Shown here piece by piece: positions 1-54,170 of a stretch of DNA of 54,170 nt. Made by a program: the position numbers and the translations under genes. The stretch comes from Gammaproteobacteria bacterium (GTDB lineage: Bacteria > Pseudomonadota > Gammaproteobacteria > Enterobacterales > Psychrobiaceae): positions 1 through 54,170 of the forward strand of contig JABSRU010000031.1 in assembly GCA_013214965.1 (NCBI GenBank), read 5' to 3'. The first letter of the stretch is position 1. The number at the start of each line of letters is the position of its first letter. Below the pieces are notes generated by a model, which saw only the letters and a program-made list of their open reading frames with translations, had not been told where the DNA came from and searched no databases.

Positions 1-258
1 AGTCGCTTACCGAAAGTCGATACCGTGTACGCGATGACAATACATAAGTCGCAAGGGTCTGAATTTAATCATGTCGTGATGGTATTACCCAATCATTGGA
101 CGCCATTACTGACCAAAGAATTGATCTATACCGGGATCACTCGCGCCAAACACCGTTATGATTTATTTTCACCGATTAAAGTACTGCAACAAGCGACTAA
201 AAGCCTGACCGAGCGCAGCAGCGGCTTGGCAGCGATATTAGCCAAAGGTGCTTCGTAA
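1..258 (+). CDS. recD: RecD, exodeoxyribonuclease V alpha subunit, C-terminal fragment
   Basis: Only the last 85 codons are in the window; the reading frame is open from base 1, so the gene is cut by the window edge, not broken. RecD is the 5'-3' helicase subunit of RecBCD, which processes double-strand breaks. The fragment shows the superfamily 1 helicase motif with AMTIHKSQGSEF, followed by the YTGITRAK motif that contains the arginine typical of helicase motif VI. Both are highly conserved in RecD and the related AAA_30/UvrD C-terminal fold. A different SF1 helicase is possible in principle, but the spacing and wording of the two motifs fit RecD. The gene ends 54 bp before the pdxH-like gene. 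Confidence 0.88.
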   Translation, partial: SRLPKVDTVYAMTIHKSQGSEFNHVVMVLPNHWTPLLTKELIYTGITRAKHRYDLFSPIKVLQQATKSLTERSSGLAAILAKGAS

Positions 259-312
259 ACGGTATACTTTGCGCCATAATTTTTAGAATTAGACCTATAT
301 TAGTGAGAAAAA

Positions 313-966
313 ATGTCATTTATAAATAAGTTACGTTGTTTGTTTACCGCAGGACAAGGAGTCACCGGTTCAAATATTAACGTTGAAGTACTAGACAATC
401 CCATAGCTATGTTTGGTCAATGGTTTGAGCAAGCGAAAGACAGTGGTATTATTTTGCCTGAATCGATGATCGTGGCGACAGCCACTAGCGATGGCAAACC
501 GTCGGCCAGAGTGGTGTTATTAAAATCATTTGATCAAGATGGTTTTGTGTTTTTTACTAACTACAATAGTCGTAAGGGGGAGGAATTAGCGCAAAACCCT
601 CAGGCCGCAATAGTGTTTCATTGGAATATTTTACAGCGACAAGCACGCATAGAAGGCCCGATAGAAAGAGTCAGTGAGCAGGAGTCGTTAGCCTATTTTC
701 ATTCGCGACCCCGTGGTAGCCAAATTGGCGCCTGGGCCTCTGATCAAAGCCAAAAAATTGGTGACCGCTCTGAGTTGGCACAAAAAGTGAAAGAATTAGA
801 GGCGCAATACGCCGGGCAAGAAATTCCGTTGCCGCCTTTTTGGGGCGGTTTTCGGGTTAAACCTCAACAAATAGAATTGTGGCAAGGACGTTCCGATCGC
901 CTACACGACCGCTACTGCTTTACGCAAGTCGACGGTAGTTGGCAGCGTTACACTTTAGCCCCTTAG
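313..966 (+). CDS. pdxH: Pyridoxamine 5'-phosphate oxidase (PdxH-like)
   Basis: This FMN enzyme oxidises pyridoxine or pyridoxamine phosphate to pyridoxal phosphate in the cytosol. The 217 residues match the family length (218 in E. coli). Visible family motifs are the FMN-binding stretch around SARVVLLK, FFTNYNSRKGEEL, the SRPRGSQIGAWAS segment, and the substrate-binding RLHDR near the C-terminus. Two things are odd. The N-terminus (residues 1-28) does not resemble the usual REYTKGGL-type segment. The C-terminus reads TLAP where most PdxH proteins end in RLxP. It may be a divergent pdxH or a paralogue. A start codon is chosen at 313 because no later ATG precedes the conserved fold. The next gene begins 9 bp downstream, suggesting an operon. 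Confidence 0.85.
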   Translation: MSFINKLRCLFTAGQGVTGSNINVEVLDNPIAMFGQWFEQAKDSGIILPESMIVATATSDGKPSARVVLLKSFDQDGFVFFTNYNSRKGEELAQNPQAAIVFHWNILQRQARIEGPIERVSEQESLAYFHSRPRGSQIGAWASDQSQKIGDRSELAQKVKELEAQYAGQEIPLPPFWGGFRVKPQQIELWQGRSDRLHDRYCFTQVDGSWQRYTLAP

Positions 967-975
967 GAAATATAG

Positions 976-1437
976 ATGCTATCTAAATTAGAACACAAAA
1001 TCCCACCGCCAATTTGGGGGCTATTATTTGCCGCCTTAATGTACCTTGTGGCTGATATTATGCCGATTTTGTTATTTGTGAATGATAGTCAATGGTTAAT
1101 CGCTGGTTTGTTTATGGCGATAGGGTTCTTTATTGATGTTTATTCGGTGATTGGCTTTGTACGGGCCAAAACGACTATTAATCCATTGTCATTAGATGCC
1201 TCTGCTTTAGTGACATCTGGATTGTACAAGTATAGCCGTAACCCAATGTATTTGGGTATGTTGCTTATTTTGTTGGGGTGGATTACTTATTTAGGCGCAT
1301 TATCATCGTTGTTACTGTTGTATGTTTTTGTCTATACCATTAATCGACTACAGATAAAGCCAGAAGAAGAAAAATTAGAGCAATTATTTGGTCAACAATA
1401 CACCGATTACTGTCAACAAGCCCGTCGTTGGTTATAA
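976..1437 (+). CDS. Isoprenylcysteine carboxyl methyltransferase-family membrane protein
   Basis: A 153-residue integral membrane protein with about four hydrophobic segments. The C-terminal half carries the signature of the ICMT/PEMT family of SAM-dependent membrane methyltransferases: SGLYKYSRNPMYLG around residues 80-93, then a glutamate pair (EEE) and a Y-x-x-Y/C segment near the end. Bacterial members are common but their substrates are mostly unknown; no prenylated protein substrate is expected here. It lies 9 bp after the pdxH-like gene and is probably cotranscribed with it. The family assignment is firm, the substrate is not. Confidence 0.8.
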   Translation: MLSKLEHKIPPPIWGLLFAALMYLVADIMPILLFVNDSQWLIAGLFMAIGFFIDVYSVIGFVRAKTTINPLSLDASALVTSGLYKYSRNPMYLGMLLILLGWITYLGALSSLLLLYVFVYTINRLQIKPEEEKLEQLFGQQYTDYCQQARRWL

Positions 1438-1483
1438 GTTTGATTTAATTTTGTGCAACTGAATAAATTTCGTTAAACAGCGC

Positions 1484-1512
1484 TTTACAACAACTCCATT
1501 AGTCCGTACTAT
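1484..1512 (+). promoter_or_regulatory. Promoter of tRNA-Ser
   Basis: A -35 element TTTACA (1484-1489) and a -10 element TACTAT (1507-1512) are separated by 17 bp. They are followed by a GC-rich stretch, CACGGCGCT, just before the mature tRNA. Such a GC-rich discriminator is typical of stable-RNA promoters under stringent control. The same downstream stretch precedes the second tRNA-Ser copy at 54107. Confidence 0.6.
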
Positions 1513-1522
1513 TCACGGCGCT

Positions 1523-1613
1523 GGAGAGATGGCAGAGTGGTCGAATGCACCGGTCTTGAAAACCGGCATGGGTTTATAGCCCATCTAGGGTTCAAATCCC
1601 TATCTCTCCGCCA
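1523..1613 (+). tRNA. tRNA-Ser(UGA)
   Basis: A class II tRNA with a long variable arm. The acceptor stem GGAGAGA pairs with TCTCTCC (1603-1609), followed by discriminator G and an encoded CCA (1611-1613). The anticodon stem CCGGT/ACCGG encloses a loop with anticodon TGA at 1557-1559, which reads UCA and related serine codons. The T-arm GGGTTCAAATCCC is standard. A second copy, identical over the 64 bases visible, starts at 54107. Confidence 0.96.
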
Positions 1614-1621
1614 CTATTTAG

Positions 1622-1656
1622 AAAAGCCCGATAATTGAAGAATTATCGGGCTTTTT
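1622..1656 (+). terminator. Rho-independent terminator after tRNA-Ser
   Basis: Perfect inverted repeat AAGCCCGATAATT / AATTATCGGGCTT with a GAAG loop, ending in a run of T. It begins 9 bases after the CCA end of the tRNA and so ends the tRNA transcript. Confidence 0.9.
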
Positions 1657-1791
1657 GCATTCTAGTTCTCTCTCTTAATTCATTTTATTCTCAAATTTTC
1701 CATTGTTTTTCATTTAATATTTTTTATGCATTTTGTGAGTATAGGAAAAATATCTGAATGATGGAGACATTTAATTTCAAAAATATGACTA

Positions 1792-1895
1792 ATACCAATC
1801 TGACAAAGTTATTGCTCACTTGTGCTGGTTAAAATTAACGAATATTGCGTTGCTTTCAATCCCAATAGCGGGCTATTTCTCAATCAAATTGGTAT
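1792..1895. repeat. MITE-like palindromic-end repeat, about 104 bp
   Basis: The element starts ATACCAAT and ends ATTGGTAT, an 8-bp perfect terminal inverted repeat. The interior (tgacaaag ... ttgcgttgctttcaatcccaatagcgggcta) resembles a repeat I recall as abundant between genes in several alteromonads. It has no coding capacity. It occupies the centre of the 470-bp stretch between the tRNA terminator and the next gene; the rest of that stretch is AT-rich with no clear feature. Confidence 0.55.
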
Positions 1896-2127
1896 AAATA
1901 ATAAATTTGAGTTAATAATTTTATGACTTGTTATGTTCTCAGAAATAACCAAATCCACCAGCTAGCATGAAAAATGATAAGTAAACAATGTTCCTCGTTC
2001 CTCGTTGATCGGTGATATAAAATTAGATAATTATTTTTATATGGTAAAGTCGTAAACTTAACCATATAAGGCAAAAAGCCAGATGATTTACAGAGGTTGC
2101 CTCGTTAGACATAAAACGGAGACATAA

Positions 2128-2598
2128 ATGTACAAAAACAGACAAGCATTAGCTTTAGGTTCTTTAGCTTTTTTGACTGTAGCTTTTATTATAGCGATTG
2201 TTTTGGCGCTATGGGGCTGGCCACAATATAATGTTTACAGAATGGAATTAAATGGTCAAGCAGCCTTAAAAGAGGCTAAATGGTCTAAGCAAATTTTAAT
2301 CGAAGATGCAAAAGCACGAGAACAGGCTGCCTTGATGCAGGCTAAAGCAAGAGTCACCCTTGCTGAAGCTGAAGGAAAGGCAAATATAGTCAAAGCAAAG
2401 TCCGATGGACTCGCAGAGATTGAGCATGCCAAGGCAGCAGCTGAAGCTAATCGTATTATTGGTGATTCATTGAAAAATAATGAAGCCTACTTACGGTATT
2501 TATGGATTAAAGGTCTACATGAGGGGAATGGTGAGCGAATTTATATTCCTACGGAGGCTGGTTTACCAATTTTAGAAGCTGGTAAAGCGAAGAGATAA
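2128..2598 (+). CDS. Membrane-anchored Ala-rich coiled-coil protein, resembles the stalk of SPFH/prohibitin proteins
   Basis: 156 residues. Residues 8-32 form one strong transmembrane helix, ending in WGWPQYNVY. Residues 42-110 are rich in Ala, Glu and Lys in a heptad-like pattern (EAKWSKQILIEDAKAREQAA, then AEAEGKANIVKAK), as in the helical stalk of HflK/HflC and other SPFH proteins. The SPFH domain itself is absent. Similar short proteins occur in phages and bacterial genomes, sometimes named membrane protease subunit; no protease residues are visible. The ATG follows ACGGAG at suitable spacing. The lipoprotein gene follows 31 bp later in the same direction, so the two may act together in the envelope. 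Function unknown. Confidence 0.7.
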   Translation: MYKNRQALALGSLAFLTVAFIIAIVLALWGWPQYNVYRMELNGQAALKEAKWSKQILIEDAKAREQAALMQAKARVTLAEAEGKANIVKAKSDGLAEIEHAKAAAEANRIIGDSLKNNEAYLRYLWIKGLHEGNGERIYIPTEAGLPILEAGKAKR

Positions 2599-2629
2599 TG
2601 ATTAAATTATATATAAACAGGAAGTTAAT

Positions 2630-3175
2630 ATGTTCAAACAGATAAATATTATTGTAATGTTGTTGGTCGTGCTTGGTCTTACTGGCTGTGCGGGTCTTGG
2701 TAAGATGAAGGACGTTCAATTTGAAACAGTTGTCGCATCAGATAAATCGATGGTGAATATTGTACGGCGCAGCATCTTTTTGGGGGATGGTGCCGAAGTT
2801 GAAGCATGGGATGGTGATAAGTTTATTGGCACATTGAGTTCTGGCAAGTTGTTGCAATATCCAGTGGAGCCTGGAATTCATACTTTCATGGTTTATATGC
2901 AGGGATCTTGGGGAGTTGCAAAAGGTGACTTAAAGCCAGGCAAGACTTATTATTTGAAGTTTAATATGTCTGGGTTTGGCCCGATTAGTTTGGGTGTTGC
3001 CAAAGCCACTGATCCGCGTATCGAAAAATGGAATATGATGGACACGATCACCATCGATCAATCGTTACAGAAAGCGGTTCCCGAAAAATACATACAAGGT
3101 GCCAAAAAAATTCTTAAACGGATTACCGACGGCAAGGAAAATGTTACTCCAATCACCGATATAAACGCTCTTTAA
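2630..3175 (+). CDS. Predicted lipoprotein, unknown function
   Basis: 181 residues with a clear lipoprotein signal: charged start, hydrophobic core IIVMLLVVLGL and the lipobox LTGC, with lipidation expected at Cys19. The mature part has a beta-rich segment with GDGAEVEAWDGDKFIGTL and a later YMQGSWGVAKGDLKPGKTYYLKF stretch. This reads like the small surface lipoprotein domains that contain a PEGA- or DUF2846-like fold, but I cannot assign a family with certainty. It is preceded by AGGAAG 6 bp before the ATG and lies 31 bp after the coiled-coil membrane protein gene. A strong terminator follows, so the pair is probably one transcription unit. Confidence 0.75.
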   Translation: MFKQINIIVMLLVVLGLTGCAGLGKMKDVQFETVVASDKSMVNIVRRSIFLGDGAEVEAWDGDKFIGTLSSGKLLQYPVEPGIHTFMVYMQGSWGVAKGDLKPGKTYYLKFNMSGFGPISLGVAKATDPRIEKWNMMDTITIDQSLQKAVPEKYIQGAKKILKRITDGKENVTPITDINAL

Positions 3176-3214
3176 TATTTGGACGTTGATTGATATCACC
3201 GCTTGCTTATGTTC

Positions 3215-3244
3215 AAAGCCCGTCACATAGTGTGACGGGCTTTT
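3215..3244 (+). terminator. Rho-independent terminator after the lipoprotein gene
   Basis: Stem AAAGCCCGTCACA / TGTGACGGGCTTT with loop TAG and a short T-run. It lies 40 bp after the lipoprotein stop codon. Confidence 0.85.
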
Positions 3245-3254
3245 ACGCTTAGTT

Positions 3255-3310
3255 AACCTGAACTCGGGGTAAAGAGCTTTGTATCAAGTTTCTTATCCCG
3301 AGCTCAGGTT
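3255..3310. repeat. Imperfect inverted repeat, small intergenic palindromic element
   Basis: AACCTGAACTCGGG (3255-3268) pairs with CCCGAGCTCAGGTT (3297-3310) with one mismatch, around a 28-base loop. There is no T-run on either side, so it is not a typical terminator. It sits between the lipoprotein terminator and the 3' end of the acylase gene, where it may act as an mRNA-end structure for the acylase transcript. Confidence 0.5.
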
Positions 3311-3339
3311 AGTTACTAAACTCTTATCCAGCACTCTGG

Positions 3340-5799
3340 CTATTTAGCCACGAGCACTGTCTCTTTCAAGTCGGCAATAATATCTGATTCTGTGAATATC
3401 ACTGGGCGCCAGGTTTTGTCGGAATACATTTTAGTTTGATCTGAATAATGCGCTGACTGCGGATCGTGTGATTGACTAAAGGTTAGTATGGCTTGAGCTT
3501 GTGGTCCCTGTGGTGTCATTTCTAATGCCATCGCAAAACTGGTACCGTAGTTAACCCGATAAGCCGACTCGCCATTAAGTAAAGATAGCTGTGTTCCGAT
3601 TTGTTTTTCACCGATTTCTAACGTCACAAAGATCGAGGTGCTACGTGATGGTCTCGCGGTTTCAGCCATATTCATCACCCCTTCGAAGCTATAGCCTCCG
3701 GCAATCGGAATTTTGTTGTCACCTTTTAGTACATATTGAATATCGCCAAGTTTACTGTCTAGCGCAATACCTGCGGTGGTTAAACGAACAACCGCTTTTG
3801 CTAAAGCCGTCAGAGCATTAACAGGGTTTAAGTCAGCAGGGGTGGTTGCCCCATTGTTAGCATTAAATGGGGTGCTAAATAATGTTGGTGCTAGTGCGTT
3901 ATGGCTTGGCGAGCGATAGGACTGTAAGAATTCACGCATTAAATGTGCTCCCTTGCTGGCTAAATTATAGCGGCCATCCCAGTTATTGAGGACAGTGCAA
4001 GCTATGGTCAAATCGATACTTTGCTCGCCAAGTTCAACCATTGGTTGCTGTTGGCATAGAGTTACTAATTGAGCGCGAAGTTTTTCTGAGAACAACGAGC
4101 GATTATCAACAATCGTATCCCGTAGTTCCTGTAATGAAAATAGGTTGTCAGCGCCTGCGACACCTTGGCCAGAGATGTTTGAAATTAATTGGGCGTTATG
4201 ACGGGTACGGGCACTTCGTTCGGTGCGTTCAGGGCCATAAACAATGCTATATCCTTCAAGCAGGTGATCTAGGTTGGTTAACCAATGACTACTATTGGCA
4301 TTAAAGACATAATCATCACGTACCAATTGCGGCGCGGTCGTTACTGAGCGTAAACCCGGTGTCACATCTGATTCAAACTCTTGCCATTGATGTACCGAAG
4401 TATGACCAGGTAAAAGAAGAGAACCGCCACCATTTAACCACAGTGAAGATCCCGGTTGTTTGGTCACTGCTATTTTGAGGTAACTTTCGGTCGCCGCACT
4501 AAATGCTGGTACATTGGTCGCATCTATATACGTTGTATTACCTGACTTATCTATCATCACGGTATTAGCCCATGGGTTGCCTTGAATTTCGGTTAAACGA
4601 GCGACGACTTCTTGGCTGCTTTTGGCTTTGTTGATAGCTAACCACTGATCCAAGACTTGGTTATTACCACTATTAGCATCTCGATAGGTAATAGCACTGG
4701 TATGCGTCCAACCTAATAATGGACTAATACTACTCATATCAATCACTGGACCAAAATGTGAAAAATAAATGGTTTTTGGAATTTTGGTTGTTTTACCGTC
4801 GCCAGTATTGACCTCAACCGAGATTTCTCTGGTTGTCATCGCTACAGACTCACCATCATAGATATAGCGTGTGGGATCGGTAGGATCGAGTGATAATTGA
4901 TACAGGGTAAAATGCTTGGCTTGCGAGACAGTATGAGTCCATGCGACATCGTTATTAAAACCAACCAATACGCCAGGTAAACCGATAAATGTAACGCCTG
5001 TGACATCTAATTTGCCAGGGATCACTAAATGATTTTCAAAAAAACGAAGTTCTCCATCCCAAGGGAAGTGTGGGTTAGCCAGTAACAATGGATGACCAGA
5101 CTCGGAACGTGTGGCACCAATTCCCCAGCCATTACTACCTATGCCACTATTTATTAGGACTAGATCAGGATCTAATTGAACATTCAGCTTGGCATACTGA
5201 CTTTGCACTTTGGGTTTCTTTTGCGTCATCACTGGTGGATTAGCTGCGGCTATCGCGGGCGCTAGTCGGCGGCCACTGGCCAGCAGGGAGATATCGATGG
5301 TATATGCCAGTAAGTCTTGCCCAGTAATTGGTGCAACCCAAGTGGCACCTACACAAGGTGTTGGGTAATTATCTGCTGAACCACGTTGGGCCAGAGAGTC
5401 ATTAAAGCCTTGGGCGTAACCTATTAATATATCGCGGGCTTGCTGGGTAATACCGTTCCATGCTTGCTCTGCTTGCGACATAATATCTAACGCTTTATAG
5501 CCCATATCACTGGCAACATTGGCATTATTAATCCCAGGACCTAGGAAAAGAGACTTTAGGCCTTTAAATTTCATCATTTGCTCTGACAATGTGCACATAT
5601 TATCTTTCGCGTGCGCAAATGCAATGCCGTAACCTAAACTGCCATAATTATCTGCAGTAATATGAGGTACGCCATAACTGGTATAGCGTATTTGTGCAGA
5701 ATAAAGCGGGCGATCTGAATCATCTATCTTGTTGTCTGAACAACCGGTTAAGGCCATCGTGATCGCGATGGCACTAAGTTTGATAGCTATATTTTTCAA
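3340..5799 (-). CDS. Penicillin acylase-family lipoprotein (Ntn hydrolase)
   Basis: 819 residues. The signal ends in the lipobox LTGC with Cys20, so the protein is predicted to be lipid-anchored. The family hydrolyses amide bonds (beta-lactam side chains, acyl-homoserine lactones, aculeacin and others). Precursors are cut autocatalytically, and the new N-terminal serine of the beta chain is the nucleophile. Here that serine is Ser222 in GIGSNGWGIGATRSESG, preceded by a spacer and an alpha-chain region (residues 30-190) with YGVPHITA typical of the family. NPHFPW (residues 242-247) and the WTHTVS stretch are further family features. The true substrate cannot be read from sequence; AHL acylase activity is possible, but so are other amides. 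The gene stands alone on the minus strand. Confidence 0.85.
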   Translation of the reverse strand: MKNIAIKLSAIAITMALTGCSDNKIDDSDRPLYSAQIRYTSYGVPHITADNYGSLGYGIAFAHAKDNMCTLSEQMMKFKGLKSLFLGPGINNANVASDMGYKALDIMSQAEQAWNGITQQARDILIGYAQGFNDSLAQRGSADNYPTPCVGATWVAPITGQDLLAYTIDISLLASGRRLAPAIAAANPPVMTQKKPKVQSQYAKLNVQLDPDLVLINSGIGSNGWGIGATRSESGHPLLLANPHFPWDGELRFFENHLVIPGKLDVTGVTFIGLPGVLVGFNNDVAWTHTVSQAKHFTLYQLSLDPTDPTRYIYDGESVAMTTREISVEVNTGDGKTTKIPKTIYFSHFGPVIDMSSISPLLGWTHTSAITYRDANSGNNQVLDQWLAINKAKSSQEVVARLTEIQGNPWANTVMIDKSGNTTYIDATNVPAFSAATESYLKIAVTKQPGSSLWLNGGGSLLLPGHTSVHQWQEFESDVTPGLRSVTTAPQLVRDDYVFNANSSHWLTNLDHLLEGYSIVYGPERTERSARTRHNAQLISNISGQGVAGADNLFSLQELRDTIVDNRSLFSEKLRAQLVTLCQQQPMVELGEQSIDLTIACTVLNNWDGRYNLASKGAHLMREFLQSYRSPSHNALAPTLFSTPFNANNGATTPADLNPVNALTALAKAVVRLTTAGIALDSKLGDIQYVLKGDNKIPIAGGYSFEGVMNMAETARPSRSTSIFVTLEIGEKQIGTQLSLLNGESAYRVNYGTSFAMALEMTPQGPQAQAILTFSQSHDPQSAHYSDQTKMYSDKTWRPVIFTESDIIADLKETVLVAK

Positions 5800-5897
5800 T
5801 TTAATTCTCCGTTTATTAGTAACCTAATACAGCAACAGGAATAAATAAATTAACTGATATGTCGTGGGATGTCGATGAGTTTTGTTATGGTTTCATT

Positions 5898-6608
5898 TCA
5901 TCGTGGTGCATCAATAATGATAATTTCCGTGTCAGTTAATGCATTAATTGTAATGTTTTTTTGCTGAATTATTTCAGCGCCATCACCTTTTTTCATGATA
6001 ATACTTTGTTGGTTATCGATTATCTCAAACTGCCCCTGTGATGATAAAACATAGGCTTGATGATGAATAAGATGATTTATTTGTGTACCTTGCTTTAATT
6101 TCCCCCCAAAGATCCGTGCCTGTTGGTGGATAAATAATGCCTTGTTTTTATCTTCGTCAAAGCCTGATACCAACAAAGGTAATTCATCATGGCTGTGCTG
6201 TTGCGGAAATTTTTTACTATCCCATCTTGGGGTTACATTATGTTGGTTAGGTTCAATCCAAACTTGAAATAATGTTAATGGCTCTTTACTTAAGTTGTAT
6301 TCAGAATGAGTGATCCCGGTACCTGTGCTCATCACTTGTACTTCTCCTGATGTTGTTATGCCTTTATTGCCTTTGCTATCTTGATGGGCTACTTCACCTG
6401 AACGGACAAAAGTAATAATTTCCATATTTTTATGGGGGTGAGCGGGAAAGCCACTATTAGGTGCGACCCAATCATCATTAATCACTCTCAAAGTACCAAA
6501 ACCCATTCTGCGTGGATTGTAATAGTGTGCAAAGCTGAAATGATAATTGGCTTTTAACCAATGATGGTCTGTTTTTCCGAGTTGTTGAAAAGGGTAATGC
6601 TTGATCAT
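5898..6608 (-). CDS. Pirin-family protein (YhaK/YhhW type)
   Basis: 236 residues forming the double cupin of pirins. The N-terminal cupin carries the metal ligands of the family: His57 and His59 in AHPHKNMEIITF, and His101 and Glu103 in GITHSEYN. Some pirins have quercetin 2,3-dioxygenase activity; in E. coli YhaK responds to redox stress. The gene lies 46 bp after doxX on the same strand and probably shares its transcript. Both are divergent from a YhaJ-like LysR gene. In E. coli, YhaJ, a pirin and a DoxX protein (YqjF) also belong to one response to aromatic or quinone-like compounds, which suggests a similar role here by inference. Confidence 0.88.
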   Translation of the reverse strand: MIKHYPFQQLGKTDHHWLKANYHFSFAHYYNPRRMGFGTLRVINDDWVAPNSGFPAHPHKNMEIITFVRSGEVAHQDSKGNKGITTSGEVQVMSTGTGITHSEYNLSKEPLTLFQVWIEPNQHNVTPRWDSKKFPQQHSHDELPLLVSGFDEDKNKALFIHQQARIFGGKLKQGTQINHLIHHQAYVLSSQGQFEIIDNQQSIIMKKGDGAEIIQQKNITINALTDTEIIIIDAPR

Positions 6609-6654
6609 GGTGATATCTCCTTGTTTGGCGCCAAATAAGGCTCGATTTAATTGA

Positions 6655-7101
6655 TTACTTCAATTTATTTGAAAGGATATTATCGATTGAGTATTTACCA
6701 CCACCCTGTAGTAGTAAGGCGATCGTTATGGCTAATAATGCCAGCGCGAACTCATAACCGTTATTACTCATAAATAACCCGTTGTCGATGTGGGTACTAA
6801 AGATAGCGACTATCATGATAATGGCTAAAGCTAATGAGGTTGGTCGAGTAAGTAGTCCTGCGAGTAGTAACAAGCCACCAAAAAACTCAGTGCCACCAGC
6901 TATTAATGCCATCAAATATCCTGGTGTTAGACCAATTGATTCCATCCATTGGCCCGTGGCTTCTAGCCCGTAACCGCCAAACCAAGCGAATAGCTTTTGA
7001 CTGCCATGAGCAGTAAAAATTATCCCGGCAATTAAGCGTAGTGGTAATGCTGAATTGTTATTGTCAGATGTTAAAATGTTCTTAATTATTGATGTATTCA
7101 T
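6655..7101 (-). CDS. DoxX-family membrane protein (YqjF-like)
   Basis: 148 residues with about four transmembrane helices. The family pattern is clear: LRLIAGIIFTAHGSQKLFAWFGG near residues 22-44, the GGTEFFGGLLLLAGLLTRP segment, and a glycine-rich hydrophobic third helix. DoxX proteins act in the inner membrane in redox or thiosulfate-linked processes; the E. coli relative YqjF is induced by nitroaromatic metabolites through YhaJ. The gene is first in a two-gene unit with the pirin gene and starts about 130 bp from the divergent lysR gene, with the 19-bp palindrome at 7197-7215 in between. Confidence 0.85.
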   Translation of the reverse strand: MNTSIIKNILTSDNNNSALPLRLIAGIIFTAHGSQKLFAWFGGYGLEATGQWMESIGLTPGYLMALIAGGTEFFGGLLLLAGLLTRPTSLALAIIMIVAIFSTHIDNGLFMSNNGYEFALALLAITIALLLQGGGKYSIDNILSNKLK

Positions 7102-7196
7102 GTTGTGTTCTCTTTGGTTGTTTTGATGTATTCATTGATGTGAGGTTATTGTATTGATTGGCCCTAGTTGTAATAACCCCTATTTTTTGTTTAATA

Positions 7197-7215
7197 TATT
7201 CAAATTATTTGAATA
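7197..7215. promoter_or_regulatory. Candidate LysR operator between doxX and lysR
   Basis: TATTCAAAT-T-ATTTGAATA is a perfect 9-1-9 palindrome. It contains a T-N11-A core (T at 7200, A at 7212), the known signature of LysR-type binding sites. It ends 18 bp before the lysR start codon, in the shared region with doxX, so it could serve both autoregulation and control of doxX-pirin. Confidence 0.6.
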
Positions 7216-7233
7216 GTTGAAAGGGGGTATAAT

Positions 7234-8139
7234 ATGCACAGTTCTCCAATCACCATAGAAGCATTGCTAGTACTCGATGCTATCGATAGTCGTGGTAGTT
7301 TTGCTGCGGCTGCGGAGCAATTAAATAAGGTGCCATCAGCACTTTCATATGTTGTACAAAAGCTCGAACAGCAGTTGTCAGTCACCCTTTTTGTGCGGCA
7401 AGGTCGGCGATCTGTATTAACACCAGCAGGGCGTCATCTGTTGGTAGAGGGGCGAAAAGTACTTGCTGCGATGAGTAAAATCACCGAGCAAACCCAAACG
7501 ATCTCTCATGGTTGGGAACCTAAAATTCGTATCGCTTTTGATTCCATCATCGATATTGAATGTTTACTCGAACCTTTAGCGCTATTTTTGAATGAGCACC
7601 CTAATGTTGAAGTGGATCTCTGTGAAGAAGTGATGAATGGTGGATGGGAAGCGTTAACTGATGGCCGGGTCGATTTATTGATCGGTGCTTCAGCACCAAT
7701 CCCCAACCAGCAGGGAATTAGGTCAAGCAAATTCATTCGCTTAAGTAATGTGTTTGTCGTGCCTATGGGCCATGAACTAGCCAGTGCGGCTCAACCGATT
7801 AACAAAAATGACATTAAAGATTATCGCACTGTTGTAGTCCATGATTCAGCGCAACATGAAGTTCCTTGGTCAAGTAATGTGATTGAACAAAGCAGGCACT
7901 TTTTTGTTGATTCGGTCGCACATAAAATTCAGGCGATTGTTGCTGGGATCGGTGTTGGATTTTTACCGCTTAAACGCATCGAGCCGTACATCAATGCTGG
8001 TAAGTTAGTTGAGGTGGACATGGCGGATGGCAGGCAATCAATCGATACGGTTATCGCGTGGAAAACAGTCAATCAGGGAAAAGGGTTACAACGACTGAGG
8101 CAGATTATAATGCATTGTCAATCGTCTGATTGGGGCTAG
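7234..8139 (+). CDS. LysR-family transcriptional regulator, YhaJ-like
   Basis: 301 residues. The N-terminal winged helix-turn-helix (residues 5-62) reads IEALLVLDAIDSRGSFAAAAEQLNKVPSALSYVVQKLE in substance and is very close to what I recall of E. coli YhaJ. The remainder is the two-lobed LysR effector-binding domain. YhaJ senses breakdown products of dinitrotoluene and related aromatics and activates yqjF (doxX) and yhaK (pirin). The presence of exactly these two gene types in divergent orientation supports the same regulatory logic. The ATG at 7234 follows an AGGGGG ribosome-binding site. The region downstream is non-coding and appears to hold an RNA gene. Confidence 0.9.
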   Translation: MHSSPITIEALLVLDAIDSRGSFAAAAEQLNKVPSALSYVVQKLEQQLSVTLFVRQGRRSVLTPAGRHLLVEGRKVLAAMSKITEQTQTISHGWEPKIRIAFDSIIDIECLLEPLALFLNEHPNVEVDLCEEVMNGGWEALTDGRVDLLIGASAPIPNQQGIRSSKFIRLSNVFVVPMGHELASAAQPINKNDIKDYRTVVVHDSAQHEVPWSSNVIEQSRHFFVDSVAHKIQAIVAGIGVGFLPLKRIEPYINAGKLVEVDMADGRQSIDTVIAWKTVNQGKGLQRLRQIIMHCQSSDWG

Positions 8140-8207
8140 GTTAAGTTTGATGGTGTTACTTTGAAAATATAGGGAATTTACAAAACTTCGTTAATGTACT
8201 CTGTGTG

Positions 8208-8225
8208 TGTGCGAGATCTCTCACA
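8208..8225. promoter_or_regulatory. Candidate GacA/UvrY-binding box upstream of the csrB-like RNA
   Basis: TGTGCGAGATCTCTCACA is an 18-bp inverted repeat with one imperfect pair. It is nearly the same as the UvrY-binding sequence I recall from the E. coli csrB promoter region (TGTGAGAGATCTCTTACA). It lies about 175 bp before the predicted RNA start, a distal position like that in enterobacteria. This suggests BarA/UvrY (GacS/GacA) control. Confidence 0.7.
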
Positions 8226-8357
8226 TGGTTGTGAGATGTTTGCGTGTTATTGGGAGTGGTTGAGTAATGCGTTTTTTTAACTATATGATAATTAATTGGT
8301 TATGTTTTATGTATAACTTCTGGCTAAGATTGGAATAAAGTAATTTTTATTTACAAC

Positions 8358-8385
8358 TTGTTTAAAATTGTACAAAAGATATTAT
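8358..8385 (+). promoter_or_regulatory. Predicted promoter of the csrB-like RNA
   Basis: A -10 element TATTAT (8380-8385) and a weak -35 TTGTTT (8358-8363) with 16-bp spacing. The predicted start is near 8392, just before the dense run of GGA motifs. The weak -35 fits a promoter that needs an activator. Confidence 0.45.
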
Positions 8386-8574
8386 TTAAACCATGGAAAG
8401 GGAAGTTGATTTATCAGGATGATAACAACGACTCTGTGCTGTAATTATAGGGATATAATTGAAAGTGGGATTACTATTTGAGATTGACCCCTTAATTGAT
8501 AGCCCAATAAAATTAACAGGATGTTGATTTTTCTTATCAGGATGATGAGTAAGCTACGGATAGCGAAAAGGATA

Positions 8575-8698
8575 AACACAGGATGTGTTGATGTTAGTTA
8601 AGGATAAACTAGCAGCTAAGGATAGTATGAAGGAGCAACACAGGATGTGTTGATGTTAGTTAAGGATAAACTAACCGCTAAGGATAGTATAAGGACAA
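8575..8698 (+). repeat. 62-bp tandem duplication inside the csrB-like RNA
   Basis: Two adjacent copies, 8575-8636 and 8637-8698, differ at only a few positions (about three substitutions and one small shift near the end). Each copy carries four GGA motifs, one in the ACACAGGATGTGT hairpin and one in the TTAGTTAAGGATAAACTAA hairpin, so the duplication adds CsrA-binding sites. Confidence 0.9.
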
Positions 8699-8845
8699 GC
8701 TTTAGATATAAGCAAATATGGATATGGCAACGGATTGTCAATGGTGGACCAGCTGAAGGAATCAGCGTTTTGGAGAAGTCTAGGGAGTGACTGAGCAAAG
8801 GATGCTACGTACAAATTCTATTGCTGGATGCTGTACAACTAATGA

Positions 8846-8875
8846 GGGTATAACGTTAATCGCTATACCCTTTTT
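8846..8875 (+). terminator. Terminator of the csrB-like RNA
   Basis: Stem GGGTATA (8846-8852) / TATACCC (8864-8870) with an 11-base loop, followed by TTTTT. It ends just before the convergent DUF3301 gene stop codon at 8891. Confidence 0.85.
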
Positions 8876-8890
8876 CTTGCCTAAAATTTA

Positions 8891-9202
8891 TTAATCAGCA
8901 ACGCGATAGGCTGGCGTTTCTATTTTTATCACTTGATTACCATTAATGATAATATATCCCAAGTAAAAACTTTCACCATCACTACTAAATTCAAATTGAT
9001 AGGTTGCTCGCCAACAAAAGTGACCATTGCCGTTACGTGATGGCTTTAATTTGATCCTGCCCAGCGCTAATAATTGTAAGTTCAGTTTGTCACAATGTTG
9101 ATCGGCGCTTGCTTTGGCTAATTCAGCCATGGAGCGTGTTTGCCAAAAAAGCCACATTACCAAACAAAGTATTAATAAAGCAATTATCTCATATAATGAC
9201 AT
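8891..9202 (-). CDS. DUF3301 family protein, membrane-anchored
   Basis: 103 residues: one N-terminal transmembrane helix (residues 4-22), then a conserved soluble part with ADQHCDKLNLQLL, a run of basic residues and YQFEFSSDGESFYLGYI. This is the pattern of the gammaproteobacterial family DUF3301, whose function is unknown. The start codon lies 3 bp after the stop codon of the DUF3549 gene, so the two are likely translationally coupled. This pairing is also usual in Shewanella and Vibrio as I recall. Confidence 0.8.
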   Translation of the reverse strand: MSLYEIIALLILCLVMWLFWQTRSMAELAKASADQHCDKLNLQLLALGRIKLKPSRNGNGHFCWRATYQFEFSSDGESFYLGYIIINGNQVIKIETPAYRVAD

Positions 9203-9205
9203 TCG

Positions 9206-10246
9206 TTAACCGCCAATCAGTTTGGCAATAGCATTGGCTAGTGCATCACTACGTTCTGGATGACGTAATGCGTTTAAAAAATGGGTTCGAGTAACCGGGA
9301 TGGCGACTAAATCACTAAAGAGCTGATTGAAAACATCTTGCTCATTCGGTGATTTGGCTACAAACTCTAAAAATTTAACCGCAGCGATTGTTGAGTCCAA
9401 TACTTGCCAGTAACGGCCAGCGATCATGACCGAAAAATCTAGATTACTGCTGACTAAGTTACTGTTTAACGCTAGGGTTAGTGCTTGTTCTTGAAAGCCT
9501 CGACCTTTACTGTGTGATAGCGCACGCAGGGCATGAAGCGCAATAACAGCGTTATTCTCTTGCAAGGCGACTTTAAGTTTATTAAGCAGCACTTGAGCAA
9601 GTGTAGTTTCTATCGCTATATTTTCTAAGCAGCAACATAGGGCGCAAAAAGGCTGTGGGGGTAACTGCTCTATTGCGTGACAAATTTGAGTGAGATTGTC
9701 ATTTTGCTCAATGCGCGTTGCAATATCAGCTAAACCTTGAAAACCAATGTGTTGCCATTGTTCAAAATGATTTTCATCATTAATAAATCTTAACGCATCC
9801 GCCATAAACTGGCTTGGTGGTAATTGCATCGCTAAACGAGATTGGCTAGTAAACGCGGCGAGTTTTTGTTCCGAAGGCTTGAAGATTAATGGGTTGTTAT
9901 TAAGCGCTGATTGTTGTTCTTTATCCGGCTGCTGCTCTAAATTACTTCCTAGTGCATTGACAACCAATTCTAAAAATTGATTACGAGCGCCCTGAATCAA
10001 CAAGCCTTTTTCGTCAAGTGGTAATTTCAAAAACCACACGTAGTGAGTGTCGTTTGCTGTTTTATTCCAAAATAATACCGCCAGTAATGCGTGTTGTTGG
10101 ATCGGGTATGGGTAGGGCAAAGCCGCTTGTTCAAATTCAAAAAATTGTTGGTGTGATATTTTTTGAACTCGGCGTCCCATATCAAAAATTCTAAATTGTG
10201 TACCCGCTTCTAACAAAAATTCGCTAAGTGTGTTTATATTATTCAC
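9206..10246 (-). CDS. DUF3549 family protein
   Basis: 346 residues from a GTG start at 10246. An upstream TTG at 10261 is in frame but lacks a ribosome-binding site, and related proteins begin near the (V/M)NNINTLSEFL segment. The conserved N-terminal stretch FRIFDMGRRVQKI identifies the gammaproteobacterial family DUF3549. The C-terminal half is helical and repetitive (ALRALSHSKG, LNALRHPERSDALANAIAKL), like HEAT-type repeats. No catalytic motif is visible. It forms a two-gene unit with the DUF3301 gene. Confidence 0.78.
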   Translation of the reverse strand: MNNINTLSEFLLEAGTQFRIFDMGRRVQKISHQQFFEFEQAALPYPYPIQQHALLAVLFWNKTANDTHYVWFLKLPLDEKGLLIQGARNQFLELVVNALGSNLEQQPDKEQQSALNNNPLIFKPSEQKLAAFTSQSRLAMQLPPSQFMADALRFINDENHFEQWQHIGFQGLADIATRIEQNDNLTQICHAIEQLPPQPFCALCCCLENIAIETTLAQVLLNKLKVALQENNAVIALHALRALSHSKGRGFQEQALTLALNSNLVSSNLDFSVMIAGRYWQVLDSTIAAVKFLEFVAKSPNEQDVFNQLFSDLVAIPVTRTHFLNALRHPERSDALANAIAKLIGG

Positions 10247-10313
10247 AAAAAATACCGTCAAAAAATTTTAGCCATTGTAGCAATCATTGAATGCGAAGGG
10301 TTAAATTTCTTGT

Positions 10314-10544
10314 ATAATCACTGCTATTACACACGGCAAGCATATTATAATCTCGATATCGCTACATATTGTGTAGACTTGCTGTGAATACATCCATGTA
10401 AGCTCGATTTTTCATTTCGATAATTGCACCTGCATTATCTTACTATAGCCATCCATGGCTAAACATGAAAAAAAGGTTTACTCGACATGCACCGACATCT
10501 CTGGCATTACGAGTGTTTTATTTTAAGCGCTCTTGCCGTGCGCT
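10314..10544 (+). promoter_or_regulatory. Promoter and structured 5' leader of yqcC-truC
   Basis: The 320-bp gap before yqcC holds a consensus -10 element TATAAT (10314-10319), giving a leader of about 240 nt. The leader contains several inverted repeats: CACGGCAAG (10332-10340) with CTTGCTGTG (10378-10386), inside which CTACA-TATTG-TGTAG (10362-10376) forms a hairpin; TAGCCAT-CC-ATGGCTA (10446-10461); and AGCGC / GCGCT (10526-10544) just before the ribosome-binding site. It matches no riboswitch I know. No -35 with standard spacing is obvious. Confidence 0.35.
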
Positions 10545-10569
10545 ATTACATTGGAAACAGGAAATAACT

Positions 10570-10878
10570 ATGTCAAAAAATGCTAAAATTATCGATATTC
10601 TCGAACTGATTAATCAAGAAATGATCCTATTGGATTTATGGCAAAGCACGTTACCTAGTAAAGAAGCGTTAGCCAGTGAAGAACCTTTTTGTTGTGATAC
10701 TTTAACGTTTACCCAATGGTTAGAGTTTATTTTGTTGCCGAAGATGAGCATGCTGCTTGATTCTGATTTGCCATTACCCAGTGAATTTGAAATTTTACCG
10801 ATGGCCGAACAATCATTAGATCAAACAAAACATCAGCAGTTGATTGCACTGATTTCTCAACTCGATGCTCAGTTTTAG
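10570..10878 (+). CDS. yqcC: YqcC family protein
   Basis: 102 residues. The start at 10570 is preceded by ACAGGAAA at proper spacing; a longer in-frame reading from 10465 would add a segment with no similarity to the family. The protein resembles E. coli YqcC throughout: an acidic helical N-terminus, a central PFxxDTLxFxxWLxxILLPKMxxLLD motif and a helical end. The YqcC structure is known but its role is not. It overlaps the region just before truC (7 bp between stop and the truC start), the same order as E. coli yqcC-truC, which points to a link with tRNA modification. Confidence 0.88.
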   Translation: MSKNAKIIDILELINQEMILLDLWQSTLPSKEALASEEPFCCDTLTFTQWLEFILLPKMSMLLDSDLPLPSEFEILPMAEQSLDQTKHQQLIALISQLDAQF

Positions 10879-10885
10879 AGTCGCG

Positions 10886-11668
10886 ATGTTTGATGCGCCA
10901 TTAGAGATATTATATCAAGATCAATATCTGGTCGCGATTAACAAACCCGCTGGTTTATTGGTACATAAAAGTTATTTAGCCCGTAAAGAAACCCATTTTG
11001 CGATGACGATGTTACGGGATCAACTCGGGCAATACGTGTACCCCATTCATCGACTAGATCGACCAACCTCCGGGGTGCTGTTGTTTGCATTATCCAGTGA
11101 GGTAGCGAGGTTACTGAACGAGTTGTTTAGCGCTCATGAAGTGAAAAAAGGTTATATCGCCATGGTAAGAGGGTATTTATCTGGTAGCGATATGCTTGAT
11201 TATGCGCTGAAAGAGCAGCTTGATAAAATTGCCGATAAACGCACAAATCAGGATAAAGAGCCACAACAAGCCATCACCCATTGGGCGACGATGGCACTGG
11301 CTGAAAATCCTGAGCCAATAGGTCAATTTGAAGCTGCCCGTTACAGTCTGGTGGCATTAGCTCCCAAAACGGGTCGTAAACATCAATTGAGACGGCATAT
11401 GGCTCATTTACGTCACCCAATGATTGGTGATACAACCCATGGCGATGGTGCGCAAAATAAATATTTTAAACAACATTTTACCGCGAATCGCTTAATGCTT
11501 CATGCTGCTCAACTGCAATTTTTACATCCGGTGACTGGGCAGACCTTGAATATTAATGCGCCACTTGATGATGCTTTTCACGTTATATTTAAACGCTTTC
11601 AGTGGGATAGCTTAGCAATTAATCCGATTGTATTCGTTGCCAATGCGTTAACTGAAAAAGGAGCTTAA
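10886..11668 (+). CDS. truC: tRNA pseudouridine(65) synthase TruC
   Basis: 260 residues, the family length. TruC converts U65 in the T-stem of some tRNAs to pseudouridine. The RluA-type catalytic motif HRLDRPTSGVLLF contains the nucleophilic aspartate. The KPAGLLVHKS N-terminal motif and the KTGRKHQLRRHMAHLRHPMIGDTTHG segment are typical of TruC. The start at 10886 matches the family N-terminus (MFDAPLEILYQD); an upstream ATG at 10865 lies inside yqcC. The stop codon falls inside a terminator hairpin. Confidence 0.93.
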   Translation: MFDAPLEILYQDQYLVAINKPAGLLVHKSYLARKETHFAMTMLRDQLGQYVYPIHRLDRPTSGVLLFALSSEVARLLNELFSAHEVKKGYIAMVRGYLSGSDMLDYALKEQLDKIADKRTNQDKEPQQAITHWATMALAENPEPIGQFEAARYSLVALAPKTGRKHQLRRHMAHLRHPMIGDTTHGDGAQNKYFKQHFTANRLMLHAAQLQFLHPVTGQTLNINAPLDDAFHVIFKRFQWDSLAINPIVFVANALTEKGA

Positions 11669-11680
11669 TGCTCCTTTTTT
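11655..11680 (+). terminator. Terminator overlapping the truC stop codon
   Basis: AAAAAGGAGC-TTAAT-GCTCCTTTTTT. The truC stop codon TAA (11666-11668) is in the loop. The A-run and T-run on both sides also allow function for the convergent minus-strand gene. Confidence 0.85.
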
Positions 11681-11690
11681 ATTCAAATGT

Positions 11691-12887
11691 TTACTCAGTA
11701 ATTTCTAATTCACTCCACACCAATCGATGATCCGATGATGCATTGCGGTCTTTAATCAGGTGGTAGTTACTGTCACTCTTTTGTGGCCAAAATACGCCAT
11801 TATTAATCACTTTTAAACCATGACGAGATGGCAGCACATAATCAGCTCGCATGCCCCAATGAGCAGTATGATGCTTGGCGTGATTATTGTTAAGCTGGTG
11901 ACTTAAGCCACCACTGCGTTGGGGGATTTTATCATCATTTACATTAATGTGGCTAAGTAACGCACCAATCGCTTCTTTACGGGAGCTGCCTTCAACGGAT
12001 GATGAATTTTGGTCGCCCATAATAACAAAGCTGCTGTTGGTGGTTAAGCCACCTTTGGTGCCTTTGTCATCGTAAATATAACGTGCTCGGTCACCAGAAA
12101 CATAATCAAGCCAAAAACGCACTTCATCATGATTTTTAGTACCATTGCGATCTTCTGGGCCGTCAAACACTGGCGGCGTTGGGTGTGATGCTAACACATG
12201 AACTGTTGCGCCATTAACAAGTACTGGAACATCCCAATGTGACTTGGATGATAATGGATATTGTTGCCAAATTTCATCGCTATAGAAAAATTTACCAGTG
12301 CTTGGCACGATAGGGCGCAGGGCATTGGGCATATCTGACCATTTGAAATTTTGGAAGGTCCGGATATTTTTGACATCGATTGGGTAGCGAGAGAGTAACA
12401 TCATCCCAAAATGGCCTTCAAAAAAGCCAAACCCCCACGCGTCGCCTTGCACGCCTGTTGCTTTTCCATCGCCGGTTAAATCAAATGGACTAGCTTTGCC
12501 TGTATTGACCTTGCCGTAATAGTAATAAGGATAGTCAATGGCCTGAGCATTGCCTTGGGCAACATTAAGGTATTTTTTAATAAATAGTTCAACACCTTGT
12601 TTAGGATCGTCAATATAATCAAATTCATTAAGTAGAATAACATCTGGACGAGTGGTTTGAATGATTTGTGCGATATTGCGAATTTGTTGGCTGTTATTTT
12701 TAAGCTGGTTAATTAACACTTGATTAGAGGCTTTCTGAGCCGATCGTCCAACATAATTAGTGGCATCCATGCTGACATTGAAAGTTGCTATTTTAAGTGT
12801 GTTGGCGGTGATAGTGCTGGTTTCATTTGTCATGCTGCACCCTAAAATTAGTAGTGACATTAGAGTAGGAATGATTAATTTGATCAT
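11691..12887 (-). CDS. Lipoprotein of the endonuclease/exonuclease/phosphatase family
   Basis: 398 residues with the lipobox LILGC (Cys17), so it is probably membrane-anchored on the periplasmic side or outside. The EEP fold is shown by KIATFNVSM near residue 32, the VILLNEFDY catalytic glutamate segment, MGDQNSSS (the D-x-N pair) and the C-terminal SDHRLVWSEL with the catalytic Asp-His. Family members cleave DNA, phosphodiesters or phospholipids. Secreted bacterial members like this one often belong to extracellular phosphate scavenging, but the substrate is not determined here. The gene is alone, convergent with truC and 150 bp downstream of the TonB receptor gene on the same strand. Confidence 0.85.
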   Translation of the reverse strand: MIKLIIPTLMSLLILGCSMTNETSTITANTLKIATFNVSMDATNYVGRSAQKASNQVLINQLKNNSQQIRNIAQIIQTTRPDVILLNEFDYIDDPKQGVELFIKKYLNVAQGNAQAIDYPYYYYGKVNTGKASPFDLTGDGKATGVQGDAWGFGFFEGHFGMMLLSRYPIDVKNIRTFQNFKWSDMPNALRPIVPSTGKFFYSDEIWQQYPLSSKSHWDVPVLVNGATVHVLASHPTPPVFDGPEDRNGTKNHDEVRFWLDYVSGDRARYIYDDKGTKGGLTTNSSFVIMGDQNSSSVEGSSRKEAIGALLSHINVNDDKIPQRSGGLSHQLNNNHAKHHTAHWGMRADYVLPSRHGLKVINNGVFWPQKSDSNYHLIKDRNASSDHRLVWSELEITE

Positions 12888-12984
12888 TAATGTTTGCTCG
12901 AAGATAAGATATTTTTAGTGTTATACCATAAAGTGATAATTAATAGTTTTAAACTTAATAAACCATCAATACTTTGTGATTGAG

Positions 12985-13016
12985 TTAAAAAAATGCCAGT
13001 CAAGTGACTGGCATTT
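12985..13016 (-). terminator. Terminator of the TonB-dependent receptor gene
   Basis: Perfect inverted repeat AAATGCCAGTCA-AG-TGACTGGCATTT next to an A-run, which reads as a T-run on the minus strand. It lies 22 bp after the receptor stop codon. Confidence 0.88.
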
Positions 13017-13038
13017 ATCGTGGATTAACTAAGTTGGT

Positions 13039-16000
13039 TTAGAACTTGTAGCTGACGCCAACTTTAATGCGCCATGCTGAACGTTCTGCATCAAACGATG
13101 TTGGAGCTGAGTCAGCGAAACCGCTGTCTTGTTTAGTGGCATCGTAGCCTGCACCATAAATATATTGGTTGTTAGCTCGGTCATAATCAACATTAACTAA
13201 GTCGCGGCTATTCTTGAAATCAGTGGTATAAACTTTACCAGCGCTGCTATCAATTAAGTTAAGTAAGTTTTTAACACTAACGAAGAAAGTGCCTTTGTGA
13301 TCGTCAGCAAAGCCTGGGATTTCTTGTTCGAATTTAAAATCTAAGCGGCTAACCCAAGGGCCTGATGCTGAGTTTTTAGGAACAATAGAACCAGCATACT
13401 TGCCAAGATCATTAGCATCAATCACTTCTTTTAGCATTTCATAGCTATAACCGTCGGTATAAGTAACTGCTGAATCATCGGCACCGGTAGGGATATACGC
13501 TAGGAACTCACCTCGTTTGAAATTGTCTTGACCACCGAATGCTCCGAAACCATTCTCGAATACCCAGCTATATGAACGACCTGAACTGCGCTCGCCTTGT
13601 AATGAGAAGCGAGAGTTTAGACCATCAAATATTTCGGTATTGTAAGATAAGTTTAATTTGAAGCTGTGTTCTATTTGATATCTACTTGTACCTGCAATTG
13701 GATTATTACGATCCGATGCATTGTACTTAGCGTAGTTAGAATTAGCGGTTGAGCTAGTGCCACCGACTACCTCATCAGCATCTTGGTTGGCATAAGAAGC
13801 ATTGAATCGAACGCCATTATCAAATAATTTCCCAGCACTTAAGGTGAATGTTTTACGTTTAGCATCGCCACCGTTGGTCAATAGAATGTCAGCAACGTCC
13901 TTATATCCTACATTGTAAATAGTACGGCCATCTGGACCTTCTACTGAATTGTTCAACGATTCACGATATAGCTCTTTCCAAACTACACTGCTTTTTGCTT
14001 TAACATACATGTAGCTGGTTTCAAAGTTCCAATCATCACCAAGCATCTCGCCTAAATCAGCGGTGTAATTTAACGTTAACCCGACACGCCAATCTGAAGG
14101 TAATTTGAAATTAGGATCAATGGCATTAACATCACCATTACCCGCTTGTAGAGATGTACCTGCAGGGATAGCATCAAATACTGGATTAGTTAAATCAACA
14201 CCATCAGTATTGGCGCGAACATTTATCTGACCATCGTTAGAATAAGAATTGGAAATCCATACGTTTGGTGTACCACCATAATAACGGCCAATACCACCGC
14301 TTAAGGTAAGGTTATCTTCAATTAGCCAATTAAAACCAATGCGAGGTAGCACAATGTCAATACCATCTAAAGTTTCGGTATTGCCGAAATCATAGTTGCT
14401 TTTAAAACGGCCATTTTCACGAATTAAACCACTGGTTGATACTTTTTCATAGCGGACACCGACATTAAGCCAAAAGTCAGAGTTTATTTCCCATTTGTCT
14501 TCAACAAACAAGCTTAATGTTTTAATGGTGAATTCAGCTGACGCATCATTAGAATTACCGGTATATGCGTTTGAGTAGCTAAATTTAGAGGCTTTTTTAT
14601 TTTGGAAGTCTTCTACTGAATCAAATTCCCATGAGCCTAAAGAAAAAGGGACGAATTTGTTAAATACATCTAACTTTTCTAAACCAATACCGAAGCTTAA
14701 ACTATGTTCATCAAATAAATATTCACCATTTAAATTGATGGTTAATGCATCATTATCGAGTTCATTGGCATGTCGATAAACATCGGTGCCAAAGTACACT
14801 GCTAATTCATCACCACAGTAGTTTCCTGGTTTGATATTGATACAAACTTGGCCCAGACCTGATTGACCAAGGTTTTCTTGTCGTGTTGGATTTGATTTTA
14901 AGCCAACTTTAAATTCGGTTGAAAACTCATCGGTCCAAGTTGAGTACAGTTGAGCAGAATAGGCTTTAAGATCTTGACTATTATTATACCAATGACTAGA
15001 TAAACCAAGTTTGTTATATTTAGTATTTTGAGGGCTAATGCTATTACCAGTGGTATTTTGATAAGTAAATGAAGCACGATGATCGTCGTTAATATTCCAA
15101 TCTAGCTTTAATAGTATTTTTTTATCTTCATTAGTTAACGATTGACCGTACACTCCAGCTTCAACACCATAGACATCACGGGCTATCTTTTGAATATCAT
15201 TAATGGTGTCTTTATCTAGACCATCGATAATATTTGCAGTGCTTGCACCTTCAGGTCCATAACGATGAACAAATGGTGTTTCAGATTTTTCAAAGGCAGC
15301 GAAAAAGAATAAAGTATCTTCAATTAATGGTCCGCCGACAGCAATCCCATAAGTTTTACGAGAAAAGTCTAAATCAACATCCGTACCATCTTCACGCTTT
15401 GGTGTACCTGCTAGTGAATCGCTAGAATAGTCGTAAAACACTTCGCCAGTAAATTCGTTGCCACCTGATTTTGTAACAGCATTAATTGATGCGCCAGTAA
15501 AGCCGCTGGCTTTTGCATTAAAAGGTGCAATGTCGACAGAAATCTGATCGATGGCTAATAATGAAATAGGGGAACCATTGGTTGGGTAGCCATTACTGCT
15601 TAGACCAAAATCATCATTTTGCTTAACACCATCCACTGAAATACTATTGAAGCGTGGGTTGACGCCAGCAACTGACATCTCGCTTCTGCTATCATCACTG
15701 ATATTGATTAATGGATTTTGACGTAAGATATCTTTTAAATCACGATCAAAGGCAGGAGCGTTATTAATGGCTTCAGCGCCATACACACTACCGATACCAT
15801 TTTTTGAACCGTTAATTAAAGCATGTCGTGAGCCAACTACACCAATTCGTTCAACTTCTTGACCTATTTGCATAGAAACATCAACACGAGAAACCTTACC
15901 AAGCTGTAGAAATAAATTGTTTACTTCTTGATCTTGATATACATCTGAGTCAATCTCTACTTTATATGGGCCTCCAACACGTAAGCCATTGGCTAGAAAT

Positions 16001-16209
16001 ACGCCAGCTTCATTTGCTGTAAGATGTTTTACGCTACCAGATGGAACGTGAGTAATTGTTACTTTTACGCCACTTATTGGTTCGCCTGATTGAGAAACTA
16101 TTTTCCCACGCATGGCAGATGATGTTTCTGCGGCGAAAGAAGGCACACTTAAACATAGTGCGATTGCAACAGCGCTAGCAGCTGCTGTTTTTTTGATTAG
16201 AGTATTCAT
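13039..16209 (-). CDS. Oar-like TonB-dependent receptor with N-terminal carboxypeptidase-regulatory domain
   Basis: 1056 residues. Signal peptide MNTLIKKTAAASAVAIALCL... is cut after SFA. Residues 30-115 form a carboxypeptidase-regulatory-like beta sandwich (AMRGKIVSQSGEPISGVKVTI). A plug domain follows (residues 120-245; ISVDGVKQNDDFGL, FTGASINAVTKSGGNEFTGEVF), then a long beta-barrel that ends in an aromatic residue (RIKVGVSYKF), as outer-membrane barrels do. This is the Oar/OmpA-related receptor type common in alteromonads and xanthomonads; it takes up large substrates or has surface roles, and the ligand is unknown. No TonB box was identified with certainty. The ATG has an AAGGA ribosome-binding site. 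No substrate-processing genes adjoin it. Confidence 0.9.
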   Translation of the reverse strand: MNTLIKKTAAASAVAIALCLSVPSFAAETSSAMRGKIVSQSGEPISGVKVTITHVPSGSVKHLTANEAGVFLANGLRVGGPYKVEIDSDVYQDQEVNNLFLQLGKVSRVDVSMQIGQEVERIGVVGSRHALINGSKNGIGSVYGAEAINNAPAFDRDLKDILRQNPLINISDDSRSEMSVAGVNPRFNSISVDGVKQNDDFGLSSNGYPTNGSPISLLAIDQISVDIAPFNAKASGFTGASINAVTKSGGNEFTGEVFYDYSSDSLAGTPKREDGTDVDLDFSRKTYGIAVGGPLIEDTLFFFAAFEKSETPFVHRYGPEGASTANIIDGLDKDTINDIQKIARDVYGVEAGVYGQSLTNEDKKILLKLDWNINDDHRASFTYQNTTGNSISPQNTKYNKLGLSSHWYNNSQDLKAYSAQLYSTWTDEFSTEFKVGLKSNPTRQENLGQSGLGQVCINIKPGNYCGDELAVYFGTDVYRHANELDNDALTINLNGEYLFDEHSLSFGIGLEKLDVFNKFVPFSLGSWEFDSVEDFQNKKASKFSYSNAYTGNSNDASAEFTIKTLSLFVEDKWEINSDFWLNVGVRYEKVSTSGLIRENGRFKSNYDFGNTETLDGIDIVLPRIGFNWLIEDNLTLSGGIGRYYGGTPNVWISNSYSNDGQINVRANTDGVDLTNPVFDAIPAGTSLQAGNGDVNAIDPNFKLPSDWRVGLTLNYTADLGEMLGDDWNFETSYMYVKAKSSVVWKELYRESLNNSVEGPDGRTIYNVGYKDVADILLTNGGDAKRKTFTLSAGKLFDNGVRFNASYANQDADEVVGGTSSTANSNYAKYNASDRNNPIAGTSRYQIEHSFKLNLSYNTEIFDGLNSRFSLQGERSSGRSYSWVFENGFGAFGGQDNFKRGEFLAYIPTGADDSAVTYTDGYSYEMLKEVIDANDLGKYAGSIVPKNSASGPWVSRLDFKFEQEIPGFADDHKGTFFVSVKNLLNLIDSSAGKVYTTDFKNSRDLVNVDYDRANNQYIYGAGYDATKQDSGFADSAPTSFDAERSAWRIKVGVSYKF

Positions 16210-16594
16210 TGTAGTTATCCTTCGAACTGATGTAGTTTGCTAAATTAAATCTGTTGCTGTGTCTTATTGTAGTTGTCACAATTTACTAAAGCATTGTGAT
16301 CATTTTATGACAAAATTTTAAACATGCGTATTACAACGGCTTCTGTCGATAAAGTCTAGTTGCAAGTTTAGTCACACTTTTGAATAAAACTTGCTTATTT
16401 TTGAACAGAAACCGCACAAACCTATGAATGTGGCATTAATATTGATGATTTATACTTATTTACTGCATAAAATGAAGATCACAAAAAAGGCAAAAACGTG
16501 ACGCGTGTCACATTTGGTTTTTGTTAAGTTAAGTCAGATTTAATCAGCAAGCAACAAAAATTATATTTATGCTGCTTGTGCTTGGAGAGGGGAA
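16210..16594. other. Intergenic region between the TonB receptor and the deoxynucleoside kinase
   Basis: AT-rich, no open frame worth calling. It must hold the receptor promoter on the minus strand, but no strong -35/-10 pair stands out. One palindrome is present at 16498-16511. Confidence 0.6.
16498..16511. promoter_or_regulatory. Short palindrome, possible regulator site
   Basis: GTGAC-GCGT-GTCAC is a perfect 5-4-5 inverted repeat, 290 bp from the receptor start. It resembles CRP-type half sites (TGA...TCA), but the spacing (4) is shorter than the CRP consensus (6). Confidence 0.25.
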
Positions 16595-17266
16595 TTAGCA
16601 GGTTGGTTCGAGTTCTTTAGTCAATTCTGGACAAACGTCGGTTAAAATTACATCAGATATGCTTTTTTCACAGCCAAAATTGGTCCAATCTTGGACGATA
16701 TATTGAGTGTTATAACGACGGCAAATGTGTGGTAGAAACGTATCATGACAGTCAGAAATTAATTGTAAATACTCTTGTGAAGTACCAACTTCAGCATCAC
16801 GAGCACGGGTAATCATCCGTTGATATGAAATCACTGGGTCAGATCTTAGGTAAATAACCGCAGACACTTGTGGGTAGTCTTGTAGTTTTTGCTGGATGTC
16901 GTAGTAATAATCAAGATCTTGTCCATCTGGGCGACATGCTTCAGCTAAGTTCGCTTGACAAAATACTAAGTCAGAGAACAATGAACGCTCGATGACATAG
17001 TTATAGTTAGGATCTAATTCTTGGCAAATGACCGCGCGTTTATTAGTGATATAACGCTGAAATTCGATTCGTTTAGTTGGATCAACGGTAAACGCTTTTA
17101 ATAAACGCTGAAACTCGAGGTCGCAGTCGACATCTTCGATAATTAGTTGCCAAGGTTGGGTCGACTTTAGGTTTAATTCATCGACTAATTTTGGCAGTAA
17201 AGTTGATTTACCAACTCCGATATTACCTTCGATGGCAATCAAAGTGAATTGTTGTGTTTGAGACAT
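16595..17266 (-). CDS. Deoxynucleoside kinase (deoxyadenosine/deoxyguanosine kinase family)
   Basis: 223 residues from the ATG at 17266; a longer frame to 17302 adds a hydrophobic run with no family similarity. The dNK fold is shown by the P-loop GNIGVGKS (residues 14-21), the VIERSLFSD motif, where the E-R-S element replaces the usual D-R-S, and the LID-type RMITRARDAE arginines. These enzymes phosphorylate deoxynucleosides for salvage. The exact substrate cannot be assigned. The gene is divergent from the unknown 385-residue protein. Confidence 0.85.
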   Translation of the reverse strand: MSQTQQFTLIAIEGNIGVGKSTLLPKLVDELNLKSTQPWQLIIEDVDCDLEFQRLLKAFTVDPTKRIEFQRYITNKRAVICQELDPNYNYVIERSLFSDLVFCQANLAEACRPDGQDLDYYYDIQQKLQDYPQVSAVIYLRSDPVISYQRMITRARDAEVGTSQEYLQLISDCHDTFLPHICRRYNTQYIVQDWTNFGCEKSISDVILTDVCPELTKELEPTC

Positions 17267-17535
17267 GAGAACTCGCGATATGAATACGACAAAAAAAAGC
17301 ATACTATCAAAATTAAAGATAAATAATATTGAACTTGCTCAAAAAATCGATGCTATTATTTTAGTTGCTCATTTTTTAGCATTCAAATGGATTGACTGCT
17401 TGTTATTTAAGCGATACAGCTCACTGAAGTGCTTTTTTATAATTGCCTCTTGGGCGAAAGGACGTATGATCAAGTGCATATTTTTTGATTTATTAAATAC
17501 CACCCAGATGGTGTTGACCCAGAGTAGGAGTTGTT

Positions 17536-18693
17536 GTGAAAACTTTATTAATTTCCCCATCAAAAATGTCATTGTCGAGTAATGAAACGGTGATTTATCA
17601 GAATGCATTAAAGCAGGCGGCAGAACTGACTTTAAACCTGATGGCAGTAAAAGTGACCAATCATCCAACTGATTTTAACAGTTGGTGTCGCGAAGTGATT
17701 GATGTCTGTCGTCACCGTGTTAATCGTGATTTACTTGACGAGCATCAGAAGAAGCCGTTAAAGAAATTAACGGAGCTGTTAGCCAGCGGTATTAGTGTTA
17801 GTCAACTGCGAATGGCTGGGATTGCACCATGGCCTTTTTATGCCGGTTTCTTAACAGCACAAAGTGAGATTCAAGTGTTAACCGAACGTCAGAGGTTACT
17901 AGAATATGTTGCTAAATTAAAAACCGGCTCATTGCAGGCAATGATTGATGAAGATCGCCTGTGTTATGCCGGAAAACATATTTCGAGCCACGATCCGATG
18001 GTTTTCGATTTTGATTGTGAATGGTTTGGTGGCACTAAAACCGTTAAAGCTTTTCATCAAATTCTAAAGGACTCGCCACAGCAGCTAGATCAAGCATTAG
18101 CTCATATTCCATTAGAAGGTGAAGTGACTCAAGCGCATTATGAAGCGTTTATTGCTGATTATGTGCAAGCATTCGCTTTAATTGAAGAAAAGCCAACCTT
18201 AGGTCCTGCATCGCGCTTGTTGGCGATGCGTCGCCCGGATCAGTTTATAGTGATTACCAGCACAAAATTAGATCCAATTTGCCAAGGTTTAGGAGTTCGC
18301 CGGATAACTAACCATGATTTCGATGGTTACTGGTCACAAATTATTACTGCTATTCGTCACATGAGTTGGTGGAAGTCGGCATTACCAGAGCAAGAAGAAG
18401 AACAATTCCTATGGCATCATCGGGCAATCTTAGTTGATATGCTGTTATATGCCGATGACACAACTGCGCAAAAATCAAATTATTTAAAATTGTTGAATAA
18501 GCCGGCTCGGGCCAAGACATCAGGCAACACCCGACGTTCGAAGGAATCAGCCGGAGCATTAGTTGATCGCGTCTTAGCGAGTGAGGATATTGAAGACTTC
18601 ATAAAAGCGCAACGAGACTCGATTGTCGCTCAAGTTGAAGCCGGTAAAAAAATCGATGACGTAATTACTTTATTGAAAAAGATTTTTGGTTAA
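17536..18693 (+). CDS. Hypothetical protein, 385 residues
   Basis: I do not recognise this family. The GTG start is supported by TAGGAG 6 bp upstream. The protein is soluble and helical with no signal peptide. A striking central part has DFDCEWFGGTKTVKAFHQIL (residues 152-171), then GPASRLLAMRRPDQFIVITSTKLDPICQGLGVRRITNHDF (about 225-265), which looks like a conserved core with several charged residues. A basic linker (KPARAKTSGNTRRSKES) precedes a C-terminal helical tail. Composition matches the neighbours, so it does not look foreign. The 250 bp upstream, shared with the deoxynucleoside kinase gene, holds no other credible gene. Confidence 0.75.
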   Translation: MKTLLISPSKMSLSSNETVIYQNALKQAAELTLNLMAVKVTNHPTDFNSWCREVIDVCRHRVNRDLLDEHQKKPLKKLTELLASGISVSQLRMAGIAPWPFYAGFLTAQSEIQVLTERQRLLEYVAKLKTGSLQAMIDEDRLCYAGKHISSHDPMVFDFDCEWFGGTKTVKAFHQILKDSPQQLDQALAHIPLEGEVTQAHYEAFIADYVQAFALIEEKPTLGPASRLLAMRRPDQFIVITSTKLDPICQGLGVRRITNHDFDGYWSQIITAIRHMSWWKSALPEQEEEQFLWHHRAILVDMLLYADDTTAQKSNYLKLLNKPARAKTSGNTRRSKESAGALVDRVLASEDIEDFIKAQRDSIVAQVEAGKKIDDVITLLKKIFG

Positions 18694-18704
18694 AAAATCA
18701 CTGC

Positions 18705-18728
18705 TTAGGCTCAGGTAACTGAGCCTAA
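18705..18728. terminator. Hairpin after the 385-residue protein gene
   Basis: TTAGGCTCAG-GTAA-CTGAGCCTAA is a perfect 10-bp stem 11 bp after the stop codon. The following T-run is missing, so termination is likely but not certain. Confidence 0.5.
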
Positions 18729-18830
18729 CTAATCTAAACGACATTGTTACGTCAGCGATTCCTTCAAATGCATTCGCCATGAGCGATAATAATTTTATTT
18801 AACATCCGATCTTCCTTGATTGAATCATGT

Positions 18831-19679
18831 CTAATGAGATTTCATTGCTGCTAAAAATTGCTGATAAATCACTATTTCAGCTGAATTATCTAACATAGAG
18901 CCATGAGTTGCATCATCAACAATCATCAGTTTTTTATGGCTTGATTGACTGGCATTAAAGAGTGCTACCGATAATTCGACGGGTACTTGTTCATCGTCCT
19001 CACCACCAATGATCAACAATGGGCCACTGTAATGCTCTGAGACAATGAGTTTGTTGTCGACGGTATCAAACGCAGGATCTATTTCGATCGTTAAGAAAGG
19101 CTTGGTATACCAAGGAACACTCTTATCAATCCAATCATCGACATTGGTTGCTGAGCCCTCAAGTACTAAGGCATCAATTTTCTCGGACTTTGCCAATTGC
19201 CCTGCGATAAAGCTTCCTAGTGAAAAACCGTGAACAATGATCGTGTCAGGCTGCAGTTTATCGCGAATATAATTTAATTTCTCGACCGAATCAGTAATGA
19301 GGTTTGCGATTGTTGCTTGGCCATTACTGGCGCCTAATCCTCGGCGATCAAAAAATACAATATCGGTGTTTAGATCAACTAATCTTTTAAAGGCTTTCAT
19401 CCCTGCTTTCGTAATGGTCATGCCATTGCCCGGAATGAAAAAAATCACATCTTGAGAGTTTGGATTATCCAGCAATAGACCTTGTAATTTGGCTGAGCTG
19501 TTGGTAGTGGTTAGGGTTAAGCGTTCAACATGGTGACTAGGGAACGCATTTTTCCAATGGGGTAGATCGATGGCTGGCGTTACCGATTCGCTTTGGGCAA
19601 TAAATTTGCTTTCACTAATGCGTGCAGTACAACTGATTAAGCTTAATACGAGCGCTGAAAATACCATTTTTTTAAACAT
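18831..19679 (-). CDS. Alpha/beta hydrolase lipoprotein
   Basis: 282 residues from the ATG at 19679, which has AGGGA 9 bp upstream; the in-frame ATG at 19688 touches that site. The lipobox LISC at residues 14-17 suggests lipidation. The hydrolase fold is shown by VIFFIPGNGMT (oxyanion region), FFDRRGLGAS, the nucleophile elbow GFSLGS, the DDEQVP acid-containing strand and a late ATHGSM histidine. The closest known type is the BEM46/YfhR-like group of serine hydrolases. The substrate is unknown. It follows the glycosyltransferase operon on the same strand after 29 bp and may be cotranscribed. Confidence 0.82.
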   Translation of the reverse strand: MFKKMVFSALVLSLISCTARISESKFIAQSESVTPAIDLPHWKNAFPSHHVERLTLTTTNSSAKLQGLLLDNPNSQDVIFFIPGNGMTITKAGMKAFKRLVDLNTDIVFFDRRGLGASNGQATIANLITDSVEKLNYIRDKLQPDTIIVHGFSLGSFIAGQLAKSEKIDALVLEGSATNVDDWIDKSVPWYTKPFLTIEIDPAFDTVDNKLIVSEHYSGPLLIIGGEDDEQVPVELSVALFNASQSSHKKLMIVDDATHGSMLDNSAEIVIYQQFLAAMKSH

Positions 19680-19708
19680 ATGATCCATTCCCTGTTTTTT
19701 AATTTAAT

Positions 19709-20908
19709 TTATAATACTGACCGGTAAACCTTTGGATAGTTGGCAATTGATACTGGCCAGTTACGAACTTCTTCAACGTAAGTCCGGCCATTAGTGATTA
19801 ATGATTTGATATCTATATCGCCATTCACTAGTGATGAGAGCGTGTCAGCTAGGGCTTGAGGATTGTCGGGATCAAACAATAAACCAGTGTTGTTGTGCTC
19901 AATGAGTTCGCGGTGACCGCCAATGTCAGACCCAATAACAGGTACCCCTAAAGCCATTGCTTCTAGCGGTTTTAATGGCGTGACTAATTCGGTCAGGCGC
20001 ATTGATTTTCTCGGTAGTGCGGTGACATCCATCACACTGTAATAGTCTTTTATCTCACTGTGTGGTACGCGTCCAGTGAGTACCACATCCTTTTTAAGAT
20101 CCAATTGTTCGATTAAGGCTAAAATATTGTCGAGTTGAAAGCCGCCGCCAACCAATAACACTTTAATGTTTAATCCCATTTTTTTTGTAATGGCGAGCGC
20201 CTTAATTAAAATATCAAGCCCTTCATATTGATAAAATGAGCCAGCAAAACCCACCACAAATGCGTCGTTTAATTGAAATTTTTGCTGCAAACTGCTGCAT
20301 TTCTCGCTCAATTGTGGGAAAAATTCAATGTTTACTGCATTAGGGATAATCGTAATTTTATCTTTAGCAATACCACGGGAGATTAAATCGCTGCGTAGTC
20401 CTTCACAAATGGTTGTGACCGCTTGTACTCGTTTCACCACGTAGGTTTCGAGCCAGTGTGATAGGCGATATCTAACATCACCTTCAACACAGTCGCCGTG
20501 ATCAACTGCAGCATCTTCCCAAAAAGCTCTTATTTCATAGATTACTGGAATCTTTAGGCTTTTGGCGGCAATCAGCGCTGCTAATCCATTTAATGCCGGG
20601 CTATGAGCATGTAATATTTCTGGTTGTTCAATCTTTGCCACTTGTTTTATGCGAGCTGCCAGCTTAAAAACGACTGATAATTGGTTAATAATCGGTAATC
20701 TGGCTAACAAACTGTTGGGTTGCTCGCTGCGATAAAAAGTCAGATCTTCACATTGCTCTTTTAAGCTAGTGACTTCACCTTGCTTGGGACTGGTGACATG
20801 ACAAGTGGTGATGTCTAATTTTTGTTGTCCGAGCAAAATAGCACGACTACGAAAAGTATAGCCACTATGTAGTGGAATAGAATGGTCTAGAATATGTAAA
20901 ACTTTCAT
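19709..20908 (-). CDS. Glycosyltransferase family 4, exosortase-A-associated type
   Basis: 399 residues from the ATG at 20908 (AAGG 9 bp upstream). GT4 (GT-B fold): an N-terminal domain with ILDHSIPLHSGYTFRSRAI, and a C-terminal nucleotide-sugar domain with VGFAGSFYQYEGLDILIKA, LVGGG, VVLTGRVPHSEI, and the E-x7-E motif around TPLKPLEAMALGVPVIGSDIGGHRELIE. The N-terminal wording matches the glycosyltransferases found with PEP-CTERM/exosortase A loci (TIGR04063 as I recall). No exosortase or PEP-CTERM gene is in the window. It lies 11 bp downstream of a second glycosyltransferase, so they form an operon. Confidence 0.82.
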   Translation of the reverse strand: MKVLHILDHSIPLHSGYTFRSRAILLGQQKLDITTCHVTSPKQGEVTSLKEQCEDLTFYRSEQPNSLLARLPIINQLSVVFKLAARIKQVAKIEQPEILHAHSPALNGLAALIAAKSLKIPVIYEIRAFWEDAAVDHGDCVEGDVRYRLSHWLETYVVKRVQAVTTICEGLRSDLISRGIAKDKITIIPNAVNIEFFPQLSEKCSSLQQKFQLNDAFVVGFAGSFYQYEGLDILIKALAITKKMGLNIKVLLVGGGFQLDNILALIEQLDLKKDVVLTGRVPHSEIKDYYSVMDVTALPRKSMRLTELVTPLKPLEAMALGVPVIGSDIGGHRELIEHNNTGLLFDPDNPQALADTLSSLVNGDIDIKSLITNGRTYVEEVRNWPVSIANYPKVYRSVL

Positions 20909-20919
20909 CAACAACAGCC

Positions 20920-22131
20920 TTAAGAATAACGAGCATTAATTAGCTGTGGTAAATGTAGTAAGGCACCATCCCAGCTATAATATTTTAAAATCCATTGCCG
21001 ATTTTCAGTGAAATCTAAGTTTGGACTATCGAGTAAGTCATTGATGCATGATGCCATGTCATTGGCGTCATCATGCACTAATGCTTGTTGGTTGTCGTTG
21101 GTGTTGATTCCTTCTTGTGCCATCGTGGTCATGACGACTGCTTTAGCCATCGACATGGCTTCAAGTACTTTATTTTGAACACCTCGGGCAATTTTCATTG
21201 GTGCGACCACGACATTGGCATGAGCAACATAGGGACGGACATCGGGCACACGCCCGGTCACTATTACCCCGGGTAATATCGCAAGTTCAGTAACTTTTTT
21301 CGGGGGATTGCCACCGACTATATAAAATTGACACTGCGGATGTTTGGCGCGTACCAGCGGCCACACTTGCTGACAAAACCACACCATCGCATCAACATTC
21401 GCCCAATAGTCCATGGCGCCAGTAAAGCACAATGCGGGTGACATTAACGGCTGTGGAATTGACTTATCAAATTGAGCATCGGGGTTGAAATAATCGGTGT
21501 CGACCCCGTTGGTGACTGTATGGATTTTAGACGTTAACGCTGATGGTGACATTTGACAAAATAACTGTTTTTCTTGCTCGGTCACTAAGGTGACTACATC
21601 GAAATGTTGCAATATTTTTTGTTCGAATTTAGCCAGTTGATGATGCTCTCGGTTATAAATCCATTTCGAGTACCAAGGCTTAGCTAACGCATATTGACGC
21701 CATTTGTCGGAGTCAATATCGGTCATATTCAGAATTCGAGTATTTTTTTTATAACGCGGATGATCAATAAATTGCGCCATTGCCGACGAATAAACGAAGA
21801 ACTTTTGAATGTTATGTTGTTTTATCGTTTGGTCAACCCATGCTTGAAACTGTTTAGAATGATAATGGGTGGTTGAGATACTTTCACCCATCAACAAGGC
21901 TTTAACGCCACTAACTGCTTGTCGACGATCGCAAATATCGAGCTCAAAAGACGACGCACAATAGGGTACTAGTTCTTTAATATATTGCTGATCGAATGGA
22001 TCATCAATAAAGTAGCCTAAGTGTATTTGATAATGTTTAGCTAAAAATTTCAGTAAGTTAAACGTTGCAATTTTATCCCCTTTGTTGGGGGGGAAAGGGA
22101 TACGGTGACACAAATATAACAGCGGTGGCAT
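20920..22131 (-). CDS. Glycosyltransferase, exosortase-A-system family (TIGR03087-like)
   Basis: 403 residues from ATG 22131; the ATG at 22143 is in frame, but the family normally begins at the LLYLCHRIPFPPNKGDKI motif. That motif, with ESISTTHYHSKQFQAWV and TGAMDYWANVDAMVWF, is the signature of the sugar transferases linked to PEP-CTERM/exosortase A (EpsH1) exopolysaccharide loci. The C-terminal GT-B domain has GVIVTGRVPDVRPYVAHANVVVAPMKIARGVQNKVLEAMSMAKAVVMT. It is the first gene of the two-gene unit and probably adds a sugar to an exopolysaccharide or surface glycan. Confidence 0.83.
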   Translation of the reverse strand: MPPLLYLCHRIPFPPNKGDKIATFNLLKFLAKHYQIHLGYFIDDPFDQQYIKELVPYCASSFELDICDRRQAVSGVKALLMGESISTTHYHSKQFQAWVDQTIKQHNIQKFFVYSSAMAQFIDHPRYKKNTRILNMTDIDSDKWRQYALAKPWYSKWIYNREHHQLAKFEQKILQHFDVVTLVTEQEKQLFCQMSPSALTSKIHTVTNGVDTDYFNPDAQFDKSIPQPLMSPALCFTGAMDYWANVDAMVWFCQQVWPLVRAKHPQCQFYIVGGNPPKKVTELAILPGVIVTGRVPDVRPYVAHANVVVAPMKIARGVQNKVLEAMSMAKAVVMTTMAQEGINTNDNQQALVHDDANDMASCINDLLDSPNLDFTENRQWILKYYSWDGALLHLPQLINARYS

Positions 22132-22222
22132 GGACAATAACATCCTTAATTTATACTTTCCATTAGTTGGAACTTAGTATAAACCATATTAAAGAATCAA
22201 CAAGTTAATGGGAAATTTAACC

Positions 22223-22585
22223 TTAACGACTAAAGGCTAATTTTAATGACACCGAATCAGCAAAGCGTAATGCGTGGGGTTTATCGACTTCAACATAACA
22301 ATGAGTAACCCAGTGGTGATTACTGGCAATAGTGAGGACATCGTTGGTTAATTTCTCGAGTAAACCAAAACGGTTATTTTCAACTAAACTAATAATTTCT
22401 TTAGTGATGGTACGATAATTTAAGGCATCATCCATGTTGTCACTCATGGTGGCTTTTTCGGCCGGATAATGAATTTCGACATTGATTATCACGTCCTGAC
22501 GATTGGCTATTTCATCGTCATTAATGCCGATATAAGTGCGTAATCGTAAATTTTTAATTTTTATGATCGCTAATTCACTATTCAT
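22223..22585 (-). CDS. folX: Dihydroneopterin triphosphate 2'-epimerase FolX
   Basis: 120 residues, the E. coli FolX length. It has the FolB/FolX tunnel fold, with [48 protein letters not shown], the catalytic [14 protein letters not shown] segment and [19 protein letters not shown]. The wording is closer to FolX than to the dihydroneopterin aldolase FolB. FolX converts dihydroneopterin triphosphate to dihydromonapterin triphosphate, a step of tetrahydromonapterin synthesis with FolM. The gene is monocistronic by position, divergent from the AI-2E-family transporter. Confidence 0.9.
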
Positions 22586-22692
22586 TTAATTTCTCTGATT
22601 GGTTGTTATATCGTCTATTAAGGCGGTTTATGATTGTTATTGCAACCATAACTGGTTAAATTAATTGTTGTTGTCTAAAACAGGGTTTATGT

Positions 22693-23724
22693 GTGAAACA
22701 GTTAGAATTATCTCCTTCATTAAAAACGGCGGTGTTATTAGCGGCCATTGTGATTGTGTTGGCCGGAATAAAAACCGCCAGTGTCGTGCTGGTGCCTTTT
22801 TTCTTGTCGGTGTTTATTGCGATTATTTGTAATCCGATCTTAAAGTCGATGATGCAGGTTAAAATCCCCAAAGGCATCGCAATCGCGTTAATCATTGTGT
22901 TTGTGGTGCTTGCAGGGATGTCATTGGCAGGATTAGTGGGGAAAGCGGTAAATGGCTTTAGCGCACAATTACCCTTATATCAGGCCCAATTGAGTGAGCG
23001 GTTCTCGGGATTTTCCAAGTTTTTGGCTGACAATAATTTTCCGCTTAATATGGATACATTATACGAGTATTTTGATCCCGGCGTTGCGATGGGTATGGCA
23101 ACAACATTGCTAAATAGCTTAAGCGGGGTGATGGCGAACTTTTTCTTGATTTTATTAACGGTGATTTTTATGTTGGCCGAATCCGATGGCATGCCGAAAA
23201 AATTACATTTTGCGTTAGATGATCCTGACATGCGTTTGGCACAAATTGATCAATTTTTAAATTCCGTTAATCAATATATAGCGATTAAAACGATGGTCAG
23301 TATTGGCACGGGTTTAATTATTAGCTTGTCGCTGTGGGCGATTGGACTTGATTACTGGGTGTTATGGGGAGTACTTGCGTTTTTATTAAATTATATTCCT
23401 AATATCGGCTCTATTATTGCTGCATTGCCAGCGGTTTTATTAGCGTTAATTCAGTTAGGACCTGCGTGGGCGGGTGGTGTTGTCGGTTTGTATGTGATGG
23501 TTAATTTGGTGATGGGCAATGTGGTTGAACCGAGATTCTTAGGAAAAGGACTCGGATTATCAACCCTGGTTATATTCTTGTCTCTGATTTTTTGGGGCTG
23601 GTTATTAGGAACTGTTGGGATGTTGTTGTCAGTGCCATTAACGATGATTTTAAAAATTGGTTTGGAGTCGAATAACTCAAGTCGATGGTTGGCGCTGTTA
23701 TTGGGTGGCGATGTTGAAAAGTGA
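22693..23724 (+). CDS. AI-2E family transporter (PerM/YdiK-like)
   Basis: 343 residues with about seven to eight transmembrane helices. The GTG start has AGGG 7 bp upstream. Family features are PFFLSVFIAIICNPIL near residue 35, a hydrophilic segment (residues 95-125), then FLLNYIPNIGSIIAALPAVLLALIQLGP and VMGNVVEPRFLGKGLGLSTLVIFLSLIFWGWLLGTVGMLLSVPLT. The family includes the AI-2 exporter TqsA and Na+/H+ antiporter-like members; the substrate is open here. It is 40 bp upstream of a methyltransferase gene and probably cotranscribed. Confidence 0.88.
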   Translation: MKQLELSPSLKTAVLLAAIVIVLAGIKTASVVLVPFFLSVFIAIICNPILKSMMQVKIPKGIAIALIIVFVVLAGMSLAGLVGKAVNGFSAQLPLYQAQLSERFSGFSKFLADNNFPLNMDTLYEYFDPGVAMGMATTLLNSLSGVMANFFLILLTVIFMLAESDGMPKKLHFALDDPDMRLAQIDQFLNSVNQYIAIKTMVSIGTGLIISLSLWAIGLDYWVLWGVLAFLLNYIPNIGSIIAALPAVLLALIQLGPAWAGGVVGLYVMVNLVMGNVVEPRFLGKGLGLSTLVIFLSLIFWGWLLGTVGMLLSVPLTMILKIGLESNNSSRWLALLLGGDVEK

Positions 23725-23764
23725 TTGCTATAATCGTCTTTTTTAAGATGTATTTAAAATTCAT

Positions 23765-24685
23765 ATGACAGTTAATCTAGATCAGCTTATCGATGAGCTG
23801 AATAAAACACCGTTGGGCCAACAGGCACAGCGGTTATTTCATGGGCGTGGTAAGTGTTTTCCTAGTTTAGAGCAGGTGACGATTGATTATTTTCCCTCAA
23901 GTATTTTTATCACCCTGTTTCATCAGTCAACCGAGTCGTTTGAAGCGGAATTAATTGCGGTGATTAAGGCTGTTTACCCTGATCATCAGGGAGCCTTATT
24001 AGTCCAACGCCGTTATCTTGATAAATCGCCAGTCGAGGTTGTTTTCGGTGAGCAACCCAGTGTAAGTCAAGTCTCTGAAGCTGATATTCAATATCAAGTA
24101 AAGTTACTCGATGGTCAAAACAATGGTTTGTTTTTAGATATGGCTAACGGCCGTCGTTGGATGGAACAACATGCCAAAGGCCGTAACGTGCTCAATCTAT
24201 TTTCCTACAGTTGTTCGTTTTCGGTCGCCGCTTTGCGCGCAGGGGCTGAGCAAGTTATTAATATTGATATGAGCCACGGGGCGCTAAAACTAGGGAAAAT
24301 CAATCATCAACTCAATAAGCTTGATCTCACTAAAGTGAAATTTTTCCGTCATGACATTTTTAAGTCTTGGGGTAAATTGAAACGCTACGGTCGTTATCAA
24401 ACTATTATTTTTGATCCACCCACTAATCAATGGGGCAGTTTTACGGCGGCGAAAGATTACGCCAAGTTGTTGCGAAAAATACCAGATTTAGCCAGTGATG
24501 GTGCTGATTTGTTGGTGTGTTTGAATTCACCTGAATTAGGACGGGACTTTATTAGCGACTTAATGAGCGAGCATGCGCCACAGTGTCAGTTGGTTGCTCA
24601 GATTGAAAACCCTGAGGTGTTTAAAGAGATAGATCCCGAGAAGGGATTAAAGGTTTTTCATTATCGTTATCATGAAAAACCTTAA
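23765..24685 (+). CDS. Class I SAM-dependent methyltransferase (RlmI/RlmK-related)
   Basis: 306 residues. An N-terminal RNA-binding-like segment precedes the Rossmann methyltransferase. Motif I is VLNLFSYSCSFSVAALRAGA, the acidic end of beta 2 is NIDMS, and motif IV is FDPPTNQ, where RNA cytosine or guanine methyltransferases usually have DPP(S/T)(F/W). It matches the PF10672-type SAM methyltransferases related to RlmI and the RlmK half of RlmKL. An rRNA target is likely but unproved. It follows the AI-2E-family gene by 40 bp. Confidence 0.82.
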   Translation: MTVNLDQLIDELNKTPLGQQAQRLFHGRGKCFPSLEQVTIDYFPSSIFITLFHQSTESFEAELIAVIKAVYPDHQGALLVQRRYLDKSPVEVVFGEQPSVSQVSEADIQYQVKLLDGQNNGLFLDMANGRRWMEQHAKGRNVLNLFSYSCSFSVAALRAGAEQVINIDMSHGALKLGKINHQLNKLDLTKVKFFRHDIFKSWGKLKRYGRYQTIIFDPPTNQWGSFTAAKDYAKLLRKIPDLASDGADLLVCLNSPELGRDFISDLMSEHAPQCQLVAQIENPEVFKEIDPEKGLKVFHYRYHEKP

Positions 24686-24703
24686 AGTTATCCTTTACTC
24701 AGG

Positions 24704-24892
24704 TTATTTACCTAATGCATCTTCAATTTTTTTATCGGTTTTGTATTGGCTTAACGCATAGACAGACCAAATGGCCGCTGGGATCCAGCCTATAAGGGTA
24801 CATTGTAAAATCAAGCAGATAATCCCAGCTATTGGGCGACCGATAGTGAAAAATTGTAACCAGGGGAAAATTAAAGCTAAAAGTAAACGCAT
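24704..24892 (-). CDS. YqaE/Pmp3-like small membrane protein
   Basis: 62 residues with two hydrophobic helices (residues 3-17 and 22-46). The pattern LLLALIFPWLQFFTIGRPIAGIICLILQCTLIGWIPAAIWSVYAL, with a charged tail, fits the Pmp3/YqaE family of small, stress-linked membrane proteins. The role is not known in most bacteria. The gene is convergent with the methyltransferase gene and separated by 18 bp. Confidence 0.72.
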   Translation of the reverse strand: MRLLLALIFPWLQFFTIGRPIAGIICLILQCTLIGWIPAAIWSVYALSQYKTDKKIEDALGK

Positions 24893-24941
24893 TGGGTGCT
24901 CTCTGTCGTTAAAATGAGGGTCATCATAACCGATTGAAATG

Positions 24942-24973
24942 AAAAAAGCTCAGGATTATCCTGAGCTTTTTTT
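24942..24973. terminator. Terminator between the YqaE-like gene and the FadL-like gene
   Basis: AAAAAAGCTCAGG-ATTAT-CCTGAGCTTTTTT, a strong hairpin with runs on both sides. It lies 21 bp after the FadL-like stop codon and ends that minus-strand transcript. Confidence 0.9.
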
Positions 24974-24993
24974 GTTTTAAAGTGGTTAACAGA

Positions 24994-26523
24994 TTATAAA
25001 TAATAGTTAAATTGTAGCGACATCACGTAAGCATTGATGTCGTAATCAGCTTGGTAGCTTGATGCATAAATACGGTTGGTTTGCGCATTGTATTCATGGT
25101 CAACTACCTTACTATTATCCATAAACATCATACCAGCTGCCACATCGACACTCCAAGTCTTCGCCGTTTGATAATGAGCACCAACGGTTACCCAAGTACG
25201 GTCATCTGCTGGAATTCTGGCACTGCGGAAATTGTCGTCAACCGGCGAATTATCACGGGCTAGCCCTAACTTTAAAGTTAGGTTGTTTGAGTATTTATAG
25301 TTAGCGCCAGCTGAGAATGCCCATGCATTATGCCAATTCTCAGGAATAAATCCGATAAAACCATCGCTATTGAGGTTTTGCGATTGCTGTGTACTACCAC
25401 TAATACTTGGTACTGAGTCATCAGATAATACGGTGATGTCAGTAAATTTACTCCATTGGGTCCAAATAGCGCTAAATTGTAATGAAAATTCATTGTTGAT
25501 ATCACCATCGACACTAATGATGACACTTTTGGGTGTGTGTAATCCAAGCTTAGATTTTTCAGTTTTTGGATCGTTAATCGCCAGCTTGCCAGTGGTTAAA
25601 TCAATCACTGGCATTTTTTGCCCATCAAGCACGCCTGCAATAGTCGGTAGTGTGTGGTATTGCTGTGGATTATTGGTGTATTTTACAAATTCACCGGTGA
25701 GTGGCGTATTATTGATTGTCGAGTCCCCCTCAAGGGTATAATCCACTTCACTATGATAACTCAATGCTAATCGCAAGCTATCGTTTACTGAGTAATGAAT
25801 CCCTAGGGTATAGCTAAACTGCAAATCGTCTCCTGACACTTCATAAACACTGTCACAGTAGGCGGTTTGTTCGACGTTACTAAATGCGCCTTTGGTAAAC
25901 ATTGCATAGGGACCATTTACAGCAGCGCCTGTTTCACACAAGCCACCATGATCTTTAAATTTACTTAAGGTACCAGACGCATAATTAAGGGCCACAGCGG
26001 CACCAATAGCTAATTGTTCATTGATTTTATAACTTAGGGCCGGCTGAAAGGCGATAGTTTGCAATTCAGTTGTTTGGGCAAAATAACGACCGACAAAGTC
26101 TTGATCATAATCACTTGAGGTTCCAAAGGGGACTGCGACCGAAAAACCAAATCCTAAATCATCGCTAATGGGTTGATAGTAATGAAAGTGAGGAATGGCA
26201 GATATACCATTGATGTCACCATTTTTAGGACCAGCCACGGCAGCACCTTTAGCGCTGGTGGCTGAGGCATTAGTATAGTCAGCGCTAACGCTTACTACGT
26301 TTAAACCTACAGAAAATTGTGCCTGATTGAGCAATACAAATGCGGCAGGATTAGTATAACCGACACTGGCGTCAGTGATTTGTGCGCCGCGACCTGCATA
26401 GGCATTACCCATGGCACTGGTTGATTGTTCGTATAACTTAAATCCTGCGGCATTGGCAGTGAGCGGTAAACTAGTTGCGATGGCAAATGCTAGTAATGAA
26501 TATTTAAAATTATTATGTTTCAT
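24994..26523 (-). CDS. FadL-family outer membrane protein
   Basis: 509 residues. A signal peptide is cleaved after NANA (about residue 26), leaving AGFKLYEQSTSAMGNAYAGRGA, the hatch-domain start of FadL/TodX proteins. TNPAAF is the conserved NPA turn of the family. The remainder is an aromatic-rich beta-barrel ending in SLQFNYYL. FadL-type proteins carry long-chain fatty acids or hydrophobic organics across the outer membrane by lateral diffusion. The ligand is unknown. No fad genes adjoin. The 264-bp region upstream (26524-26787) shows no clear operator. Confidence 0.88.
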   Translation of the reverse strand: MKHNNFKYSLLAFAIATSLPLTANAAGFKLYEQSTSAMGNAYAGRGAQITDASVGYTNPAAFVLLNQAQFSVGLNVVSVSADYTNASATSAKGAAVAGPKNGDINGISAIPHFHYYQPISDDLGFGFSVAVPFGTSSDYDQDFVGRYFAQTTELQTIAFQPALSYKINEQLAIGAAVALNYASGTLSKFKDHGGLCETGAAVNGPYAMFTKGAFSNVEQTAYCDSVYEVSGDDLQFSYTLGIHYSVNDSLRLALSYHSEVDYTLEGDSTINNTPLTGEFVKYTNNPQQYHTLPTIAGVLDGQKMPVIDLTTGKLAINDPKTEKSKLGLHTPKSVIISVDGDINNEFSLQFSAIWTQWSKFTDITVLSDDSVPSISGSTQQSQNLNSDGFIGFIPENWHNAWAFSAGANYKYSNNLTLKLGLARDNSPVDDNFRSARIPADDRTWVTVGAHYQTAKTWSVDVAAGMMFMDNSKVVDHEYNAQTNRIYASSYQADYDINAYVMSLQFNYYL

Positions 26524-26787
26524 TGATTAGACCTGATTATTTAGAGCAAAAACTCGAATTCGGCGCAATATATCGAAAAAACACTAAAATGTAAAACAAA
26601 TAGAACAAGTGTTTTATTTTTGTACTGATTAAGTTCGAAACGATAGTTGTTCAATAATCAAAGGGTCTAATTAATACGTTAAAGCTTTAGGTGGGGCTGC
26701 AAGGGTACTAAAACATGCTATATTTACGTAATCCTTGTCAGCCAGCCCCCAGTTGAAATTTTTGCTAGCCCTTTATAAAGAGAGAAA

Positions 26788-27327
26788 ATGATGATCGATA
26801 TATCGCAATTGGCACAAAATGATACCGCTTTATCGGGTGATGCTTATCCGCTCGAGAAATGGCATCCAGAACTGTGCCAAACCATGGACATGGTTATCGA
26901 TGTTAATGGCCAGTGGCATCATGAAGGGGAGGTCATTAAACGAGCTAAAATGGTTCGTTTGTTTGCTAAAATATTGATTAAGATAGAACAAGAATATTTC
27001 TTGATTACCCCCGGTGAAAAAATTGCGATTAACGTGGTCGACGCCCCATTCGTGATTGTTGATTTTGAAATTACTGAGCCAAATACCCCGCAACAAGAGG
27101 TGTGGCTGTTATCTAATATTGGCGACCGCATTCTATTATCAGCGCAATACCCTCTTTTGCTTAAAGGTGATGAGCAACGCCCTTATGTGAGTTTGTGGCG
27201 AGGTCTCGACGCATTAATTTCGCGCCAAGTTTATTATCATTTGATTAGGGTAGCACAGGACGCCCCCACCACCAATACACTGAATATCATCTCTAAAGGA
27301 CAACAATTTAGCTTAGGCTCTTATTAG
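26788..27327 (+). CDS. DUF1285 domain protein
   Basis: 179 residues, soluble. The segments PLEKWHPELCQTMDMVIDVNGQWHHEG, the middle VRLFAKILIKIEQEYFLITPGEKIAINVVDAPFVIVD and YVSLWRGLDALISRQVYYHLI match the family DUF1285, solved structurally but of unknown function. Two adjacent ATGs (26788, 26791) are both possible; an AGAGA is about 7 bp upstream. Its stop codon overlaps the stop of the convergent GGDEF/EAL gene by 4 bp. Confidence 0.85.
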   Translation: MMIDISQLAQNDTALSGDAYPLEKWHPELCQTMDMVIDVNGQWHHEGEVIKRAKMVRLFAKILIKIEQEYFLITPGEKIAINVVDAPFVIVDFEITEPNTPQQEVWLLSNIGDRILLSAQYPLLLKGDEQRPYVSLWRGLDALISRQVYYHLIRVAQDAPTTNTLNIISKGQQFSLGSY

Positions 27328-29309
27328 GACTGGTTTTTATTCTTCAACCTTTTTAATTGATTGAATAACGATAAATGTTCAAAATCTTGCGCGTTGACCG
27401 GGCGGCTGTAATAAAACCCCTGAGCCAGCAGATTAGGGTAGCGCAGCATCCGCTCTAACTGATGTTGATTTTCAATCCCTTCGGCCACTACTTTTAAATT
27501 TAATTTATTAGCCATGGCAATAGTGGCTTCGATCACGACATCACTCGAGTCGATATCTGCAATAAATGAGCGATCGATTTTGATGGCATCGATTGGTAGT
27601 TTATGGATATAAGACAGCGATGAGTACCCCGTGCCAAAATCATCAATACAAATTCTAATGCCTCGGGAACTAATGGTTTTTAATCGCTTAATGACTTGAT
27701 TTATATTTAATAAAAAGATTGATTCAGTTAATTCTAAAATCAAACTGGTGGCTGGAAAACCAGTATTAACAAGAACTTCGTCAAGTGTATCAATAAAAAC
27801 ATCCGTTAGTTGAATTGCAGAAACATTAACTGACAACGATAATTTTTTACCGGATAAATGATGCCAAATTAAACACTGCTGACAGGCTTTGGTTAAAATC
27901 CATTGGCCAATATCGTTCATCATGCCGCTGCGTTCGGCCTCTGGTACAAACTCCTGCGGTGCGACACTACCGAGTAATGGACTATCCCAGCTTAATAATG
28001 CTTCCATGCCAATCAGTTCATTGGTTTTCATGTTAACGATAGGCTGGTAAAGCGGAATTAGCTCCTCGAATAGCAAGGCCTGCTTTAAACCCTGCTGCAA
28101 TGCTGAACGCCGTTGAATTTCAAGGCTCATCTGCTTGGCAAAACTACAATAACTACGGGAACCAAGTTCCTTTGCCTTATACATGGCGGTGTCAGCATAC
28201 ATAATTAATGATGTTGGATCTTTAGCATCATCGGGAAAGGTTGCCGTCCCAATACTGGCGGTTAGTTGAATACTGTCTAATTCTATTAAAGGCAGGGCGA
28301 TGGTATCAATGATTAATTGAATTATGGCTTCAACCGATTGCGTGTCATCGTCAGCAGGCACAATGACAATAAACTCATCGCCCCCATAGCGACCTAAATG
28401 GTATTTAGCCGGTAATTGCTTTACTAATCGTTTGGCAGTGGCGACTAGCACTGCATCACCCACTTTATGGCCTAAGTTGTTATTGATTAATTTAAAGGCA
28501 TCGATATTGAGTAAAAACAAATAGAATTTAGCTTTATTTTGGCAACGAAAATTTAAAAACTCTTCTAAGCCGTAACGATTAAGCAGTCCGGTCAGTTGGT
28601 CATGATAGGCTAGGTGTAAAAATTTGTGCTCTTGAGTTTTCCGTTCGGTGATATTTTCTTGAACAATTAAATACTTATTGTCACTGACAAAAAATTTTAT
28701 TTGAAAGTTAAACCAGTAGATCCTGCCCTTAGCAATAATCTGACGCTCAAGCTCTATTTGGTTTTTTCCTGCCATTTGTTGATTTAATTGCTCAAGTTCC
28801 ATCTCTAATACTTCAAAAAAATCTAAATAACCATCACCATAAAAAGCTTTAAAATTAGGGTTACAGCTGATTAATTTACCTGTCTTATCATAAAGTGAAG
28901 AAAAGTTTTTTCCAACATTAAAAGAGGTACTACATTCTACTTCATCTTTGGTGACGGTTGCTTCACACAACAATAATGAGGACTTAGTGGTTGAATCGAT
29001 TGAGCTAAAACGAATGTAGGTTTGTTTTGGTGTGTTATTGGGATAGAGAGTCCACCAGATAGATTGCGATTTTTCTTGAACATCAATTGCTAATTGTTGC
29101 AATTGCCGGTCCGTCGCTTGACTAATATCGGTTGATAAATCTCGTTGATATAAATCTTGTTTATTGGCCGCATTCCATAATGATAATGCACTGCTGTTGG
29201 CCCAACAAATCCGATAATTATCGACATCATAAATCCAAACAGGGGTGACGATAGCATCAGGTATTTTTTGACCATCGAAATTTGATATTGATGTGTTGTA
29301 ATCTGTCAT
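27324..29309 (-). CDS. GGDEF/EAL protein with N-terminal PAS-like sensor
   Basis: 661 residues from ATG 29309, with a GGA 6 bp upstream; the 27-base extension to 29336 starts with TTG and lacks support. The N-terminal 230 residues include two PAS-like segments (VWIYDVDNYRICWAN; YDKTGKLISCNPNF). The diguanylate cyclase domain carries an intact GGDEF (RYGGDEFIVIV). The R-x-x-D inhibitory site is missing (AKYH at that place). The phosphodiesterase domain has an intact EAL (GMEALLSW), SVNVSA, ELTES and DDFGTGYSSL. Both domains look catalytic, with c-di-GMP turnover the likely function. It is a cytosolic protein, with no transmembrane segment. Confidence 0.92.
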   Translation of the reverse strand: MTDYNTSISNFDGQKIPDAIVTPVWIYDVDNYRICWANSSALSLWNAANKQDLYQRDLSTDISQATDRQLQQLAIDVQEKSQSIWWTLYPNNTPKQTYIRFSSIDSTTKSSLLLCEATVTKDEVECSTSFNVGKNFSSLYDKTGKLISCNPNFKAFYGDGYLDFFEVLEMELEQLNQQMAGKNQIELERQIIAKGRIYWFNFQIKFFVSDNKYLIVQENITERKTQEHKFLHLAYHDQLTGLLNRYGLEEFLNFRCQNKAKFYLFLLNIDAFKLINNNLGHKVGDAVLVATAKRLVKQLPAKYHLGRYGGDEFIVIVPADDDTQSVEAIIQLIIDTIALPLIELDSIQLTASIGTATFPDDAKDPTSLIMYADTAMYKAKELGSRSYCSFAKQMSLEIQRRSALQQGLKQALLFEELIPLYQPIVNMKTNELIGMEALLSWDSPLLGSVAPQEFVPEAERSGMMNDIGQWILTKACQQCLIWHHLSGKKLSLSVNVSAIQLTDVFIDTLDEVLVNTGFPATSLILELTESIFLLNINQVIKRLKTISSRGIRICIDDFGTGYSSLSYIHKLPIDAIKIDRSFIADIDSSDVVIEATIAMANKLNLKVVAEGIENQHQLERMLRYPNLLAQGFYYSRPVNAQDFEHLSLFNQLKRLKNKNQS

Positions 29310-29465
29310 TTCAAATCCAATCCAATGAAAATCCAAATATTTGGAAGATCATGGTTTAGTATATGATATTACAGGACTTTTTACAATCTATATTTGTTTT
29401 TCGGTGATTAAATCAAAGTAGCCCTTAATTTTAAGGTATAGGGCAGTCTTGAGCAACATTGTCTG

Positions 29466-30503
29466 TTATTTATTTTTAGCCTGGCTAATAATTTTGCGTG
29501 CTAATTCATCAGCGATTTGTGCCGTTTGAACCTTTTGAGCACTGGCCTCTTTAAAGATGTCCGTTAATGTCCCGTAGATTTGTTCAACTTTGGCCGTTGA
29601 TTTATTAAGATCATAATCATTTTCAAAAGACACATTAATGATGCCACCTGCATTAATCACATAATCAGGAGCATACAAAATACCTTTTTCTTTGAGTATT
29701 TCACCATGGCGTACTTCGGCGAGTTGATTGTTAGCGCAACCGGCAATAATGCTTGCCTTAAATACATCAATAGTTTGATCATTAATGGTCGCTCCTAAAG
29801 CACAAGGGGCATAGACGTCGACATCTTGGCTATAAATTTCATCTAAGCCAACCACTGTGGCATTAAATTCGTTGGCCACCCGAGTCAATGATTGTTGATT
29901 GAGATCCGTGACAATGAGTTTAGCCCCCGCTTGATGTAAGTGCTTGCACAAATAGTATCCAACGTGACCCAAGCCTTGAATGGCGACTTTGATCCCTACT
30001 AATGAATCTTTACCTAATTGATATTTCACCGCCGCCTTAATCCCTAAAAATGTTCCTAGGGCAGTAAAAGGGGAAGGATCGCCACTTTTACCTTCAAGTC
30101 CAGCCATGTAAGGGGTTTCTTGATTCGCATGCATGATATCTTGCGTAGTGATCCCGACATCTTCAGCGCTGTAGTAACGACCACCCAGAGTATGTACCGC
30201 TCGCCCAAAAGCATAAAATAGTTCAGGGGTTTTATCGGTTTGCGCATTGCCAATAATGATCGATTTACCACCGCCCATTTTTAGACCAGCGACCGCATTC
30301 TTATAAGTCATACCACGAGACAAGCGCAATACATCAGTCAGGGCTTCTTCATCAGAAGCATAATTCCACATCCGACAACCGCCGACCGCAGGGCCTAACG
30401 TTGTGTCGTGTATCGCGATAATTGACTTTAAGCCAGTTGCTTGATCGGTGTAAAATGATACTTGCTCATGGTTGTCAAAAGCAGGAAGGTTGAATAAAGC
30501 CAC
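29466..30503 (-). CDS. Leucine dehydrogenase (Glu/Leu/Phe/Val dehydrogenase family)
   Basis: 345 residues. It catalyses the NAD-dependent oxidative deamination of branched-chain amino acids. The conserved GGCRMW, RLSRGMTYKNAVAGLKMGGGKSIIIG (catalytic Lys80, substrate-side Lys68) and the NAD Rossmann motif GLGHVGYYL are seen, as are the family's DVYAPCALGA and CANNQL segments. The length and Lys positions match Bacillus leucine dehydrogenase. Valine or phenylalanine specificity is possible. It stands alone, with 130 bp upstream. Confidence 0.9.
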   Translation of the reverse strand: MALFNLPAFDNHEQVSFYTDQATGLKSIIAIHDTTLGPAVGGCRMWNYASDEEALTDVLRLSRGMTYKNAVAGLKMGGGKSIIIGNAQTDKTPELFYAFGRAVHTLGGRYYSAEDVGITTQDIMHANQETPYMAGLEGKSGDPSPFTALGTFLGIKAAVKYQLGKDSLVGIKVAIQGLGHVGYYLCKHLHQAGAKLIVTDLNQQSLTRVANEFNATVVGLDEIYSQDVDVYAPCALGATINDQTIDVFKASIIAGCANNQLAEVRHGEILKEKGILYAPDYVINAGGIINVSFENDYDLNKSTAKVEQIYGTLTDIFKEASAQKVQTAQIADELARKIISQAKNK

Positions 30504-30632
30504 GTTGGCACTCCAGAATTATTATTTGTCCGCAAGATAGCACCTGTATTGAGTAAGCGCTATCTTTTGTGAGGGAATAGTTTGGTGGTGAAGTGTAAAG
30601 AAAAATTTATAGCAAATTGTTATAAGAGTAGA

Positions 30633-31079
30633 TTAAATATTTTTCAAAATATGTTCGGTATTGCCAATTGCATGGCGGCGAGGGACTCCCGCCGACATAA
30701 AGACCTGACCATGGGGTGTAAACCCGTATTGAGCGTAAAAATCGATAGTATCTAATTTGGCCGATAAGCTAACTCGTTCCACCTGATCATCGGCGGCAAA
30801 CTCAACTAATTTTTTGAGCACTAACGCGCCGAGTCCAAGTTGCCTATGACTTTTCAGCACACAAATTCGACTAATAACACCAGTGGTGGTGATACGGCCG
30901 CAAGCAATCGGTTGTTGTTGATGTTGAATGAGAACATGCTTAGCATGTGGATCTTTACTATCAAATTCAACATCATGAGGGACCCTTAATTCAGTGACAT
31001 TGATTAAGGTTCTTAATGATTTAAGAGAATCTCGATGTTGGTGCCATGTTGCTGACATGGCGGTCAAATCACTGGACAA
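30633..31079 (-). CDS. GNAT-family N-acetyltransferase (ElaA-like)
   Basis: 148 residues with the acetyl-CoA loop HRQLGLGALVLKKLVEFA (residues about 80-97), the VERVSLSAKLDTIDFYAQYGF beta-5 segment and RRHA. The start is a TTG at 31079 with a strong GGAG 5 bp upstream; the next ATG is at 31058. The gene is coupled to roxA with only 10 bp between stop and start, which suggests cotranscription. The substrate is unknown. Confidence 0.8.
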   Translation of the reverse strand: MSSDLTAMSATWHQHRDSLKSLRTLINVTELRVPHDVEFDSKDPHAKHVLIQHQQQPIACGRITTTGVISRICVLKSHRQLGLGALVLKKLVEFAADDQVERVSLSAKLDTIDFYAQYGFTPHGQVFMSAGVPRRHAIGNTEHILKNI

Positions 31080-31089
31080 AATTACTCCG

Positions 31090-32238
31090 TTACTCAGTTA
31101 TATACCAATATCCGGCATTGATTAATTGCGATACAAAAGTGACAAACTCAGGTTGCTTAAGCCAAGGGGCGAGTTGCTGATAAGACAATTCGCTATGATC
31201 TGCAAATAATTGCAATGCGGGACTAAGCGCTTCACTTAGCATAAATTTTTCACCGTTGATGTAAATACTACCTTCAGCTAAAGCATCAATAAGATAGACG
31301 CTGCGTAAACCGCCAATACGAATTAATTGTTGATCGTTTTGCAGTACTTCAAGTAGTTCATCGGTGGAAAAATCATCTTCAAGCGGTTCAAGATCTAACT
31401 CATGTTTGGCTTGACTAAAATGTTGGCCAAAAAAATCAGCGAGTTTTTGATCGTCGTTAATCACTTCTTTGAGTGATTGTTTTAAATTGTCAAAATCTTG
31501 TTGGTCTAGTAATCCCGGCTTAGTGGTTACTTGACGATAGGGATCAATCACCATATCAGTATTTAACTGATTGTCGATGATATGATCGGCTAAAGCGCTA
31601 AACAAATGTGCTTTGGAGGTGGTTCTAAAGCCAACGGAAAAACTCATTGATGGCTCAATAGCAACGCCTTGATGCGGGAAACCTGGCGGAATATATAAGA
31701 TATCACCGGGCATGAGTTCAACATCAATAATGGGGTCAAATGTCTCAACATGTAGTAGCGCTTGGTGGGCAACAACTTCGGTTAATTGTTCGTTACTACC
31801 CACTTGCCAATGACGCTTACCACTGCCTTGAATAATAAAAACATCATAATTATCAACATGAGGCCCGACACCGCCACCTGGTGTGGCAAAACTAACCATC
31901 ACATCATCGATTCGCCAATTGGGAATAAAACGAAAGGGTCGGATTAGTTCGGCGACATCGGCGTCGAAATGATCGGTTCCCTGAATCAGTAGCGACCAAT
32001 CTTTATCACCTAAATGGGAGTAATCCTCAAAGGGGCCGTGTTCGGCCTGCCACTGTCCATCTTTTTGCCATACTAATCGAGATTCAATTTGTTCTTCCAT
32101 CGCCAATCCTGCTAACTCGTCAGCGCTGATGGGATCTTTAAAATCAGTGAATCCACCTCGAATGAGTAATGGTTTTTTTTGCCAGTATTGGGCTAAAAAT
32201 TGTTCAGGGGTTAAATCATTTAAATTGACAGTGTACAT
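31090..32238 (-). CDS. roxA: Ribosomal protein uL16 arginine hydroxylase RoxA (YcfD)
   Basis: 382 residues from ATG 32238 (GGA 7 bp upstream); the in-frame ATG at 32262 lies inside a terminator hairpin. JmjC-fold 2-oxoglutarate/Fe(II) oxygenase. The metal triad is His127 and Asp129 in GPHVDNYDVF and His189 in GFPHQGVA, close to His125/Asp127/His187 of E. coli. YcfD hydroxylates Arg81 of uL16. The match starts MYTVNLNDLTPEQFLAQYWQKKPLLIRG. A terminator separates it from purB on the same strand. Confidence 0.93.
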   Translation of the reverse strand: MYTVNLNDLTPEQFLAQYWQKKPLLIRGGFTDFKDPISADELAGLAMEEQIESRLVWQKDGQWQAEHGPFEDYSHLGDKDWSLLIQGTDHFDADVAELIRPFRFIPNWRIDDVMVSFATPGGGVGPHVDNYDVFIIQGSGKRHWQVGSNEQLTEVVAHQALLHVETFDPIIDVELMPGDILYIPPGFPHQGVAIEPSMSFSVGFRTTSKAHLFSALADHIIDNQLNTDMVIDPYRQVTTKPGLLDQQDFDNLKQSLKEVINDDQKLADFFGQHFSQAKHELDLEPLEDDFSTDELLEVLQNDQQLIRIGGLRSVYLIDALAEGSIYINGEKFMLSEALSPALQLFADHSELSYQQLAPWLKQPEFVTFVSQLINAGYWYITE

Positions 32239-32252
32239 GTTATGTTCCAAAC

Positions 32253-32282
32253 AAAAAGGCAATGGAAATCCATTGCCTTTTT
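32253..32282 (-). terminator. Terminator between purB and roxA
   Basis: AAAAAGGCAATGGA-AA-TCCATTGCCTTTTT, 28 bp after the purB stop in the direction of transcription. It probably limits read-through into roxA, which would need its own promoter or partial read-through. Confidence 0.85.
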
Positions 32283-32309
32283 AATAATTAATCGAGATTG
32301 CGAGAGATA

Positions 32310-33707
<1,398 letters not shown>

Positions 33708-34331
33708 TTAAATTCGATTAAGTTGTTGCTGTGCATTTGTTACTAACTCTTTACGTGCGAGTAGTAAATGGCGGCGTTTGCCACCCATTTGACGCCATAG
33801 TACTGCGGCGCGAATGCCAGCCAGTAATAAAGCTCTAATTTTTTCTTGAATAATTTTTTGTTGTAACTGCTCAGGCACGCCACTGATTTGAATCTTTGAC
33901 CCTAACGGGCTAATAATATCGCTATAAATACTGGCAAAGTTAGCGATGACCGCTGGATCGTTGACCGTAAAATGATGCAATTGACGTTTCACTTGATCAA
34001 CCCGTTGCGACATCATCGCCAAGGATTTAGGTGATTTCATTAATTTGCGCTCTAGCGCGATTAAGCCAGCGACATACTTGGTCACTTCGACACTACGATT
34101 ATCATTGTTATCAGAAAGTTGGGCGATTAGGGTTTTAAAGCCTAAAAATAAATCGGCACTTGAGCTGTAGATATCCGTGGCATTTTCAGGGTCGGTAATC
34201 ACTAAACTATTAACACACACTTGCCACTGTTGATTGTCAATGGTACCCGTGCGGGCAATGTTATGAACCAACTGGGCACATTGACACATGGCTGCAAAGG
34301 CTAGTACTTGATTGTTTTTATTATCGCTCAT
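33708..34331 (-). CDS. hflD: High frequency lysogenization protein HflD
   Basis: 207 residues (213 in E. coli). An all-helical membrane-associated protein. E. coli HflD lowers lambda CII activity, though its normal role is not settled. Matching segments are AFAAMCQCAQLVHNIARTG, NSLVITDPENATDIY, and the C-terminal LLAGIRAAVLWRQMGGKRRHLLLARKELV. It lies between mnmA (15 bp) and purB (27 bp), the conserved order. Confidence 0.93.
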   Translation of the reverse strand: MSDNKNNQVLAFAAMCQCAQLVHNIARTGTIDNQQWQVCVNSLVITDPENATDIYSSSADLFLGFKTLIAQLSDNNDNRSVEVTKYVAGLIALERKLMKSPKSLAMMSQRVDQVKRQLHHFTVNDPAVIANFASIYSDIISPLGSKIQISGVPEQLQQKIIQEKIRALLLAGIRAAVLWRQMGGKRRHLLLARKELVTNAQQQLNRI

Positions 34332-34346
34332 GGTGTTTTTCTGTCC

Positions 34347-35450
34347 TTAATCGCAGATTGTTTGGTCAATGATAGCGCCACCAATACATACTTCATCGAC
34401 ATAAAACACTGCCGATTGACCAGGGGTGACTGAACTTTGTGGCTGATCAAAAATAACCCGAATTTGATCCGGTCCCGCTGGGTATAATGTACAAGGAATA
34501 TCTTGTTGGCGATAACGTGTCTTAACCGTTAGCTTGGTGATTTTCTGCGGTCCCACTCGGTCGGTCCAATCTAATTGGCTGGCCAATAAACCATTTGAAA
34601 ATAGGCGAGGATGATCGCTACCCTGACCAACGATTAAGACATTACGTGCCATATCTTTATCAACCACATACCATGGCGCATCGCCATGCTTGCTTAAACC
34701 ACCAATGTGCAACCCTTTGCGCTGGCCTAAAGTGTGATACATCAAACCTTGATGTTTACCAACCACTTCGCCTTCGCAACTTTCGATGTCGCCGGGTTGA
34801 GCAGGTAAATACTTTGATAGAAAATCTTTAAATTTTCGCTCGCCGATAAAACAGATCCCGGTTGAGTCTTTTTTATTGTGTGTGACTAAGCCTTGCTCTA
34901 GCGCAATTTCACGCACCCGTGGTTTCTCTAGCTCACCAACCGGGAATAACGTTTTCGCAAGATGTTGACTGCCTAAAGTGTAAAGGAAATAGCTTTGATC
35001 CTTGTTGTCGTCAAGGCCGCGTAATAATTGCCATTGACCGTCGACTTCGCGGCGGCGCACATAATGGCCCGTCGCGATATAATCGGCGCCAAGGCTTTCG
35101 GCAGCAAACTCTAAGAATGCTTTAAACTTGATTTCTTTATTACAAATAATGTCAGGATTTGGGGTGCGACCGGCTTTATATTCTGCAAGAAAATACTCAA
35201 AGACATTGTCCCAATATTCAGCGGCAAAATTGATGCTGTGAAGTTCAATGCCGAGTTTGTCACAAACGGCTTGCGCATCGGCTAAATCTTCAGAGGCAGA
35301 GCAGTATTCATCGGTGTCGTCTTCTTCCCAATTTTTCATGAAAAGACCTTCAACTTGATAACCTTGCTGTTGAAGCAAGTATGCTGAGACTGATGAATCG
35401 ACGCCGCCGGAAATACCAACGATAACTTTTTTGCTTGCCGTATCTGACAT
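34347..35450 (-). CDS. mnmA: tRNA-specific 2-thiouridylase MnmA
   Basis: 367 residues. It forms s2U34 in the wobble position of Lys, Glu and Gln tRNAs. The PP-loop is SGGVDSS (residues 14-20), and the two catalytic cysteines are Cys103 in [10 protein letters not shown] and Cys200 in DSTGICFIG, as Cys102/Cys199 in E. coli. It receives sulfur from TusE, whose gene and the tusBCD genes are at 51.7-53.1 kb. It heads the mnmA-hflD-purB unit; nudJ and rluE lie upstream on the same strand. Confidence 0.96.
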
Positions 35451-35577
35451 GTTGAACCTTGTTTTTCACTAAAATCTCACGTTTATGCTCAAAACTGTGA
35501 TCGAGTTAACGTGAGTTTGCTGTTTTTCGGGCGCAGATTTTAACACAAAGGCTGGAAATGTGGTAGTTAAGCTGTTG

Positions 35578-36039
35578 CTAATTTTCGGCTTTAAACTGTT
35601 TCAACAATAATTCGGTATTTTGGGTGCCTTGACGTAAATAATCTTCAATCGATTGCACCACTAATGGGCTACGTAGATTAGGAAGTTGCTTTATTTGCTC
35701 GAGGCTAAACCAATGCCCAGCAATAATTTGCCGATCTTGAGGAATAATTGCCACAGGGCTATCGAGAGCAACCTTAAAAGTAAACCGAATAAACTGTTTG
35801 TCGGGTAAAAAGTATTGATATACCCCAACAAACTCGTTAATGGTCACATTTAAGCCAGTTTCTTCCAGTAATTCACGCTCGGCAGCGGCAACGACACTTT
35901 CATTAGCCTCGAGGTGACCCGCCGGTTGATTGAATGTTATTTGAGCACTGCCAACGGGGATTTCTTCAACCAACAGAAACTGATTTTGGCTCTCTACGAT
36001 GACTGCAACAGTGACAAAAGGCTGATAGCGTTGGTTCAT
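35578..36039 (-). CDS. nudJ: Phosphatase NudJ (Nudix hydrolase)
   Basis: 153 residues with a complete Nudix box from Gly41 to Leu63 ([23 protein letters not shown] in substance, GX5EX7REUXEEXGU). E. coli NudJ hydrolyses thiamine and purine pyrophosphates. It overlaps the rluE stop by 4 bp, an ATGA-type coupling, and lies 127 bp before mnmA in the conserved order. Confidence 0.92.
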
Positions 36040-36665
36040 ACTGCTCTGTATTTTCCATTATCCAGGCCATCGATAGTCCAGTTGCCAACGCGGTAACGAA
36101 TTAAACGTAATGTTGGGTGTCCGATATGTGCCGTCATACGTCGTACTTGACGATTACGGCCTTCGTTAATCGTAATCTCTAACCAACTGGTAGGAATGCT
36201 CTGACGTTCTCTAATCGGTGGCACTCGAGGCCATAGATTTTGGGGTTGTTCGATGAGTCTTACTTTAGCGGGCAGTGTTAAACCATCTTTTAAGGTGACA
36301 CCTTGGCAGAGTTGGTCAATGGCTTCAGATGTCGGAACTCCTTCTACTTGCGCCCAGTAGGTTTTTGATGTTTTAGCCTGTGGTTGAGTTAATTTAGCCT
36401 GTAACTTCCCATCGTTAGTGAGTAGCAGTAAGCCCTCACTATCACGGTCAAGTCTTCCCGCGGCATAAACTTCCTTTTGATCAATGAAATCCGCTAATGT
36501 TTGGCGGCCATCACCATCGGTAAATTGGCTTAAGACATCGAAGGGTTTATTAAATAAAATAATTTTTCTGTCACCTGACGGTGTGCGTTTATTTTTGAAA
36601 TGAGCTGTTGTTGACCGCTGATTATTGTTTGGCTTACGGTTGAGCGAAAGGGGTTTGCTAGTCAT
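36036..36665 (-). CDS. rluE: 23S rRNA pseudouridine(2457) synthase RluE
   Basis: 209 residues. The RsuA-type catalytic motif [16 protein letters not shown] has the nucleophilic Asp73. The N-terminus holds [12 protein letters not shown], and the end holds [31 protein letters not shown]. RluE makes pseudouridine 2457 in 23S rRNA. The gene shares its transcript with nudJ by overlap. It lies next to cspD, 134 bp upstream. Confidence 0.93.
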
Positions 36666-36799
36666 GATGGCGTTGTACTCTGCTATGGATGCGGCTATTT
36701 GATAATGATAACAGAATGATCAGGGGACTTGTTGGTAAAAGATTTGTCGACAAGGAAGATATTATTCCCTGTCAACATTTTTTAACTAGTAGTAAAGTG

Positions 36800-37006
36800 C
36801 TAGTTTGTTGGGCTTATTTTTTCAGCATGAGCGCCTTTAGGGCCACTTTGAAGTTCATATTGAACTTCTTGACCAGCTTTCAATGTCCGGTATCCGTCCA
36901 TTTCAATTACAGAGTAATGAGCAAAAACATCCTCTCCACCACTGTCAGGGCATATAAACCCAAAGCCTTTAGCATTATTAAACCATTTAACTGTACCGGT
37001 AGCCAT
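36800..37006 (-). CDS. cspD: Cold shock-like protein CspD
   Basis: 68 residues, one cold-shock domain. It has WFNNAKGFGFI (RNP1) and DVFAHYSVIEM (RNP2), with the CspD-type tail. CspD inhibits replication by binding single-stranded DNA in stationary-phase E. coli. It is divergent from clpS-clpA, as in E. coli. About 200 AT-rich bp separate it from clpS and probably hold both promoters. Confidence 0.9.
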   Translation of the reverse strand: MATGTVKWFNNAKGFGFICPDSGGEDVFAHYSVIEMDGYRTLKAGQEVQYELQSGPKGAHAEKISPTN

Positions 37007-37214
37007 TCTTAAAATTCCTTCTTTAATCTATCATTCATCCAAATTGAATAAGCGGTATTAATTTTTATAAAAATAAGTTTTCTGGTGTATTTATACGAAA
37101 TTAATATTAAAATAGTTAAACAAAACTGTAGAACAGTCAAGAATTAATCTAATAATTTTTTATTAATTGTTATGATTTTCCACACGAATAATAAATAAGG
37201 TCTAAAATTAAATT

Positions 37215-37532
37215 ATGGGTGATTCAAGTGATTTTGAGTTAGTGCTTGAGAAAGACACTCAAAAGCAAGCAATAAAACCGCCTTCGAGGTATCAGGTAAT
37301 TTTGAACAATGACGATTATACACCGATGGATTTTGTTCTTGAAGTGTTAAGAGTTTTTTTCGGAAAGAATGAAGAGTCAGCCTTTCAAATTATGATGGCT
37401 GTTCATAACGAGGGTAAAGCGGTTTGCGGTGTATACAGTGCCGATATTGCTGAAACAAAAGTTGAACAAGTTTGTCAATGTGCTCGGGAAAATGAACACC
37501 CGTTATTATGCACCATGGAAGAGGTAAGATGA
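37215..37532 (+). CDS. clpS: ClpS, ATP-dependent Clp protease adaptor
   Basis: 105 residues. ClpS binds N-degron substrates and passes them to ClpA. The conserved [16 protein letters not shown], with the acidic pair, and the [15 protein letters not shown] segment mark the substrate pocket. ClpA follows 31 bp after the stop codon, so the pair forms an operon. Confidence 0.95.
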
Positions 37533-37569
37533 TGACAAACGGACAAGAACAATTTAAGGAGAAATGCTG

Positions 37570-39837
37570 ATGCTAAATAAATCGCTTGAACTAACGTTAA
37601 ACAGTGCTTTTCGAGAAGCTCGGATTAAGCGTCATGAATTTATGACCGTTGAGCATTTGTTACTGGCTCTGACCGAAAATGACTCAGCTAAAGAGGCTCT
37701 CTTAGCTTGTGGTGCTGATATCATCTCATTGCAAAAAGAAATTCAATGTTTTATTGAAGAAACAACCCCGTTGATTGGCGAGGGTGATGAAGACCGCGAG
37801 ACCCAACCGACCCTAGGTTTTCAACGCGTATTGCAACGTGCGGTCTTTCATGTTCAATCCTCAGGCAACAGTGAAGTGACCGGTGCTAATGTATTAGTGG
37901 CGATCTTTAGTGAACAAGAATCTCAAGCTTCTTATTTGCTGAAAAAATCTGACATCTCACGGTTAGATATTGTTAACTATGTTTCTCACGGCATCGGTAA
38001 AGATGGTGAAGTGATTGGCGATGCTGATGATGTTGAACAATTAGAGGGGCCCGATGAGCAAAAAAATACCGATGCATTGACTAAATACGCGACCAACCTT
38101 AATGAACTGGCTGGTAAAGGCGAAATTGATCCACTAATTGGCCGCCACAATGAAGTTGAACGAACCATTCAAGTCTTGTCTCGTCGTCGTAAAAATAATC
38201 CGTTATTAGTGGGGGAGGCTGGGGTGGGTAAAACCGCTATTGCCGAAGGACTTGCATATCGAATTATTAAAAATGAAGTGCCAGATATTATTGCTGGTCA
38301 TGTTATTTACTCTTTAGACATGGGCGCTATCTTAGCCGGTACTAAATACCGTGGTGATTTTGAAAAACGCTTTAAAGCAGTGTTAAAAGATTTCGAACAG
38401 CAACCTGATTCTATTTTGTTTATCGATGAAATTCATACGATTATTGGTGCTGGCGCTGCTTCTGGTGGCATGATGGATGCTTCTAATTTACTGAAACCAT
38501 TATTATCTAGTGGTAAATTACGTTGTATCGGCGCGACCACTTATCAAGAATTTTCTGGAGTGTTTGAAAAAGATCGTGCCTTAGCCCGTCGTTTCCAGAA
38601 AATTGATATTGTCGAACCGAGTATTGAAGATACCACTGAAATATTAATGGGATTGCGCAAATGTTATGAGATTCATCACAAGGTGACTTATACCAAGGGC
38701 GCGATGCGTGCCGCCGCAAAACTTTCGTCTAAATATATCATTGAACGCTTTTTACCGGACAAAGCAATTGATGTTATCGATGAAGCGGGCGCGAGATTGG
38801 CGATGAAGGGTAATCAAGATCGCAATCCAATTATTGATGTCGCTCAAATTGAAGAAATTATTGCTAGAATGGCTCGGATCCCTGAGCAATCAGTTTCATC
38901 TTCCGATATTAAATTGCTTGAGAACTTAGACCGTAATCTTAAGTTAGTGGTGTTTGGTCAAGATCCTGCGATTGAAAAATTAACGTCTGCGATTCGTTTG
39001 TCACGCTCAGGCCTTGGCAATGAAGATAAACCTATTGGCTCATTCTTATTTGCCGGTCCTACTGGGGTTGGTAAAACTGAGATTTGTAAACAGTTAGCTA
39101 AAAGCCTAGGGGTTGAACTAATACGTTTCGACATGTCGGAATATTTAGAGAGTCATACCGTTAGCCGCCTCATTGGTGCACCTCCTGGTTATGTTGGTTA
39201 TGACCAAGGCGGCCTGTTAACTGATGCTGTGCGCAAGCATCCACATTGTGTTGTTTTATTGGATGAGATAGAGAAGGCTCACAGCGACGTCTACAATCTT
39301 TTATTGCAAGTGATGGACCATGGTAACCTAACCGATAATAATGGCCGTGTTGCTGATTTTAGGAACGTTATTCTGGTGATGACAACCAATGCTGGTGTTA
39401 GTCATACCGCACGTCAAGCGATCGGCTTTAAAGCGCAAGACAATTCATCGGATGCAATGCAAGAAATTAAACGGGAGTTTACTCCTGAATTTCGTAACCG
39501 TTTAGATGCGATTGTGTGGTTTAACCATTTAGATCTGATTGTGATTGAACAGGTGGTCGATAAGTTTATTGTTGAAGTTCAAGCACAACTTGATGCTCGA
39601 CATGTGACGTTAGAAATCACCAGCGCAGCACGAGAGTGGCTAGTCACCAACGGTTATGACAAAACGATGGGGGCACGTCCGATGGCTCGTGTGATTCAAG
39701 AGCACCTTAAAAAGCCAATGGCCAATGAACTATTATTTGGCGAGCTTAGTAAAGGCGGTACGGTAGAAGTCGACATTAGAGATGATAAATTAAGCTTCAA
39801 ATATGTTGCTTTGAACTTAACCGAAGACATTAAGTAA
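37570..39837 (+). CDS. clpA: ClpA, ATP-dependent Clp protease ATP-binding subunit
   Basis: 755 residues from ATG 37570; AAGGAG lies 8 bp upstream, while the ATG at 37564 is too near it, and E. coli ClpA begins with the same MLN residues. It unfolds proteins for the ClpP peptidase. The N-domain (1-140) precedes two AAA+ rings, with Walker A GEAGVGKT (215-222) and GPTGVGKT (496-503), and Walker B FIDEI at about 285. The D2 Walker B is LLDEIEKAH. It is complete. Confidence 0.96.
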
Positions 39838-39858
39838 CTTATTCTGCCCTTAATACTC

Positions 39859-39887
39859 AAAAAGCCCATCAAGTGATGGGCTTTTTT
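39859..39887. terminator. Terminator between clpA and infA
   Basis: AAAAAGCCCATC-AAGT-GATGGGCTTTTTT, 22 bp after the clpA stop codon. A matching A-run on the other side may serve infA on the minus strand too. Confidence 0.9.
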
Positions 39888-39930
39888 ATTGGGAATTAAA
39901 TATTAAAATACTTAATTAACCGAGTTGGTT

Positions 39931-40149
<219 letters not shown>

Positions 40150-40264
40150 TCAGACTTGTTCCTGTCGATTGATGCTATATCGCCCAAATACTAAGCGAAT
40201 TAATGCGGGGAATTTATGGGCGCAAATAATGACGTAAAAAGGCGGTCGTGTAAAGGTTTGAACA

Positions 40265-40972
40265 CTATTTTTTGAAGATAATCCAACTATCGTTGATAAA
40301 ACGCTGGTGAGGCATGAATTTTTGTTTATATTTCATGCTATCACAGTCATTTATGAAATAACCGAGATAAACGAATTCGATATTGTTTTCTTGCGCTAGG
40401 GTCAATTGTAATAAAATATTATAGCTCCCCAATGATAATTTATCTAAGTCGGGGTCAAAAAAAGTGTAGACCGCCGAAATAGCTTGAGGCGTGCGATCGA
40501 TGACGGCAACAGAAATAAGTTGGTGTTCTTGATAGAGCTCAATAAATTGAATATTCATCCAGCTGCATTGGGTAAAACTATTAAGCTGATCTTCCGAGGG
40601 AGGAAACATACTGCCATCTTGATGGCGGGATCGAATGTATCGCTGATATAAAGGGTAATAGCTAGGCTTTATTTCGGTTACAATTTTTACTTCAAATAAT
40701 TTATTTTTATTAATGATTCTTTTTTGACTCTTTGAAGGCACAAAATCCTGAGCTGAAATTCTTAAACTTTGGCAATCACTGCATTGTGGGCAATGCGGTC
40801 GATAAACATCATTGCCACTGCGCCTAAACCCTTTCGCCATTAACTGCTGATAAAAGTGAGCAGATAATGGATGCTCTGACTGGATAAAAATCAGTTGTTC
40901 TGTTTTATTTGGCACATAGCTACAATTAAACTGTTGGGTAATAGCCATGGGTAAATGGGTTTGTTTAGTCAT
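40265..40972 (-). CDS. bpt: Aspartate/glutamate leucyltransferase Bpt
   Basis: 235 residues. Bpt transfers leucine from tRNA to N-terminal Asp or Glu of proteins, marking them for ClpS-ClpA. It has the eukaryotic Ate1-type fold, with the cysteine-rich VYRPHCPQCSDCQSLRI near residue 60 and the VYTFFDPDLDKLSLGSYNIL core. The neighbouring aat, clpS and clpA complete the pathway. E. coli lacks Bpt. A start at 40972 follows aat by 24 bp on the same strand. Confidence 0.93.
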   Translation of the reverse strand: MTKQTHLPMAITQQFNCSYVPNKTEQLIFIQSEHPLSAHFYQQLMAKGFRRSGNDVYRPHCPQCSDCQSLRISAQDFVPSKSQKRIINKNKLFEVKIVTEIKPSYYPLYQRYIRSRHQDGSMFPPSEDQLNSFTQCSWMNIQFIELYQEHQLISVAVIDRTPQAISAVYTFFDPDLDKLSLGSYNILLQLTLAQENNIEFVYLGYFINDCDSMKYKQKFMPHQRFINDSWIIFKK

Positions 40973-40996
40973 TGTTCTCTTATCTTTACCTTATCA

Positions 40997-41701
40997 CTAA
41001 TAATTTAAATTTTGAGAGTGCCAATTTATTGTACTCGATTTTTGTTGAGGTTTAGTTGATAAATAGGTTAAAAAATCAGAACGTCGCATTTTTTGAGCCC
41101 CCAATGAAATAAGATGATCATTGGGGATCTGGCAGTCAATCAGCGCAATATCATGCTGGCTTAAAAGCTTGCAAAGAGCGTACAGAGCGACCTTTGACGC
41201 GTTTTGTCGTAAAGAAAACATTGATTCACCGCAGAATATATGATCCGTCATGACACCATACACACCACCAATTAATTGGTGATTGTGCCAAACTTCGATG
41301 CTGTGTGCCTGTTTTAATTGATGTAATTTAGTATATGCTTGTACAATATCATTGTTAATCCACGTTTCTTTTTGATAAGATCGAGGTTGCTGACAACCGC
41401 GAATGACATCATCAAAACATTTGTTGATGGTTACTGTGTATTCTTTTTTATGCAAAAATCGCTTAAAACTCTTGCTGACATGAAATTTGTGAGTAAAAAT
41501 AACGCACCGGGGGTCAGGTGACCACCATAATATGGGGTCGTCAGTGTTATACCAAGGGAATATTCCTTGTTGATAAGCGCTAAATAGCCGTTGGTTTGAT
41601 AAATCACCACCAACAGCAAGTAGTCCGTTGGGTTGGCTTAATGCCAGGCTAGGACAGGGAAAAAGTATATTAAAGTCATCTAAAGTGGTTAATTGTTGCA
41701 T
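40997..41701 (-). CDS. aat: Leucyl/phenylalanyl-tRNA-protein transferase Aat
   Basis: 234 residues, the E. coli length. Aat adds Leu or Phe to proteins starting with Lys or Arg, creating ClpS substrates. Family features are LFPCPSLALSQPNGLLAVGGDLSNQRLFSAYQQGIFPWY, WWSPDPRCVIF, and GVYGVMTDHIFCGESMFSLRQNASKVAL. It is first in the aat-bpt unit, divergent from the small secreted protein gene. Confidence 0.96.
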   Translation of the reverse strand: MQQLTTLDDFNILFPCPSLALSQPNGLLAVGGDLSNQRLFSAYQQGIFPWYNTDDPILWWSPDPRCVIFTHKFHVSKSFKRFLHKKEYTVTINKCFDDVIRGCQQPRSYQKETWINNDIVQAYTKLHQLKQAHSIEVWHNHQLIGGVYGVMTDHIFCGESMFSLRQNASKVALYALCKLLSQHDIALIDCQIPNDHLISLGAQKMRRSDFLTYLSTKPQQKSSTINWHSQNLNY

Positions 41702-41795
41702 ATTTGTGCATAATTTTAATTCGTTTAGTGTCAGTTTATCTTATAATGTAATATTGCGAGAGTATTTTTGGGAATGTATGTGCATGGAGTTTAGA

Positions 41796-42260
41796 ATGAA
41801 GCGTTTAATTATCCTGTTTTTTTTAATGGTGAGTCTAGTGATTCCCATTAACAATGCTGTTGCTGAAGAAATCATAAATATTACAAAAGTGGAATCGGCG
41901 ACGGTATTCAATATCAGACGGTTGAGTGAAAAAGATTTACTTCGCGACCAACGACACGATTGGCGATTATTTAGCAAATCATTACTGAGTGGGGTGCTTG
42001 GCTATCAGTATGGCAGCGGCTCAGCAATGGATGTAAAAAATGTGCTTGATGCTGTTTTAGCGCATAATCAAAAAATATCAAATGCCAATCAGTTATTAAG
42101 CGTTGAAAAGATTAAGCTACTAGAAATGGTGGTGCGCTTACCTAATGGTGTCCAAAAAACTATTATCATTCCTTTACAAAAAAACCAAGTCTATCGTCCG
42201 AACGATAAAGTAAGATTAGTGCATTTTGAAACTGGGGTCTTTATTGACCGAGTGTTATAA
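41796..42260 (+). CDS. Secreted protein of unknown function
   Basis: 154 residues from ATG 41796, with GGAG 7 bp upstream; the longer frame from 41628 runs into aat and adds no fold. The signal peptide is MKRLIILFFLMVSLVIPINNAVA, with likely cleavage before EEI. The mature part has a short glycine-rich hydrophobic stretch (SLLSGVLGYQYGSGSAMDVKNVL) of the kind found in glycine-zipper proteins, and ends in a basic, beta-strand region. I recognise no family. A strong terminator follows. Confidence 0.7.
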   Translation: MKRLIILFFLMVSLVIPINNAVAEEIINITKVESATVFNIRRLSEKDLLRDQRHDWRLFSKSLLSGVLGYQYGSGSAMDVKNVLDAVLAHNQKISNANQLLSVEKIKLLEMVVRLPNGVQKTIIIPLQKNQVYRPNDKVRLVHFETGVFIDRVL

Positions 42261-42269
42261 ATATATCCC

Positions 42270-42310
42270 AAAAAAAGCCCCGCGACGATAACATCGTCGC
42301 GGGGCTTTTT
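42270..42310. terminator. Strong bidirectional terminator between the secreted protein gene and trxB
   Basis: Long GC-rich stem AAAAAGCCCCGCGACGAT-AAC-ATCGTCGCGGGGCTTTTT between two convergent genes, with runs on both sides. Confidence 0.95.
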
Positions 42311-42321
42311 CGTTTAAAACC

Positions 42322-43413
<1,092 letters not shown>

Positions 43414-43416
43414 TTA

Positions 43417-44535
43417 TTAAGCGTTTAAAGCAACTTCTGGCGCTACAAACTCAATGTTTAATGCGATGGCAACGCTTTCACAAGTTACTTGACCGTTAAT
43501 CACATTTAGACCATTAAGGAAATCACTATCACCAAGTAACGCAGCTTTGTAACCCTGATTAGCCAGCTTTAAGATGTATGGCAAGGTTGCATTATTTAAA
43601 GCGAAGGTTGACGTACGTGGTACGGCACCTGGCATGTTAGCAACACAGTAATGAACCACTTCATCAACGATGAACGTAGGATCTTGGTGAGTTGTTGCAT
43701 GAGAGGTTTCGATACAACCGCCTTGGTCAATCGCAACATCAACAATTGCAGAGCCAGGCTTCATGTTTTTAATGTGTTCTTTAGTGACTAACTTAGGCGC
43801 AGCAGCACCAGGAATTAGAACACCACCAATGACTAAATCAGCCTCTAACACGGCTTTTTCTAGCGCGTCAGCAGTTGAGTAAAGGACTTTAGCGGTATTA
43901 CCAAACTGAATGTTTAAACGACGTAGTGTCTCGATACTACGATCTAGAATAGTCACTTCAGCACCAAGACCAACCGCCATTTGAGCGGCATTGTTACCCA
44001 CCATACCACCACCAATAATCACGACCTTAGCAGGCTCAACACCCGGAACGCCACCAAGTAGCATGCCACAACCAGCGTTTGATTTTTCTAATGCCTGAGC
44101 GCCGGCTTGAATTGACATTCTGCCTGCAACTTCTGACATTGGTGCAAGCAGTGGTAAGCCACCGTTGCGATCTGTTACTGTTTCATAAGCAATACAAACC
44201 GCTTTAGAGTTAATTAAGTCGGTCGTTTGCGCTGGATCTGGGGCCAAATGAAGGTATGTGAATAAAATTTGACCTTCACGTAACATCGCACGCTCGACAG
44301 CTTGTGGTTCTTTCACCTTAACAATCATATCAGCTTTAGCAAAAATGCTTGCTGGTGTTGCTTCAATTGTTGCGCCAACATCTTGATAGTCTTGATCCGT
44401 AAATCCAATACCTGCACCGGCATTAGTTTCGACGATTACGCTATGTCCGTTGTGGATTAGCTCACGTACACTTGCTGGAACCATTCCGACACGGTATTCA
44501 TGATTTTTAATTTCTTTAGGTACACCGATAAGCAT
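43417..44535 (-). CDS. ald: Alanine dehydrogenase Ald
   Basis: 372 residues. It interconverts alanine and pyruvate plus ammonia with NAD. GVPKEIKNHEYRVGMVPASVREL, FTYLHLAPDP with the substrate-binding His96, and the Rossmann GGGMVGNNAAQMAVGLGAEVTILD are typical. It is divergent from lrp, 148 bp apart; Lrp is known to regulate amino-acid genes, so control of ald by its neighbour is likely. This arrangement is usual in Shewanella. Confidence 0.96.
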   Translation of the reverse strand: MLIGVPKEIKNHEYRVGMVPASVRELIHNGHSVIVETNAGAGIGFTDQDYQDVGATIEATPASIFAKADMIVKVKEPQAVERAMLREGQILFTYLHLAPDPAQTTDLINSKAVCIAYETVTDRNGGLPLLAPMSEVAGRMSIQAGAQALEKSNAGCGMLLGGVPGVEPAKVVIIGGGMVGNNAAQMAVGLGAEVTILDRSIETLRRLNIQFGNTAKVLYSTADALEKAVLEADLVIGGVLIPGAAAPKLVTKEHIKNMKPGSAIVDVAIDQGGCIETSHATTHQDPTFIVDEVVHYCVANMPGAVPRTSTFALNNATLPYILKLANQGYKAALLGDSDFLNGLNVINGQVTCESVAIALNIEFVAPEVALNA

Positions 44536-44683
44536 AATTTAGCCCTTTTATTGTTTTGAGTGTTTGCAAAGTAAAACTAGTATAGTGGCTTTTTTCAGGT
44601 TTATTCCGCTGTATTTTTTAATATTCTAGTGTAAAATATCGATAATGAGGATAAGTTAAGATTATTAACCAAAGGTATTACCA

Positions 44684-45154
44684 ATGAACCAGTCAAATGC
44701 ACTAGACCGTATTGATCGTAATATTTTAAGAGAATTACAACGCAATGGTCGAATATCCAATGTTGAACTCGCGAAAAGAGTCGGTTTAAGTCCAACTCCA
44801 TGCTTGGAGAGAGTTAAACGATTAGAAAAGAAAAAAGTGATTAAGTCATACACTGCACTATTAGATCCTATTCAGCTTGACGCTTCCTTATTAGTGTATG
44901 TTGAAATAAAGTTGCATCGTAGTAGTGCTGATGTCTTTGATCGTTTTAATAAAGCGGTAGAATTACTCGATGAAATATTAGAGTGTCATTTAGTGTCCGG
45001 TGATTTTGACTATTTATTGAAAACACGAGTGGCGGATATGTCGACCTATCGACAGGTATTAAATAAAACCTTACTCGATTTACCAGATATTAAAGATTCT
45101 CGAACTTATGTGGTGATGGAAGAAGTTAAATATTCGACGCATATTGCGATATAA
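44684..45154 (+). CDS. lrp: Leucine-responsive regulatory protein Lrp
   Basis: 156 residues (164 in E. coli). Helix-turn-helix in DRIDRNILRELQRNGRISNVELAKRVGLSPTPCLERVKRLE; ligand-binding RAM domain with ECHLVSGDFDYLLKTRVADMSTYRQVL and YVVMEEVK. The global regulator type is nearly the same as E. coli Lrp. It stands between ald (divergent) and ftsK, the conserved order. Confidence 0.97.
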   Translation: MNQSNALDRIDRNILRELQRNGRISNVELAKRVGLSPTPCLERVKRLEKKKVIKSYTALLDPIQLDASLLVYVEIKLHRSSADVFDRFNKAVELLDEILECHLVSGDFDYLLKTRVADMSTYRQVLNKTLLDLPDIKDSRTYVVMEEVKYSTHIAI

Positions 45155-45233
45155 TATTAAGTTAGCACTGATATAATGGCATTTAGCCAGCAAATTTTGT
45201 AAGGTGAACAATTGTTTTAAGGAGTGAAGACAC

Positions 45234-47756
45234 TTGACCACAGATAACCCTGTTCAGGAGCAAGCAGAAGAAAAAATGGCATCTCAAAATCTAAAAATAA
45301 GTGGTGGTCAACGGTTATTAGAAGCCGCGATAGTGACATCAACACTTTTATCATTATATTTACTGTTAGCCTTATATAGCTTTAACATTGCTGATTCTGG
45401 ATGGACTCAAACGGCCGTTAGTGGCACCGCATCAAATTGGATGGGACACACTGGTGCTTATTTGGCCGATGTTTTATTCTTTAGTATTGGTTATTTGGCG
45501 TATACGACCCCATTTTTTCTCGCGGCATTAGGCTATATCTTATTTAAAGCCCATCACAAATTGCGTTCAATTGATTATTTCACGATGGGACTGCGTTTTA
45601 TTGGTTTTTTCTTAACCGCTTTAGGGGGGTTAGCGATAGCGAGTATTAACTTTGATAATATCTATAGTTTTTCTGGCGGCGGGGTGATTGGAGATATTAT
45701 TGCGCAGGCGATGCTCCCTAATTTTAATTTTTTAGGCACCTCCTTATTATTAGTGTGTTTTATTGCGACTGGCTTAACGTTGATGACGGGTATCGGTTGG
45801 ATGCAAGTTATTGAAGTGACTGGACGTAGCACCTTAGTGTTTTTTGCTTGGTTATGGCAGCTCCCTCAGTTGATTAAAACGAAATTGGCGGCTTCAGGAA
45901 CTAATGAACTTGATGACGACGAAGCGTTAGATAATTTCAAGCCGTTACCGACCAAGACAATACTCAACGTTGAACCGCAATCTAGTAGTGCAGAACCTAG
46001 CGTGACCAAATCGACAAGGGTTGATGATGACTTTACTGACATGCCTGTGTTTAGTGCCGACGATATTGAAATTGATGATGACCTCGAGTTAGATTTAACG
46101 CCATTTAAGCGCCCTGAATCGACGCCTGATATCATAACTAAAGTAGCCCCTGAAGTCGTAGCGTCGCCCACCAGTAATCAACTAAGTGCGGCGATATCGG
46201 CTATTCAACCTAAATCAGTGGCTATTGCGCCTATTGTTGAGGATGTGGTGGCTGATCCAACGCTAACACCATTACCGTCATTAACACTACTCGATCAACC
46301 ACGAATGGCCTTTGCACCGATTGCCCAAGAAGATCTCGATCGGGTATCACGTTTGGTTGAAGCTAAGTTACTCGACTTTAACGTGATTGCTACCGTGGTC
46401 GATGTTTTTCCTGGTCCGGTGATCACGCGGTTTGAATTAGATTTAGCGCCTGGGATTAAAGTCAGTAAAATTTCAGGATTATCAAAGGATTTAGCTCGTT
46501 CATTGTCGGCCATAAGCGTACGAGTGGTTGAGGTTATTCCTGGTAAAAGTGTGATTGGCTTGGAAATTCCTAACGAAAATAGGGAAACGGTATTTTTACG
46601 AGAGGTTCTTGATAGTAAAGAGTTTTCAGAGTATAAGTCGCCATTAACCATGGTATTAGGTAAAGACATTGCTGGCGATCCGGTGGTGGTCGATCTCGGT
46701 AAAATGCCACATTTACTGGTTGCCGGCACCACAGGCTCGGGTAAATCAGTTGGGGTTAATGCGATGATTATTTCATTGCTTTATAAGTCGACGCCGGAAG
46801 AAGTTCGGATGATAATGATCGATCCCAAAATGTTGGAATTATCGGTCTACGAAGGGATCCCGCATCTGTTATCTGAAGTGGTCACCGACATGAAAGAAGC
46901 GTCAAATGCCTTACGTTGGTGTGTTGGCGAAATGGAACGACGCTACAAGCTGATGTCGGCGGTCGGCGTACGTAATCTTAAAGGTTATAATGCCAAAGTA
47001 TTGCAGGCGCGAGCCGATGGTACTCCACTCGTTGACCCAATCTGGAAACCCGGCGATAGTATGGATCCAACGGCTCCAGAATTAGAAACCTTGCCAAGTA
47101 TTGTGGTGATTGTCGATGAATTTGCCGACATGATTATGATTGTTGGTAAAAAAGTCGAAGAGCTGATTGCACGTATTGCCCAAAAAGCCCGTGCCGCAGG
47201 TATTCATTTGATTTTAGCAACCCAGCGTCCATCAGTGGATGTTATCACCGGCTTAATTAAAGCCAATATTCCAACCCGAATTGCATTTCAAGTATCATCA
47301 CGAATCGATTCTCGAACGATTTTAGACCAACAAGGCGCTGAGCAATTACTGGGTATGGGCGACATGTTGTATTTGCCGCCAGGCACGGGTATTGCGACTC
47401 GAGTTCACGGTGCTTTTGTTGATGATCACGAAGTCCACAAGGTTGTTGCTGACTGGAAAAAACGCGGAAAACCGAACTATGTTGATGCCGTATTGTCTGG
47501 AGATAGTAACGATTCAATTTTATTACCCGGTGAGTCAGCCGATGGCGATGATGAAAATGATGAGTTTTATGACGAGGCAGTAGCATTTGTTACTGAAACC
47601 CGTCGCGGATCAATTTCTAGTGTCCAACGTAAGTTTAAAATTGGCTATAACAGGGCTGCTAGATTAATTGAACAAATGGAAGCGTCAGGCATTGTTAGTT
47701 CGCCTGGCCACAATGGCATGCGTGAAGTAATTGCGCCGCCTGCACCACGACCTTAA
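45234..47756 (+). CDS. ftsK: DNA translocase FtsK
   Basis: 840 residues. The TTG start has AAGGAG 9 bp upstream. FtsK couples chromosome segregation to division. Four N-terminal transmembrane helices (about residues 25-200) precede a short acidic linker (residues 225-370), the motor domain with Walker [11 protein letters not shown] near residue 500, and the C-terminal gamma domain [25 protein letters not shown], which reads KOPS sites. The linker is much shorter than in E. coli (1329 residues in total), a length usual in non-enteric bacteria. Confidence 0.96.
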
Positions 47757-47783
47757 GGTTGTTATAAAGATGGTATTTAACGT

Positions 47784-48467
47784 ATGAACAAATTTTATTT
47801 TTATGTATCGGCCGGTACCTTGTTACTGGCCACCATGGTTGGCAGTCAAGTGAATGCCCATCAAAGTCATGCACCGATTACAACGGCTAAGGTTGTTGTG
47901 ACTGAAAATAATGCCGCCTTAATTGAGCTGCGTGCTAAATTATCGAAATTTAAGCAATTCTCAGCAAAGTTTCAGCAAGATGTTTTTGATGCTAAAGGTC
48001 AAAAAATTCAAAGTAGTCAAGGCGAAATGCAAGTCGAGCAGCCGAATAAATTTCGCTGGCAAACCTATGAGCCGGACGATAGCTTAATTGTATCCGATGG
48101 CCAAGCTGTGTGGATCCATAATACGTTTGTTGAGCAAGTCACCGCGATGGACCTTGATAAAACCGTACAACAATCACCATTGTGGTTGATTGCCAATCAA
48201 AGCGATCAATCTTGGGCACAATTTAGCGTCAGCTATAGTGAACAGGGTTATGCGATTGTCCCTAATGATCCCAACAGTTTAACCAAGAGAATTATCATTC
48301 GTTTTAATCAACAAGATATTACGCAATTAGTGATTGAGGATAGTCAGGGTCAAAGCAGTGAATTTAACTTATCAGATTTTAATTCTGCTCCTAAATTCTC
48401 ACCACAATTGTTTATCTTCGAGATGCCGCAAGACGTTGACTTTGATGACCAGCGCGAGGTTAAATAA
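47784..48467 (+). CDS. lolA: Outer membrane lipoprotein carrier protein LolA
   Basis: 227 residues. The signal peptide ends after VNA (residue 25). It carries lipoproteins from LolCDE to LolB through the periplasm. The fold is shown by KQFSAKFQQDVFDAKGQKIQSSQGEMQVEQPNKFRWQTYEPD, with W-Q-P residues and the VQQSPLWLI segment. It lies 27 bp after ftsK and 6 bp before rarA in a continuous unit. Confidence 0.94.
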   Translation: MNKFYFYVSAGTLLLATMVGSQVNAHQSHAPITTAKVVVTENNAALIELRAKLSKFKQFSAKFQQDVFDAKGQKIQSSQGEMQVEQPNKFRWQTYEPDDSLIVSDGQAVWIHNTFVEQVTAMDLDKTVQQSPLWLIANQSDQSWAQFSVSYSEQGYAIVPNDPNSLTKRIIIRFNQQDITQLVIEDSQGQSSEFNLSDFNSAPKFSPQLFIFEMPQDVDFDDQREVK

Positions 48468-48473
48468 TTTTTT

Positions 48474-49808
48474 GTGAGTTCACTATCCTTTGATTTTTCG
48501 CCGAATTTCGAACCATTAGCGGCTCGAATGCGCCCGCAAACGATTGCCCAATATACCGGGCAAGACCATATTTTGGGCGAGGGTAAGCCACTGCGCCAAG
48601 CGTTGGAAGCAGGGCGAGCACATTCAATGATTTTGTGGGGGCCGCCGGGCACCGGAAAAACCACGTTGGCCGAGCTGGTGGCTAATTACGTTGATGCCCA
48701 TGTTGAACGTATTTCAGCGGTAACATCTGGGGTTAAAGAAATTCGTCAGGCGATTGAGAATGCCAAAGAAGTCGCACAATCGCAATCCCGACGCACCCTA
48801 TTATTTGTTGATGAGGTTCACCGCTTTAACAAAGGGCAGCAAGACGCTTTTTTGCCGTATATTGAAGATGGTACGGTCATCTTCATTGGCGCGACCACAG
48901 AAAATCCCTCATTTCAGCTTAATAATGCCTTGTTATCGCGGGCACGGGTTTATTTGCTCAAAAAGCTTGAAAGCCACGATATTGTTAAGTTAATTGAACA
49001 AGCGTTAGCGGATAATGAACGTGGTTTAGGCCAGAAAAATATTGTGATGTCGAACGAGGTTTGTCATGCCCTCGCGATGATCGTGCAAGGTGATGCTCGA
49101 ATGGCGCTTAATTACCTTGAATTATTAGGTGATATGGTCACCGAGGATAGCACTACGGTAACGTTAGAAATGCTAACGCAAATCTGTGGTGGCAAGGTCA
49201 GCCAATTTGATAACAAAGGCGACCTTTATTACGATTTAATATCGGCACTGCATAAGTCGATTCGTGGTTCGTCGCCCGATGGCGCTTTGTATTGGTTTTG
49301 CCGGATGCTCAGTGTTGGTGCCGATCCACTTTATGTCGGTCGTCGGTTATTGGCGATTGCCTCGGAAGATATTGGCAATGCCGATCCCAAAGCGATGCAG
49401 GTGGCATTAGCGGCTTGGGATTGTTTTCATCGCGTTGGTCCCAGCGAAGGTGAACGAGCATTGGCGCAAGCGGTGATATATTTGGCTTGTGCGCCAAAGA
49501 GCAATGCGGTTTATAGCGCCTTTAATCAAATGCAAGCGCTGGTGGCGCAAGAACAAGATTATGATGTCCCGAATCATTTACGCAATGCACCCACCAAATT
49601 AATGAAAGACATGGGCTATGGCAGTGAATACCGTTATGCCCACAATGAAGATAATGCTTATGCGGCCGGTGAAAGTTATTTGCCACCACAGTTGCGAGAT
49701 CTCAAAGTTTATCAGCCTACAAGTCGTGGTTTAGAGTCAAAAATTAGTGAAAAACTTAACTACCTTGAACAGCTAAATCAGGCGAGTAACAACAAACGTT
49801 ATGAATAA
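48474..49808 (+). CDS. rarA: Replication-associated recombination protein RarA (MgsA)
   Basis: 444 residues, AAA+ ATPase of the clamp-loader type that acts at stalled forks. Walker [14 protein letters not shown] (about 60-72), Walker [21 protein letters not shown], and [24 protein letters not shown] are clear. The start is GTG at 48474, after the lolA stop codon. It overlaps crcB by 8 bp at its end. Confidence 0.95.
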
Positions 49809-50169
49809 TTTGATTATGATCGCCATTGGGGGAGCATTTGGTGCAGTTTCTCGCTATTCAATTGCACAATTAGCAATTAACCTATTTGGTAAAGGCTTTC
49901 CTTTTGGTACACTTATCGTCAATTTCGTTGGCTCGTTGTTAATGGGGATACTTTTTGGCCTGATTGATGCTGAACATATTGTACCAGAAGCTAAAATGGC
50001 ACTGGGCATCGGTTTTTTAGGGGCATTAACCACATTTTCGACATTCTCACTCGATACCTTATTGCTAATGCAACAGGGTGACTGGGCCAAAGCGATGCTT
50101 AACGTATTTCTCAATGTTGGACTAAGCTTAAGTGCGGCATTTATTGGCTTGTCGTTGGTGAGTAAGTAA
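49801..50169 (+). CDS. crcB: Fluoride channel CrcB (Fluc)
   Basis: 122 residues, four transmembrane helices. Fluc motifs are [10 protein letters not shown] near the start, [14 protein letters not shown] with the channel asparagine, and [18 protein letters not shown], where the central TTFSTF break binds Na+. It exports fluoride as a dual-topology dimer. The ATG overlaps rarA by 8 bp, so expression follows rarA. No fluoride riboswitch is upstream. Confidence 0.93.
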
Positions 50170-50199
50170 TCAATAAAAGTAATACATAAAACTGAATAA

Positions 50200-51507
<1,308 letters not shown>

Positions 51508-51670
51508 TGCACTTGCATGAAAAATGACGAACTGTGGTTTAGGAGATTGCTCTTGCGGGCAATGTTCTTAATGTTCGGCGGATTAGTGCTAATTATATTA
51601 ACGGATGCACTGATATTGATAATAGATAATACCTAGTATCATATTACATCGGATGGTAATTCATCGAAAT

Positions 51671-51704
51671 AAAAGACCAGTCTCAATTGAGACTGGTCTT
51701 TTTT
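51671..51704. terminator. Bidirectional terminator between serS and tusE
   Basis: AAAAGACCAGTCTCAA / TTGAGACTGGTCTTTT with almost no loop, placed between two convergent genes. Confidence 0.92.
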
Positions 51705-51722
51705 ATTGCCGCTGCATTAGGA

Positions 51723-52064
51723 TTAAATGCATTTAGCGGGTTTTGGTAAGCCAGCAATACGAGTAGCCTGTTTGGCCGGACCTTTAGGAAATAATTGGTA
51801 CAGATAGCGGCTATTGCCCTTATCACTACCGAGTTTTTTTGCCACGGCTTTAACTAGCATTCTCATCGCCGGACTGGTATTAAATTCGATATAAAACTCA
51901 CGAATAAAATTGACCACTTCCCAATGTTCATGACTCATGGTGATATTTTCTAAGCTGGCAATGTGAACAGCTAATTCAGGGTTCCAATCGGCTAAATTAA
52001 GTAAATAATTGTGCTTATCAACGGCGTAATCTACCCCTTGAAAAGCAATTCCTGTTGGTGACAT
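51723..52064 (-). CDS. tusE: Sulfur relay protein TusE (DsrC family)
   Basis: 113 residues. DsrC fold with [49 protein letters not shown] and a C-terminal arm ending PKPAKCI, where the penultimate cysteine carries the persulfide to MnmA. It follows tusB by 6 bp, giving a tusDCBE unit. Confidence 0.95.
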
Positions 52065-52070
52065 ATCAAT

Positions 52071-52334
52071 TTAATTCCAAGTAACAATAGGGTGGTTGTT
52101 AAGCGTTAGCTCAACAAACTGCTGATAGTTGATAACCGTAATGTTCGCCGTTATGTTCGGCATTAACCCTCGCGCTTTTAAATCATCTGCTAGGGCATAA
52201 ATAACATCATAAGACTCAGTTACTAAAGGTAACGTAGCAGTGATAACCGCATCTTGAGTTAATACAATGGTCTGCTTGCCTGCTGCTGGTGGTAGCGCTT
52301 TAACAAAAGGGCTTTGGGTAATAATAAATAACAT
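52071..52334 (-). CDS. tusB: Sulfur relay protein TusB
   Basis: 87 residues of the DsrH family. It forms the TusBCD heterohexamer that passes sulfur from TusA to TusE. The recognisable parts are LFIITQSPFVK at the start and a C-terminal VELTLNNHPIVTWN. It lies 1 bp after tusC. Assignment rests on context as well as sequence, since DsrH is weakly conserved. A cysteine is absent, as is usual in TusB. Confidence 0.88.
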   Translation of the reverse strand: MLFIITQSPFVKALPPAAGKQTIVLTQDAVITATLPLVTESYDVIYALADDLKARGLMPNITANITVINYQQFVELTLNNHPIVTWN

Positions 52335-52335
52335 C

Positions 52336-52692
52336 TTAAAAGCTCACTACTTGATCATACTGGCTAAGTTTCGCCAGCCAATCGACTGAATTTAATACTT
52401 GGCCATCAATAATCAGTGAGCCTGCGTCAAGGTGACGCTCTTGCAATGAATGCTGACAAATAAAAATATCTTCGATGTCATATAAATCGAGTAAACCAAA
52501 CATCTTACTAATATCTTTAGCATCGACTTGAACGGGCTGTTGATTAGGGATTAGCTGATATAACCCATCACCATAAAAAAATAAAGCAACAGGACGATCG
52601 TAGCTGGCATTGGCTAATAACAAATCAATAGACTCACGAAAATTATCATTGCCGAAAGGGGCAGACGAATTAAGGACAGCCAAGGTTTTCAT
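52336..52692 (-). CDS. tusC: Sulfur relay protein TusC
   Basis: 118 residues of the DsrF family. The start MKTLAVLNSSAPFGNDNFRESIDLLLANASYDRPVALFFYGDGLYQLIP is typical. It lies 8 bp after tusD and 1 bp before tusB in the unit. Confidence 0.93.
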   Translation of the reverse strand: MKTLAVLNSSAPFGNDNFRESIDLLLANASYDRPVALFFYGDGLYQLIPNQQPVQVDAKDISKMFGLLDLYDIEDIFICQHSLQERHLDAGSLIIDGQVLNSVDWLAKLSQYDQVVSF

Positions 52693-52700
52693 CGATGCTC

Positions 52701-53090
52701 CTAAAATTGAATCAATTTGTCGGCGGTGGCAGACGCGGTTACAAACTCGCCTAAACCGCCTAAACGAAAGCCATCCGCTAAGTTATGTCCGGACAACTGC
52801 TGATCGGTTGCTAAGGCTTGATCAACCACACCACGACGTAAGGAAGCCGCGACGCAAGTAATCAGTTCTATGCGGTGTTGCTGGTGCAATAATTGCCATT
52901 GTTTAATGACATCAAACTCATCACTGGCAGGGCTACACAGTGCATTACTGTTATAAATTCCCGATTGATAAAAGAACACCTGACTAATGTGATGGCCTAA
53001 CTCTAGTGCGGCGTTAGTAAATTTCAAAGCACTGCGCGCCCCTTGGCTTTGTGGGCTTGAGTTAACAATAAGAACAAAATTTTTAGTCAT
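52701..53090 (-). CDS. tusD: Sulfur relay protein TusD
   Basis: 129 residues of the DsrE family. VLIVNSSPQSQGARSALKFTNAALELGHHISQVFFYQSGIYNSN is typical, and Cys79 (LITCVAASLRRG) matches the active Cys78 of E. coli TusD. It is the first gene of tusDCBE. The products feed MnmA at 34.3-35.5 kb in this same window. Confidence 0.94.
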   Translation of the reverse strand: MTKNFVLIVNSSPQSQGARSALKFTNAALELGHHISQVFFYQSGIYNSNALCSPASDEFDVIKQWQLLHQQHRIELITCVAASLRRGVVDQALATDQQLSGHNLADGFRLGGLGEFVTASATADKLIQF

Positions 53091-53122
53091 TAGTTTTCTT
53101 AGTTTCTTAAAAAATAGGCAAT

Positions 53123-53150
53123 AAAAAAGCTTCGCTAAGCGAAGCTTTTT
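53123..53150 (-). terminator. Terminator between yccA and tusD
   Basis: AAAAAAGCTTCGC-TAA-GCGAAGCTTTTT, 21 bp after the yccA stop codon on the minus strand. Confidence 0.88.
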
Positions 53151-53171
53151 ATTATACCAATATCTGCTGAC

Positions 53172-53831
53172 TTAGTCGTCAGAAAAACCTAATAGTGCTA
53201 ACAGGTGAATAAAGATGTTATATATATTCAAATACAAAGAAACCGTTGCACGAATGTAGTTGGTTTCACCGCCATTAATAATGCGACTGGTATCAAACAA
53301 GATAAAACCAGACATTAACATCACAACCGCTGCGCTAATCGCTAGGCTCATTGCTGGGATTTGGAAGAACAGGTTAGCAATCATTGCTACTACAACAACC
53401 ATCATGCCAACGAACAAGAAACCGCTCATGAATGAGAAATCTTTCTTCGTTGTTAATGCGTAAGCTGATAGGCCGAAGAATATTAATGCGGTGCCACCAA
53501 GTGCTTGCATTACGATTGCTGGGCCATTAGGCAGGCTTAAATAGTTGCTTAGAACTGGTCCTAACGCCATGCCCATACAACCGGTGAATACGAACGTCCA
53601 AAATAAACCTGCTGCGGTGTCTGCTTTTTTATGAACGATAAACAAACTAATGAAGCCAGCGATAATAAAACCGATATAACCCATGAAACCCAATTGGATT
53701 TGGAAACTAATGAATGCCATTACCGCACTAAAAGTTAATGTCATTGCTAGTAGAGAATAAGTGTTACGCAAAACTTTGTTGATCGAAATTGCCGATTCAC
53801 TGCTTGCGCTATAAGCCGTACGGTGTTCCAT
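53172..53831 (-). CDS. yccA: Bax inhibitor-1/YccA family membrane protein
   Basis: 219 residues with seven transmembrane helices. VLRNTYSLLAMTLTFSAVMAF, YIGFIIAGFISLFIVHKK, and the C-terminal LFDTSRIINGGETNYIRATVSLYLNIYNIFIHLLALLG motif with the conserved acidic residues are diagnostic. YccA binds and slows FtsH in E. coli. In E. coli it also adjoins tusE. It is followed by the tus unit but has its own terminator. Confidence 0.94.
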   Translation of the reverse strand: MEHRTAYSASSESAISINKVLRNTYSLLAMTLTFSAVMAFISFQIQLGFMGYIGFIIAGFISLFIVHKKADTAAGLFWTFVFTGCMGMALGPVLSNYLSLPNGPAIVMQALGGTALIFFGLSAYALTTKKDFSFMSGFLFVGMMVVVVAMIANLFFQIPAMSLAISAAVVMLMSGFILFDTSRIINGGETNYIRATVSLYLNIYNIFIHLLALLGFSDD

Positions 53832-54068
53832 AAAATTGCTCCGTCATTAATTAATAGTTTAAATTGTTACTGTGCTCACTATAGCACAAGTTATCAAATG
53901 TCATAATATGACAAAGTGATATTCTTAATATAGACAGTGAGACTTAGTAAAAAGTGCAATTTATTTATGTTTTTTGGACGTTGTTCTATCTCCTATCAGG
54001 ATATTGACCAAGTTCGGATAACAAATAAGCAAAAGGTTTTAAAAAACATAGTTTTTTATTAATCGGGC

Positions 54069-54096
54069 TTGCAATGCCACGTGGTTACTATATTAT
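54069..54096 (+). promoter_or_regulatory. Promoter of the second tRNA-Ser copy
   Basis: -35 TTGCAA (54069-54074) and -10 TATTAT (54091-54096) with 16-bp spacing, then the same TTCACGGCGCT discriminator stretch as the first copy at 1511-1522. Confidence 0.6.
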
Positions 54097-54106
54097 TCAC
54101 GGCGCT

Positions 54107-54170
54107 GGAGAGATGGCAGAGTGGTCGAATGCACCGGTCTTGAAAACCGGCATGGGTTTATAGCCCATCT
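54107..54170 (+). tRNA. tRNA-Ser(UGA), second copy, cut by the window end
   Basis: 64 bases identical to the start of the tRNA at 1523, including the TGA anticodon and part of the variable arm. The gene runs past the window edge. Confidence 0.9.

Follow-up and report, generated by a model that had tools for sequence, protein, structure and literature searches.

The DNA stretch analysed here, hereafter the window, comprises 54,170 nt of a contig from a gammaproteobacterium of the family Psychrobiaceae and belongs to a 4.25-Mb assembly of 144 contigs that is 95.7% complete. Between a lysR gene, whose ORF ends at position 8139, and the oppositely oriented ORF of a DUF3301 gene lies a gap of 751 bp. 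An earlier reading of this region, made from the sequence alone, had described a gap of about 750 bp without a credible protein gene; in agreement with this, the ORF list holds no plus-strand ORF of at least 60 aa within the gap, and the sole ORF listed inside it is a 60-aa frame on the minus strand. The features in the gap and beside it are collected in Table 1.

Table 1. Features at the lysR–DUF3301 gap and downstream of it (positions in the window; RNA start, promoter and protein-binding sites are predictions).
Feature	Position	Strand	Basis and remarks
UvrY/GacA box TGTGCGAGATCTCTCACA	8208-8225		Pattern search; binding predicted
Half-site TGTGAGATG, 4 bp downstream of the box	8230-8238	+	Likeness to the E. 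coli half-site
-10 element TATTAT	8380-8385	+	Putative, read by eye
CsrB-type RNA, about 487 nt, 25 GGA	8392-8878	+	Start inferred from sequence
GATTGACCCC	8482-8491	+	All 10 letters identical across the five long copies whose 5' half can be read
Two tandem 62-nt units, 4 GGA each	8552-8675	+	87% identical
Intrinsic terminator: hairpin 8845-8871 and T-rich tail (CCCTTTTTCTT)	8845-8876	+	Recurs in the genus
DUF3301	8891-9202	-	ORF and Pfam; context, outside the RNA
DUF3549	9206-10261	-	ORF and Pfam; context, outside the RNA
yqcC/DUF446	10465-10878	+	ORF, Pfam and tblastn with E. coli yqcC; context, outside the RNA
truC-like pseudouridine synthase	10865-11668	+	ORF, Pfam and tblastn with E. coli truC; context, outside the RNA

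The plus strand of 8392–8878 contains 25 GGA motifs and no TCC, the GGA motifs spanning 8395–8828 (434 nt), which reproduces the count of about 25 in 435 bases given by the sequence-only reading. Dinucleotide shuffles of the same interval carried 12.5 ± 2.3 GGA, and none of 2000 reached 25; longer motifs were enriched as well, with 11 AGGAT (1.3 expected) and five CAGGATG (0.06 expected). Among 487-nt segments starting clear of the region, on both strands, the maximum was 12 GGA. The placement of many motifs in hairpin loops, likewise claimed earlier, is borne out by prediction: 18 of the 25 GGA could form hairpin loops (loops of 3–8 nt, at least four closing pairs, G-U allowed, each GGA taken alone), compared with 8.1 ± 2.2 in token shuffles, which permuted GGA blocks together with the remaining bases; none of 1000 such shuffles reached 18. 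The predicted mean unpaired probability of GGA was 0.74, against 0.48 ± 0.04 in shuffles, none of 100 being as high. Such a GGA count, with most motifs predicted to be looped or single-stranded, is characteristic of CsrA-sequestering RNAs, and both are features of a likely CsrA sponge. Folding energy was rejected as evidence on the strand: the plus-strand RNA has a z-score of −3.97, but the reverse strand folds as stably (z = −4.63), so that the energy leaves the strand undecided and it is the GGA content that decides for plus.

Each of the two tandem 62-nt units carries one copy of ACACAGGATGTGT. At its 3' end, this non-coding RNA closes with an intrinsic terminator. A simple terminator scan lists the hairpin in the minus-strand sense only, which we ascribe to an A-C mismatch in the plus-sense stem, where 10 of 11 pairs form. 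Since the hairpin with its T-rich tail occurs in all six aligned long copies of the genus, we read it as a plus-strand terminator, and the T-run terminator noted earlier from the single sequence thus recurs among relatives.

At the curated cut-offs, Rfam gave only tRNA matches in the window. A permissive search, however, matched RF00018 (CsrB) to 8556–8880 on the plus strand with 42.7 bits and an E-value of 3.3e-10. The alignment runs over model positions 1–356 of 356, with several large gaps in its middle, and stands 28 bits short of the gathering score of 71 bits. An Rfam scan had been proposed as a check, and its answer was divided: a full-length match with a low E-value was found, but not at a score that the family accepts. 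The cut-off is a curator's threshold and not a functional property; by that threshold, the RNA is outside the listed membership of RF00018. With a score below it, routine annotation would miss the RNA, in line with the earlier remark that pipelines often overlook this kind of gene. The match is the only one to RF00018 at E ≤ 0.001 in the assembly. Among 14 control genomes, E. coli alone matched, joined by Thermotoga maritima at E ≤ 0.01. A family-wide genome search returned only the nine genomes of the genus (the genome under study, G000, and eight genus-mates, G001 to G008). At E ≤ 0.01 six of these nine matched RF00018, and no score passed the cut-off. When stricter filters were applied to 148 relatives, 79 of the 148 matched RF00018, whereas the nine genus genomes gave no match; under such settings, the Rfam model is blind to this lineage.

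Upstream of the RNA lies the UvrY/GacA box; a search of the window for its pattern, allowing up to one mismatch, returned no other site (0.28 matches expected by chance). In E. coli csrB, the UvrY site TGTGAGAGATCTCTTACA is centred at −183/−182 and a half-site, TGTAGGAGA, follows 5 bp past the inverted repeat (PMC4682653). All five long genus copies with upstream sequence, the window's included, have a UvrY-type box, and a TGT/CGT-type half-site stands 4 bp after the box in five of five. From the centre of the box to the first GGA of the RNA we counted 178.5 nt in the window (to the GGA at 8395, skipping an isolated GGA at 8332 that precedes the presumed start), 181.5 nt in G006 and G007, 183.5 nt in the long copy of G008 and 190.5 nt in E. 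coli; G002 fits less plainly, with GGAs from 139.5 nt onward. From this geometry we infer an RNA start near 8392, just after the putative −10 element, and the box would then lie about 175 nt ahead of the start, as it does at E. coli csrB. Hexamers resembling a −10 element stand at the matching position in G006, G007 and the long copy of G008. The promoter proposed at 8380–8385 is absent from the promoter-scan listing and has no clear −35.

The order of genes points to the same family. In E. coli K-12 it is truC, yqcC, csrB, syd, queF; in the window, the RNA is followed by DUF3301, DUF3549, yqcC and truC, so that yqcC and truC are shared neighbours. E. coli Syd and QueF had no match in window positions 1–20000 (E ≤ 1e-6), and lysR occupies the side where E. 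coli has syd and queF. We also inspected 20 stretches, chosen by us among the RF00018 matches in 19 other genomes of the order: near the csrB GGA peak, truC was found in 10, DUF3549 in eight, DUF3301 in six and syd in eight, and in the other 10 stretches neither yqcC nor truC was found (E ≤ 1e-4). Judging by this synteny, the window RNA seems to occupy an old csrB locus, and lysR is a local neighbour on its other side.

As the RNA comes directly after lysR and on the same strand, it might be thought a long UTR of lysR, or else a UTR of another gene or a protein gene that escaped recognition. We find this scarcely credible. A protein gene is opposed by the lack of a plus-strand ORF of 60 aa, and a UTR by the fact that the RNA has its own box and its own terminator. 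Besides, no homologues of DUF3301, yqcC or truC were found in the 5.6–8.9 kb around six of seven named lysR loci (the seventh, on a 3.1-kb contig, was left out of this comparison), the lysR relatives being labelled Shewanella, Colwellia, Glaciecola and two bacterial MAGs, whereas within the genus the RNA accompanies DUF3301.

DUF3301 is present in seven of the nine genus genomes, and a GGA-rich RNA adjoins it in five: the genome under study, G002, G005, G006 and G007. Thus, four of eight genus-mates keep a similar RNA at the same position; lack of GGA conservation in relatives, which had been named as grounds for abandoning the assignment, is not what the genus presents. In G004 the contig ends inside DUF3301, and in G005 it ends within the RNA. 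In G008 an EAL-like gene (by eye) stands beside DUF3301, and a different contig carries a long CsrB, which ends in the same terminator. G001, G003 and G004, in assemblies of 180–600 contigs, had no RF00018 match at E ≤ 0.01, and the DUF3301 search gave no match in G001 and G003. As these three genomes are fragmented and their DUF3301 is missing or cut, loss of the long RNA cannot be inferred from them. Ahead of the terminator, GGAGTGAC is found in five of the six long copies (not in G008). The middle of the RNA, on the other hand, varies among copies, which have gained or lost GGA units: the 62-nt unit is present twice in the window, and a unit three times in G005 (by eye).

In G002:C2 (L047:4919–5900), the CsrB-type RNA reaches about 1 kb, much more than the 369 nt of E. 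coli CsrB, with repeated GGA units and a run of N inside; Tandem Repeats Finder reported no array in this copy at score 40, and its repeat structure was read by eye. One of 11 RF00018 rows, at G002:C12:268909–269276, was rejected as a Csr RNA: by eye, it is built of a hairpin unit that recurs, and no UvrY box was found in the 0.3 kb upstream, which is all that the contig has. On the same contig, L026:13880–14573 contains a hairpin unit repeated around GTCAGGATGAC, which gives this presumably false match. In another family of the order, L108:3982–7225 (G017:C1) displays five tandem GGA-rich peaks with a spacing of about 700 nt, each with its own RF00018 row.

The score below the RF00018 cut-off might suggest a dead remnant, or a purine-rich intergenic stretch that resembles CsrB by chance. 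Such an explanation appears very improbable to us, for the box, the spacing between box and RNA, the GGA loops and the terminator are all present, and a similar gene has been kept at the same place in half of the genus-mates.

Partners of a Csr RNA are encoded in the same assembly. A CsrA homologue was found at C94:337–495 (86.7 bits); a UvrY homologue of 218 aa, 70% identical to that of E. coli, lies on C74, where the ORFs after uvrY, which we take to be uvrC and pgsA, follow the E. coli order; and a BarA-like hybrid kinase is encoded on C33 (40% identity over residues 2–913 of 918). The sequence-only reading had also suggested a link with a GGDEF/EAL gene near 27 kb, and this part found no support. 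CsrD has degenerate GGDEF and EAL motifs, but the protein encoded at 27324–29336 (−) has both motifs intact (by eye), and as a CsrD candidate it stands only in 20th place among 28 rows (E = 4e-6, 19% identity). With E. coli CsrD as the query, no clear orthologue was found in the genome, the best row having 21% identity.

Overall, the GGA anatomy, homology to RF00018, box spacing, synteny, conservation in the genus and partner homologues agree, and on their account we consider 8392–8878 (+) to be, with a probability of about 95%, the gene for a CsrB-type RNA acting as a CsrA sponge, which is the identity originally proposed. Judged by sequence, this is a known kind of switch, of which the RNA described here is a new, divergent member. 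By analogy, the sensor kinase BarA would drive phosphorylation of UvrY, and phosphorylated UvrY would bind the box at 8208–8225 and activate the promoter about 175 bp downstream. The resulting untranslated RNA of about 487 nt would present some 25 GGA motifs, 18 of them loop-capable. CsrA dimers, each with two RNA sites, would bind these motifs, and the RNA would in this way draw CsrA off its mRNA targets. Transcription, the start site, control by UvrY, and the binding and titration of CsrA are all presumed here from what is known of the family.

Near the 5' end, the element GATTGACCCC is kept letter for letter in the readable long copies, unlike most of the 5' half, which drifts among copies. 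It lies 87–91 nt from the assumed start in four copies and at 102 nt in G002, where the position is uncertain. Combined with CAGGA at a set distance downstream, GATTGACCCC occurs once each in G000, G006, G007 and G008 and nowhere in the other genus genomes; a backwards control pattern had one match among the nine genomes, in G002. A rival reading gives the CsrB-type RNA a second, non-sponge function exerted through the conserved GAUUGACCCC, be it pairing with another RNA, binding of another protein, or service as the −35 (TTGACC) of an internal promoter that yields a shorter RNA. The invariance of GATTGACCCC in five of five readable copies amid a drifting 5' half speaks for this idea, and an internal promoter would find favour in TTGACC-18-TAAAAT, the best promoter-like match in 8100–8950 (10 of 12), and in the several csrB2 sizes on Northern blots of Shewanella oneidensis (PMC3171408). 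Against it, the last eight letters of GATTGACCCC were absent from the GGA-rich stretches of the 20 loci outside the family, and predicted accessibility is inconsistent: in G006 and G007 most of the element is open, G008 gives a mixed picture, and in the window copy, as in what can be read of G002, pairing predominates. No pairing partner for it was found inside the RNA (by eye). The promoter scan gave three sites, against 3.7 in shuffles, and no convincing −10 follows the element in G002 (by eye). Moreover, as G006 and G007 closely resemble each other, the five copies amount to fewer than five independent cases. We therefore regard a second function as unlikely. Equally doubtful is the broader scenario in which the CsrB of the genus gained a fixed GAUUGACCCC about 90 nt from its 5' end, outside the GGA motifs, for a second job, and its sponge capacity shifts through gain and loss of tandem GGA units.

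Apart from the long CsrB-type RNA, the genome contains a second, short Csr-type RNA on another contig, G000:C112:17845–18048 (−) (L130:3346–3549), with 11 GGA in 204 nt and 130.4 bits against a short-class model based on four such copies from three genus-mates. This model found 11 places above 100 bits in eight of the nine genus genomes, seven of the 11 outside model building; no copy above 100 bits was found in G001, whose assembly is 80% complete. Rows below 50 bits were not counted; among them, one overlaps the G004 copy, one in G002:C2 lies inside a long CsrB, several read the terminator of a counted copy in reverse, and a row in G001 is devoid of GGA. Upstream of the C112 copy stands the box CGTAAGAGATCTCTTACA, one base off the searched pattern. 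A strict box match precedes eight of the 11 short copies, G000 having this near match and G004 a box that precedes a doubled copy; for the short copy of G003:C111, no box was found in the 220 nt upstream. In the alignment of the 11 copies, 23 of the 32 predicted pairs are kept despite changes on both sides in at least one sequence, although a given pair may be broken or gapped in as many as four of the 11. The listed Rfam match of the C112 copy is PrrB/RsmZ with 25.2 bits, against a cut-off of 44; the listing omits one overlapping match of that clan with a lower score. E. coli carries both CsrB and CsrC, a pair brought to mind by the long Csr RNA and the short one of the genome under study.

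Two tandem short Csr RNAs, each with its own UvrY box, are found in L023:6783–7631 (G008:C1). Other box-like sites in the genome under study were considered as second copies and rejected. The site at C123:71563 falls at the end of an ORF, transaldolase-like by our reading, and is followed, in the next half kb, by only four and five GGA on the two strands; those at C33, C96 and C118 come with only one to five GGA.

In the literature consulted, the closest known systems are E. coli CsrB, Shewanella CsrB1/CsrB2 and the Pseudoalteromonas Pf1 Csr RNA. E. coli CsrB (RF00018) has 22 GGA in 369 nt, a UvrY inverted repeat about 180 bp upstream accompanied by a downstream half-site, and yqcC and truC as neighbours. 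The window RNA exceeds it in length by about 120 nt, has DUF3301 and DUF3549 between itself and yqcC, bears GATTGACCCC, misses the family cut-off and lacks a Syd or QueF match nearby. The C112 RNA invites another comparison. E. coli CsrC and Pseudomonas RsmX/Y/Z are short Csr RNAs; it resembles them in its length, its GGA number and its PrrB/RsmZ match, but it lies outside the window and scores under the RsmZ threshold. For Shewanella oneidensis, the published description gives CsrB1 and CsrB2 of predicted 420 and 421 nt with UvrY boxes, and csrB expression more than 100-fold lower in uvrY and barA mutants (PMC3171408). Compared by that description, the two systems differ in that two long copies flank a transposase gene there, whereas one long copy and one short copy located elsewhere are found here. 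The Csr RNA of Pseudoalteromonas fuliginea Pf1 has 21 GGA and the GacA box CGTGAGACATCTCTTACA, is a reported regulator of glycogen in E. coli, and has all its 260 reported matches within Pseudoalteromonas (PMC9927453). Likened by description, it too is a divergent Csr RNA of a single marine genus. At the level of titles and abstracts in the literature searched, which left most subscription papers outside, no Csr RNA was reported for Psychrobium, a genus name that is our guess rather than an established one.

Our analysis thus identifies the probable CsrA antagonist of a lineage in which none of nine genus genomes reaches the curated RF00018 cut-off; the other, short Csr-type RNA found alongside it in the genome likewise falls below curated cut-offs. 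To conclude from annotation alone that these bacteria are devoid of Csr RNAs would be wrong. The combination of box, spacing, GGA loops and yqcC–truC neighbourhood offers a practical route to divergent copies of this kind.
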